DNA of 64,000 nucleotides from Crambe crambe (taxonomy: Eukaryota > Porifera > Demospongiae > Poecilosclerida > Crambeidae). Shown here one piece after another: positions 1 to 64,000 of this stretch; positions within the stretch are counted from its first letter, which is position 1, and every line of letters starts with the position of its first letter. The stretch covers positions 4,226,139 through 4,290,138 of the forward strand of contig OZ004596.1 of the NCBI GenBank assembly GCA_963924555.1, given 5' to 3'. The position numbers were made by a program, and so were the translations under genes. The notes beneath the pieces are model-generated. The model did not search any database and had not been told where the DNA came from. It saw nothing but the letters and a program-made list of their open reading frames with translations.

Positions 1-1690
1 TAAAAGTAGTTTTGCATGTGCATAGTTAGAGTAGTTGACTTTTAGTGTAGGCCTTAAGTTACACATCATAATTATGCTAGCTATAACCATAAACTTTAAA
101 AATCCAATTTGGTCAACTCTGAACTGAATGCATGGATACTCCTACCTGTGACGATTTTTATCATTACATTTATATATAGTGGCTAAAAGAAGAGTTTCTT
201 GTCTATTCTTGTTTATTTGGATGGAGCATAAAAGCAAGGAAAGGCTTTTCCAAAGTTGAGAAAAAGAAAATGCTCCTTAGCCCTGAGACCTTGCTGGGTT
301 TGAAAATGACAGGTAGCTAGAGCTTCTTGTTAGCTTGCTAATATTCCTTGTTATAGTATTATCATTTATGGAATATTCTGTTTTCCATTGATGGAGTGAA
401 AAAAAAATTGAGTGAGCACCTTCTGAAAAGTTTTTTGGGTGCCAGCGACAAAGAGGTGGAACTCATGATAATCCCAGTGTTGAGGAATTTATCAACAACA
501 CTCAAGCACTATGGGTGATTAATACATTTTGCAGAGGTCCAGTTAGAGGCAATTGCAGGGCTCACAGTTCCAAGCCTGATTTTGAAAAAGAAAATGCAAA
601 GCAGAGAATGATTTCCAAACATGAATGAATCATTATAACAGAAAAAAAAAGCATGCTGCATGAATTCTTGATTATTGGTGATGAGGACTTTGCGCAGTCC
701 TTTAGAACATTGGAGGGACTTTTTCAACCCCTGCTTAAAGTTTCAACCACGCAATTCACTCATCTTGATCCACCCTTCAATGATCATTTTCAGCAACTCC
801 TTCCCAATTTCGACATTCATATCCAGTGCAACTATAATATATAGACCAATTCATTCATCTCTCATTACTTCTTCCATGATTTCATCTTTTTTCCACATGA
901 TATTTCTCTAGCATCATCTATATATATAGATCTAATACAAAATACAAGCCACTTCTGTTCACATTGAGGATCCAGTTGCTGAAGATTTGGACTGCTGCTT
1001 CTTCTATAGCTAGCTCGTTCCTCTAAACTCAATAACCACTCCATACATATTTTTTCACCATGGACTCTGTCCTTCACAGTTCTATAAATGTATCAAAATG
1101 GACATGCTGCTGTAACAGTAGATCCCCCATCATGTTCACCTAAAAAACCTATCAGATGATATTCTGGAAGATGGGAAATCCACCATATTTTTGTGATGAC
1201 ACCAAGAATTTCTTCCACATTAAGATGAATTCATCCAATGAATAAATGCTATAATGGTAAACCCCCACCTTTGTTTACAGCTGACTTTAAATAGTCAGAG
1301 CTGTTTCAAGTTTGCTATGGATTAAAGCAAAACTTGAAAGCTAACATTCATTCCTGCAGTCCAGGCACCATGCATATAACTCTCTTGCAGTTTGCAGAGA
1401 TGCAGAAGCGTTTGATGAAGGAAGTTTAAACCTTTTACTGCCTGAATGTATCTCAGACTCATTGAGAGGGGCCTAAAAAGTGAATTACATAGCTATAATA
1501 GCTGGATTTAAGGTTACAATCTTTGCTTACTTGTATTTCTCCTATAGCTTCAGCCATTATCGAAATACTTGCCTCAGCTATACTGTTTGGCAACGTCTTT
1601 GCTGACTCAGCAAACAACGCGGATTGTATCCTAAAATCTCGCGCGAACCACTCGTTTCCAATCCCGTGTCCGGAGGTTATAGTATCTATG
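1..1690. other. No gene recognised; AT-rich intergenic sequence
   Basis: I see no ORF with a recognisable domain, no convincing splice-linked exon chain and no RNA gene here. The open frames are short (up to about 110 codons), overlap on both strands and have no coherent composition. Confidence 0.5.
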
Positions 1691-2030
1691 GTTGTAGGCG
1701 AGCCCCGCGAGAGCTTTACGCGCATGCTCACAAATTGTCTTGGTTCCCTCGCGATCGCGCGGCCCCTGACATCGACAGTAATGAGTACTAGTGCCAGAGA
1801 AACTCTTCAAGTATTTTCCACTCCAGGCCAAGTTCAAGTAAGTATAGATAGCTAGCTAAAGACAGCTGTCGATATCAGGGGCCGGGGCGCCACTCATAAA
1901 TTGTCATGGTTACCCCCGGCCCCTAACATCGACAGCTGTCTTTAGCTAGCTATCTATGAACTTGGCCTGGAGTAGGAAGTACTAGAAGAGTTACTCTGGC
2001 GCTAGTACTCATCATAATAAGCACTGTCGA
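1690..2030. repeat. Foldback (inverted-repeat) element
   Basis: The stretch from about 1780 to 1865 (starting ATGAGTACTAGTGCCAGAG) returns as its reverse complement at about 1930-2010, around a GC-rich centre near 1890. The outer part, with GCGCATGCTCACAAATTGTCTTGG, recurs in reverse orientation at about 10880-10950, so this is a dispersed family. It looks like a non-autonomous foldback DNA transposon. I could not define target-site duplications. Confidence 0.6.
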
Positions 2031-2089
2031 TGCAGTCAAACCGCACACGTAATTTTTCGGGCCACCAAAGCATACACCTACAAATTGTG

Positions 2090-2740
2090 AATGTGGAGCA
2101 AGCTTTTCAGTTGATCATGCTCTATCCTGCAAGAGAAGGGATTTTCCAATTCTGCGCCACAATGAAATAAGAGATCTAACTGCAAACCTTCTAACAGGTC
2201 TGTCATGAAGTCAGTACTGAGCCTGACCTACAGTCCATCACAAACGAAAACTTTAACCTGAAGTCTACAAACACTCAAGATGGCGCACGACTTGATATAG
2301 CAATGAGTGGCTTTTGGGGAAGCCGGCATGAAAGAACTTTCTGTGATGTCAGAGTGTTCAACCCCCACGCTCCATCAAATTGCACTACCACCATATCGGC
2401 ATGCTACAGGAAACACGAGCGAGAAAAGAAAAACTGTTATGAAAGGAGAATACGAGAGGTGGAACACTCTTCATTTACTCCTTTGGTCTTCTCGGCATCT
2501 GGTGGTATGGCATGTGGCGCAAAGATCTTCTACGGAAGACTGGCAACCCTTCTAGCTAACAAATGGGACAATCCTTATAGCTGCACATTGTCTTGGCTGA
2601 GATGCAGGCTTACGTTCTCCCTCTTACGATCAGCAATCAGATGTATCAGGGAAGCCCGCTCACATCAAGGTTATGCCATCAGGAATTCCCCAGTAGCCCT
2701 CATCAAATCCGAAGCTGGCTTTCTAGTGGAGGACAATTAA
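2090..2740 (+). pseudogene. Retrotransposon ORF C-terminal relic
   Basis: The largest open part (about 2303-2740) encodes FWGSRHERTFCDVRVFNPHA, then a CYRKHEREKK-type segment, VEHSSFTPLVFSASGGM, and a WLRCRLTFSLLRSAIRCI-type tail. From memory, these blocks typify the C-terminal extension of reverse-transcriptase ORFs common in cnidarian, sponge and fish genomes. Upstream, at about 2093-2205, another frame encodes a Cys/His stretch (CECGASFSVDHALSC, then RHNEIRDLTANLLT) that normally directly precedes these blocks, so the ORF is broken by a frameshift near 2205. No reverse transcriptase domain is present. It is a 5'-truncated dead copy. Confidence 0.65.
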
Positions 2741-5590
2741 CTATTTAACACACCCACAACCCACTCTCTTTTATTACTTTGTAACCGTTGTATTTGAAAA
2801 TTAATTTGTTTTGGAGTGTAAAAAAAATAAAATAATAAAAAAAATAATTTTCCACTCACATGGGCGGTCCTCTAAAATTTTGCACGTTTTGGGAAGAAGC
2901 AGCTGGATGTAGGAGAGCAGGTTTTTGAGTTTTGAGTGATACGTTCGAGTCTGCTGTAGTTTTAAATATATTTTACCTGTAACCAAGGCTTACAGCAAGT
3001 GAACAATGGAGGATTTGGAGCACTACACACAAAAATCGCTTCTGTTTTTGACTTTTGAGGTTTGTATACGGGCAGAAAATGGCTCATGTCTTCAATCATT
3101 ATCGCTATTTACTCTGCAAGTAAGTCTGGGACACAGCTTTTTGAAAATTTATTATATTCTAGCATGATGTTAGGTTGGGTTACTATGAAGCTTGTGGTTG
3201 TAGGCACTTTAAGACAGGAATGGCCCTTGTTTTAGTAAGCTATAAGGTATGATTTTGACTACTATGGCTAGCTAGGTGAGTGGGGATTATAATCCAAGTC
3301 AGGAAAGGAGATAATAGCTATCTCTTCTATTTCAAAGTCATCAGACGTCGACTCGTCTGAATTTGAACTTTTATAGCAAAATGGTTTTTATAGCAGCTTG
3401 AACAAATTTCATCATCCTCTGAAAGTAACTCAGAATCATTACTTTAGTATGTGGGTGGAGAACCTGATTCACTAGATTGGGCTGTGCCTGGTTAATGGTC
3501 CATCGTAACCCCACCCTTTTTCTCTCAATCATAACCCCTGCCCAATGTGCTAAAATTTTGGCATAGGGTTGTGGCCAGCAACTAGTGCACCGTACTTATC
3601 CTTATTGTCGTTGCCACCAACGACTTCTTTGACTGCCTATCCATTGAGGAGTTTTATCTTGGTAAATATTTTCTTTTCACTGTTTTCCCGCCTTTTAGCT
3701 AATTGGTTTGCCTACTTTCTTTCCTTTCTTTCGGATAAGTTTGGGGGTATTTTGGGTCCAGTGATATTGGGCCCATTGGTCTTACCAGCCACAACCCGAA
3801 GTCACGTCTAACGACGGAATAAGGTATTGGCAACAACGTCATCACATGTGGGCTAGGTATGATTCCCTCCAAGGGTGGGTGGGTGGGATAAAGAACTGCA
3901 CTTGCCCATTCCAGTAATGATAGCTACTGCTGTCCTGCTTTCGTGCACTTTTTTCAACCCCTCTGCGCATGCCCAGTGATTGACCAATCTCTGCTTTGTG
4001 CAGTAGCTACTGGCCCCTCCCCATACTCTTCCCATTAACTAAATCTGTGGGATTAAACTTCATTAAAGCAGGTGCCAGTTTTGGCTCGAGCACCACAGCT
4101 GCACATGACCTGGGGGTGTTCAACTGATTGTACAGTTGACTATAATGTTTTATTTTTTTTTTTTTTGCATAGGTGATTGGAAGATACATGCAGTGTGTCT
4201 TGGAGTTCACTTAAACTTGATCCGTTTCGAGTCTGAACGACAGTATGGAAACATGCAATGAGGTCTATCGGTAAGATGTTTCGTGGGAATCACTAATTTC
4301 TTCATGAAACCTGGTGGGTGTGTACTTTTGGCTTCTTTGTAATGTGCTTTGCATATGCAGCTGTCATGATCAGGCTCATTGTCCCAATGTTTTTATTCTC
4401 GTTCTGCATCTCCCAGTGTAAGTATGGGGGGTTATATCTTCCACACCTTTCAGGATGATATATGGAGCTCATGTACTTTTTACTCATCATGCATGTATCT
4501 GTTTAAAAAATATCAATTTGATAGGTGTGGTCAATTGAACTTCCATGGAAATTTCTTACTTATAGCTAAAGCACTCTTGTAGACAGCGTTGTTAGAAGCT
4601 TTGCAGGCTCAACTGTGATAATATATTATAGTCAACAGCATGCAGCATGGTTTATCATGCCCTAATACATTTTCCCTATGGTATTTTGCCACTCAATAAA
4701 ATAAATATCTGAAGAAGTCAGAAATTTCGATGGATGTTCAATTGACCCCACCTATCGAATAACCTCTATATTAACAGTAGAAAATTTGATCTTCTCCCCA
4801 TGCCAAAAATATCAAGGCCCAAGTAACTAGCTATTAATGTTCACCTTTCCCCCTTCTCCACAGATGTTGGAATCCAAGTCAGACTGCTAAAAACTGGTCA
4901 ACTGGTGTGGCTACAGACATTATTAGCCATAGAGTGTGCTTACTTAGCTAGTATTAATAATTATTTTCCTTTCAATAATGATGAATGTATCATTACAATT
5001 AAGTCTAATATTTTCATTCCTTGGCTACTGGGACACAAAAAAAGGATGGATGTTTTACATCAGTAGAGCTTCTGGAAGCCATTCATGATAAGTTTATACT
5101 CCACATACCTTTAAGACGCATTTGGCCCTCGTTTGTGTAGACCTAGCTACTACAGAAGCATACTTCGGGTTGTAACTACAACCACGAAGTTATTTTAGTC
5201 ACAAAATTTTACGGAGTTGTAGTCTTGTGCCATGGCAACCATACAGCCAAATTTTAAGTACAGTATAGCTAGTATGCATGCGGTAGAAATTTTTTGCTAA
5301 TCGTGAAAAATGTGCGATTTGATAATGGTGCACGCGTGCGTTTTGACTAGTCTCGCGTGGCCAGTCCCTTTACCAACTGCAGCACGGATGTATTACATCA
5401 TCCGCACGCAGAAGGAAGGGTCTGGTGTCAGCGTGTACTGGCTTTCGTTGCATTCCCCAGGAATGTGAACTTCAATACTTAGTGTGTATTGCTTATGGGA
5501 GTGTGGTTTTATTATCACATTAATAATATTCACGCGCACCGATAACTTAGGCGATTCCGGCCGGGCTATTTTTTCAGCAGGCGTAGAATG
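2741..5590. other. No gene recognised
   Basis: Intergenic DNA with short overlapping open frames on both strands and homopolymer runs (for example T-rich at about 4150). I find no domain, no splice-linked exon series and no RNA gene that I can support. Confidence 0.45.
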
Positions 5591-5595
5591 AAGCG

Positions 5596-6056
5596 ATGGC
5601 TTCTTTGCAAGACAGTGCATCTGCAGATGTAAAATGTATAGTAGCTAGGCTTGAAGTTGAAGAAAGAATAAGAGGAGAGTGTGTTTCAGCTGATCAGTGG
5701 CAAGGATGTATTTGTGTGCCTGCCAACAGGCTGTACTTGACCTGCTCCGATTGGTACAGAAGAAGTCTATCATTTTGGTCGTATCACCACTTAGTGCCTT
5801 GATGAAAGACCAGGTAGCTTCTATTTCTGGGATGGGTATTACTGCAACTTATATAACAGACCAGCAGTCAGCAACTCCAACAATAAGAATGAAGATAGAA
5901 AATGGGGATTTCCAGATAATTTTTATCAGCCCTGAATCACTGTTCTGTGGCACACAGTGGAGGAGGTTGCTGTGCACTGATGTGTATAGGAAGAACCTGG
6001 TGGCTTACATATACTCTCCTACTTCTAGGTGTAAGGATATAAGTCTGTGGCCTTGA
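5596..6056 (+). pseudogene. RecQ-family helicase fragment, frameshifted
   Basis: One frame (about 5680-5735) reads GKDVFVCLPTG, the start of a RecQ Walker A region. The expected GKS that follows is missing. The next frame continues with SIILVVSPLSALMKDQV, then FQIIFISPESL, which are RecQ motif Ia and later conserved blocks. It stops at 6056, just before the position where a DEAH box would be expected. With the Walker A lysine deleted, a frameshift near 5735 and no motifs II-VI, this is a short decayed fragment. I see no matching remainder nearby. Confidence 0.7.
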
Positions 6057-6118
6057 AGGATAGAATATTTTGGCCTGGAGATATTATACAGTTAATCTAT
6101 AAGTACTGCTGTACTATA

Positions 6119-6580
6119 TCAGCTCACCGTAAGAGCTGGTGATTTGCTTGGACTACATTGAGGAACTATGGGTGCTGGTGAAGCACCATCGGTTGCTACA
6201 ATGCCTGGTTCCACTTGTGCTGACTGAAACTTAGGAAGAATGGCCAGTGCACTCTGCAAATTGTTGGTCAGTGTTTGCAGGCGGTCACTACAAGATCTGC
6301 AAACGTATCCAGTGTGCAACTTGGTGCAGTCCACTTCAGGAAACCTGGACATCAGAGCAGTAAGGCATTCCAGTGCACTTGATATGCCAGGACTTGACAA
6401 GGGTCTCCTTCTCTTCTTCTCATTGGCACTGGCCACAGACTTTCCACAGCAAAAACAATTTTCCATAGCTAAGCAGCCAGATGCAATAATAATAGCGCGC
6501 AGTTTACTCTTATGGTTTTGTGGTGTGAACGTGGGTGTAAATTGCATTCCACTGCAACGAGAGCCAGTACACGCTGACAC
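6119..6580 (-). CDS. Small Cys-rich protein or exon, ZAD-like zinc-binding pattern
   Basis: An open frame of about 153 codons. From the ATG at about 6465 it reads MENCFCCGK, a basic KKRRR cluster, then CTKLHTGYVCRSCSDRLQTL. The paired CxxC motifs about 50 residues apart suggest one zinc-binding site, reminiscent of ZAD-type N-terminal domains; the family is not certain. A good donor (ACG|GTGAGC) sits just before the stop, at about 6128, so this may be one exon of a longer gene. I cannot identify the partner exon. It lies between a RecQ fragment and a piggyBac gene, so it may be transposon-associated. Confidence 0.45.
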   Translation of the reverse strand: MSACTGSRCSGMQFTPTFTPQNHKSKLRAIIIASGCLAMENCFCCGKSVASANEKKRRRPLSSPGISSALECLTALMSRFPEVDCTKLHTGYVCRSCSDRLQTLTNNLQSALAILPKFQSAQVEPGIVATDGASPAPIVPQCSPSKSPALTVS

Positions 6581-6639
6581 CAGACCCTTCCTTCTGCGTG
6601 CGGATGATGTATTAACATTCCACTGACATAAGGTTGACC

Positions 6640-7060
6640 TATTGATCTTGAGCTCAGCTCCTTCGATAACTACTATATCCCCTCAGCTCCTTCATCTAAC
6701 TGAGATAACTACTATAATACCCTCATTAGATCCACATGTGAACTCCCTCATACTATACCACTAATACACCCAACATGTCACCCAACCCACTGTTCCATCA
6801 CATTCTCTTCATCTGATCAGTTCTGTGCATCCTAGTCACACTAGCTGCACACCTGCTCTTATAATACTCACTGAGATAACTACCTACTGAGATAACCTAT
6901 ATTATACCCTCATGTGAACTGCCTCATACATCTCAGATGACATCACCACACTCCCCTACAGTCACTCTTCATCTCATTCATATAAGTATTTAATAGGATT
7001 ATTATCATGATAATTATTGTGATTATGATTATGGTGGTGATCAGAAACAGCTAATAATGA
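6640..7060. repeat. Degenerate short repeats 3' of the piggyBac gene
   Basis: Phrases such as ACTGAGATAACTAC, ACCCTCATGTGAACT and CTCCTTCATCT recur imperfectly through this stretch. No coding potential is visible. It could be the distal end of the piggyBac element, but I could not locate a terminal inverted repeat. Confidence 0.4.
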
Positions 7061-7063
7061 TAA

Positions 7064-8726
7064 TTATTGTAATCTATGAAAGTCTCTAAAGCAAGGAATT
7101 TTACACAGTCGTTTCCTGCAGATGGAACAGGCGTAGGATGTAAATCGAACTCGTTTCGCCCTCTTGATTAAGCACTGTTCACACCTACCCCGCGGCAAGC
7201 CAGCGTCAGTGGACTTAACCAGACTACATTCAACACTGACATCATCCATTGCACCACCACTACTACTACTACTACTAGAAGGAGACCTTTCCCTATACCT
7301 CTTATCCTTTAACAGAAGGCGAACCAAATCCAATCTAAAATCCAGCAGCTTACATGCTTTCACTCTATAATACTTACAATTATGCTTGTACAAAATAAAG
7401 GCATTATCTACTGCATAGTCAAGGAACTGGAAAAAGGCACGCAACCAATACCTCTTAGATTTCTTATCATAACCATAACTCTTTCTAAGCTGACTAAGGC
7501 GATCAACTCCACCCATGTACTTATTATAGGCCGGCAATAGTGGGGGGACTGACTGATACCCTATTCTACCACCTCTCTGAACCCGTGGCACTTCATCCTC
7601 CATATGCTCAGGAAACACATTACTCACAAAGGACACACCACCTTACGATCATTAAAAACATAGTAACACACATCTCCCACTCTCTCTACAACATAGCTTC
7701 CCCTAGGAGGCTTAACACCCTTCAAATTTGCAGGAAATCCTAATGCTCTCTGTTTGATGGTTCCAACATAATAAATCTTATCCTTAGCCAACGATTCCAC
7801 AAGAGGCCCACTGGAAAAAAAGTTATCACAATAAACAACATGATTCATATCTACAAAGGGTCTAAGGAGATCTGTGACCACTCTCATAACCATACCCTTC
7901 TCTGCTTCCCGCTCGCCAGTTACCGGGTTGATAGGTTTTCCCTCATACACTTGAAAAGTGCAGAGGTATCCACAACAGGAACAACAACAACAACACCAAA
8001 TCTTAAATCCCTTCTTTATTGGCTTCTTGGGCATCACCACTTTACCCTTCGCACGACCCTTATACTTAATCATGGCTTCATCAACCGCCAGCTCTTGGCC
8101 AGGACTATAATTCAAGAAAAATTTATCACCAAGTGTATCTAACAGTGGCTTAATTTTACGGGTCAGGCTGCTACCACCAGGAGGAAGGGCCACATCATCC
8201 ACCAAATGCAAATTGGACCTAATATCCCAGAATCTAGTCCTAGATATACACCTCTGGATTCCCTCTACTCCCAATAACTTATCCTTACTCCATGCATCAT
8301 TAATTCTGGGCAGGCGGTGTATCCCCATCACTAGTTGAACCCCAAGGAAAGCCAAGAATTCACTCTTAGTAATATCAACCCATCCTGACCGATTCTTCCT
8401 CCCGGCATACCTATTGCTCTCTGTCACAATCAAATCATTCAAGGAATCTGGCCACAATAAACTCAAATAATCTAATGGGGTATGCTCTGCAGGGTCCAGA
8501 TGCTGATAAGGGCCAATAACACCACAATACCTATACTTAGGATAACGACCAGAGGTGAGAGACAGGCCAAGTCCAATGATACTAGCTAACCGCCGACGCT
8601 TGGGGGTAGGTAGTACACCATCTAGGTCTTCTTCTTCTTCTTCTTTATCATCATCATCATCATCATCTTCTTCTTCTTCTTCTTCTTCTTCTTCTTCCAA
8701 ACTGTTGTCATCATCACTAGAAAGTT
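7064..8726 (-). pseudogene. PiggyBac-type transposase, main exon, one frameshift
   Basis: This DDE transposase of the piggyBac family spans two frames. Frame one (8726 to about 7630) has an acidic Glu/Asp-rich N-terminus, a KRRR cluster, DYLSLLWPDSL, LAVDEAMIKYKGR (first catalytic Asp) and VVYCDNFFSS (second Asp). Frame two (about 7636 to 7064) has NKYMGGVDRLSQLRKSYGY (third Asp) and a C-terminal Cys-rich domain (CEQC, CSICRKRLC, CFRDFH). The frames meet at a GTGGTGTGTCC run near 7636, so two extra bases probably break the protein. A TGT repeat at about 7965-8000 adds a run of Cys beside GYLCTFQVYEGK. The acceptor at 8727 fits exon 1 at 10361-10427 in phase. All catalytic Asp residues survive, so the lesion looks young, unless it is an assembly error. 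Confidence 0.85.
8631..8698 (-). repeat. GAA/GAT trinucleotide tract coding acidic run
   Basis: A TTC/ATC microsatellite on the plus strand that encodes alternating poly-Glu and poly-Asp in the transposase N-terminus. It is in frame, so length changes would keep the frame. Confidence 0.8.
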
Positions 8727-8799
8727 CTACAAAAAAATATCACATGATAATACCACACCCCTCTATGCCCCTCCCCTATAGCTGTATGGTTTCATAAGA

Positions 8800-10140
8800 C
8801 AGCCACACCCCTTAATGAAGGACAACCCTTTGTACTGCAGAAAGCCACACCCCTTTCCCAGCTTAATTAAGGCCAAAAACAGCAAACAGCCACACCCATC
8901 TTATGGCTGAATTTAAACAGTTCTACGACTTCATTAAGGGTAATTAAGGGCAATTAAACAGAAATACCCACCTTGCGGCTTCATTAAGGACCAAAGCCAC
9001 AGCAGTCATGCGGCTTCATTAAGGGACGTAAATAGCCACACCCACCCTGTGGGTTCATTAAGCAGTCACACCCACTCTCTGGCGTCATTAAGGGCAATTA
9101 AACAGTCATGCAGCTTCATTACTGAAGCCACAGGGTGGGTGTGGCCATTTACGTCCCTTAATGAAGCTGCATGACTGTTTAATTGCTCCTTAATTAAGCC
9201 ACAGGGTGGGTGCGGCCGTTTAATTGTCCTTAATGAAGCCACAGGGTGGGTGTGGCTGTTTAATCGTCCTTAATGAAGCCACAGACTGGGTGTGGTTATT
9301 TAATTGCCCTTAATGAAGCCGCATGACTGTTTAATTGCTCCTTAATTAAGCCACAGGGTGGGTGTGGCCGTTTAATTGCCCTTAATGAAGCCACAGGGTG
9401 GGTGTGGCTGTTTAATCGTCCTTAGTGAAGCCACAGACTGGGTGTGGTTGTTTAATTGCCCTTAATGAAGCCGCATGACTGTTTAATTGCTCCTTAATTA
9501 AGCCACAGGGTGGGTGAGGCCGTTTAATCGCCCTTAATGAAGCCACAGGGTGGGTGTGGCTGTTTAATGAAGCTGAATGACTGTTTAATTGCTCCTTAAT
9601 TAAGCCACATAAATGAAGCCACAGGGTGGGTGTGGCCGTTTAATTGCCCGTTTAATCGCCCTTAATGAAGCCACAGGGTGGGTGTGGCTGTTTAATCGCC
9701 CTGAAGCTGAATGACTGTTTAATTGCTCCTTAATTAAGCCACAAATAAAGCCACAGGGTGGGTGTGGCCATTTAATTGCCCTTAATGAAGCCACAGGGTG
9801 GGTGTGGCTGTTTAATCGCCCTTAATGAAGCCGCATGACTGTTTAATTGCTCCTTAATTGAGTGGGTGTGTCTGTTTAAGGGCAATTAAAGTCGTGCAGC
9901 TTGATTAAGGGCGATTAAACAGCCACACCCACTCTATGGCTTCATTAAGAGCAAATAGACAACCACACCCACTTCATTAAACAGCCACACCCATCCTACA
10001 ACTTCGTAGGAGCAATCAGACAGTCCTGTGGCTTTATCAAGGGCAATTGAATGGCCGCACCCATCCTACGGCTTCACTGAGGACATTAAAAGCAGCCACA
10101 CCCATCCCCACAGCTCAATATAAAGGCCACACCCCTCAAA
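8800..10140. repeat. TTAA-rich 40-bp satellite with orientation switches
   Basis: Tandem monomers of about 40 bp (CTTAATGAAGCCACAGGGTG followed by GGTGTGGC and TTTAATTGCC) alternate with shorter variants containing GCATGACTGTTTAATTGCTC. They form a higher-order unit of about 150 bp repeated several times at 9120-9870. The flanking parts (about 8870-9115 and 9885-10130) carry the same monomers in the opposite orientation, with switch points near 9122 and 9875. Almost every monomer contains one or more TTAA, the piggyBac target tetranucleotide. The array lies in the predicted intron between the two piggyBac exons. Confidence 0.85.
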
Positions 10141-10360
10141 TAAGCTCCCATGCACCCTTCACAGAGGTCACAGTTCTAGTTACAGGGCTAGTTACAGGGC
10201 TCGCAGTAACACTCTAGTATTGTCCGGACATGATTATCTAATAGCAATTTAAGAGTATAACATGAATAAATTGACTGGAAAATGTCCTGTGACTGACTGT
10301 TATTGTGAGCACTGTAATAGTTAGCTACAGTTCAAACTTTGGTGGACAAGACTTCCTTAC

Positions 10361-10427
10361 CGTTGTACGGGCTCCACTCGTCACTTGGGTGACCCAGCTC
10401 CTGCCTGTCAGCCTCGCACAGCTCCAT
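10361..10427 (-). CDS. Predicted first coding exon of the piggyBac-type gene
   Basis: The ATG at 10427 starts MELCEADRQELGHPSDEWSP and ends at a strong donor (AACG|GTAAGG). The exon is 67 nt and leaves phase 1. Joined to the acceptor at 8727 it reads on as ELSSDDDNSLEEE into the transposase with no stop, which supports the pairing. An acidic, Ser-rich N-terminus is usual for piggyBac proteins. The intron would be about 1.6 kb and filled by the TTAA satellite. Confidence 0.6.
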
Positions 10428-10574
10428 CTTTAACCCTTTACCTTCAGTAGTGCTGTCTTCTTCTCTCGAGAAAGGATCGACACACCAGTGGCAAATTGGA
10501 CGGCCAATCTTACGTCATCGATGCTCCCCATGGCAACCTGACTTGCAGCTCGAGCTGCACAAGCCACTCCTTTC

Positions 10575-10578
<4 letters not shown>

Positions 10579-10607
<29 letters not shown>
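10579..10607. repeat. Poly-A tract
   Basis: An uninterrupted run of about 29 A residues. It has no other structure and may be the tail of an old retroposed sequence. Confidence 0.6.
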
Positions 10608-10609
<2 letters not shown>

Positions 10610-10869
10610 GATGAAAGCAAACATCAAAGCTTCTTCAAAGCAAAAGCACTTGAATCAAAGCGCTTATCGATCTTTCTATTGTTCACTGAGATCTCTATTT
10701 ACTGATAGTGCCGACATGCCGACAATGAATATTCATCAGCAGGATATTTCCCGTTTTTCTCCCGGATAACTGGATGTGCAAAAATGCACGGTTTTGGAAG
10801 CCAAAGGGATACATCCGTGCTGCAGTTGGTAAAGGGTCTGGCCACGCGAGACTACGTTTTGACTGGATG

Positions 10870-11053
10870 TACGTACGTACGTACGTCAGGGGGCAGGGGC
10901 CGAGCTAAGACTATTTGTGAGCATGCGCGTGGCGCTCTCGCGGTGTTATCAAAATCGCGGAAAAATCAGCGCATGTGCAGACAGTGGCAACCAGGCAGGC
11001 CAGGCTCTCTTTTCCTTCCCCCTCCCCCCTTCCTGAGAGCCTGAAGCGAGGCT
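10870..11053. repeat. Relic of the dispersed GAGGCTA inverted-repeat family
   Basis: It contains TTTGTGAGCATGCGCGTGGC, shared in reverse with 1690-1790, and then GCGCATGTGCAGACAGTGGCAACCAGG with GCGAGGCTA. The second part matches the arm of the intron element at 17087-17160 imperfectly. It abuts the left edge of the tandem duplication. Confidence 0.5.
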
Positions 11054-11064
11054 AAAATAAACTG

Positions 11065-11216
11065 TAACCATGATGAATGGGACTGGGAGAGTGGAGGTGT
11101 GCTTTTCAGGAGAATGGATATCAGTGTGCGATTCCATGTGGGATTTTTTGAGTGCAGATGTGACATGCAGGCAACTAGGTCTTTTAGGAATTGCTCCATG
11201 TAGCTAAGCAGACCAC
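11065..11216 (+). pseudogene. SRCR-domain exon fragment (copy A side)
   Basis: The plus-strand frame reads [20 protein letters not shown], then DSMWD and [16 protein letters not shown]. This is the core of a scavenger receptor Cys-rich domain (GRVEVC, WxxVCD, WD, VxCRQLG). It ends in a stop after APCS, and I see no further SRCR exon nearby. A paralogous fragment sits at 36366-36569. Both look like isolated leftovers of an SRCR gene at the duplication edge. Confidence 0.65.
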
Positions 11217-11319
11217 GTACAGTTTTAAGGTGCCAGAGACTGAGTTGCTTGGTGAAGCAATCTCCGTTCATGCCTGCCACATGTAACATTATTTATCCAC
11301 ATTCCTCCTGTCCCACTAC

Positions 11320-11359
<40 letters not shown>

Positions 11360-11832
11360 TGAGAATCAATAGCAATCAATGATGCTCCATCACCATCACC
11401 TAATATAAGGCACAACAAACATATAAAGGCACCTGCAACATGAGAATAGAATTTCAGGGGAAGATATGAGCATAACTGGATAAAGTATCAGCAGTTTTCT
11501 CCTAGCGCTTCTTCACACTGCCGCCATGCTGATAGCTAATTAGAAAGGAATACAAGCAATATTATTTTTAGTACTTTTCAAAGTTACCAAGCAAAGTGGG
11601 TGAGCCACACATTGACAGCAAAAATAAATACTAGCTAATTATAAAAATCAATAATAAATTATATTTATTGTGTTATTCTGTTTTTCAACCAGATTCTCCA
11701 TCACTGTTGTCCATCCAAGACTGCAGGGTATTTCTCTGCATGGAGTGAATAATTATACAAATGATTGTTACTGAGATGAAATCTTATCACTGACAATCAT
11801 GAGCAGTGGTCCATGATAATTATCCTGCACAG
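11217..11832. other. 3' flank of the copy A gene, with poly-A tract
   Basis: It contains a poly-A run at about 11322-11356. A possible terminal exon of the copy A gene lies at about 11695-11735 (minus strand, TTGGATGGACAACAGTGATG, ending in a stop). The equivalent in copy B is near 37030-37065. The splice link to the death-domain exon is uncertain, because that exon can also end at its own stop. Confidence 0.4.
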
Positions 11833-14800
11833 CTATAAATTACCCTTAATTGTACCTTGTATTTTTCTTATATGTCCATAAAGTCTCAGTTCTTGGAGTC
11901 CTTTGGCCAGTTCCCTCCATGTTGGCATTTTATTTGCACAAAGCCTCATGACATAATCTTGCATCATCAACCAAGCATTAGCCATATCCATGTGGATGGA
12001 GCCTGGTGACATTCTATCTATGGTAGCTGGAAGGAGACCCAATGCTTGGCCCAATTCTTTCACTTGATTTGGATTAAGATCAGCAATGATAGTTGAAACT
12101 TGGAAAGTATGCTCAACTCCTGTAAGTCATAGAATTAGTGTGTAGCTACCAAACACTTATGGAGGAGTTAAATATCGATGTGAAGCTAAAAACGTGTGTA
12201 AGATGAGGTCTCTTAAATTATGAAGGCTAAGGAAAAAACTAAGGGCATTAGTTAAGACATTCACATAATAAGTTTCCGATTTCTGTCCAACTGTGTATGA
12301 GGAAGAGAGTGTACTAACTCACTTAGTTCAGTAGTTCCATCGATCCTTCCCAGGTCAGTGGGCTCTGTGGAGGCTTGCACAATACAGGAAGCTATATATA
12401 GTATAATAGTGAACACATGATTTCTGTTACTGGATGGCTCAATTCAACATGATTTGATTCATGATTTTGCAGATAAGTCCAAAGCTCATCAGCAAGCTGC
12501 ATGCATTATAAATGAGGACAATGAAGTATAGCTGTGTATTAAGTACAATTTCACAGCTGAAATTTTTGCTTTGAGGGCAATAAATTCAAATAACACTCTG
12601 GTAGTGGACTAACTACTGAAAGTATGGAAACTGACCAGGGAATAGTCTGCTTGACTAGTCCAGTAGTGCCTGAATTTGTCAGTACAGTTAGTACAGGGGG
12701 AGGGTCTGGTGAAAGTGATCCTTTCAGGCATAATTAATGCACAAGGCAATAGTAGTTCTGAGCATGTAAATTGCTAAGTATAGCTATGTATCATCCAATG
12801 GAATAAAAGGAAGTTGCCATCATTCAGTAGCATACATGAAAAGATGTTGCTATACCTGGTGGTGGTACTGTAAAAGTGCATTCTTCATCAAGTCCAATTA
12901 CTCTCAGTGTGAGAGGTTCTGATCTATTTGGAGAGAAGGTGATTTGGATTCTAGGAGGGAAATCTGACATCCTTGAAGCACTCCTATAGTTGGTCTCAGG
13001 GAAGTCAATCTCTCTTTTTTTAATCTATACAAAAAAAGATGCATCACTGAAGTGTCTACAAAGCTTCACAATATTCACACCAAAATGTGAACATTTTGTG
13101 TTTTTGGTGTGTTGATGCAAGATGACTATAAATGCTTACTTTGTTTTTATCCATTGTACATTTCCCTTCAAGAGTAACTTCTTCACTTTCCATTGTTAAA
13201 CAATTGTAGACAGTACGGCATTCAGCTCTAGATGTTATTCCAGTGTGATTTTGGGGGATATGCTTATCACAATGCTGCATAATTAAGCAGATTCAAAGAG
13301 ACAGGTAGCTACTGTATGAATAATGCACATTACCTGTATATAATATGCATGCTCAGGACACATGCAAAACACAGCAATTTTTGCATCCATTGTTCTATAA
13401 AGTCTTGCTGAGTATAGAATTTGACCTGATTCAAAAAGATAGTTAAATTAAAACAAACTGTACTTTATAGTTAGCTACCTCTTATCCTCCTTCTACTAAA
13501 TATTCTCCACCAACTGAAATTGATTAGTTCTATTTCCCCATATTGACTTCGAAATTTTCCTTTGACTCCTTCTCCTTCCTCTTCCTTGAAAATATAAACT
13601 GGATCAGGTCCTCTATATTCTGGAACTGAACTGGCCCTCAGAAACACCATACTTCTGCAATCATTTTCATTTTTTGTTCTAATATAATGTTGCATCTTCA
13701 CTAAAAGTGACTTTTTCAACTCTATTTTCTTGCTTGTTTCTATGAGATAGGCTGGACTAGCTGGCTCAAAACCCTTTGGCGTTTCAAAGATTTCATTAAA
13801 ACTAGGCTGGATAACTAGCTCCACAGACTCCATTGGTGAGATTGAGCCTTCAGGAATGACTATAGATAATCCCATATCATCTCGATGGTCTACTTCTTTT
13901 CCTGCATGTGGGATTTTTTCAATGACTCTTGCACCATTGGTGCTTATAATTTCATCTTCACAGAAATCCATCCCTGCAATATAAGAAATTTTTGGGGCAT
14001 AGTTAATAATAATCAGAGGCCATTTCTACTGTAGCTACTTCTGCCTGCACACTTGCAATGGGACTATGATTATCATTATACTAAGCTGCAACCATATGGC
14101 ATACCATCTATAATGCAATGTTTTTCCTCATAATAGTCGAGTAAATCATTCCATGTTTCATCATACCTCAATAGCATCTGGTTACCTGCATTACAATAGA
14201 TGGAAGTGGCTAGCTTGCATGGACATGGATAATGTAAACATTCACATAGTATTATAGCTATACTCAGTAGCAAGCTACGTACACATGCATGCATGTATTG
14301 GTATCATAAAACAGATTGTGTGCTCACCGATGATGACAAGACCATACTTGCTCCTAGTGATGCCCACATTGATCTTATGCTTATCAGTGATGAAGCCAAG
14401 ATGTTCGCTCAGCCACTCCTTGTCTGCCAGCACAAGTTGTGAATTCTTGATCTCTTCTCGAGGTCGTGAGCGCACGGTAGACAGAATGACAATACCATAT
14501 TCATCTCCTAAGGAATTTTGATCATTAGCAGTAGCTATGGCAGTATTAACACTATATATAGTCATACTAACATACTAACCTTGGCTCTCGGTAATGGATG
14601 CTACTTTCAATTGTGAAAGTGTTCCTTTCAATTTCTTTACCATCTGTATAATTATATTCTTCTGTGCAGAATAAGGAGTCAGGACAGCAATTTGATCTAT
14701 TTGTACTTGGTGTTTCCAATGGAGAACTCGAACAATCTCAATCTGCAAGAGTTTATTACTGTTATACACATAATATATTACTTAATTTTGCTGACCACTT

Positions 14801-17800
14801 TTTTAGCCTCTTCCTCATTGAACTTTGAATCAACACCAATGCTGGCATCTTTACTCCCTGTTGGATCCTGTCCTTCCTTTCCAACTACATCCACAAACAT
14901 GATAGGACATTCCTCCCCCTGAGGCCAAAACCCCTTCAGTTTTGCTTCAGGGTTTGTACGCCTCTTTACAGAAACATCTGTTTCCAATTCACCCTTATAG
15001 AACTGCTTAGATGGAAAAGCACATATTTCTTCATGCTAAAATTAAAAGAAGCAATAAGTTACAATACATTAAAATATCAAGATATTACCATTCTGTATTG
15101 GGTTTTTAAAGTGAAAATATATTCCTCTTCCTTATAATTCTTTGCATATCTTTTGAACAGGGAGGTAGAGAGACCACATTTTCTGGCCTTCCAATAAACA
15201 ATCACTGGTTGGAGTTGCATGTGGTCCCCAATGAGGATTGCATGCTTACAGAGGCTAATGGGAACCATGGCTTCAGGTTCAGAAGCCATCCCACATTCAT
15301 CAATAATGCACTGATGGGGGGAGAGATTATTTCTCACTCGATTGCCTGCAGCTTCAATGCAGGTACAGAATATTATATCAAACTTTTCCTGTGAGAAAAC
15401 TTTTTTCTCAGCTTCACTTAGTGCTTGTCTGTATCTTTTGCACAGGATTCCATTGGCAATTTTACCATCCTTGCTCATTGCTTTGATATTTTCTTCATAC
15501 TCTCTGAGAATTACAAATTCTCTTTCACTTCTATTGGGTTGTCGTATCATATGATGCAAGGCATATTGTTCTGCCCATTTAGGGCAGTGAGTGTCATCAG
15601 ATTCTTGTTCAGCCGGATCTCCTTCGCAGGATTGTTTCTCTTTTTTGTATTTGGGGAGCGGATAATCATAACTTTTCCTTTCAACGACTTTGCTGTAAAT
15701 CCTCAAAATCTTTAATTTTGAGGATTTATCATTCTTTAGTAAGCGATGAAATTTTTCTGGAAGGAATTAAGAGATGAACAGGTATGTATGATGTTATAGC
15801 TTACAATACATCTCATACCGAAAACAACATCAACAGATTTGTTTGAAGGTCCACAGTAGAGCACACATCTGTTGCCATCAGATACCTCTTTATTCAGCTT
15901 GGCCAGCACATATGCTATGCGTGTTCCAATTACACTTTTTCCCGTACCTTTAATCAATAATCATAAGCATGCAGTGTCTGATGCAATTATTGTTACATGT
16001 ACCTGGTGGTCCCTGGATCAACTGAAATGGCTTTTCTAGTGCTTTACCCACAGCTTCCTCCTGCCACACATTCAAATGCTGTAAATTAGAGGTCTCATCA
16101 CCCCACTCAGATATAGATGTAGCAGCAATGTGCTTAGAAAATTCATTAGTAGAGTCTATACACATAGAAAACAATATAGCTAATTATGCTTATAGACTTG
16201 TAGATGTAATCATTTCTATCAACCTTTCATTTTGGAATGATTCACTGCAACATTATTGGCCAGTGTGAATAGCGAGTCCTTAAGTGACAACAATACTCTT
16301 AACACTTTCCTACAAAGCAATAAACAATAATTAATACTTATTGCACACTCCTGCGGAGGCGGAAAATAGAGCCTGGTACCCACTGTTTGCGCATGTGCCA
16401 AAAATTCCCGCCTATTACACTTTATGACGGTGTGTGATGTCACAACATGTAACTACGTGTATGAGCATGTGCTATAAGATACCAAGAAATGAAATTCTCT
16501 AGCTCTGGAGAAGAGAAGACAAGTGTGAAATACTGTTAACTATCTATGTGTTGACAATCCTTATTACTCTGTATTGTGTGGTTAATTCTGTACTGTGTGG
16601 TTAAATCATCTGTTTGTGGTTTTTCTTAAACGTATTTATCTGTGGATTTACTCCCGGTCAATTCAGTCTCTGTTTTTTGACTCATTTTAGTCTCTTAGTC
16701 TCTGTCATTTTGGTCTCGGTTGAAATAGTCTATATTACAGTTATTACTCGCTACGTTACAACAAGACTGGCACTTTTAAAACTATTCATAGTGGCAAGAA
16801 TATCTTTATCCATAAGCCGCTCTCCCTTAAATCCAGAGGAGATGATCACAGCCTCAGCTCTGCACTATTCCCCAACGAATAAACGAATGGAGAGAATTGC
16901 TTGCTGCTGCTCCTTGTTCAGTACTAGGTGGGATTGTCCCAGCCGAGATAGGGCGTAAAACAAACACCGTCCGCGAAGAACTGGTGAACTAGAGCTAGTC
17001 TGCTGCAGTGCTGATTCAGCAATATTGCGTCATGCGTCACGGAAGATTACTGAGAGATTACAATCCCCCCAACTATGGGGGAAAATTGGCACATGCGCAA
17101 ACAGTGGGTACCAGGCTCTTTTGTCCGCCTCCGCAAAATTAGAGCCTGGGGACGAGGCTAACTCCTGTGTTGAATATCATGATTTATTACTACCCGAGGT
17201 GGGAATATTTCACGAGGCCGTAGGCCGAGTGAAATATGCCCAACCAAGGGTAGTAATAAATCTGATATTCAACAACGGAGTGTGCAATAAGCATTTTATT
17301 ATATATATAAGTGGATTCTACAGTTGATTCCAGCCAGGCAGCTACATATGCCCGTGTAGGAAGTTGTAATGTGAACCTGTAATACTTACCACGAAGAGCC
17401 TATCACCTACAGACAACTAAGATAAGCCAACGCACTTTGACAAACCGCTGTAGAATTCAATTAAGCTTGCCTATCATCTTCAGAAATGTCGGCCAAAAAC
17501 GTTGGGTAGACAAGGCGTTAAATAATGCCATTGAATATCATGAATTATTCAACGGTAACAGACCAATCAGACCACGTATATATAATAATAATAGTTATTG
17601 CATAACCATGATACTTACCTGTAGGAATAATTTAGTATGATAATCTGCACTTCACAGGTGGACTCCTCAGCTTCCACAACACACTTCATACTTTCAGATA
17701 CTTGACAGTTAGCTATGCCCACAGGCTTCATGAGAATGGTTACTTCATCTGGTATATCATCAATAATACGATGGACCACAAAGTGGAAGACAGCTTTCAC

Positions 17801-20800
17801 TGGGTGACGGGGGTCAGTCCCATACCTCACGCACACAAGTGTACCTATGTTCACTTTGAAAAACTCATGACACTGATCGCTGAAATCCTTTGGGAATGCC
17901 ATCTCCACATAGTCATTTGGAACATAGTAGTATGGTTTTTCGAAACACTCTTCTGGGATAATTAACTTAGGCCACTTTAAGTAGACATCACGAATGATCA
18001 CAGGATGTGACTCCTTTATTGATTGCTCAGCTGCCTCTGCGAGAAGTACTGTCTTCCATAAGTCAACATACTCTTGAATACTGACATATTCTGCTTTGGA
18101 AGCTTGCTTTAAGTTGGGATCAGAGAAGCACTCTGCTGGGTGGGAGTTGTGTTGGACACAAATACGTAGGAGAGGTGAAAGTTCCACCAACTGGATGGCA
18201 GGAGAGATCAGTGGTTCTCTCATGGACTTAGTCAGCCAAACCTTGAGCATGCTGGAAGTTTCTAAAGATACTTTAATACTGCAATCCAGGAAGAGGTACT
18301 TCTTCTGTGGTTTTATGAAACCAGCTGAATAGGAAGAAGGCCAGTGAGGTAGGTCTGGTAAAAATTGCCCAATTCTGTCCATTTTTTCTTCAGTAGGATT
18401 CTTTACAAACTGAAGTGCCTCTTCCCAGTTACTTGGAGAAATTTCTACAACCAGATTTTGTTGGGAAGCTTTAAAATACTCGATATCTAATGATGGAACT
18501 GATTCCAAGCATTGTCCACAAAAAGCTTTTATATTCGAATCTGCAAAGCCAGAAGAATTAATATTCATAAATAGAGAAGGTGACTTCAAAATTGATGCAG
18601 CAAGATCATCATTCTTTAAAGACGTCACATGTATTCTCCACAAGTATAGCTGAGAATCAGGCTGGTCATCTGCTACTTTTTCTGGGATGAGGTTATTAAA
18701 TCTCAGTTTTCTTGCACTGATGGGTAATTGCTTGAGCTCAAATTGAGGAAATGCCAGTTGTATTGTTCCTTTTAGAGACTGACTGATGAAACAGGAGTAC
18801 ACTTCACTATAGGAGGACACAAGTTTAAAAGCAAGTTTTATGCTTTTCATCTCCTGTTCAAATTTGGAAGCACTACTAATTTTTCTGTTCATAAAAGTGC
18901 AAAGTTTAGTGTGCTCTTCATGCTCCAATTTGCTTTCAACTTCGGGATCTTGTTTTGATTCTTTCAATATCATTCGTTGTACTTCAATATCTACATATCG
19001 CCGCAAAGGAGATGTGAAGTGTGTATACTTATCTAAGCATAAGTTGTCATGGCGATACACAGATGCATTATTTTTATCTTCCTTTGTGCAATGATACTCA
19101 GCATGTGATAAAATAGAGTGTAGTTTTGAACTAGCAGCAGCTAGTTGTGGATAAAACTGGTCAGTAGAGAGCAGGCTGGTGAGAAGAACTAGGTTTCGAT
19201 CAGACAAAGCTTTATGGATCTTCTCAAGAGTGTCAACAGGAATTTTAAAAGGAACACCAGCAGAGGGCCTTTTCACACCTGAAGTTTGCAGGTAGTGGGA
19301 AAGGTATAAGGAATGAAGCATAACATTCTTGTTTTCCTCCACATATTTTCTTATCTCATCAATGTTGGGAGATAGTTGTGTCTTTAAGATGGCTGCATTC
19401 GGGAAGAAAGAGTGGATATTTTTGGCTGCTTCACTATTAGCCCATATCATAAGCTCTTCTACCAGCAAATGAGACTGCCAACAGAGGGACTCTTCATAGT
19501 CATTACATTTATACACAAATGCTGCATCTGACTTGAGCCTTCTATGACGCATAACACGGGTGATGTCATAAAGCAACTTCATTGCTTCATGGAGAGGAAG
19601 ATTTTCCTTGTCGTGATTAAACATCCTGTTAGAATCAATATATTCTGTGGGAATTTTGCCATCCAGTAGGTCTTGAGCATCTTCATAAGTCAACTGAATG
19701 GCTGACTTGATTTGTGATGCTTCAATTTGAATATTACTCAACTCAAGTGATGCAGGAGCTTGGCGGTCAATTGTGACTGTGCAGGTAACAGATATGACAT
19801 CCCTTATTTTTCCAGGAGTGAGAGAGAGGCAAGATCTTGTTTCGTATGGCAGCATGTGCATAACTTTACCTTGCTCTCCACCATAAACAGAAATGCCACT
19901 ACTTCTAGCAATTTTATCAGGCTCATTGCTATGCATTACATCAATATGCTTAGCTGCATTCACTACATGCACACCTAACTGGAATTCTTCAAGTTGACTT
20001 TCATCCCTAATTTTGACTATAGAAAGAGCATCATCAAGGTTTTGTGCTTCTTTACTGTCAATAGTAAAGGCTTGATTGTAAAAGTTTAAAGTTTTGTCTC
20101 TTTTTACTTCCTTGGCATCACCCTCACTTATGGACTCATCTTCATTATATTCAACAGCATATTCAAGCTTTAGCAAACGCTCTGCATTGAATGGAGTGTA
20201 CCCTTTAGGGTATGCACCTATGACAATGCCAAGAGGGCTACGATACTTCTTCCCCCACTTCACTAAGGAGACGAGAAAGACCATCTCACGAGCAACGTAC
20301 AAAGGGATGAGTTGCTTAATTTGGGGCAAAGAATTATCTACCTCAAGGGAGTTAGGATCAAAAACAACAACATCACCACATTTTAGATCACTTTTGATCC
20401 TTTCTTTGTTTATCCCATCCTTTCTTTTCGATAAACGAGGCAGATTAATCATGCTTGGGTTCTTTTTATCAGTAGGATGGAACACTATAGGGTTGGTATG
20501 TGATACTGTGCACACCAACCTCACCTCACTGTCCCGTTCAGCAGTTAAAATGCGCCCATAATGCTTATCCTGAGGGCTATCAGGAAATATACCCACAGTC
20601 ACTCGATCACCATCAAAAGCTCCTTTTCTGTTGTCAATGCCTTGTATCTTCACATTTTTTTTGCTACTGTCAATTGGAATAGCTTCTGCTTCACGTATGG
20701 ATTCTATCTTTAGAACACAGTCATAAAATTCTATGTATTCAGCATCATCAAGTAAAGCTTCTTCTACTTTGTCCTCATCACTTTCCTCCTTCAAACTCCA

Positions 20801-23800
20801 AGAAAGATGAGCTCCTGGAGTAGTCATTAGAGTGAGCTTTGTTTTTTTATTTTCATGCAAGTTTTCAAACACTTTCTTGTATGCTTCAATTATACTGTCC
20901 ATTTTGTTTGATTTATTTCTTATACTGCCAATCTTATTGGATTCAGAATATATAAGTTGCAATAGTTTACTGGGTTTAAAATCTCCAAGTGATTTTGAAT
21001 TTCTCAGCTGCTCGGAGTAGGCGAATGTCTTGCACTCAATGCACTGTTTGATATAAGGTGCCCAGCATTGAGCATTTTTCTGATACTTCATCATCATGTG
21101 CTTCTCCATCTTGAGTAGCAGGAATGGGTTGCCAACAGCAACCACTAGTGATCGAGACCTGGTGATGGCAGTATTAAAGATATAGCGATCAGATACACTC
21201 TTGGTTTTGTTGATAGATTCTCCATCCTTAGAAGTTTCTTCAGATGTAGAAATAAATATTGCTCTGAACTCCACACCTGTACAGTAAGCCAATAATAGCT
21301 TAATACGTTGGCATTATAATTATCATAATACGGATTTACCTTGAACATCATATGTTGGGCGTATTGCTATATCCTTTAAGTTCCTTATCTTTGTAACTTT
21401 CTTTCTGATAATAGAGCACTGCAAAACATCAACATATCATGGAATGAAATTCAATGATTCATTAGTTTAACTACCTGATCAGCTGAAGGAGACATGATAC
21501 AGACTTTTTTAAGGTCCTTTTCACCCCAGTGTTTAGGCCAACTGTTGCAATACTTCTGCACTTCCTTTAATAAAACATCTGCTTCCACTTCATTGGTTCC
21601 AGGTGTTGACTTGTTGTCATCTGACACATCGGAGCATACAAAATTGAGGGGGAAAGGTGAAAGATGATGGGCTTCATCATCTGGCACTTTACATAACACT
21701 GTAGACTCATAATACAGACTGGATGGTAGCATCAGAATCCCACTATGGCAACGATAGTTGGTGAGCAGAGTAACTGAGTGAGTACTAGATAGAGGCATTT
21801 TGCTATAAAGGTCATGTAATCTCTCCAAGAGTGATACTCCCAAGCCATTATTTTGAGCCTTATCTCCTAGCACCAATAAACGAGGACCAACCTGCACAAT
21901 CATAAACATCAAAATAATAGTCCATTATGACTAGGAGTGGTCAAATTAAAAATATACCTGACAATGATCACCAGCAATAACAATTCGTGTATACTCCCCA
22001 GCAAAGCAGAGAGGTCCAACAGTTTCAGGTTCTCTAGTTTGAGCTCCTTCATCAATCAAAATATCAGTGAAGAAATACTTTGGTGTCTTGCGTAGAAGAG
22101 AAGGTGCAGTACCTAGAGTGGTGATGACTAATCGCTCATTTTGTAACTGCTTGATTTCATGCTTCGTTTTGTAATACTTTTTATATGTAGGATTTGCAGG
22201 GCGATAAAATCCACCAGGAGTTACACGAATGAAAGTGATAGGCCATCGCTTATTTTCATCACTTTTCATTTTACCAAAATATTCCACAAAAGTATCAGCT
22301 GATGCTTGATGATGAGCACAGATTAAAACTCGACTATTCTTTTTTCTCAATATGTCGTAAGCAGCTCTGGCAAGTAAGCGTGTTTTGCCTGTACCAAAAG
22401 GTCCAGCGATAAGCAATGGGGTGCTGGCATGAGGGTGATTCAAAATTGTATTCAAAGCTTTTAATTGCATAGAATCCAAATCCAAGGAAGAATAAGGTGG
22501 CTTGGGACTAGAGCAGCTTTGATCTGATTCAATAAGACTATTCTCACAAGGAATTAACTTCTCCACTACTGACTTTGGAAGTCTATTTATGAAGGAGTGA
22601 AGCATTTGAAAATAGGAATACTTCAATTCAAATTCTATTTGTCCCTGAAACTCGAATGCTGTTCTCTGAAACTTCATGCATGACATCTTCAACTTTTGAG
22701 TTTCACTCTCAGTGAAACCAACTGTAATGGCATTAAAGTTGGCACTGTGTGGAACATAAGCATGGACATTGTGTGCATGCACAAAAGATCCATCATCTAA
22801 AATAATGAATGATCCTTGACTTGCTTGCTTAGCATTACTCAAATTTTCCCCATCATCAGACGTGATATATCCAAAACGCACATATTTTTCCTCATCTTCA
22901 TATTGAGTACCATATTGAGTACCATCAGGAACAAAGTTGCGAGGATAAATACGGATATCATAAACACCATTATACCTACAAGAAAAGTGATGATATGATA
23001 TTTATGGATGATAATAGTGTATACATACCTTTCTGCTAACTGTCGAGCATGTTCTTCTTCCTCGTGGCAAAGTAAGTGGTGAAACTTTTCTTTGTAGTTT
23101 TCTACTTTTAATTTTTTCTTCAAAATAGCATCATTCAACCTATTCTTGTACTTTTCATATTCTGTAGAATACTTAACAGGAGCTGGTCCATGGACATGTA
23201 AGTTCTCTTTTCTCTTCCTTGTTTTCTCTTCTTCTTTGATAATTTTAACTTCTTTCTTTGTTTTTTTAGAAGCATCTTTTAATGACTATAAAATCAATTG
23301 CAATTTTTAGGTGAACATATAAACCTGAATCATAACTTACAGGGTACTCATGAGATGTTTTACTCTCAGCAATTGACTCTACCCATCCCTTTTTATCACC
23401 AATGGAGGTGTCTTGTGCTAGTGATTACAACAAAACAGTGAACTCAATGAAGTCATAAGTTATTAAAACTCACATTGGGCTCTTTGAGTCACCACAGGTA
23501 TACCAGAAGCAGCATAGTTGATAAGTCTACCAGAAGTAGTAGGGGGTCTCACGATAGCTGCATTATGTTGACCAGAAGAAGCAATTGACATTATTCTGCT
23601 CTGTGATGGCTTAGTTGCATTAGACAATACAACAGTTGAAGTTGTGTTTGCTGCTGATGATGACCTGGGTAAATATTGAAATATTTAGAATGTTGCTCTC
23701 TTCACCCCACATAACTGTAGGTTTCAAACTTACTTTACTTTTGTTGAACTTCTAATTGGAATCCTCTGACAACCACTGGAGATACTTTCCCATAATTCCC

Positions 23801-26800
23801 TCATATAACAAGATTTATCAACTGGACTGAGCATAAAAACATCAGGGATTATAAAAGTCTTATTTTCCAAACATGTCTTCAAGTAAGTGCTCCAACACTT
23901 TCCCTTCTCTTTATATGTCTTGACCATGTGCTTTTCAATGCCCAAGAGAGCAACTGGGCAGCCAACTACCACTACTAAGGACTTGGCACGTGTCAGGACA
24001 GTGTCGAAGATAAATGGGTCACAGAGACTTTTGGTAGGATTGGTTGTGTTGCCAGTTTCATCAACTGGTTCTGTAGTGCTCATGAACAATGCTTGAAACT
24101 CCTGCCCTACATTATTTATTTTAATGAAAAAGCTACTAAATATTCTTAAAACCTTACCTTGAATTTTGTAAGTTGTTAGCATACGAATAGTGCTTAATTT
24201 CTGGAACCTCTCACGTGCTATATGTCTTGTGCGAACAAGCTGCATATAAACAATATACTTATATGCATGCAGTTATTATAATTAAACCAAATCACCTGAG
24301 TCTGTGAAGCTGTCACCAAGCATGCTTTGGATAAATCTCTTGCACCCCAGTTATCAGGCCAGGAATGCACTACAAATTTCTCTACTTGTTGCAGGATAAG
24401 TTGTGCTTCCACCACATTGTCTGCTGTAGGACCAAGGCTTGAGCAGACAAAGAGCAATGGAAATACAGCATCAGGGTGATAGTGAGGTTTCTGAGGACAA
24501 AATTTGACTTTATTTTTATAAAAGAGCTGGTTTGGAATTTTCATAATGTCTGGATGGCAACGATAATTAATACTGAGGGAAGCCATATGGCCTAATGCTT
24601 GATCACCACATTCTTTATACAAGATTTGAAGTCTCTCTAGGAGCGAATACTTCAAACCATTCTCACGAGCTTCTTCTCCTAATACTAGCAGTGATGGTCC
24701 CACCTACAATCAGAATAAATAAAATAGCTGTGTATTTTAATTATAGCTAATTTTTAACTAACTTGATTTGAGTCTCCTGCAATTACTATCTTAGTACCAG
24801 GAGCAGCTAGGCAGAGTGGTGTTATATTTTCAGGTTCTCTGGTTTGAGAGCCTTCATCCAGAAGAATGTGAGTGAAAAATCCAACCTCATACACAGAGGA
24901 GAGAGACGCTGCAGTGAGAAACGTAGTCACCACAATAAAATATCTTGGAGACTTCCAGTGATCAGAGCTCCCTTTTCTTTTGTAGTACCATTGAAACTTT
25001 GAGTTCCTGACATTATACGAGCTTGAAATTAGTCGAATAAGACTAACATTCCATGGATTATGCTTATCTGTAGTCATTGGACCAAAGTACTCCTCGATGT
25101 AATGATCAGCTGAAGACTGATGATGAGCACAAATTAGAACCCTCACAGGTTTTTGGCGGTTTCTTCCTTGCTCAACAAGAAAATGCGCAGCAATGGCAAG
25201 TAGTCGTGTCTTACCTGTGCCGAATGATCCATCCACAATAACTGGAGGTGACCTTGGATCACTAGAAAGAATTTTGTATAGAGCTTGAAGTTGATCATTC
25301 TGTAAATCATGTGGTATCTGTGATAATAATTTATCCACATGTTGACTAGAAAAAGGCAGGAAATCTTGAGATGATGGCATTATCCTAGCTATGGTCTCTG
25401 GTCTAATATTGTTTATAGTTCTTATCAAACCATTGAAGTAGGAATGCTTAACCTCGAACTCGATAGTCAAATTTTTCAGAATTTCTTCGCCTTTTGGTAA
25501 AGGTCCAGAAATAATTTCTGATAACTTTCCTTCATCTTCGTCCTTAATGGCAATATACATCTTCTCATCGCAGTGGTTGTAATTTTCCTGGAGTATCTCT
25601 ACTGCTACTTCATATTTTTTTCCTCCCCTTCTTGTGACTATGAATGCTCCTTCACTAGACTGAGTAGCATATGCTATTTGGTCTGCACTGAGGTTTGAAA
25701 AATACCCATATCGCATGTGGTAGTTACTTTGAGATTGTATCCATTCTGGCTTTGATTCAGATTGAAATAAATATAAGTCACATTCCTGATCACACCTGGA
25801 TAATAATATAACAGTCATTAGTCTCAGCTGTTGATGTGATATATGTTATAAATCAGTATATATAAAGCGAATTGGCAAAACATTACAAATTGAACAATAT
25901 AGCTAAATTTAGTACCTGCAAATAACTACCAGAAGAATCTATCATTAACATACTTTTCTCTGAGTCGGTCAATATGTGTCTTCTCTTCCCAACAAATAAG
26001 ATTATAAAACTTCTTCTTATAGTTGAATTTAGTAAGCTCCTCTTCAATAGTTACTAAATCCAACACTTTTTCAATTCGTTTTCCAAATTGTTCGGGATAC
26101 CTTTCTGTCTGTTTTGGGGTGACATGAATAGGTAGTGTTTGGATAGTATTTGGATGAAGTGGAGAAGGATGAGCCAGAGGAGGAATAAGTTGGTATGGTT
26201 GAAAAGGTTGTTGAGGAAGGCCTGGAGTCTGCATACATGCATGTTTGCAAGAAATTATTAAAGAAAAATCAGTTGTAGCAATTTGATCTCATACCATAGT
26301 TGCATAATTTTCAGAACCTTAAATTTTGAAGTATACTATGATTAATAGGACTTATTTTTGTAGCAAGCCCATGAAAAATACGCATGTATGCACAATTTAG
26401 GATATCACTATAGTCGTTTGATTTGTTTGTCTGTCACTGCAAGAAGTGAAAGGTGTGGTTTTCGGTAGGCAGGGAATATATTTTTAACGGTATACATTGA
26501 GCCATCTTCACTTCTTTATCTAGAAGTATAGATATGGCCAAGAACTTATAGACATTAAATAGACAAATGCATGCGCACATGTATGCATGTGAAAGCAATC
26601 ATGCATGCATGAGCATCCAGATGTATATGTATAAACGAATTAACTAACAAAACAACTGCAAACAAACAAACAAAAACGATGAAATTAACGTAAATATTAA
26701 ATGTCAAATAGCTCCAATCTAGGGGATGATAGAGGCTATAGGATGGCTTGAGAATGGGCAACAGTGAGTAGTAGAATAAGATCAGACCAACTTATGCAGC

Positions 26801-29800
26801 TTTCATAAATCTTCCTGATACAGCAACTTCTATAAGTGATAGTTGACAAACCAACACAGCAAAAAATATCCAAACATTGGCTCCAGCTAAACCGGAGCCC
26901 TTGTACATGGATAATTTTTGCCTAAGTTTTTTTTTTTTTTTTTTGGCTGGCTGCGGTTAATCTTTATGGCTACGAAAATTCAGCTGGTTACCATTGCGAG
27001 ATAATCACCATCTCAAATTGGATATAGCCAAAAATTGGTTCCTTGCTTCTCACATCTTTCAGATATGCTACATGTTAACATTTTCCAATGATTAGTACAT
27101 GCTTTTGAGTGCAATTTGGGTATAATTGCATGAGAAACTGGCTAGGTAATTGCATGAGGTGAAGCCGAGTGCAATTTTAGACAGTTTTGAATGCAATTAT
27201 ACCAAAATTGCATGAAAAAGCCCTTTTAATCATTATTAGCAGCTAGCTATACAATTATAATGGCTATCAATGATATTGCATAGAGCCTATCAGCTCTAAA
27301 GCTATAGGAAAGTTATTTTCATCAAATGTTCATTGAATACTGGCTCACTCACTCACTATCAAAATTATCAGAAGGCCAGCTCACCTGTATTCCAGCTATC
27401 TGACTTGACACTGCACTGGCTGTATGTCCTGAGAATCAAAAGAAATAACCTATCAAGAGTCAATCACAGTGTACAGCTAATATAGTACCAGACTACGAGT
27501 GATTTCAAAGCTGAAACATAACCAACTAAAGAAGTCATGATTGATAATAAATCCCTTACCTGAATGCTGTACATGAGACCTTAACACTTGATTCCATTCC
27601 CTCTGCTCTGCCTGTCCATGAGCATAAGTGCATTCATCCCTTCTGCAAGTTCCCTTCCTTGGATCACACATCGCAACATTTTTTATGTGGCCTGGAAAGT
27701 GTGGTGGGATTTTTCGAATAGACCATTCAGTGGTTTCCAGCCTTTTCTGCCTCTCATTCCACACAACAAAAAATCCATCAGGAGATTGAAAGTGGGGACA
27801 GTCCACAATAGGAAAAATGTAGCGGTACCTATAAAAGCACTCACGGCAAATGAAAGCTTGGCCTTTGGGAGAGAAAGAGCGACCTCCTATAACCACCAAT
27901 CATAATAATTATTATGACAATCTCAGAGTGTGAATGTTGGACATTTTTAATTTAGATATTTGTTGCTATTATAATTATTACTGTGATCAACTTATTATTA
28001 TTCCTGCCCCCCCCCCCCCCCCCCCCCCCAATAAATTTCCTATTCCTACTCCACTGGAGTAGCTCTCAGACTAATGTTATGTTTTATGGCTAAAAAGTAC
28101 TTAACTCTGGCACTGGAGTGCTGAGAGCAACTATGGCTATGGTACATGTGTTGCAATTCATGGGTCCCCAGTAATCATGAAAAAGCCACAAACAAAAAAG
28201 TAGTTCTGAAAATAGCTAATAACCCTAAATGCACCAGCCAATTTACATATCCAGTTCATTGGTTGTGTCCTTATGAATAATACAACAAAAATACATAAGT
28301 GGCTAAATGTTAAACAGCTTCAAGCAAAAGACATGACTTTCTTGCTGTCTGTTGGTCTGTTCACTATTTCTATTTATATCCCATGTGTGGGCGAGATCAA
28401 AGGGCCGCGGTGTGGTTTATAAGCCATAATGTCCGTCTTCATGAACGACGGACATTATGAGTCATATTGTCCGTAGTCCATGGAAATAACATTTAATCTC
28501 CATGGAGACAAGAAAGCACGGCCGCTAAAGCGTCAATTTACTGTAGCTAGCCTAGTCTATACTCGCCTTAGCTAGCTATAGCAGGATATAAAATAGTTAT
28601 AATATGGGTGTCAGGGGGTGTTATTTTTAATTGGTGTGTTTATATTTTAATTTTTGCAACCAATAATTATCATAGCAACAGTGTTTTTATCTCTTACAAG
28701 TCAGCTAAAAATGCATCAATGTCAAAGTCTAGTTCAAAAGGCTGTACTTCAGGTGGCTGAAAAGGTCCATGGAGTGGTACTTGTGGTGGTAGCATAGAGG
28801 GCATGCTACTTTGGCAAAATACCACACTGCAGCCATGGAAATTGTATGTTGGAGCAGAAGCAAGAGTGGAAATAGCTGTGCCAGGAGCATTATTGCACTT
28901 CAGTTTGCAAGAAACTGGTACTTGAAACTCCTCTTTTTTTTTGTAGATGAAAGAACCTTGCACACAGCTTGCTGTTGTTCAATTGTGGTTTGTTCATACT
29001 GCTGAAGACCTGGTAAAGAGCGGTGTCCTGTCCATCGCTGGATAATTTTTAGAGTAGACTGTTTTTGGTGGGTACTCATTTCCATTTTGCTTGTGAGTTT
29101 CTGCAACATAATAGAGCTATAATCACTTGTTGAAAGATGCAGCATCAGCAGATTCTAGTAGTTGGTGAGCGAAGCGAGCCACTCTCTGGTCATGTCAACG
29201 GGAGCTCAATATATATATATATATACGTACGTCAAAAAATCATCATTGTGCATGCGCTGAACCAATTGCTAAGCGACAACAAAGACTCATTTTAATATTG
29301 ATTAGCAAAAACTAATCTTGTGAATTTGACGATTAGCTACTATAGTATGGAGCCACCAAAGGCTAAAAAGAGAAAAAAGGGGACAGAGAATGAGATAAGA
29401 ACTAGGCTGGACGAAAGAAATGCATGTGTCCCTCCCACTGCATGTCACACCCAATAATTTTTTTGTGTAAACTGCATGTATGTGCATGAGGACATAACTT
29501 CACATTATCAACATTGCTTCGCTCGCCCAACAACGCTTTACAAGCGATTCCTAGTTCATCTGGAATTTGCTTCTTGACATTATCAGCAAAGTGTAGGTTT
29601 CTACTTTGCTTCCAGGAGGTAAAATTGGAGAAAGCCCATTATTTTTTGGCACAAATTTCTTTGTCAGCTTTCCTCCTCGCATTCGTCTATGAACTCCCAC
29701 CTTTCTTGATGCAGACAAGGCTTTTTGCTGGCGCTATAGGAGCTTCATTCTCTTTCTCAGCCATTCTTCAAAATGGTAACTAGGGAGTAATAATTTCCGC

Positions 29801-31518
29801 ACGCATGCGCATTTGCCATTTATGACATACCCACTAGGGCTGTATCTGATTTATAAGCACGCGCCCTCGTGCTTGTGCTTATATATCAGATACAGCCCTA
29901 GTGGGCGTGTTATAAATATGTATATATAGTAATTCCAAAGCAATTAACTGCAAGATCATTTCTACAAGTTTATGATTTCTTTCTATTTCGCATGCACATG
30001 TACTCAAAGTTGTAACTATACTTTGGCACTGGGTACGATTCATGACTATATATCTAGCTTGTAGTTAGATGTGAAAGTATAAGCTATATGTGGAAAAGGA
30101 ACCTGTGGGATGGAATTTTGTTACTGTTTAACAGTTTATACAGGACTCATGGAGTCATTTGATTAGTATATACTTCCATTACGGTCATGTTCAAACTCAT
30201 GTACTTTCAAAAGAGCCATGCACCTTTAAGCTGGCTAGTTAACACATTTACCTTCATCTGTGCCAATTTTGTTTGTTTGCATTAGCTCAGAATGGTTCTC
30301 AGAGTATGATCGAGAGACAGTGCTCGCTGATGATGTTTGAGTTTCTACACTGAGAGTTACAGGAGTTGCAAGATCCAAAGGTGAGTCTATACGATAAAAA
30401 GTAGTTTCATAAAATATTGTTATACTACCAAAGTTATCCAAAGTATAAATCTCTGTGCACAAGACTCAGAGCCTGGGGTATAAAATGTACTCTGTTTACA
30501 GTCCATTATGCATATACCTACATATTATAACAGTTAGCTATAGCTATACATATTCTTGGAAGTAGTGATGGCTGTGTGTAGTCTGGCGCAGCCAGCCCCA
30601 AGCACTTCCGGAACTCCAGCGTAAGGGTCTGGTAACACACAATACTTCGACTTGTTCCCGGCCTAAATTTTTTATTTACGTAATATGACGTTTTAGTGTC
30701 GTAAAATGACATTGTCTTGTTTAATTGTCATAGCAACACCTCACGCGAAGAAAAAAAATGGCCTCCCGATCCTGTAATAATTATGGTTGTTATAGCTACC
30801 TCACGTCATTAAACGTCATAACGCGTCAGTTAATGATATTCATCGTTTTAGCAGGATTTCTGCTAAACGGGAACAAGTCGAAGTATTGTGTGTTACCAGA
30901 CCCTTGCGCTGGAGTTCCGGAAGTGCCTGGGGCTGGCTACGCCAGACTAGGCTGTGTGTGGTTCAAAAAAGCTCAGCAACAAGAGAGTGAACTTCAGTCA
31001 AGTAACCTACCCATCACCAACATTACCAAACTACGAGCTGACTATTCCTACTTCACTCCCATGACCTGAAGTTCACTGTCTTGTTGCTGAACTTTTTTGA
31101 ACTGCACACAGCCCTATCTTTCTTTTTAAATATTTTTTCCTTTACTTGTTCATCATCTTTTTTTTGATGTAATGCTCTATTATTTTATTATAGGCAACTG
31201 GATGCTGTGATCCTGCTATCCAAGTTAGACTAGTGCCTAGTGCCTAGGGTTTACACTTGAGAGACCAACATCAAGAGAGAAAGCTAATGACAGATTCGCT
31301 AGTCAGTTGTGAGGTCATGGTCAAGAATCACGTGTATGGAGTGGGGCATAGTGCACTGCAAAAATGTCTGCCATGTTGTAGGTTGAGAGCTAGCAAGTTG
31401 GAAAATGATGTGCTATTTTTGAACATGTCGAGTTAAAGGTAAAGGATTATAGCGCAGTCAATTTGAGTAGTGTGGTATGAAAATTATAGCATTTGAATGA
31501 ACCATTTCTGAAATAAGC

Positions 31519-31579
<61 letters not shown>

Positions 31580-33861
31580 TGACCAGATGAAAACGGCGAT
31601 TTTAGAAGTCGCTGTAAAAATTGATATTGCTTTGTCTTGTGCTCTTCATTAGCACATTGAAGGTGTTCTGTTAGGAGTTGCTAACTGTAGTATCAGAGAT
31701 TCCGTGCCATCCCTACTTAGAGAATACTCTCTGATTAGCTGTTATTTCTTTCTGGCACAGTACCTTCTTAAATGATTTTCAGCTAGATAGCTTTTGCTTC
31801 TAAAGAAAAGTTAATTCTGATCATTGTAGCTACCTATAGTATCATAGTGATGCTAGCAGTCTTAATACTCCAAGTCAGTGTGAAGGACCAGAATTATATC
31901 ACTTATCATGCAACATACTCGAGAGGTTGTTCGATATATCCATAGGATTGCTGATTTAAGAGGTGGTTAGTATGCCTGTGGCCATGGTAAGTCATCATTG
32001 TCTGTAAATGATTTTGATCTTGCTATCTTCATATGCATAGGTGCACACATTGAATCCACATCATTCCAGTACATTTAGCCATGTGAGAGGAGTGTGGAAA
32101 CAGAAACTCAAAGTGGAAATGCTGAAAGCATATACTCCTTCAGAAGTACATTACATTGCATTCATGTTGCTTATTCTTCTATACTTGGTATGTGGTTACC
32201 CTTGTTACATACCAAGTAGAAAATAGCTAAATAAATAAATATATGAGTCAGAGTGGAATATGGCGAACATGCCCCTGGAAGTTGTCACTCCACGAAGCTC
32301 TCCACCACATAAGGAGTACCCTAAACGACATAGGAGACCTCCAGATTGATTTTCCAAGTGATTATACACTTGACATTTTTGATAAGTATTTCGTGGTAAA
32401 CATTACACTTTTATTGTATGCAACTGCCTGGTTGGAAACCAACCACCGACTTCACTCCCAAAACTTCCAACTTCCTCTCCCCAAATTTCCATTGCAATAC
32501 ATAGTACAGGTCCATTAACACCCCTAGGCGTAGCCAGACCCGATTCTTTCCTTTTTCTTGGGGGCGGGGGAAAGAAAGGATTTGGTCAACTCGCATGAAT
32601 GTGTTGTTCTGCCAGTCATGGATTTTTCACTGACTGGAAGGGGTGTAGTTACATAAATTTAAGTAGTGCGAAAGAAAAGTATGTACAGCTAGCTCAGTGC
32701 TCCTTTTTCATTTTGATGGCCGGTTGCTAGTGCTATAGCAGTAGGTAATTCTGCTATGGGTACCCATATTGAAATAACAAGCTAAGTCTGTGCAATAAGT
32801 TAGCTAATAATGATCATCTTGTCAAATACACCAGGCAAAAATGAAGACTTTCCATAGCCCAGTAGGTAAAGACATGAATGTATCATGACCCTGCACAAAA
32901 GAGAATATGGCTGGCCTTTAACTCCAATCAATAGGCTCTGGAACACTCATTGATTTGCTCCATCTCTATTTGATGTGCACTAATGTGCACGCAAATATTA
33001 CTCGATATTATTGCCTGCTTCAAAAAATTGCTGACTGTGCAAAGCGAAACCAACAACTGCAGCTGCTAGCTAAAAGTCAGTTTGCAATTTTTATTTTTTT
33101 GCAAAACATCAAGTCACTCAAGTGGGCATGGTTTGATATGCAAAAGGGTGTGGTTAGGGAAAAGTGGCTGTGGCCAAGGCAAAAAATATATATATTTTTT
33201 CTCACACACAAGCACACAGATATTCTTCCCCCCTACTGAAAAATCCTAGATGGAACCCTGAAGGGGTTGTGAGTTGCCACCAAATATTGCACATCACCGC
33301 ACATCACCCTAGTAAGCCTCCCTCCATCCCTCCGGGCCTCATCCAATTTGAGCAAGAAAGGAGGCATTGGCCTAATCAGGAGTGCAGGCTGGGGAAGTTG
33401 AGTCTTGACTAAGACCAGGTAGCTAGCTGATTTGCTTTACACTCTAATCTGCTCATCACAGACTGAGAAACTACACTAGATGTGGGAGTATTGAGTTAGA
33501 ATTCACCTTTAAAGAGCTCACAAATCTTCAAGGCATCTTCTGTCCTCTCTATCTCCAAGAGAGCTTCAATCAGTTTTCTATAAGTCGCACGTACACTGAA
33601 TTTTTGCTGCCACTCTTTCAAAAAGGCACTTCTCTTCCTTTCCTCCTCATGATAGTCTTTTTCAATGTCCTCCACTACTTGTTGAGCGATGTCCAGGTCT
33701 GGAGCCAAACTTCTCCACTTACAGAGCGAGCGAGATACCGCATTGAACCGATCACTAGTCACTTTTGTGTCTAGAACACATTCATCTGTTAACTGGCAAC
33801 GTTGTACTAGTTCAGTAACGCTGCTCATTCCAGAAGTCATGATGACCCCCTTGGTATCCAA
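11833..33861 (-). CDS. HELZ2-like giant protein, copy A: helicases, RNB, ZU5, death domain
   Basis: This is a gene-level entry; exon blocks follow. In protein order: an N-terminal death domain (33507-33861, link inferred), a linker exon, a CCCH zinc-finger exon, UPF1-like helicase module 1, helicase module 2, an RNB exoribonuclease domain, helicase module 3, ZU5, a UPA-like region and a C-terminal death domain. Vertebrate HELZ2 has zinc fingers, a helicase, RNB and a second helicase, so the core assignment is firm. The extra helicase and the ZU5-UPA-death tail are not part of HELZ2 as I know it. Splice phases join through the blocks I checked, all helicase motifs are intact, and no internal stops are seen, so the gene appears functional. 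The weakest links are the two most 5' exons and the exact 3' end. A predicted role is an RNA-dependent sensor or effector in the cytoplasm. Confidence 0.8.
11856..12119 (-). CDS. Copy A C-terminal death-domain exon
   Basis: About 88 codons. The pattern LGQALGLLPATIDRM, then DMANAWLMMQDYVM, PTWRELAKGLQ and LRLYGHIRKIQ gives the six-helix death-domain signature, with the conserved Trp in the helix 5 PTW motif. It follows the ZU5 and UPA-like exons, as in UNC5 and PIDD1. The frame reaches a stop at 11833 if the donor at 11855 (CAAG|GTAC) is unused. Copy B differs at about 8 of 67 residues, far more than in the neighbouring ZU5 exon. Confidence 0.75.
12323..12391 (-). CDS. Copy A short linker exon before the death domain
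   Basis: A 69-nt exon reading SCIVQASTEPTDLGRIDGTT in the phase left by the preceding UPA-like exon. It is flanked by TATAG| and |GTGAGT. Copy B has an almost identical counterpart near 37680-37750. Confidence 0.55.
   Translation of the reverse strand, partial: LPVLCKPPQSPLTWEGSMELLN
12856..13425 (-). CDS. Copy A UPA-like region (three exons)
   Basis: Exons at about 13334-13425 (LYRTMDAKIAVFCMCPEHAYY), 13140-13274 (HCDKHIPQ, CRTVYNCLTM, EEVTLEGKC) and 12856-13024 (EIDFPETNY, PRIQITFSPN, PLTLRVIGLDEEC), with clean GT-AG borders and compatible phases. The beta-rich composition, the alternating hydrophobic strands and the place between ZU5 and death domain match the UPA domain of the ZU5-UPA-death supramodule. 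Sequence similarity is weak, so the family name rests mainly on position. Confidence 0.55.
13479..13973 (-). CDS. Copy A ZU5-domain exon
   Basis: A 495-nt exon. It reads DDMGLSIVIPEGSISPMESV, ELVIQPSF, then SPAYLIETSKKIELKKSL, SMVFLRASSVPEY and GEIELINFSWW. The GLSIVIPEGS block and the closing INFSWW match ZU5 domains of UNC5, ankyrin and PIDD1. In PIDD1-type ZU5 domains an HFS motif supports self-cleavage; here the His is Asn (NFS). Copy B differs at a single residue (R to K) near the C-terminus. Confidence 0.75.
14095..16309 (-). CDS. Copy A helicase module 3 (multi-exon)
   Basis: UPF1-like SF1 helicase. Exons include 16224-16309, 16003-16155 (ending QGPP), 15819-15947 (starting GTGKSVIG), 15089-15756, about 14797-15035, about 14580-14744, about 14329-14507 and about 14100-14187. 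Walker A (QGPPGTGKS) is split by a small intron. Walker B is CIIDECGMASEPE, motif III is AILIGDHMQLQPV, then QYRM, QIAVLTPYSAQK, SITESQGDEYGIVILSTVRS and NVGITRSKYGLVIIG (motifs V-VI). All catalytic motifs look intact. Of the three modules this is the most like the C-terminal helicase of HELZ2. It is near-identical to 39810-42020. Confidence 0.85.
16338..17291. repeat. Composite foldback element in the RNB/helicase-3 intron, copy A
   Basis: The outer arms CTTATTGCACACTCC (16338) and its complement (ending 17291) enclose an inner pair: CTGCGGAGGCGGAAAATAGA plus GCCTGGTACCCACTGTTTGC at 16351-16404, and its complement at 17087-17134. Then comes GCCTGGGGACGAGGCTA and a smaller foldback at 17173-17272 (TTGAATATCATGATTTATTA and its complement). 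It fills most of the 1.3-kb intron and is also in copy B, so it was inserted before the duplication or was copied by conversion. Confidence 0.7.
17619..21276 (-). CDS. Copy A large exon: end of helicase 2 plus RNB exoribonuclease domain
   Basis: A single open exon of 3,658 nt. It starts with helicase 2 motifs V-VI (GVEFRAIFIST, FNTAITRSRSLVVAVG). The RNB domain begins near 20070 with FTIDSKEAQNLDDALSI and ends near 18970 with YTHFTSPLRRYVDIEVQRMI, both diagnostic of RNase II/R-type 3'-5' exoribonucleases. In RNase II the first block supplies four Asp (D-x5-D-x-DD). Here the second is Asn (codon 20039-20041), the others are kept, and the RRY arginines are present. The C-terminal third (KWPKLIIPEECFEKPYY, GTLVCVRYGTDPRHPVKAVF) is unassigned. 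The donor at 17618 is a strong GTAAGT. Confidence 0.9.
21340..22975 (-). CDS. Copy A helicase module 2, N-terminal exons
   Basis: The main exon at 21958-22975 carries Walker A (AGPFGTGKTRLLA), LICAHHQASAD, Walker B (DILIDEGAQTREPE) and motif III (IVIAGDHCQ). The exon at about 21474-21892 has VGPRLLVLGDKAQNNGLG and NYRCHSGILMLPSSLYY. A short exon at about 21340-21421 links to the large exon at 21276. The module closely resembles module 1 in exon layout and sequence. A 12-nt in-frame repeat (encoding YGTQ) near 22905 is present in copy A and absent in B. Confidence 0.87.
23030..23670 (-). CDS. Copy A linker exons between helicase modules 1 and 2
   Basis: Three short exons. About 23475-23665 is Ser/Thr/Ala-rich (STVVLSNATKPSQSR, SGQHNAAIVRPPTTSGRL). 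About 23341-23418 is a short spacer. About 23030-23285 is Lys/Glu-rich and carries VENYKEKFHHLLCHEEEEHA. The last motif mirrors FNYKKKFYNLICWEEKTHID ahead of module 1, so the module duplicated together with its N-terminal cap. Confidence 0.65.
23734..25795 (-). CDS. Copy A helicase module 1 (four exons)
   Basis: Exons at 24763-25795, 24296-24703, 24158-24239 and 23734-24106. Motifs in order: DGSFGTGKTRLLA (Walker A), VLICAHHQSSADHYIEEYFG, HILLDEGSQTREPE (Walker B), IVIAGDSNQ, NYRCHPDIMKIPNQLFY, MLTTYKIQ joined to GQEFQALFMST, and VLTRAKSLVVVVG (motif VI). This is an apparently complete UPF1/MOV10-like SF1B helicase. Exon borders match those of module 2, which implies internal gene duplication. 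Confidence 0.88.
25954..26228 (-). CDS. Copy A Pro-rich exon with helicase N-terminal cap
   Basis: A 275-nt exon: a Pro/Gln-rich start (TPGLPQQPFQPYQLIPPLAH), then ERYPEQFGKRIEKVLDLVTI, EEELTKFNYKKKFYNLICWE and EKTHIDRLREKY. The NYKxKFxxLxxxEE motif is typical just ahead of the helicase core in the HELZ/MOV10 group. The copy B counterpart is 51782-52044. Confidence 0.7.
27385..27886 (-). CDS. Copy A CCCH zinc-finger exon and following 44-nt exon
   Basis: The exon at 27560-27886 (327 nt, phase 1 to 1) encodes AFICRECFYRYRYIFPIVDC, a WSIRKIPPHFPGHI segment and CDPRKGTCRRDECTYAHGQA. The latter is a C-x6-C-x4-C-x3-H-like CCCH finger followed by EQREWN, as in HELZ-family proteins (finger, then E-x-x-W). 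The 44-nt exon at 27385-27428 (GHTASAVSSQIAGIQ) follows. Copy B keeps the 44-nt exon (near 52620-52665) but not the zinc-finger exon. Confidence 0.75.
27887..28690. other. Intron sequence with poly-C tract and a short hairpin
   Basis: No gene is seen. It holds a 23-base poly-C run at 28007-28029 and a near-perfect hairpin at 28427-28459 (CATAATGTCCGTC and its complement). Confidence 0.6.
28694..29102 (-). pseudogene. Tyrosine recombinase (Crypton/DUF3504-like) C-terminal fragment
   Basis: From about 29102 the minus strand reads KLTSKMEMSTHQKQ, STLKIIQRWTGHRSLPGLQQ, YEQTTIEQQQAVCKVLSSTK. The TGHRS box followed by the Tyr in QQYEQ matches the catalytic His-x-x-Arg region and nucleophile of tyrosine recombinases in animal Crypton-related proteins. 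The frame then breaks in an A9 run at about 28934-28942. The other frame continues with EEFQVPVSCKLKCNNAPG and ends FELDFDIDAFLADL at 28694. The N-terminal catalytic Arg region is absent. It sits in a presumed intron of the copy A gene. Confidence 0.6.
29820..29925. repeat. Palindromic MITE-like hairpin
   Basis: ACATACCCACTAGGGCTGTA followed by TCTGATTTATAAGCAC returns as its complement after a short GCGCCCTC centre, ending near TGGGCGTGTTATAA. The arms are about 42 bp with few mismatches. Confidence 0.7.
30252..30386 (-). CDS. Probable copy A linker exon, phase 1-1
   Basis: A 135-nt open segment with acceptor TCGTATAG| and donor |GTAAATG. It encodes DSPLDLATPVTLSVETQTSS, then Ser-rich sequence ending IGTDEG. 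It is symmetrical in phase 1, as needed to join a death-domain exon upstream to the zinc-finger exon downstream. There is no domain, so support is from phase and splice signals only. Confidence 0.4.
30579..30949. mobile_element. MITE with long terminal inverted repeats and 9-bp target duplication
   Basis: The ends TAGTCTGGCGCAGCCAGCCC and the complement of GGGGCTGGCTACGCCAGACTA continue as arms of about 90 bp (through CACTTCCGGAACTCCAG and AATACTTCGACTTGTTCCCG). It is flanked by GGCTGTGTG at 30570-30578 and 30950-30958. A 9-bp duplication with long inverted repeats would fit a MuDR-like or, at 8 bp, a hAT-like origin. It encodes nothing. Confidence 0.75.
30950..31120. repeat. Second foldback element adjoining the MITE
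   Basis: GGCTGTGTGTGGTTCAAAAA with AGCTCAGCAACAAGAGAGTG is repeated as its complement at 31065-31118 (TGTTGCTGAACTTTTTTGAA). The MITE at 30579-30949 is inserted in the left tip of this older element. Confidence 0.65.
31121..33100. other. No gene recognised; contains a TGA microsatellite
   Basis: Probable intron of copy A. The TGA repeat is at about 31519-31577. Open frames are short. A stretch near 32390-32430 (GTGGTAAACATTACA, then TATGCAACTGCCTG) belongs to the same dispersed family as 52368-52481 and 54420-54480. Confidence 0.5.
33105..33262. repeat. Degenerate relative of the hAT-like MITE at 38104
   Basis: The segment CAAAAGGGTGTGGTTAGGGA, then AAGTGGCTGTGGCCAAGGC, ending AAAAATCCTAGATGGAACCCTG, parallels the right half of 38104-38471 with many changes. 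Confidence 0.5.
33507..33861 (-). CDS. Death-domain exon, probable N-terminus of copy A protein
   Basis: Starting at an ATG at 33861, 33840 or 33828, it encodes MSSVTELVQRCQL, then LCKWRSLAPDLDIAQQVVED, IEKDYHEEERKRSAFLKEWQ and ATYRKLIEALLEIERTEDAL with KICELF. This is a clear death domain (KWRSLA, FLKEWQ, ATYRKLIEAL). The frame reaches a stop 4 codons past a possible donor (AAAG|GTGAAT, phase 1). It could therefore be a complete small death-domain protein of about 121 residues, or the first exon spliced to 30386. By analogy with copy B, which starts with a death domain, I favour the second. Confidence 0.65.
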
Positions 33862-34559
33862 AAAGGGGTGTGTCTGGATTATTCACACGCATGCGTAAAT
33901 AAATCCCTGATGTGATAGTCAGGCGGATATGTGAAAAAATCGTTCCCCTTTGGGTTACAAGTGTCAAACTTGGTATAAGTAAAGATTATGGTATCAGAAA
34001 CAGTTTTGGAAGTGGAGCCACCTGCAAAAATTTTTTGATCTGAGGATTTCATAATAACGGTTTTCGCAAAAATTAAAAATTTCGCTCACCATATACTTTC
34101 AATGCACGAAATTAAAAACGCAAAAATTATTTTAGTCAATTTGGTTTAAACTCATTCAAAGTATTAGAGCTGCAAAGTAGGCAGAACCATGCTTAGAGAA
34201 ATAAAGTCAATTCGTTCTTGCATGGTTCAGGCTCCACAGAGCTGTGCATTTCAATGCTGCCTTTTTATACTTGCATCGTCCTGTAGTGCTACCTTTCTTG
34301 CAGCAATTCTCTGGATGAGACAGGTAGTGTGTGGTCCAACAGTAGTTTCCAGTTCCTTGGATCAACCCATCCCCAGTTCCAGGAGTTGGCATGTCCAATA
34401 ATATAGCAAGACTATAGTAGCTAATAGCATGCTATTACAGAAAATAACACTATAGTTTGTACAATAGCGAAATAGAATAGTAATGGAATGGAAAGCCAAT
34501 AGTTACTGCACCTTAATGCCTGGAGTTATAACAGCAGCTACTCCAATAAGTATAGGTAA

Positions 34560-34670
34560 TCACATGCTTTGAGTGCAATTTACATGAGAAACTGGCTAGG
34601 TAATTGCACGAGGGGAAGCCAGTGCAATTTTAGACAGTTTCAAGCACGCAAAGCATGTGATTGCCTGGTA
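34560..34670. repeat. Dispersed short repeat (GAGTGCAATTT family)
   Basis: TTGAGTGCAATTT, GAGAAACTGGCTAGGTAATTG, then GTGCAATTTTAGACAGTTT. The same series occurs at about 27105-27215. Confidence 0.6.
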
Positions 34671-34799
34671 GACAGATGAGATTGGCACATGGCATACGTA
34701 GGTATGCACTCAAAACATGCGCACAGCTCATATTGAGTAAACAATATATTTCAATATTTGGCCTATTTGTGCCTTGCAAGGTGATTCTCTCAGATTAGT

Positions 34800-35560
34800 C
34801 CTACACTGCAGGAGGTTCATCGCAATACCTGTGAAAACCTGTACAATGTAACAGCTAATAAGTGGCATTGCAACCCACAGCTTTGATGGTCATTGGACAA
34901 GGCCAACATTTTTATCACTTGGACAATCACAAACTGAGACTCAGATGAGTAAGATGAAGCAGCTGTGACACAATACAAGAGATTGCAGAGTGTCTTTAGT
35001 TATTGTTTGAGCTCTGCACATTCTACAATCTCTTGTATTCTTATAAGTTCACTGTTATGAATTTTAGACATTAATTGTAATATTTAGTTATCATGTTGAG
35101 TTAGTAAGAATGCAATTACTGATCAAAATTAATGATATTCAAAAAAAAAATTAATGAAGTAAAATCCTGCCTGCATGTTTGAAACCCAATGTAGCTAACT
35201 AGTGAAAATGTTAAATTATAATTTAGGTTCTCTCTCGTTGTAAGCACTAGTCATAGTCCTAGTGGATCTTCCACTAGGCTCGTGTACCTTCAGCACAGTG
35301 CACTAAGCATTTAGTGCACATAAAGGTGTGCTTTAAGCACACTTTTCAGAGGATCTGATCACAAGTCATGTGACTAGCACTATATATGTTGTATACTTTG
35401 AGATAGCTATAGCATTGGGTGGTGTGGCCACTGGGACCATGAGAAGCTGACACAGTAGCTGGGAGCATCAAGTAGAGAGGGTGAATGAAGATGTGGAAGA
35501 TGAAACATTATGCAGTATATAAATAACAGTACAAATTTTATTGGTGCAGCATCATTGTAC
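34800..35560 (-). pseudogene. Decayed copy of the SLC13 gene 3' exons
   Basis: GGTTCATCGCAATACCTGTGAAAACCTGTACAATGTA at the left and the segment from TTTGAGATAGCTATAGCATTGGG to ATTATGCAGTATA at 35398-35520 match 56108-56150 and 56405-56570 of the SLC13 gene, including intron sequence. The exon equivalent has lost codons, and other indels are present. It preserves the order HELZ2-like gene then SLC13 seen for copy B, so it marks the right end of the first tandem unit. Confidence 0.7.
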
Positions 35561-35639
35561 AGTCTAGAGGTATACTTGGGTTCTCTAATGACTTTGCTTG
35601 GCAATCCTGTGTATCACTACAAATGGGAGAGGGCAAACC

Positions 35640-35950
35640 AAGGACAATGTATATACACTCTATGCAAAAATACAAAAGCTGGGTCCCAAGTGTGTCCATT
35701 ATTCAGAGGTTCCAACGTATCCCATGCAGTGGTACACAGGATTGGTCCCATATCCCATTTGCAGTGATATACAGGATTATCCCATGTCCCATTTGCAGTG
35801 TATCTATGCAAAAATAACCTTCAAAAGAGGACAAACTCTCTACAAAAAAACAAAAGCTGGGTCCCAAGTGTCCATTATTCAGAGATTCCAAACATATCCC
35901 ATGCAGTGGTACACAGGATTGTTCTCATGTCCCATTTGCAGTCAGGATTG
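35640..35950. repeat. Tandem duplication of about 200 bp
   Basis: AAAAGCTGGGTCCCAAGTG, CCATTATTCAGAG, ATCCCATGCAGTGGTACACAGG and CCCATTTGCAGT occur twice in order, at about 35665-35760 and 35850-35945. No coding capacity is seen. Confidence 0.65.
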
Positions 35951-36277
35951 GAATGTCTGGTTCCACTGTACATTATTATAAGTGGGTTATAGTTCAATTC
36001 AGCAGTCTGAGATGATGCTGGGAAGGCAAAATCATGAGGAGAATTCCATTCATATGAATCAATGCATTGTAGTCAAATTGTAGTTACCGGTATTTAGAAA
36101 AGCCACTTTTTAGAATAACAAACTGTACATACGAAGATGCAGATACACAAGACTCAATAGTTCAGCTTGAAATTGCTCTATGTGTATGATGTTTTACTGC
36201 TTATATCACTCTTTTCTTCTCTTTGTATCAGAGATACAAGTGATACTAGCTATCATCCTTAACATCCTTAATTTTCC

Positions 36278-36332
36278 TAGCCTCGTCCCCCCAGGACCTC
36301 TATTTAGTTAAAAAAGGCCTGGGGACGAGGCT
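36278..36332. repeat. Short foldback with GCCTGGGGACGAGGCTA arm
   Basis: CCTAGCCTCGTCCCCCCAGG and its complement GGCCTGGGGACGAGGCTAGG flank about 17 bases. The same arm is found in the intron elements of both copies (17143-17160 and 42855-42872). Confidence 0.65.
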
Positions 36333-36365
36333 AGGATTTCCCCAGGTGTTGCAGTAGCTGCAACT

Positions 36366-36569
36366 TTGGGGACTTGTGACCATGGAGATGTGCATCTGAT
36401 GAATGGGACCACAGTTGCCATGTTCAAAGGGAGAGTGGTGTGCTTTTCAGGGGAATGGATATCAGTGTTTGATTCCATGTGGGATTCTCGAGGTGCAGAT
36501 GTTACATGCAGGCAACTAGGTCTTTTAGGAATTGCTCCATGTAAACAGACCACATATGTACAGTTTTAA
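36366..36569 (+). pseudogene. SRCR-domain exon fragment (copy B side)
   Basis: The frame reads [49 protein letters not shown] and stops soon after. It is paralogous to 11065-11216 but keeps a few more N-terminal residues; the VCD cysteine is changed to Phe (VFD). It marks the left edge of the second tandem unit on the opposite strand to the HELZ2-like gene. Confidence 0.65.
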
Positions 36570-36661
36570 GGTGCCAGAGACTGAGTTGCTTGGTGAAGCA
36601 ATCTCCATTCATGCCTGCCACATGTAACATTATTTATCCACATTCCTCCTGTCCCACTACC

Positions 36662-36692
<31 letters not shown>

Positions 36693-37190
36693 AAAAGAAA
36701 GAAAAGAAAAGAAGAATCAATAGCAATCGATGATGCTCCATCACCATCACCTAATAATTATAAGGCATAACATGCAACATGAGAATAGAATTTTAGGGGA
36801 AGACATGAGCATAACTTGATGAAGTATCAGCAATTTCCTCCTAGCACTTCTCCACACTGCCACCATGCTGATAGCTAATCTAATTTTTAGAAAGGAATAA
36901 CAAAGCAATATTATTTTTAGTACTTCTTCTCAAAGTTACCAAGCAAAGTGGGTGAGCCACACATTGACAGCAAAAATAAATACTAGCTAATTGATTTTTA
37001 CAATTATTTATTGTGCATTATTCTCATGATACTTCAGATTCTCCATCACTGTTGTCCATCAAAGACTGCAGCTGGGTATTTCTCTGGAGTGAATATACAA
37101 ATGATTGTTAGCTACTAGAGATGAAATCTTATCACTGACAATCATGAGCAGTGGTCCATGATAATTATCCCGCACAGCTATAAATTACCC
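36662..37190. other. 3' flank of copy B gene with poly-A tract
   Basis: Colinear with 11320-11830 of the first unit: a poly-A run at 36662-36690, then unique sequence with a possible terminal coding exon near 37030-37065 (minus strand). Confidence 0.45.
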
Positions 37191-40100
37191 TTAATTGCAT
37201 GTACCTTGTATTTTTCTTATATGTCCATAAAGTCTCAGTTTCTGGAGTCCTTTGGCAAGTTCTCTCCATGTTGGCATATTATTTGCACAAAACGTCATGA
37301 CATAATCTTGCATCATCAACCAAGCATTAGCCATATCCATGTGGATGGAGCTTGGTGACATTCTATGCATGGTAGCTGGAAAGAGACCCAATGCTTGGCC
37401 CAATTCTTTCACTTGATTTGGATCAAGATCAGCAATGATAGTCTTAACTTGGAAAGTATGCTCAACTCCTGTAAGTCATAGAATTAGTGTAGCTACCAAA
37501 CACTTATGGAGGAGTTGAATATCGATGTGAAGCTAAAAAGCATGCGGGATGTGTGTGTAAGATGAAGTCTTTTAAATGATGAAAGCTAAAGGAAAAACTA
37601 AGGGCATTAGACATTCACTATAAAGTTTCTGATTTCTGTCCAACTGTGTATGAGGAAGAGAGTGTACTATATACTCACTTAGTTCAGTAGTTCCATCGAT
37701 CCTTCCCAGGTCAGTGGGCTCTGTGGAGGCTTGCACAACATAGGAAGCTATAGATAGTGAACACATGATTTCTGTTACTGGATGGCTCAATTCAATTCAT
37801 GATTTTGCAGATAAGTGCAAAGCCCATCAGTGAGCTGCATGCATTATTAAATGAGGACAATGAAGTAGCTGTGTGTTAAGTACAATTTCACAGCTGAATT
37901 TTTTTCTTTGAGGGCAACAGATTTCAACAACACTCGGTGGGTATAGTGGACTAACTACTGAAAGTGACAGGCAGGGAGTATTCTGCTTAACTAGTCCAGT
38001 AGTGCCTGAATTTATCAGTATAGTTATAGTACAGGGGCAGGGTCTGGTGAAGGTGATCCTTTCAGGCATAATTAATGCTGAGCATGTAAATTTCCAAGTA
38101 TAGCAGTGGCGGATCTAGGGAATACTCATTGTATTCGAACGAACTACCCCTATTAGCTGGTTGTCTAGACTTTGTTATTGCAGCGTTGGCCCTCAGGCGC
38201 AATGCTAAACTACCGCCAGTAGTGTATGTCTGTATATTTAACAGCATGCCACCCACAATGGTTTGTATTAGCTGGCTGGGGCATGTTTGTATATCTAACA
38301 GCATGCCACAAGATTGTCTGTGTGCATTAGAATTGCTCAAAAAGACTCTACATCAAGTGGGCGCAAAAGGGTGTGGTTAAGAAAAGTGGGCGTGGCTAGG
38401 CCAAAATTTTTCCACGCGTAAGCGCGCAGATAATATAAACTACCCCTTTAAAAATCCTGGATCCGCCCCTGTATAGCTATGTATCATCCAAGTGATTAAA
38501 AGGAAGATGCCATCATTCAGTAGCATAGCTACATGAAAAGATGTTGCTATACCTGGTGGTGGTATTGTAAAAGTGCATTCTTCATCAAGTCCAATTACTC
38601 TCAGTGTGAGAGGTTCTGATCTATTTGGAGAGAAGGTGATTTGGATTCTAGGAGGGAAATCTGACATCCTTGAAGCACTCCTATAGTTGGTCTCAGGGAA
38701 GTCAATCTCTCTTTTTTTAATCTATACAAAAAAAGATGCATCACTGAAGTGTCTACAAAGCTTCTCAATATTCACACCAAAATGTGAACATTTTGTGTTT
38801 TTGGTGTGTTGATGCAAGATGACTGTAGCTAAATGCTTACTTTGTTTTTATCCATTGTACATTTCCCTTCAAGAGTAACTTCTTCACTTTCCATTGTTAA
38901 ACAATTGTAGACGGTACGGCACTCAGCTCTAGATGTTATTCCAGTGTGATTTTGGGGGATATGCTTATCACAATGCTGCATAATTAAGCAGATTCAAAGA
39001 GACAGGTAGCTACTGTATGAATAATGCACATTACCTGTATATAATATGCATGCTCAGGACACATGCAAAACACAGCAATTTTTGCATCCATTGTTCTATA
39101 AAGTCTTGCTGAGTATAGGATTTGACCTGATTCAAAAAGATAGTTAAATTAAAACAAACTGTACTTTATAGTTAGCTACCTCTTATCTTCCTTCTACTAA
39201 ATATTCTCCACCAACTGAAATTGATTAGTTCTATTTCCCCATATTGACTTCGAAATTTTCCTTTGACTCCTTCTCCTTCCTCTTCCTTGAAAATATAAAC
39301 TGGATCAGGTCCTCTATATTCTGGAACTGAACTGGCCCTCAGAAACACCATACTTCTGCAATCATTTTCATTTTTTGTTCTAATATAATGTTGCATCTTC
39401 ACTAAAAGTGACTTTTTCAACTCTATTTTCTTGCTTGTTTCTATGAGATAGGCTGGACTAGCTGGCTCAAAACCCTTTGGCGTTTCAAAGATTTCATTAA
39501 AACTAGGCTGGATAACTAGCTCCACAGACTCCATTGGTGAGATTGAGCCTTCAGGAATGACTATAGATAATCCCATATCATCTCGATGGTCTACTTCTTT
39601 TCCTGCATGTGGGATTTTTTCAATGACTCTTGCACCATTGGTGCTTATAATTTCATCTTCACAGAAATCCATCCCTGCAATATAAGAAATTCTGTGTGAA
39701 ATGTCACATTTTTGGGGCATAGTTAATAATAATCAGAGGCCATTTCTACTGTAGCTACTTCTGCCTGCACACTTGCAATGGGACTATGATTATCATTATA
39801 CTAAGCTGCAACCATATGGCATACCATCCATAATGCAATGTTTTTCCTCATAATAGTCCAGTAAATCATTCCATGTTTCATCATACCTCAATAGCATCTG
39901 GTTACCTGCATTACAATAGATGGAAGTGGCTAGCTTGCATGCACATGGATAATGTAAACATTCACATAGTATATAGCTATACTCAGTAGCAAGCTACGTA
40001 CACATGCATGCATGTATTGGTATCATAAAATAGATTGTGTGCTCACCGATGATGACAAGACCATACTTGCTCCTAGTGATGCCCACATTGATCTTATGCT

Positions 40101-43100
40101 TATCAGTGATGAAGCCAAGATGTTCACTCAGCCACTCCTTGTCTGCCAGCACAAGTTGTGAATTCTTGATCTCTTCTCGAAGTCGTGAGCGCACGGTAGA
40201 CAGAATGACAATACCATATTCATCTCCTAAGGAATTTTGATCATTAGCAGTATGGCAGTAGTAACACTATAATATATATAGCATACTAACCTTGGCTCTC
40301 GGTAATGGATGCTACTTTCAATTGTGAAAGTGTTCCTGTCAATTTCTTTACCATCTGTATAATTTTATTCTTCTGTGCAGAATAAGGAGTCAGGACAGCA
40401 ATTTGATCTATTGGTACTTGGTGTTTCCAATGGAGAACTCGAACAATCTCAATCTGCAAGAGTTTATTACTGTTATACACATAATATATTACTTAATTTT
40501 ACTGACCACTTTTTTAGCCTCTTCCTCATTGAACTTTGAATCAACACCAATGCTGGCATCTTTACTCCCTGTTGGATCCTGTCCTTCCTTTCCAACTACA
40601 TCCACAAACATGATAGGACATTCCTCCCCCTGAGGCCAAAACCCCTTCAGTTTTGCTTCAGGGTTTGTACGCCTCTTTACAGAAACATCTGTTTTCAATT
40701 CACCCTTATAGAACTGCTTAGATGGAAAAGCACATATTTCTTCATGCTAAAATTAAAAGAAGCAATAAGTTACAATACATTAAAATATCAAGATATTACC
40801 ATTCTGTATTGGGTTTTTAAAGTGAAAATATATTCCTCTTCCTTATAATTCTTTGCATATCTTTTGAACAGGGAGGTAGAGAGACCACATTTTCTGGCCT
40901 TCCAATAAACAATCACTGGTTGGAGTTGCATGTGGTCCCCAATTAGGATTGCATGCTTACAGAGGCTAATGGGAACCATGGCTTCAGGTTCAGAAGCCAT
41001 CCCACATTCATCAATAATGCACTGATGGGGGGAGAGATTATTTCTCACTCGATTGCCTGCAGCTTCAATGCAGGTACAGAATATTATATCAAACTTTTCC
41101 TGTGAGAAAACTTTTTTCTCAGCTTCACTTAGTGCTTGTCTGTATCTTTTGCACAGGATTCCATTGGCAATTTTACCATCCTTGCTCATTGCTTTGATAT
41201 TTTCTTCATACTCTCTGAGAATTACAAATTCTCTTTCACTTCTATTGGGTTGTCGTATCATATGATGCAAGGCATATTGTTCTGCCCATTTAGGGCAGTG
41301 AGTGTCATCAGATTCTTGTTCAGCCGGATCTCCTTCGCAGGATTGTTTCTCTTTTTTGTATTTGGGGAGTGGATAATCATAACTTTTCCTTTCAAAGACT
41401 CTGCTGTAAATCCTCAAAATCTTTAATTTTGAGGATTTATCATTCTTTAGTAATTGATGAAATTTTTCTGGAAGGAATTAAGAGATGAACAGGTATGTAT
41501 GATGTTATAGCTTACAATACATCTCATACCGAAAACAACATCAACAGATTTGTTTGAAGGTCCACAGTAGAGCACACATCTGTTGCCATCAGATACCTCT
41601 TTATTCAGCTTGGCCAGCACATATGCTATGTGTGTTCCAATTACACTTTTTCCCGTACCTTTAATCAATAATCATAAGCATGCAGTGTCTGATGCAATTA
41701 TTGTTACATGTACCTGGTGGTCCCTGGATCAACTGAAATGGCTTTTCTAGTGCTTTACCCACAGCTTCCTCCTGCCACACATTCAAATGCTGTAAATTAG
41801 AGGTCTCATCACCCCACTCAGATATAGATGTAGCAGCAATGTGCTTAGAAAATTCATTAGTAGAGTCTATACACATAGAAAACAATATAGCTAATTATGC
41901 TTATAGACTTGTAGATGTAATCATTTCTATCAACCTTTCATTTTGGAATGATTCACTGCAACATTATTGGCCAGTGTGAATAGCGAGTCCTTAAGTGACA
42001 ACAATACTCTTAACACTTTCCTACAAAGCAATAAACAATAATTAATACTTATTGCACACTCCTGCGGAGGCGGAAAATAGAGCCTGGTACCCACTGTTTG
42101 CGCATGTGCCAAAAATTCCCGCCTATTACACTTTATGACGGTGTGTGATGTCACAACATGTAACTACGTGTATGAGCATGTGCTATAAGATACCAAGAAA
42201 TGAAATTCTCTAGCTCTGGAGAAGAGAAGACAAGTGTGAAATACTGTTAACTATCTATGTGTTGACAATCCTTATTACTCTGTATTGTGTGGTTAATTCT
42301 GTACTGTGTGGTTAAATCATCTGTTTGTGGTTTTTCTTAAACGTATTCATCTGTGGATTTACTCCCGGTCAATTCAGTCTCTGTTTTTTGACTCATTTTA
42401 GTCTCTTAGTCTCTGTCATTTTGGTCTCGGTTGAAATAGTCTATATTACAGTTATTACTCGCTACGTTACAACAAGACTGGCACTTTTAAAACTATTCAT
42501 AGTGGCAAGAATATCTTTATCCATAAGCCGCTCTCCCTTAAATCCAGAGGAGATGATCACAGCCTCAGCTCTGCACTATTCCCCAACGAATAAACGAATG
42601 GAGAGAATTGCTTGCTGCTGCTCCTTGTTCAGTACTAGGTGGGATTGTCCCAGCCGAGATAGGGCGTAAAACAAACACCGTCCGCGAAGAACTGGTGAAC
42701 TAGGGCTAGTCTGCTGCAGTGCTGATTCAGCAATATTGCGTCATGCGTCACGGAAGATTACTGAGAGATTACAATCCCCCCAACTATGGGGGAAAATTGG
42801 CACATGCGCAAACAGTGGGTACCAGGCTCTTTTGTCTGCCTCCGCAAAATTAGAGCCTGGGGACGAGGCTAACTCCTGTGTTGAATATCATGATTTATTT
42901 GGGAATATTTCACGAGGCCGTAGGCCGAGTGAAATATGCCCAACCAAGGGTAGTAATAAATCTGATATTCAACAACGGAGTGTGCAATAAGCATTTTATT
43001 ATATATATAAGTGGATTCTACAGTTGATTCCAGCCAGGCGGCTACATATGCTCGTGTAGGAAGTTGTAATGTGAACCTGTAATACTTACCACGAAGAGCC

Positions 43101-46100
43101 TATCACCTACAGACAACTAAGATAAGCCAACGCACTTTGACAAACCGCTGTAGAATTCAATTAAGCTTGCCTATCATCTTCAGAAATGTCGGCCAAAAAC
43201 GTTGCATAGACAAAGGCGTTAAATAATGCCATTGAATATCATGAATTATTCAACGGTAATGGACCAATCAGACCACGTATATATAATAATAATAGTTATT
43301 GCATAACCATGATACTTACCTGTAGGAATAATTTAGTATGATAATCTGCACTTCACAGGTGGACTTCTCAGCTTCCACAACACACTTCATACTTTCAGAT
43401 ACTTGACAGTTAGCTGTGCCCACAGGCTTCATGAGAATGGTTACTTCATCTGGTATATCATCAATAATACGATGGACCACAAAGTGGAAGACAGCTTTCA
43501 CTGGGTGACAGGGGTCAGTCCCATACCTCACGCACACAAGTGTACCTATGTTCACTTTGAAAAACTCATGACACTGATCACTGAAATCTTTTGGGAATGC
43601 CATCTCCACATAGTCATTTGGAACATAGTAGTATGGTTTTTCGAAACACTCTTCTGGGATAATTAACTTAGGCCACTTTAAGTAGACATCACGAATGATC
43701 ACAGGATGTGACTCCTTTATTGATTGCTCAGCTGCCTCTGCGAGAAGTACTGTCTTCCATAAGTCAACATACTCTTGAATACTGACATATTCTGCTTTGG
43801 AAGCTTGCTTTAAGTTGGGATCAGAGAAGCACTCTGCTGGGTGGGAGTTGTGTTGGACACAAATACGTAGGAGAGGTGAAAGTTCCACCAACTGGATGGC
43901 AGGAGAGATCAGTGGTTCTCTCATGGACTTAGTCAGCCAAACCTTGAGCATGCTGGAAGTTTCTAAAGATACTTTAATACTGCAATCCAGGAAGAGGTAC
44001 TTCTTCTGTGGTTTTATGAAACCAGCTGAATAGGAAGAAGGCCAGTGAGGTAGGTCTGGTAAAAATTGCCCAATTCTGTCCATTTTTTCTTCAGTAGGAT
44101 TCTTTACAAACTGAAGTGCCTCTTCCCAGTTACTTGGAGAAATTTCTACAACCAGATTTTGTTGGGAAGCTTTAAAATACTCGATATCTAATGATGGAAC
44201 TGATTCCAAGCATTGTCCACAAAAAGCTTTTATATTTGAATCTGCAAAGCCAGAAGAATTAATATTCATAAATAGAGAAGGTGACTTCAAAATTGATGCA
44301 GCAAGATCATCATTCTTTAAAGACGTCACATGTATTCTCCACAAGTATAGCTGAGAATCAGGCTGGTCATCTGCTACTTTTTCTGGGATGAGGTTATTAA
44401 ATCTCAGTTTTCTTGCACTGATGGGTAATTGCTTGAGCTCAAATTGAGGAAATGCCAGTTGTATTGTTCCTTTTAGAGACTGACTGATGAAACAGGAGTA
44501 CACTTCACTATAGGACACAAGTTTAAAAGCAAGCTTTATGCTTTTCATCTCCTGTTCAAATTTGGAAGCACTACTAATTTTTCTGTTCATAAAAGTGCAA
44601 AGTTTAGTGTGCTCTTCATGCTCCAATTTGCTTTCAACTTCGGGATCTTGTTTTGATTCTTTCAATATCATTCGTTGTACTTCAATATCTACATATCGCC
44701 GCAAAGGAGATGTGAAGTGTGTATACTTATCTAAGCATAAGTTGTCATGGTGATACACAGATGCATTATTTTTATCTTCCTTTGTGCAATGATACTCAGC
44801 ATGTGATAAAATAGAGTGTAATTTTGAACTAGCAGCAGCTAGTTGTGGATAAAACTGGTCAGTAGAGAGCAGGCTGGTGAGAAGAACTAGGTTTCGATCA
44901 GACAAAGCTTTATGGATCTTCTCAAGAGTGTCAACAGGAATTTTAAAAGGAACACCAGCAGAGGGCCTTTTCACACCTGAAGTTTGCAGGTAGTGGGAAA
45001 GGTATAAGGAATGAAGCATAACATTCTTGTTTTCCTCCACATATTTTCTTATCTCATCAATGTTGGGAGATAGTTGTGTCTTTAAGATGGCTGCATTCGG
45101 GAAGAAAGAGTGGATATTTTTGGCTGCTTCACTATTAGCCCATATCATAAGCTCTTCTACCAGCAAATGAGACTGCCAACAGAGGGACTCTTCATAGTCA
45201 TTACATTTATACACAAATGCTGCATCTGACTTGAGCCTTCTATGACGCATAACACGGGTGATGTCATAAAGCAACTTCATTGCTTCATGGAGAGGAAGAT
45301 TTTCCTTGTCGTGATTAAATATCCTGTTAGAATCAATATATTCTGTGGGAATTTTGCCATCCAGTAGGTCTTGAGCATCTTCATAAGTCAACTGAATGGC
45401 TGACTTGATTTGTGATGCTTCAATTTGAATATTACTCAACTCAAGTGATGTAGGAGCTTGGCGGTCAATTGTGACTGTGCAGGTAACAGATATGACATCC
45501 CTTATTTTTCCAGGAGTGAGAGAGAGGCAAGATCTTGTTTCGTATGGCAGCATGTGCATAACCTTACCTTGCTCTCCACCATAAACAGAAATGCCACTAC
45601 TTCTAGCAATTTTATCAGGCTCATTGCTATGCATTACATCAATATGCTTAGCTGCATTCACTACATGCACACCTAACTGGAATTCTTCAAGTTGACTTTC
45701 ATCCCTAATTTTGACTATAGAAAGAGCATCATCAAGGTTTTGTGCTTCTTTACTGTCAATAGTAAAGGCTTGATTGTAAAAGTTTAAAGTTTTGTCTCTT
45801 TTTACTTCCTTGGCATCACCCTCACTTATGGACTCATCTTCATTATATTCAACAGCATATTCAAGCTTTAGCAAACGCTCTGCATTGAATGGAGTGTACC
45901 CTTTAGGGTATGCACCTATGACAATGCCAAGAGGGCTACGATACTTCTTCCCCCACTTCACTAAGGAGACGAGAAAGACCATCTCACGAGCAACATACAA
46001 AGGGATGAGTTGCTTAATTTGGGGCAAAGAATTATCTACCTCAAGGGAGTTAGGATCAAATACAACAACATCACCACATTTTAGATCACTTTTGATCCTT

Positions 46101-49100
46101 TCTTTGTTTATCCCATCCTTTCTTTTCGATAAGCGAGGCAGATTAATCATGTTTGGGTTCTTGTTATCAGTAGGGTGGAACACTATAGGGTTGGTATGTG
46201 ATACTGTGCATACCAACCGAATCTCGCTGTCTCGTTCAGCAGTTAAAATGCGCCCATAATGCTTATCCTGAGGGCTATCACGAAGTATACCCACCGTCAC
46301 TCGATCACCATCAAAAGCTCCTTTTCTATTGTCAATGCCTTGTATCTTCACATTTTTTTTGCTACTGTCAATTGGAATAGCTTCTACTTCACGTATGGAT
46401 TCTATCTTTAGAACACAGTCATAAAATTCTATATATTCAGCATCATCAAGTAAAGCTTCTTCTACTTTGTCTTCATCACTTTCCTCCTTCAAACTCCAAG
46501 AAAGATGAGCTCCTGGAGTAGTCATTAGAGTGAGCTTTGTTTTTTTATTTTCATGCAAGTTTTCAAACACTTTCTTGTATGCTTCAATTATACTGTCCAT
46601 TTTTTTCGATTTATTTTTTATACTGCCAATCTTTTTCGATTCAGAATATATAAGTTGCAATAGCTTACTGGGTTTAAAATCTCCAAGTGATTTTAAATTT
46701 CTCAGCTGTTCAGAGTAGGCAAATGTCTTGCACTCAATGCACTGTTTGATGTAAGGTGTCCAGCATTGAGCATTTTTTTGATATTTCATCATCATGTGCT
46801 TCTCCATCTTGAGTAGCAGGAATGGGTTGCCAACAGCAACCACTAGTGATCGAGACCTGGTGATGGCAGTATTAAAGATATAGTGATCAGACACACTCTT
46901 GGTTTGGTCGATAGATTCTCCATCCTTAGAAGTTTTTTCAGATGAAGAAAGAAATATTGCTCTGAACTCCTCACCTGTACAGTAAGTCAATGATATACTA
47001 TGCTTGGGTATCATAACAGGACTTTACCTTGAATCATATATGCTGGGAGTATTCTTATATCCTTTAAGTTCCTTATCTTTGTAACTTTCCTTCTGATAAT
47101 AGAGCACTGCAGAACATGAAAGCAACATGATCATGGAATAAAATTCAACAATTCATTAGCTAAACTACCTGATCAGCTGAAGGAGATATGATACAGAATG
47201 TTTTAAGATCCTTTTTACCCCAGTGTTTAGGCCAACTGTTGCAATACTTCTGCACTTCCTTTATTAAAACATCTGCTTCCACTTCATTGGTCCCAGGTGT
47301 TGGCTTGTTGTCATCTGACACATCGGAGCATACAAAATTGAGGGGGAAAGGTGAAAGATGATGGGCTTCATCCTCTGGCACTTTACATAGCACTGTAGAC
47401 TCATAATACAGACTGGATGGTAGCATCAGAATCCCACTATGGCAACGATAGTTGGTGAGCAGAGTAACTGAATGAGTACTAGATAGAGGCACTTTGCTAT
47501 AAAGGTCATGTAATCTCTCCAAGAGTGATATTCCCAAGCCATTATTTTGAGCCTTATCTCCTAGCACCAATAAACGAGGACCAACCTGCATATTATAAAC
47601 ATCGAAATAATAGTCCATAATGTCTAGAGTGGTCAAATTAAAAGTATACCTGACAATGATCACCAGCAATAACAATTCGTGTATACTCCCCAGCAAAGCA
47701 GAGAGGTCCAACAGTTTCAGGTTCTCTAGTTTGAGCTCCTTCATCAATCAGAATATCAGTGAAGAAATTCACTGGTGTCTTGTGTAGAAGAGAAGGTGCA
47801 GTACTTAGAGTGGTGATGACTAATCGCTCATTTTGCAACTGCTTGATTTCATGCTTCTTTTTGTAATACTTTATATACTTATGATTTGGAGGGTGATAGA
47901 ATCCACTAGGAGTTACACGGATGAAAGAGATAGGCCATTGCTTACTTTCATCACTTTTCATTTTACCAAAATATTCCACAAAAGTATCAGCTGATGCTTG
48001 ATGATGAGCACAGATTAAGACTCGACTATTTTTTTTCCTCAATATGTCATAAGCAGCTCTAGCAAGTAAGCGTGTCTTACCTGTACCAAAAGGTCCAGCA
48101 ATAAGCATTGGGGTGCTGGCATGAGGGTGATTCAAAATTGTATTCAAAGCTTTTAATTGTATAAAATCCAATTCCAAGAAAGGATAAAGTGGCTTGGGAC
48201 TAGAGTAGGCTTGATCTGATTCAATAAACCTATTCTCACAAGGAACTAACTTCTCCACTACTATCTTTGGAAGTTTATTTATGAAGGAGTGAAGCAATTG
48301 AAAATAGAAATACTTTAATTCAAATTCTACTTGTCCCTGAAACTCGAATGCTGTTCTCTGAAACTTCATGCATGATATCTTCAACTTTTGAGTTTCACTC
48401 TCAGTGAAACCAACTGTAATGGCATTAAAGTTGGCACCGTGTGGAATATAAGCATGGACATTGTGTGCATGCACAAAAGATCCATCATCTAAAATAATGA
48501 ATGATCCTTGACTTGCTTGCTTAGCATTACTCAAATTCTCCCCATCATCAGACGTGATGTATCCAAAACGCACATACTTTTCCTCATCTTCATATTGAGT
48601 ACCATCAGGAACAAAGTTGCGAGGATAAATATGGATATCATAAACACCATTATACCTACAAGAAAAGTGATGATATGATGATATTTATGGATGATAATAG
48701 TGTATACATACCTTTCTGCTAACTGTCGAGCATGTTCTTCTTCCTCGTGGCAAAGTAAGTGGTGAAATTTTTCTTTGTAGTTTTCTACTGTTAATTTTTT
48801 CTTCAAAATAGCATCATTCAACCTATTCTTGTACTTTTCATATTCTGTAGAATACTTAATAGGAGCTGGTCCATGGACATGTAAGTTCTCTTTTTTTTTC
48901 CTTGTTTTCTCTTCTTCTTTGATAATTTTAACTTCTTTCTTTGTTTTTTTAGAAGCATCTTCTAATGACTATAAAATCAATTGCAATTTTTAGGTGAACA
49001 TATAAACCTGAATCATAACTTACAGGGTACTCATGAGATGTTTTACTCTCAGTAATGGAGGTGTCTTGTGCTAGTGATTATAACAAAATAGTGAACTCAA

Positions 49101-52100
49101 TGAAGTCATAAGTTATTATAACTCACATTGGGCTCTTTGAGTCACCACAGGTATACCAGAAGTAGCATGCATAGCAGCCGGGAGTCTCATGACAGGTCTA
49201 CCAGAAGCAGCATGCATAGCAGGGGGTCTCACGACAGGTCTACCAGAAGCAGCATGCATAGCAGGGGGTCTCACGACAGGTCTACCAGAAGCAGCATACA
49301 TAGCAGGGGGTCTCATGACAGGTCTACCAGAAGCAGCATGGTTGATAAGTCTACCAGAAGTAGTAGGGGATCTCACGATAGCTGCATTATGTTGACCAGA
49401 AGACATTCTGCTCTGTGATGGCTTAGTTGCATTAGACAATACAGTTGAAGTTGTGTTTGCTGCTGATGATGACCTGGGTAAATATTTAGAATGTTGCTCT
49501 CTTCACCCCACATAAATGTAGGTTTCAAACTTACTTTACTTTTGTTGAACTTCTAATTGGAATCCTCTGACAACCATTGGAGATACTGTCCAATAATTCC
49601 CTCATGTAACTGTATTTATCAAATGGACTGAGCATGAAATCATCAGGGATTATAAAAGTCTTATTTTCCAAACATGTCTTCAAGTAAGTGCTCCAACACT
49701 TTCCCTTCTCGTCATATGTCCTGACCATGTGCTTTTCAATACCCAAGAGAGCAGCTGGGCAGCCAACTACCACTACTAAGGACTTGGCACGTGTCAGGAC
49801 AGTGTTGAAGACATATGGATCACAGGGACTTTTGGTAGGGTTGATTGTGTTGCCAGTTTCATCAACTGGTTCTGTAGTGCTCATGAACAATGCTTGAAAT
49901 TCCTGCCCTACATTATTAATTTTAATGAAAAATATATAATTTTTATTTTAAATCATACCTTGAATTTTGTAAGTTGTTAGCATACGAATAGTTTGTAATT
50001 TCTGAAACCTCTCACGTGCTATACGTCTTGTGTGAACAAGCTACATGTAAACAATATACTTATATGCATGGAGTTATTATAATTAAACCAAATCACCTGA
50101 GTCTGTGAAGCTGTCACCAAGCATGCTTTGGATAAATCTCTTGCACCCCAGTTATCAGGCCAGGAATGCACTACAAGTTTCTCTGCTAGTCTTAGGATAA
50201 GTTGTGCTTCCACCACATTGTCTGCTGTAGGACCAAGGCTTGAGCAGACAAAGAGCAATGGAAATACAGCATCAGGGTGATAGTGAGGTTTCTGAGGACA
50301 AAATTTGACTTTATTTTCATAAAAGAGCTGGTTTGGAATTTTCATAATGTCTGGATGGCAACGATAATTAATACTGAGGGAAGCCATATGGCTTAATGCT
50401 TGATCACCACATTCTTTATACAAGATTTGAAGTCTCTCTAAGAGCGAATGCTTAAAACCATTCTCACGAGCTTCTTCTCCTAATACTAGCAGTGATGGTC
50501 CCACCTACAATCAGAATATATAAAATAGCTGTGTATTTTAATTATAGCTAGTTTTAACTAACTTGATTTGAGTCTCCTGCAATTACTATCTTAGTACCAG
50601 GAGCAGCTAGGCAGAGTGGTGTTATATTTTCAGGTTCTCTGGTTTGAGAGCCTTCATCCAGAAGAATGTGAGTGAAAAACCCAACCTTATACACAGAGGA
50701 GAGAGATGCTGCAGTGAGAAACGTAGTCACCACAATAAAATATCCTGGAGAGTTCCAGTGATTAAAGCTCCCTTTTCTTTTGTAGTACCATTGAAATTTT
50801 GAGTTTCTGATATTATACAAGCTTGAAGTTAGTCGAATAAGACTAACATTCCATGGATTATGCTTATCTGTAGTCATTGGACCAAAGTATTCCTCGATGT
50901 AATGATCAGCTGAAGACTGATGGTGAGCACAAATTAGAACCCTCACAGGTTTTTGGCAGTTTCTTCCTTGCTCAACAAGAAAACGCGTAGCAATGGCAAG
51001 CAGTCGTGTTTTACCTGTGCCAAATGATCCATCCACAATGACTGGAGGTGACCTTGGATCACTAGAAAGAATTTTGTATAGAGCTTGAAGTTGATCATTC
51101 TGTAAATCATGTGGTATCTGTGATAATAATTTATCCACATGTTGAATAGAATCAATTGAAAAAGGCAGGAAATCTTGAGATGATGGCATTATCCTAGCTA
51201 TGGTCTCTGGTCTAATATTGTTTATAGCTCTTATCAAACCATTGAAGTAGGAATGCTTAACCTCAAACTCGATGGTCAAATTTTTCAGAATTTGTTCGCC
51301 TTTTGGTAAAGGTCTAGAAATAATTTCTGATAACTTCCCTTCATCTTCGTCCTTAATAGCAATATACATCTTCTCATCAGAGTGGTTGTAATTTTCCTGG
51401 AGTATCTCTACTGCTACTTCATATTTTTTCTCTCCCCTTCTTGTGACTATAAATGCTCCTTCACTAGACTGAGTAACATAAGCTATTTGGTCTGCACTGA
51501 GATTTGAAAAATACCCATAACGCATGTGGTAGCTACTTTGAGATCGTATCCATTTTGGCTTAGATCCAAATAAAAGTAAGTCACATTCCTGATCACACCT
51601 GGAAGAACAGTCATTAGTCAGTAACAATGTGATATATATCTCAATGGCTAAAAACATCACAAATAAATATACTCACCAAATATACACACCTACTAGCTAT
51701 GCTAAATATAGTACCCACAAATAACTAATAGTGACCTTAAGGCAGAACCAGTAGGTACGTACTTATAATTAATTAACATACTTTTTCCTGAGTTGGTCAA
51801 TATGTGTCTTCTCTTCCCAACAAATAAGATTATAAAACTTCTTCTTATAGTTGAATTTAGTAAGCTTCTCTTCAATAGTTACTAAATTCAATACTTTTTT
51901 AATTCGTTTTCCAAATTGTTCGGGATACCTTTCAGTCTGTATTGGGGGGACATGAATAGGTAGTGTTGTTTGGACAAGATTTAGAGAAGGATGAGCCATT
52001 AGTAGGTATGGTTGAAAAGGTTGCTGTTGAGCAATGCCTGGAATCTGCATACAATTTGCATGAAACTATATAAAAATCAGTCGTAGCAGTTTGATCTCAT

Positions 52101-55100
52101 ACTGTAGTTTTCAGAGGCTTAAAAGTTTGAAGTATCAAGGGTAGCTGATTCTATTACCTGCCCATTGACTAACCACACCTTTCACTTCCTTAACTACTAT
52201 ACTTATAATTGTATACAATGAGCCTTCTTTTCCACCAATAATGATTCAGAAATATAGATATGGTCATCACATAAGACCTAAGACTTGTGGATTTAGTAAG
52301 AAATTGGCTAGATGAATCAGTATTTGATGCTGAATGATGCGTAATGATGACATCATCTTGAAGTGCTTTGTGGTAAACATTACAGCTTCCTCCTAGCTAC
52401 ATACTTTGTGGTAAACATTACAGCTTCCTCCTAGCTACATACTTTGTGGTAAACATTACAGCTTCCTCCTAGCTATATATGCATGCAGCTGTCAATGAAA
52501 TTTTTAACCTCAACAGCTATTTTCATCAAACTTGCTTGCTCACTTTCCTAGTTATGTAGATTATTATAATTATAATAAACTTGTTGTATTATAACAAATT
52601 TGTTAGAAGGTCAGCTCACCTGTTTTTCAGCTGCCTGACTTGATACTGTACTGGGTGTATGTCCTGAGAATCAAAAGAAACACACCATATCAAGAGTCAA
52701 TAGCTAATATAGTACCAGACTACCAGTAACTTCAAAGCTGAAACATAACCAGCTAACAAGAAGTCATTATGACACATGTTCCTACAATATCATAATAAAC
52801 TTAATTCTTGAAAAAAAGCTACTGTATGGTTATATGACACTGTCCACTAGCTGTGATCGCTTCCTTGTTATTGCAGGTAATCACATTCATGGCACTACAA
52901 AATTAATATCATTACTTACCACGCTTGGGCTCTCTGATACCTCCGATGGATAAAATTTCATTATCTTTCTTGACATAAATTTTCAATACACCCATTTGCA
53001 TTAATTCCTCATTTTGTTTGCCAGTTAGGTGAAAAGTCATGTTAATTTCATGAAGAGTTATATAAATCAGTTCAATGCAGCCCTCTTCAATATCAAGAAG
53101 ACGTACTTTGGTCTGTAACATGTCTGATAACTTTCTATTGAGCCGTTTTATATCCTCCATTTTAACATCAAAGACCTCATCAAGTTTGACATGCAGACGC
53201 TTTTTTTGTGATACCTCAGCATTGAAACTATCAGCAGGCACTTCACAAAGCCTCCGTTCACAATAATGCTTGAAATCCAATTCATAATTGTTAAACTCCT
53301 GTTGCAAATCTTCACTGCAAAAACCCTTGATTAAAGCATGCAACAGCTCAAAATCGAAAAATGACCAATATCCACTTAATTTAATCAATGCCTCAGAGAG
53401 ATCGGTAACATTTTCAAGATTTTCAGATGTGATATGATTTGGATTATATTTATTAATCAATAAAAATTTCACATCCTTCACATCAGTGTTTTGGGATTTT
53501 AATGAAACATATGCTTTAGTTGCCAAAATACAAAATTTTTCTTTTATTTTTTCACTCTCTGTTATCAATTGTGATATGAAGTCATCTTTTTCTTCTTCTG
53601 TTAAATTTTCCGTTTTCAGAAATGGGAATCTTGGTATGATAGCTAAAGAATATGGATACGTTAAGTAAAGCCACTAAAGAATGGTGGCAAGTGAAGAAAG
53701 ATCACTGGTTGCCATATCATTTTTGTAGGGCTAATGAAAAATTATAGGTAACTATAGTTACTAGTTATAGGTAACTATAGTTATTGTAAATAAAGATTTA
53801 GTATAACATGAATTTAGGCTATCTGACCTTTAGATCCAATCTCAAGTTGAGAGGGAACAATGAGAGAAGCATGTTGAGGACTAGACTGAGATTCAACAAC
53901 TGGAAGCAGAGTAGAAAATTAAATTAGCCTCATTACCCATTAGTTTTGCACCTACAACAGTGAAACCTCCAAACAAAAATACCAAAATTGTTTAATCACT
54001 ACAATGAGGTGAACTGCTAGATATAGAGGGAGTCTAACAACATGAAAGACAACAGCCATGATGTGCATGTGAAAACCAGGTTGTCAGCATATCGACCATG
54101 TCAGTCTGTATTCCTGAGAAAAGATATGAATCCAAGGTGCCTCGTACTTATCAGAATTGTCTTATTGTCTATTATTTAGGGTGCTAACGTTTACATTGGT
54201 GGTTAATTGCAGCGAGTGAGCGAGCTGACTCTCAGGTCATGACTCATTGAAATTATAAATATATATCTAGGTCTACACTCCAAAATGCCCCAGGCGTTAT
54301 GCATGCAGCTGCCTGCCACTTACATAACTCAACAGCAAAGCACTACCAGCTCAACATTTCTATAGCCTTTTGGGCAGCAGGCACATAAGCGGCTTGTAAG
54401 CACTAGGCTTATCTAAATGCTTTGAGGTAAGCATTACAGTTTTCTATGTATGCAGTTGCCTGCCACTTACATATGAAAGCACAAATGAATAGCTATCAGC
54501 ACAAAAGCCTATAGGAATATAGGAATATATATGCCCATAGGAATACTTGCTCGCTCGCTCGCTGTGACTCAAATGTTGTAACATTGCCCTAGTATAAACT
54601 TTATAAAACTAACCATTTTTATGTCTCAGGGCAATACGTTCAGCCTCTGCTCGGTTATTTCCTCCAACAGGATTGAAGACAGCTTGAACTAGAGCTTTCC
54701 ATGTTGGGCGTCCATACCTAGAGGTATCATAGTTTTTATGCAGCCATTCCATTATCACTTTCTCCATAGCCTGTGTTGAACTCAAATTTTGCCGACGAAT
54801 CCCATCTAGTACATTTGACCTCAAATGCAGCCTCCCACCTATTTCAGCAGAACGTGCTGAAACATTCTTCAGTTCTTCCATAATATCATCTCGATCATCC
54901 TCAACTATAATAAGTTATATAGTTAAGTAAATGGCTTGTGAGGGATGGAATGATTCAATAAATTATACTTACCTAAGAGGATGGTGCTCACACCAGTACC
55001 TGCAGAGAATAAGGAAATACACTGACAGGAGGGAGTGCATGGGTATAGATCTGCACAGAGTGGCAAAGCTATCAGATTATGATATAATTCAGTGAGCGAG

Positions 55101-55772
55101 TGGAGCGAGTGATGAACGGTTTGATTTTAACTTGTACCCTTCTAGGTCTACACTCCAAAATGCCCTGTGTCATGCAATAGAAGCATATGCTCCAATTGGT
55201 GGATCGTAGGTGCTAGGCTTATCTATAGGCACTAGACTTATCTAAGTGGATTGTTGTAGGCACTAGACTTATTTAAGTGCTGGTAAGTACTACACTGCAA
55301 AAAGAAATGTGTAAAAACAACCCATTTTTAGGTTATCTGAGTTGCAAATTGGAACTCAGATAACCTAAAAATGGGTTGTTTTTACACATTTCTTTTTGTA
55401 GTGTACAGCTTTCTATGCATGCAGCTGCCTGCCACTTACATCATTCAACAGCAAAGATCTGAAGCACATTATGAATTAGCTCTGAGCCATAGGAATACTA
55501 TACTTGCTTCTTGCGTGCTTGCTGTCAAAATTCACTGCCGGCATGCCCTAGTAGTTTGAGGGGCGTGGTGTCATTTTTGGGGGTGATGGCCCCCAACTCG
55601 ATTGCAAAATTTGTTTCCTACCCCTCTGTTAATAATAGCTATTGTCATTGGGTGGATTTCTAGCTCTAATGGGAACTATACCCTACTATTATATACATAG
55701 CATAGATGAGATAGATCATAGCTAGCTAAGTTGACTCGCTATGATCTTACTTGGATCCTCTGATTCCGACAT
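37191..55772 (-). CDS. HELZ2-like giant protein, copy B: death domain, X domain, helicases, RNB, ZU5, death domain
   Basis: Gene-level entry. The start is well supported: ATG at 55770-55772 (exon 55751-55772, MSESEDP), exon 54973-54999 and exon 54614-54904 (death domain), then 53828-53899, 52920-53642 (unassigned 241-residue domain), a 44-nt exon near 52620-52665, and 51782-52044 into helicase module 1. These join in frame with consistent phases. The rest parallels copy A: helicases 1 and 2, RNB, helicase 3, ZU5, UPA-like and death domain. The CCCH zinc-finger exon of copy A is missing from the equivalent place. The large exon is open and I found no frame-breaking change, so this paralogue also looks functional. 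Confidence 0.82.
37200..37470 (-). CDS. Copy B C-terminal death-domain exon
   Basis: LGQALGLFPATMHRM, SIHMDMANAWLMMQDYVM, PTWRELAKGLQ and LRLYGHIRKIQ. It differs from copy A at about 8 of 67 residues. A 4-base difference just after the exon gives a different run-on to the stop (GTCN), which suggests the region after IQ is either spliced out or unconstrained. Confidence 0.75.
38104..38471. mobile_element. hAT-like MITE inserted only in copy B
   Basis: The ends CAGTGGCGGATCTAGGG and the complement of ATCCTGGATCCGCCCCTG are imperfect inverted repeats of the CAGGGGCGGATCCAGG type common in animal hAT MITEs. TATAG flanks both sides (38099-38103 and 38472-38476). Copy A at about 12778-12790 has the empty site with one TATAG. 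It is non-coding and postdates the duplication. Confidence 0.85.
38560..39130 (-). CDS. Copy B UPA-like exons
   Basis: Counterparts of 12856-13425 with almost the same sequence (MSDFPPRIQITFSPN, LTLRVIGLDEECTF), with three exons between ZU5 and the terminal linker. The only coding change I noticed is V to I beside the PPP. Confidence 0.55.
39180..39674 (-). CDS. Copy B ZU5-domain exon
   Basis: 495 nt, identical in length to copy A, with one residue changed (R to K in FSRRKIRG). It has the same GLSIVIPEGS and INFSWW motifs. Upstream intron sequence has gained about 17 bases at 39692-39708 relative to copy A. Confidence 0.75.
39810..42020 (-). CDS. Copy B helicase module 3 (multi-exon)
   Basis: Same exon series as copy A. 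Motifs QGPP|GTGKSVIG, CIIDECGMASEPE, AILIGDHMQLQPV, QYRM, SITESQGDEYGIV and NVGITRSKYGLVIIG are all conserved. Only scattered changes are seen (for example K to R and V to F near RIYSRVFERK). Confidence 0.85.
42049..42991. repeat. Composite foldback element in the RNB/helicase-3 intron, copy B
   Basis: Near-identical to 16338-17291, except that about 12 bases (ACTACCCGAGGT) are missing from the left arm of the internal small foldback near 42898. Confidence 0.7.
43320..46974 (-). CDS. Copy B large exon: end of helicase 2 plus RNB domain
   Basis: 3,655 nt, one codon shorter than copy A (one Ser of VSSYSEV lost). It holds FNTAITRSRSLVVAVG, FTIDSKEAQNLDDALSI (Asn codon 45737-45739) and YTHFTSPLRRYVDIEVQRMI. 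By my hand count there are about 18 residue differences from copy A in the first 315 residues but only about 7 in the remaining 910. Confidence 0.9.
47160..48655 (-). CDS. Copy B helicase module 2, N-terminal exons
   Basis: The main exon at 47650-48655 has AGPFGTGKTRLLA, DILIDEGAQTREPE and IVIAGDHCQ. The next exon (about 47168-47586) has VGPRLLVLGDKAQNNGLG and NYRCHSGILMLPSSLYY. Roughly 35 of 311 residues differ from copy A, concentrated ahead of Walker A and between motifs Ia and II. Confidence 0.87.
48710..49480 (-). CDS. Copy B linker exons with in-frame 14-residue repeats
   Basis: As in copy A, a Lys/Glu-rich exon with VENYKEKFHHLLCHEEEEHA (about 48710-48965) and a Ser/Thr-rich exon (about 49130-49475). 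In copy B the latter is expanded by a 42-bp minisatellite coding ASGRPVVRPPAMHA units. Confidence 0.65.
49153..49362 (-). repeat. 42-bp coding minisatellite, about 4-5 units
   Basis: The unit on the plus strand is TCTACCAGAAGCAGCATGCA plus TAGCAGGGGGTCTCACGACAGG (42 bp). Units differ at a few bases. Copy A has only the two boundary half-units (SGRLINYAASGIPVVTQ), so the array expanded in copy B. Confidence 0.85.
49535..51598 (-). CDS. Copy B helicase module 1 (four exons)
   Basis: Main exon 50563-51598, then about 50097-50504, about 49959-50040 and about 49535-49907. Motifs DGSFGTGKTRLLA, HILLDEGSQTREPE, IVIAGDSNQ, NYRCHPDIMKIPNQLFY and VLTRAKSLVVVVG are conserved. Copy B has three additional residues (IDS) ahead of QHVDKLL. 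Confidence 0.88.
51782..52044 (-). CDS. Copy B Pro-rich exon with helicase cap
   Basis: 263 nt, entering in phase 0 and leaving in phase 2. IPGIAQQQPFQPYLLMAHPS, then ERYPEQFGKRIKKVLNLVTI and FNYKKKFYNLICWEEKTHID. It is slightly shorter than copy A in the Pro-rich part. Confidence 0.7.
52368..52481. repeat. Three direct repeats of 38 bp
   Basis: The unit ACTTTGTGGTAAACATTACA plus GCTTCCTCCTAGCTACAT is present three times without spacers. It belongs to a dispersed intron family also seen at about 54420 and 32390. Confidence 0.8.
52920..53642 (-). CDS. Copy B unassigned 241-residue domain exon
   Basis: One exon of 723 nt, phase 1 to 1. It reads AIIPRFPFLKTENLTEEEKD, then LSGYWSFFDFELLHALIKGF, CSEDLQQEFNNYELDFKHYC, ERRLCEVPADSF, and later LLDIEEGCIELIYITLHEIN and GVLKIYVKKD. 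The first half is probably helical and the second half alpha/beta with alternating strands. I recall similar modules in other sponge proteins next to death or NACHT domains, but know no family name and assign no function. It is absent from copy A. Confidence 0.65.
53828..53899 (-). CDS. Copy B 72-nt linker exon
   Basis: Phase 1 to 1; reads VESQSSPQHASLIVPSQLEI then GSK. It has a good acceptor (CTTCCAG|) and donor (|GTCAGAT). It keeps the frame between the death domain and the 241-residue domain. Confidence 0.6.
54614..55772 (-). CDS. Copy B first three exons: start codon and N-terminal death domain
   Basis: Exons 55751-55772, 54973-54999 and 54614-54904 splice to MSESEDPSTGVSTILLVEDD, RDDIMEELKNVSARSAEIGG, then LRSNVLDGIRRQ, AMEKVIMEWLHKNY, GRPTWKALVQAVF and AEAERIALRHK. 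The WLHKNY and PTWKALVQAV helices identify a death domain. Three short exons joining without a stop gives good support for the start. It is of a different death-domain subtype from that at 33507-33861. Confidence 0.72.
55293..55403. mobile_element. 111-bp near-perfect hairpin MITE
   Basis: CACTGCAAAAAGAAATGTGT, AAAAACAACCCATTTTTAGG and TTATCTGAGTT return as the complement after a few bases, ending TTTTTGTAGTG. TA flanks each side (55291-55292 and 55404-55405), as for Tc1/mariner-type target sites. It lies in intron 1 of the copy B gene. Confidence 0.8.
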
Positions 55773-55974
55773 TATTGATCTATAATGTAATGGCGATAAA
55801 CAACGGTATTTAAATGGGTATATTCATGGCTTACTACAGCTAAAAGTTCTCAGTTCATCACACGCCTCCAATCCATTTGTACTTGTAGGGAGGGGCGCGG
55901 CTCAGGTGATAATAATTTTTATTAAAATAAATTAATTGTGGCTACATTACACTGCATGAGTATAAAAAATAAAA

Positions 55975-58900
55975 TTAAGATGCTGTGATATTCCCAGAAT
56001 CAGCACACAGAGTTCCATTGATCACTTCAGTTGGGAAGTGATTGAGTCCAAAGATTGGTACAGCCACAATGTTCAGGGCCAAGCTCACTATTCCAACACA
56101 CAGAATGTTCATCGCAATACCTGTGAAAACCTGTACAATGTACAGCTAATGAGTAATACACTGATGGCATTGCTAATCTGCAGTTTTGATGGTAGGTTCA
56201 GTGTTCAATTGGACGGCTCAATAATATTAATATGTATAATTTTTATCACTTGGACGATCAAAAGATTAAATTGAGACTCACATAAGTAGCTACGTACCCA
56301 TGACATAATATAGATTGCAGTGTTTTTAGTTATTGCTTGAGAGAAGAAATTCCATATAAAGAGCCCTCTACACATCTCTATATAGTACTTACCATGTTGT
56401 AAACTTTGAGATAACCATAAGAGAATGCTATAGCATTGGGTGGTGTGGCCACTGGCACCATGAAAGCATAAGAAGCCGACACAGTTGCTGGAAGCATCAA
56501 GTAGAGAGGGTGAATGCAGAGGCTGGTGCCCTGCATGTCAGTGTGGAAGATGAGACATTATGCAGTATACAAATAACAGTATAGATTTTACTGATGTGCT
56601 CATTAACTTAGGGTTCTCCTTTATGACTTTGCATATCATTTTGCAAATGGGACATGGGGTACAGTGGAACCTCCAAATAATGGACACACTATCCTTTTGT
56701 CCTTTGTAGAGAGGTTGTCCTCTTTTGTATAGCGTGTATACAGAATGATTGTCCTTTTTTTTTTTTTTTTGGAATGTCCTTCATTGGAGGTTCTACTGTA
56801 TACATCTAGCATTATTGTTCAATTCAGTGATCTGAAAAGGCAAATCTCGTATTACAGTCAAACACTTATATATCGGAGAGTGTTGCATGGCCAGCCCTGC
56901 CCCATAGAGAGTATGTATCTTACTAGTGTCCTAAGGATAGGTAAGAAGAGAGTTGCAGTGGCTACATTGGAGACGAACTCTGTTACTCCAGCAACAATGA
57001 CCGAAATGCACAGGGCAATGGCTGCTCGAGGAACACTCTCAAATAGAATCAGCTTGTGCCCTATCCACTCACTCAAACCAGACACCTGCATTGATATTGA
57101 AGTGTGTTACATAAGACCTTCTAATTTTACTCACTTCTGCAGCCTCAGCAATGGCAAATCCAGATCCCAACAAGATGATCACATTCCAAGGGAGTTTTTG
57201 CTGTATGGTGTCCCAGTCCAGAAGACGAGGGGAAGACCCTGCCTTCAACACGTCTGTATGATAATATATCACATGATCAAAGGTCCTACCAAAATGGAAA
57301 TGCTAATCATGTTTGGATACTGCTCAGGATACTTATATCACTCACTTTTCCATGAGCAGCAACAAGGCTCTGAGGGAATCAAGAACAGAAGAAACACGAT
57401 AGTCAAAACTGCTGTAGAATCACTAACATAGCTGCACATCATAGTAAAAAGACCAAATGTTTACCACATAAGATGAGATACAACCACCTCTACAAAGATT
57501 CTAGAGCCACAGATAACACATCACCAGTTTACCCATGGTGTTTCCTTCCTCCACCCATATGCACCTACATGGAGCTTCCCTTATATAGCTACTTACATGT
57601 TATTTCCCTCCTCTCTGAAAATGATGCCCCAGCCTGGAATGAAACGTGGATCTCTGAATAACCACAGAAGGATCAGAATAACAAACATCACCAACACCAG
57701 CACCTCAGCATATCTGCAAGGGATTGTTGCATGATGCATTATCGAACTTTATGGAATAGAGCTGGTGGTCACTGGTCATTTCCCGATCCTTTCATTGAAA
57801 TGGCTGACTGGGTATGGGGTGTCCAGCCAAAATTTCACCAATTTTTGCTCGTGTCCAGTCAAACTGGGCTTCTCTGTTCCCAGACCCTGGATCACTTGGT
57901 ACCATCCTACTCACCTTATACGACCTAATTTCTTATACTGTTTCTTGATGACTGCTTTTGCCTTTTGACTGTTAAAATGATATACTTGTTGCTTGAATAT
58001 CACTCTCTTTAGCCACCTAAAGCTATAAAAAAAATCAAAACTTTCTATGATATTGCCAGTTATAGCCTCATACATACACAGGCCTGGGTATGAGATTAGC
58101 AAGGTACAGGTGGGGGTGGGGCAATATCCTTTTCCGCCCCACAAGATGACTAACCCACAGCATACAACTATACATACATACCTGTCATCACAGAACAAGA
58201 TTGAAAGGTAGAGCCAGGATATGGCCAGAGCAAGTATCATAGCTGGAGTAGCAAACACAAACCATAAGCCGAAATTCACTCCCAAGTCCCTGCGATTTTA
58301 ATCAAAAATAAGCATGGTTATCTCATATGGAAGTCGTGTACGAATCATGTACTGTTTGTGTGGTTATTAAACCAACCGAGCAAGTCCTGCAAGGACGATA
58401 TTAGGTCCAGTTCCGGTGAGAGTCCCTGTTCCTCCAATATTTGCTGAGTAAGCAACTCCAAGCATCAAACACTTGGCCAATCGGTTGAACCTCTTGTCAG
58501 CTGATGGAGCTGATGTAAGTGCTTCACTGTTAGTGTCACTACTATGCAATGACTCATCAGCTTTCTGCTTAATCGAAACAACACCACTTGCAGTGTCAGG
58601 TTTATCTTCACTATCTCTCTCTACAGCTTCTTCATGAATAGTGATACTTCCTCCATTGGTGAGAACCATCCGGTCATCTTCAGGATTTCTTTCATTCATA
58701 GTCTCATATTTCTTTGTGTACGAAACTGTTATTACCTCATCACTGGAAGCTCTAGTTTCTCCCAGTACGGCAGAGTTTGGTGATAATTCTGTCTCCTCCC
58801 TGATCTCAAGGAGCACAGCTTGGGCTATTGGGAGCATCATGGCTGCAGTGGCAGTGTTGCTTATCCACATGGAGAGAAAAGCTGTGGTACACATGAATCC

Positions 58901-60158
58901 TAGTAACAACCTGTGTGTGGTAAATATCACTCATACTACATGTACTGAGAGAAAACTTTTGGCCAGTGATTACTATAATGTGGAATAATACACAGGGATT
59001 TTTTAGATTCTGGTGAAGGGGCAAATTAACAAGGCATTTGAAATGGCTATTGAACTTGAGTCCAGCTTGGGGGGGGGGGGGGGGGGGGGGGGGGCAACAG
59101 TATTTTAAAGGGGGCACCTAGGAAAAAAAAAACACCCAATGATTGTTGTAAGTCTTACCACTTTGGTTTGGATCCAACCAGCATCAAGACCAAGAGAGCA
59201 ATCCTCTTGTGAAGATTCCACTTCTCAATGGCCAGGGCCATCATCAAGCCACCCACAAAGAGCATGTTGCTGTCCTTGAGGTAGTTCCTGGCAGTGTCAT
59301 TGGCAGAGAGCACACCAAGAACAGGAAAGAGGATGAGTGGAAGAAGAGCCGTGATAGCAATGGGGACTACTTCGGTCACCCAGTACACAGCTATGATGAT
59401 GATGGCATACATTGCTTTGGACTCCTACAATACAATAATAAACAACTGCTACCACTCCACCATGATTTTTAATGTATTGTCAAAATGCCAATCAAGTAAG
59501 GATCTGTACATACAACATGGCATGTACATACGGTAAAGTGGGATAATTCTGAATAGCAGGGTAAGTTCAAATATTTCTGAGACTTCTCAGCTCAAAGTTG
59601 GATAATATAATCTACTATGACTAGCTCATAAGCTTGAACCATTCGTAATTATCCCACCGTTTGGAATTATCCCACTTAGCATGCATGTAGCTATTATGTG
59701 GAGACATGTATCATTATCATAAGGTAAGGTTCTCACTCACTTGTGTCTTCCACACGAGAGGTAGCCAGAGGAAAATCAGGGGAGGAAGAATAACCACTAT
59801 GGTCTTCCACCAGCTCTTCAGGAATTTAGTCACTGGATGCTGTTTACATCGACTACACTTGGATACTGTCTTGGCAACAGCAGCACCTGTGTCTGCACAA
59901 AAATCAAGTACAGATGCCAGATATGTATGCTACTATACTAGCTTGCTCTGTGCATATGTGGTGGCCTCATAACAACTCTTATACTAATACAGCATTGTGC
60001 CTACCTCCATTTTGAGAGGGTGATGAAAGGTCGTCTTCAGTCTCCGTTTCTAAAAGAGACTGGTGAGCAAGAAGCGCTTCAGTATCAGCTACGGAGCTCT
60101 CTGGACGGTTCTCCCTGTCACTACTCCTCTCTATCTGTGTACTCACTCTGTCAACCAT
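55975..60158 (-). CDS. SLC13-type sodium-coupled anion/carboxylate symporter
   Basis: Multi-exon membrane transporter of the DASS/SLC13 family, which co-transports sodium with sulfate or di- and tricarboxylates across the plasma membrane. The first exon (60006-60158) is a charged cytoplasmic N-terminus ([20 protein letters not shown]). Later exons carry [20 protein letters not shown] and [20 protein letters not shown] (about 59158-59427), the first SNT motif [14 protein letters not shown] and the family signature [18 protein letters not shown] (about 58376-58915), [15 protein letters not shown] (57137-57255), the second SNT-like motif [15 protein letters not shown] (about 56930-57086), [19 protein letters not shown] (about 56395-56531) and a C-terminus ending DSGNITAS at 55975. 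A long hydrophilic loop lies between the first SNT motif and ANIGG. It appears intact. Confidence 0.88.
59069..59094. repeat. Poly-G tract in an SLC13 intron
   Basis: An uninterrupted run of about 26 G residues. It is prone to assembly error and could form a quadruplex. Confidence 0.7.
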
Positions 60159-60307
60159 TTTATTCAAGGTCAAAGGTCAATGGAAACCGCGAAATTTGAA
60201 GCTCGAAACTGCAGGTGTCAGCTGTATCTCTTCTGAGGCCCTCATGCTCAGTAGATGCTAAGATGCAATTTTTGTAAGAAAAGGACTTTTTAAACACTCT
60301 GAGTGAA
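60159..60307. promoter_or_regulatory. Shared divergent promoter, SLC13 / BRIP1-like
   Basis: The two start codons (60158 minus and 60308 plus) are 149 bases apart, so both promoters must overlap here or lie in the other gene. I see no clear TATA box. The assignment is from gene arrangement only. Confidence 0.5.
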
Positions 60308-63300
60308 ATGGCGATGTGTAGACCTAAAGAGCAGTTGGAGTTTCCAATTGGTGGCGTGATGATAAAATTCCCTTTCAACCCTTACCCTCCACAGAAAGCA
60401 ATGATGTTTAAGGTACGTTAAGGTTCGCAGCAAGGTCTGCAGCAGCCACACCAGTATATGCATTTAAGTTTTGAAATACATGTCAAAAGCTTACTGCATT
60501 CCTGTTTATATTCCTATTAATGCACACCACTGTTGTGATTTTGTATACTCTAGATAGTAAAGGCTCTGAATAGTCGTACAAATGCACTTTTGGAAAGCCC
60601 AACTGGGAGTGGAAAAAGTCTTGCTTTGCTTTGTTCAGCACTAGCCTGGCAGAAACAAGAGTGTCGTAAGTGCCATTCATATTAATGTAGTTAGGGGTGT
60701 GGATTCCACTGTTAGTAACAGCCCATTTACTGATACTTTTGTGCCATATTTTTTTTTGAAGTAAAAGGTATATATAAACCATATCTCTGCAGGGACAATT
60801 GCACACAAAGAAGTTCAAGATCGCTTAGAAGGTAAGTCATGTAAATATGTCCGGGTATAGTACGCTGTTCTGTAGTATATAGCTAATTGCTAGAAGTTCA
60901 CTGATCTTTGTAATGTAATAGCTGCAAAGGCTTCAACCTGTACATGTGAATGTCATGTCAAGAAGGAGCCACCTTCCAGCAGCACCTCTGCCTTTACTTC
61001 TTCCACCATCCCAGTTTGTTCCAAGTCACCTGATAAAAAACACACTTCACCTATCACCATAGATCTCACTTTAGATAACTCCCAGGAAAAGACTCTTCAG
61101 AATACCAGCATGACTTCTCCCATATCTTCAAGCAAGATTTCTCCTACCAAGCTCTCAATTGCTTCATTGCCACAAAGCAATCCAAATCAGATTTCTCAGC
61201 TTCCTTCAGTGTCACAAAATGACTCAAATCAGGTTCCTCTTTGCAAATCCTCATCCATTGCACAGCCTTTTTCAATGCCACAAAGCAGTTCAAATCAGGT
61301 TCCTCCCTCCACTAAGTTCTCTATTACTGAACTCCCTTCATTATTGCCATCTGAATCAGTAAAGGATGGTAGTCTTCTTATTGGAATGCATCAACCAATT
61401 CCACAAGTAAGAAATGAATCTCAAGTAGGCACATCTAGTTTGACAGGCTCATCCTGCTGCAAGTCTCCCGACAAGGAGAATTCAATAGTACAGGAGGATA
61501 AGACAGTTGTAAAAGCTGAGGCAGGAGATGTGTCCAAAGAAAACAAGGGAAAGGGCAAAACTACCAATGAAGATGATGACTTCAAACCTTCAAAGAAGCG
61601 GTATAGGAAACCAGCAAAAGCTGCAGCTGGACCAGTAAGTATTGATTGTACTGCATGTTCAATCCACAACTGTGGAGATTAGTATAAGCTACCAGCATTA
61701 GACAGCTTTGAGTTTTGATAGAATTATAGTGACATCTTCCCCAGAAAACCAAAAAACCTAAGAAAGGAATTGTGTACGAGAATGCTAGTGACAATGATAA
61801 TAGCGAGAAGGAGGAACACCCAGAATTGGCTCCCGACAGCAATGGCCAGGCCCAGTGGAGAATGGAGTTCAATGCACCTGGGGGTATGGCACCCAGTATT
61901 GGAATACCACAGAGCCAGATTATGGACACAGGTAATGTCCAAAGTAAGGGCCATTCAGCATGATTAACACTGCCATACAGTAAGGCAAAACTATTGAAAA
62001 CCTTTCAGGTGCTGTAAGTGTGGATAGCACTCAATCTGGGAATGCAGCCACTCCCCCTTCTGCTCCTGCCGATGTCTCCACTTCCAAATTGGAGCTTATT
62101 TCCCCTGTCTTGCCGATGAAGTGTTCTCAGTGTGCTTGTGCAGCCGCTGCAGCGAAGCCTTCCAAATCACCAGATTCAGATCGCGTTAAACGGTATCTTA
62201 TTTACGTAGAATGCTGTAATCCAGGTATGAAATTACTGGGTTGGGAGAGACAGGTTTATTTTGACAGGACCTACCTATGTAATATGAACCAGCAAGTAGG
62301 GTGCAAGGAACTTATAGTTAATCATATAGCAATATCTGATAATGACTATACATATTCATTTCAGTCTAGGGTACCCCAAGATCTTCTTTGCTACAAGAAC
62401 TCATAAGCAGATTTCCCAGATATCACGCGAGTTGGGGAAAACAGCCTATAGTAGCACTCGGTACGTATTAATCATTCAGCAGTATGTATGCACACTTCAA
62501 TAGCCTCTTTGTTGTTTGTTTGTTTGTTGTTGTTGTTGTTTATTACCAATCTTTCAGTATGTGCATTTTGGCCAGTCGGGAACACACATGTATACACCCT
62601 GATGTCTCCAAGTCAAAGAACAAAAATGATGAATGTAAGAAGCTTTTGGAATACGATTCAGTAAGTCAAATAATGTAGTTCATTATATATAGAGGTTCAG
62701 CCTTTACTTGTCATTGGTCCTGTGGTATATACGATGTGTATACCTATCCTGAAAATCTTATTGAGCCCTTTAACTCTACATTGGAATGGTTCCTAAACAG
62801 TCTTCATGAATGCTCTTTCATAGGGTGTGTCATGTCCTTATTTTCATCGAGTTCATCAAAAACTTGGATCTCAGGCTCAGGTGGTCCAGCAGGGCTTAAC
62901 CACTGCTTGGGACATTGAAGATTTGGTCCACGTTGGGAAGAGAGTGAAGGTGGAGTTGGCAATTTCCTTTTCCTAGTGAAGAGAAATGCATGTTGCATGC
63001 TATGTGTAATCACAGGCATGTCCATATTTTGCCACCCGAGGCCTCGTGGAGGAGGCAGATATCATCTTTTGTCCTTACAACTATCTTGTTGATCCAATGA
63101 TCAGGGAACAGGTGAGATGATAATATTGAGTCACACTTTCACCATCCACCAATAGGTCAAAGTCCTTGTGCTTAGTAAAATCCTCCAAAGTAGAAGGAAC
63201 TCACTCCAAAAAAATTACGGTCAAAGTCCTTGTGGTTACTTTGTAAAAATCTAAAGGTAGCCCTCACTCCAAGTTCAGGTCTTTGCCACTCCATAGAAGA

Positions 63301-64000
63301 TACATATTCTATTAGCAGGGATATAGATCAAAGCTATCCTTTTTATTTAGCATTAATTTTTTTCCCTTCATTATGTGATTCCCTGTCACGTCATAGATGT
63401 TGATTGATCTTCAGAACAAGGTGATTATCCTTGATGAGGCCCATAACATTGAGGATTGTGCTCGGGATGCTGCCAGTCTAACCATCAACTCTGAAGAGCT
63501 GGCAGAAGTCACCAAGGAAATCAATGATATAGGTACATGGTACATAAACCTGCTTTGCTACATCGCATCTCCAAGGAAGCATCCTTGTTCCAATAGTATT
63601 TAGTCTTTTCCTAGTATTTATAAAAAGTTGTAGTATCTATGTTGTTGTTTTTTTTGTTGTTTTTTTTTTGTTTTGTTTTTTTGTTGTTTTTTTTTCACAT
63701 ACACTTCTTTTTTCTTTTTTTTTCTTTTCTTTTTTTTTACACAGTGCCATACTGTACTACATATGTACAGGCATACCATCATTTGAATGCTTTGGTGAGT
63801 AGTACATACAAGACATGCAAGTGTACCATGGATCTTCCTTGCAGATAAAGGCCATTATTCGTTGGGTAGATATCACTGCAAAGACACTGCCTGCACGGGG
63901 TTATGAACAGGCTTATGGTGTGTGGAACGGGCAAGACTTCCTCCCTGTTCTCGATAAAGAGTTTGGCATTAACCCTCTTACTCTGACGACGTATAAGGTA
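60308..64000 (+). CDS. BRIP1: BRIP1/FANCJ-type Fe-S DNA helicase, 5' part (runs off the window)
   Basis: XPD-family 5'-3' DNA helicase acting in Fanconi/BRCA interstrand crosslink repair in the nucleus. The start exon (60308-60412) reads [20 protein letters not shown]. Exon 60554-60665 has Walker A ([20 protein letters not shown]). Exon 4 (about 60921-61632) is an unusually long Ser/Pro/Gln-rich insertion. Later exons give [20 protein letters not shown] (about 62377), [52 protein letters not shown] and [17 protein letters not shown] (DEAH box, about 63421-63460). The four Cys of the iron-sulfur cluster region can be placed in HTC, DEC, SCPY and ACPY. The last exon begins at about 63846 and continues past 64000, so motifs IV-VI are outside. 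Confidence 0.88.
63640..63740. repeat. T-rich low-complexity intron tract
   Basis: Repeated runs of T broken by G or C, inside a BRIP1-like intron. No other signal. Confidence 0.7.

Follow-up and report, generated by a model that had tools for sequence, protein, structure and literature searches.

A HELZ2-type RNA engine in the sponge Crambe crambe appears to be fused, at a phase-1 splice junction, to a ZU5-UPA-death tail, and we put at roughly 0.55 the probability that the resulting chain works as a PIDD/NLRP1-like receptor, that is, as a sensor with death-domain output. That the helicase/RNB part and the tail belong to a single protein chain we regard as highly probable. In humans, HELZ2 is induced by interferon and acts in RNA decay; it is not known to carry a ZU5 or a death domain, and it is other sensors that make use of death folds. 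The window analyzed here is a 64,000 nt stretch of assembly GCA_963924555.1 (contig OZ004596.1, positions 4,226,139-4,290,138 of the forward strand), and it holds two copies of the gene, WIN1 and WIN2, both on the minus strand.

Gene model and domain content

An initial annotation had placed the WIN1 gene between 11833 and 27886 on the strength of consistent minus-strand splice joins, and these positions prove to be the exact limits of a spliced model of 27 exons whose phases match at every join, leaving one open frame of 3,704 codons to a single terminal stop. The domain order is a CCCH finger, two SF1 helicases, a HELZ2 OB fold with RNB, a third SF1 helicase, ZU5, a UPA-like stretch and a death domain:

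27560..27886, minus: exon 1, CCCH-type finger, CX8CX5CX3H-like; phase-1 acceptor at its start, conserved at paralogs
23734..25795, minus: SF1 helicase 1, exons 4-7; AAA_11 57.4 and AAA_12 34.9 bits; Walker A at 25207-25230
21340..22975, minus: SF1 helicase 2, exons 11-13 and start of exon 14; AAA_11 71.2 and AAA_12 41.6 bits; Walker A at 22381-22404
17619..21276, minus: exon 14, HELZ2 OB fold and RNB exoribonuclease; RNB 146 bits, OB_HELZ2 32.7 bits
20024-20068, minus: RNB catalytic motif within exon 14, D-x7-DD intact
14105..16155, minus: SF1 helicase 3, exons 16-22; AAA_11 73.4, AAA_12 44.8 and 39.4 bits
13974..14104, minus: junction intron 22, 131 bp, phase 1, without AATAAA or ATTAAA
13479..13973, minus: exon 23, ZU5, by homology to a Pfam-grade ZU5
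13504-13521, minus: candidate self-cleavage site NF|SWW in ZU5 exon 23, from alignment
12856..13425, minus: exons 24-26, UPA-like stretch, by position and exon phases common to other ZU5 genes
11833..12119, minus: exon 27, death domain of the window type, and stop; Pfam 14.5 bits, below cut-off; hhalign 94.6%
11664..11669, minus: AATAAA past the death exon, from a poly(A) signal search

Exon 19 has two possible donors, either of which keeps the frame. Further upstream, at 28.7, 29.4 and 29.6 kb, possible exons were dropped for want of a convincing counterpart at other loci.

An exon-by-exon comparison with WIN1 recovered the second copy:

37178..52663, minus: WIN2, exons 2-27
43320-46974, minus: WIN2 RNB
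39825-41866, minus: WIN2 helicase 3
39180-39674, minus: WIN2 ZU5
38553-39126, minus: WIN2 UPA-like stretch
37178-37468, minus: WIN2 Death

All but one of the 27 WIN1 exons are matched in WIN2, and in 23 of these 26 both AG/GT and a length that preserves the frame are retained. The other three are exons 8 and 9, which encode repetitive linker, and exon 27, whose 3' end is different; the same comparison found no counterpart of exon 1, the finger. Among the exons aligned at both ends in other paralogs, AG/GT, frame and openness are kept in 19 of 19 in G4107, 17 of 17 in G4172, 13 of 13 in G4085 and 18 of 20 in G4142, and every indel in such exons of the first three preserves the frame. Chance open frames are ruled out by this conservation of exons, splice sites and frame.

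The enzymatic core is readily identified. AAA_11 and AAA_12 exceed their Pfam cut-offs in all three helicases, RNB exceeds its own with a helicase on either side, and the HELZ2-type OB fold (PF25049) passes its threshold of 29.3 bits, so that the HELZ2-like core of the initial annotation is borne out, with one further helicase in front. At either end of the chain direct Pfam scores fall short: 16.2 bits for the WIN1 finger (zf-CCCH cut-off 20.5), 15.5 for ZU5 (cut-off 21) and 14.5 for Death (cut-off 22.6). An isolated Pfam test would have rejected the tail, because its ZU5 and Death domains score below cut-off in WIN1. The WIN1 ZU5 is nonetheless secure by transitivity, since its close relative at C6:4623335-4623793 (56% identity, E 2.4e-43) passes the Pfam ZU5 cut-off with 24.6 bits. 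Profile-profile comparison (hhalign) likewise relates the window death domain to Pfam-grade death domains (Prob 94.6, E 7e-8), and the tails of G4107, G4172 and G4085 close with a Death domain above the Pfam cut-off. Other death profiles were less informative: one of only three near-identical window-type exons reached 5.9% to death domains, a nine-sequence profile (A7) searched alone against PDB matched no death domain, and a seven-sequence profile (A2), which includes Pfam-grade members, matched FADD, CRADD, RIPK1 and ankyrin (E 0.001-0.02) below top PDB matches to repeat proteins that we took as artefacts. Against PDB, neither the ZU5 profile (A1) nor the ZU5-UPA profile (A3) matched a ZU5, the latter giving no match whatever. 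Pfam UPA exceeds its cut-off nowhere in the Crambe crambe genome and finds nothing in the spliced WIN1 stretch; the putative UPA-like region is proposed from its position and shared exon phases.

Probable joining of the tail to the helicase chain

All 9 tail-less loci have a stop at the close of the last helicase exon. In all six tailed copies this exon has a phase-1 donor, which in WIN1 follows CIID, where the ancestral stop stood, and the ZU5 acceptor is likewise of phase 1 in all six. The junction introns of WIN1, WIN2, G4107, G4142 and G4172 are short and free of AATAAA or ATTAAA. On the helicase 3 tree the tailed copies form one clade (100/99), which they do not on the RNB tree; the tail tracks helicase 3 on these trees, pointing to joint inheritance of both.

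Two adjacent genes duplicated together, a HELZ2-like gene whose read-through codons end it with GMPYGCSLV and, next to it, a short ZU5-UPA-death gene with its start at an ATG in the ZU5 exon, would be a quite improbable arrangement in light of these observations. Such an ATG does lie just inside the ZU5 exon in 5 of 6 tailed copies, ZU5-UPA-death is found in this genome next to many upstream sequences of other types, and the junction intron of G4085 spans 2,416 bp, with a single AATAAA and a single ATTAAA inside it. However, the gap is just 131-150 bp in WIN1 and WIN2, with no poly(A) signals, and is likewise short and signal-free in G4107, G4142 and G4172; the donor is conserved across tailed copies whereas the read-through ends differ among them; G4085 keeps the phase-1 acceptor despite having no ATG there; and the history of the tail is the same as that of helicase 3. 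The fusion asserted in the initial annotation is therefore upheld by splice phase, the lost stop, signal-free short introns in five of six copies and co-inheritance with helicase 3, all at the level of the genome sequence.

Tailed and tail-less paralogs

The Crambe crambe genome contains at least 14 HELZ2-like genes of this kind, of which six (WIN1, WIN2, G4107, G4142, G4172 and G4085), all in one cluster, are tailed. Their tails are of two types, about 40% alike, and because three different death domains occur on them, the output domain has been exchanged between copies. These two tail types and three death types rule out a single recent duplication as the only cause of the common architecture. 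As a module, ZU5-UPA-death has also been shuffled widely across the Crambe crambe genome. Within subsets that do not amount to a census (116 of 141 ZU5 rows, 57 of 150 window-type death rows and 22 of 150 Pfam Death rows), 15 of 57 window-type death hits lie at most 5 kb downstream of a same-strand ZU5, versus 7 wrongly positioned pairs, and the same placement holds for 4 of the 22 Pfam Death hits; we treat these counts as supportive. Closely related to the tails are the ankyrin-repeat genes L028 and L030 of the same genome, with 54-60% identity across ZU5-UPA, identical exon phases and, in L028, a Death exon after the tail, although ankyrin repeats take the upstream place of helicase/RNB.

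The cluster could instead be decaying, with most tailed copies left non-functional by tandem duplication and recombination and the fusion having no selected role, which we judge improbable. G4142 is a pseudogene, with a frameshift in exon 11, an exon 18 interrupted by a stop and a split RNB exon, even as its ZU5-death tail remains open; the MMSRRLGD start region common to paralogs is missing from the finger exon of WIN1, and no finger exon was found in WIN2; and the window Death exon gives dN/dS of 0.7-2.5 on few changes, with no clear constraint. Against decay stand the frame-preserving indels noted above, the recurrence of the architecture with such divergent tail and death types, and dN/dS of 0.24-0.54 in one helicase-3 exon among the five tailed copies other than G4142 (pairs with the latter being invalid, as its in-frame stop was probably dropped in alignment and the codon register shifted) and of 0.16-0.27 between the window ZU5 and those of G4085, L027 and L030. 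Among five close copies, ZU5 dN/dS is 0.44-0.94 where defined.

RNase active site and possible direction of signalling

WIN1 and WIN2 have an intact RNB motif D-x7-DD. Among the tailed copies it is replaced in 3 of 6 (G4107, G4172 and the pseudogene G4142), versus 0 of 8 tail-less copies read. These replacements would represent two events at most, and the paralogs now form an active-site series of DD, DN and NN. That some tailed copies have lost catalytic residues fits a change of role in which an RNA destroyer became an RNA sensor; the RNase aspartates persist in the other half of the tailed copies, so RNA decay may still be important.

The polarity could also be reversed, with the death domain as an input that recruits the helicase/RNase once a death-fold complex has been activated, the recruited enzyme then destroying RNA. 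We rate such an effector as possible but unlikely. It would suit the intact RNase aspartates and HFTSPLRRY motif of WIN1, WIN2 and G4085, as well as human HELZ2, which is an active exoribonuclease (PMC9839780), but G4107, G4172 and G4142 have replaced catalytic residues and yet keep an open ZU5-death tail, and in PIDD, NLRP1 and CARD8 the output comes from the death-fold part at the C-terminus.

Returning to the sensor reading, the helicase/RNB part would bind abnormal RNA of viral or transposon origin, while ZU5 would keep the UPA-death part silent and may cut itself at F|S in the manner of PIDD, NLRP1 and CARD8. Engagement or destruction of the N-terminal part would free the UPA-death fragment, which could then assemble and recruit a death-fold adaptor or caspase. 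In PIDD, NLRP1 and CARD8 self-cleavage takes place at HF/S or SF/S in ZU5 (PMC3210808); at the same place in an alignment of 10 ZU5s, F occurs in 10 of 10, followed by S in nine and by C in one, G4085. Window-type tails have N or D before F-S, not H or S, and we give self-cleavage of the tail about even odds.

Comparison with known systems

Like human HELZ2, the Crambe chain has helicases flanking an RNB with D-x7-DD and a HELZ2-specific OB fold; unlike it, the chain has an extra helicase in front, where the published human scheme shows two in all (PMC9839780), and ZU5-UPA-death behind. PIDD1, UNC5 and NLRP1/CARD8 share the order of ZU5, UPA-like region and C-terminal death domain, and for PIDD, NLRP1 and CARD8 the F-S falls where their cleavage site sits (PMC3210808). 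They differ in having LRR, Ig or NACHT rather than an RNA helicase/RNase at the N-terminus, in the residue before F, and in a UPA that in Crambe has no HMM match. Apoptotic adaptor modules joined to RNA helicases are a reported theme in marine invertebrates, where TRADD-N is fused with UPA-ZU5, MOV10, DDX60 or RLR-like modules (PMC8195603); these are built on TRADD-N, and the portion of that paper covered here contains no HELZ2/RNB-ZU5-death chain. Our search of an open-access library found no paper joining HELZ2 or another helicase to ZU5-death.

Implications

We tentatively suggest that a HELZ2-class enzyme has become a receptor family with an N-terminal part for RNA engagement, a self-cleaving ZU5 latch and a UPA-death output, in which paralogs would swap death domains for different partners and some would have dropped RNA decay through the catalytic pair mutated to inactivate human HELZ2. 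The chain may be an RNA sensor coupled directly to a cell-suicide switch, its tail being of a type that sets off cell death and inflammation. If so, an SF1 helicase/RNB enzyme would survey RNA with a direct tie to death-fold output, a route undescribed in the open-access papers found. The paralogs, with and without a tail, with DD, DN or NN at the active site and with three death domains on related ZU5-UPA, offer a natural series in which to ask if RNA decay can be separated from signalling.

Gene model of the WIN1 locus and its second copy

Our splice model of WIN1, the main HELZ2-like locus on the minus strand of the window (C19:4226139-4290138) from 27886 to 11833, joins 27 phase-matched exons into 3,704 codons with one stop, at the end. 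Its introns measure 51-158 bp, save introns 2 (1,156 bp), 14 (1,309 bp) and 26 (736 bp). The domain series begins with a candidate CCCH finger, SF1 helicase 1 and helicase 2, continues through the HELZ2 OB and RNB domains (both within a single 3.66-kb exon) to helicase 3, and closes with a tail of ZU5, a UPA-like stretch and a death domain. By our own motif reading all three helicases look to have intact Walker motifs, and the stretch after ZU5 is a putative UPA by position and exon structure. In the finger exon, MMSRRLGDQAFICREC is common to five paralogs; MMSRRLGD is absent from that of WIN1, unlike five paralogs, and no finger exon was found in the DNA examined around the tailed paralogs G4107 and G4172.

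A second window copy, WIN2 (37178-52663), has matches for 26 of the 27 WIN1 exons; no counterpart of exon 1 was found there. In 23 of these 26 the AG/GT sites are kept and any change in length is a multiple of three; exons 8 and 9 lie beyond the resolution of the method, and the 3' end of exon 27 is unlike that of WIN1. Intron 14 is about 1.3 kb in both WIN1 (16310-17618) and WIN2 (42021-43319), versus mostly 51-158 bp elsewhere, and its similar sequence in the two copies is probably a shared insertion. The linker between helicases 1 and 2 (49119-49502) is repetitive and differs in length between the copies, with AASGRPVVRPPAM-like repeats in WIN2.

The helicase 3-ZU5 junction

The 143 Mb searched (119 contigs) hold 23 RNB places, including one DIS3-like gene and fragments. 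Six copies carry the tail: WIN1, WIN2, G4085 (L017), G4107 (L018), the pseudogene G4142 (L019) and G4172 (L020). Downstream of nine further loci (L009-L015, L021, L022) the tail was not found at E up to 0.01, with only ~1.4 kb past the last exon covered at L021, and in all nine tail-less loci a stop closes the last helicase exon (for example directly after CIVDNDRYFQRLDRSL, CIVDAHQFPRKS or CVVDSAHFPIKVSL). The corresponding exon of every tailed copy (6/6) has CI(I/M/K)D followed by GATG|GTATGCC, which makes a phase-1 donor. Read through without splicing, the frame would end in GMPYGCSLV and a stop in four copies, in GMPYGCS and a stop in G4172, and after some 20 more codons in G4085. Unlike this read-through end, the donor is conserved.

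This phase-1 donor faces a phase-1 ZU5 acceptor in 6/6 tailed copies. Among five ZU5 genes fetched from outside the family (L027-L031), with splice sites picked by eye, the acceptor is phase 1 in four, and L031 is spliced at phase 0 with a possible phase-1 acceptor just upstream of the site used. In L028 and L030 the ZU5 exon is internal, since ankyrin repeats precede it within one shared open frame. Neither AATAAA nor ATTAAA occurs in the junction intron of WIN1, WIN2, G4107, G4142 or G4172, and a poly(A) signal follows Death in WIN1 and WIN2 (AATAAA) and in G4107 and G4172 (ATTAAA). Against a single chain we count the junction intron of G4085, which is 2,416 bp long and contains one AATAAA and one ATTAAA.

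We tried 26 exons in the paralogs, counting those aligned at both ends and leaving out partly aligned or unmatched ones: AG/GT, frame and openness are all kept in 19/19 exons of G4107, 17/17 of G4172 and 13/13 of G4085. In G4142, 18 of 20 pass the same test, exon 11 being frameshifted and exon 18 containing a stop. Trees were built from 14 HELZ2-like copies with long RNB exons. On helicase 3 (314 columns, 14 rows) all tailed copies fall into a single clade of six with support of 100/99, whereas on RNB (764 columns, 14 rows) the tail label takes two changes, G4085 grouping with four tail-less copies at 100/100; the tail therefore travels with helicase 3. Taken together, we put at roughly 85% the probability that the helicase/RNB part and the ZU5-(UPA-like)-death tail are, as the initial annotation had proposed, a single predicted protein chain rather than two genes.

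Catalytic residues and a candidate self-cleavage site

Human HELZ2 is reported to be inactivated by D1346N/D1354N/D1355N (PMC9839780, excerpt). The D-x7-DD motif matching these residues is intact in all eight copies read that lack the tail (L002-L008, L011), as well as in the tailed WIN1, WIN2 and G4085, counts that leave out C3:6841904 and degenerate copies. It is changed to D-x7-NN in G4107 and G4142 and to D-x7-DN in G4172; the HFTSPLRRY motif has no pattern match in the former two, and its place in G4172 reads PLQRY. Since G4107 and G4142 are sisters on the RNB tree, catalytic residues were lost independently at most twice, too few events for statistics. The sixth position past the first catalytic Asp (window 20024-20068 and paralogs) is Asn in the HELZ2-like copies read and Asp in the DIS3-like L001.

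Cleavage at the end of ZU5 is described at SF/S in CARD8 and NLRP1 and at HF/S in PIDD, with a small effect in CARD8 of altering the residue before F (PMC3210808, excerpt). At the corresponding place in ten aligned ZU5 domains, F is present in 10/10, followed by S in nine and by C in one (G4085), and preceded by N, D, H or S. This F-S/F-C place resembles the CARD8/NLRP1/PIDD site and is a candidate for self-cleavage.

Other features of the window and genome

A large second family consists of single-exon SF1 helicases with open frames of ~1,100-2,470 aa, some of those on C6 lying within ~10 kb of a ZU5 gene:

Single-exon SF1 helicase family (genome G000): C18:2.77-3.11 Mb, C6:4.28-4.32 Mb, C1:3.15 Mb, C21:3.69 Mb

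Within the window, minisatellite-like repeats (HTHPVASLRAIK and similar) give open frames on both strands at ~8.9-9.8 kb, and open frames at 58370-59424, minus strand, resemble by eye an SLC13-type transporter gene.

The tail as a recurring module

A HELZ2-type helicase/RNB-ZU5-death chain was not found in the open-access literature searched. In excerpts of the respective papers, TRADD-N-centred fusions with UPA-ZU5 and RNA helicases (PMC8195603) and NACHT-ZU5 in early animals (PMC12909245) are described, so shuffling of this style is already known. For the sponge Dysidea avara, symbiont treatment is reported to lower two transcripts annotated as HELZ2 (PMC11229196, excerpt).

The window ZU5-UPA query has 141 matches in the genome, Pfam ZU5 has 109 and Pfam Death at least 150 (150 of 965 candidates scored). 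Extra death-domain exons lie downstream of tailed copies at L019:181-651 (C19:4133755 area; 36.8 bits), ~1 kb past the Death exon of G4142 itself, and at window 33535-33723 on the minus strand (genome-scan match, E 4.3e-6); these are either separate genes or extra exons.

The ZU5 domains of G4107 and G4172 are nearly those of the window (dS 0.05-0.07), but their death domains are not of the window type (dS saturated or >2) and are nearer to that of L027. A third death domain (31.8 bits) closes the G4085 tail, which runs 428 residues in frame to its stop. For the window Death exon, dN/dS is 0.7-2.5 on few changes, giving no clear sign of constraint. Between WIN1 and G4172, dS is 0.337 for a helicase-3 exon versus 0.053 for ZU5. 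From these unequal dS values across ZU5, death domain and helicase 3, we infer that parts of the tail have moved or been homogenised by recombination.
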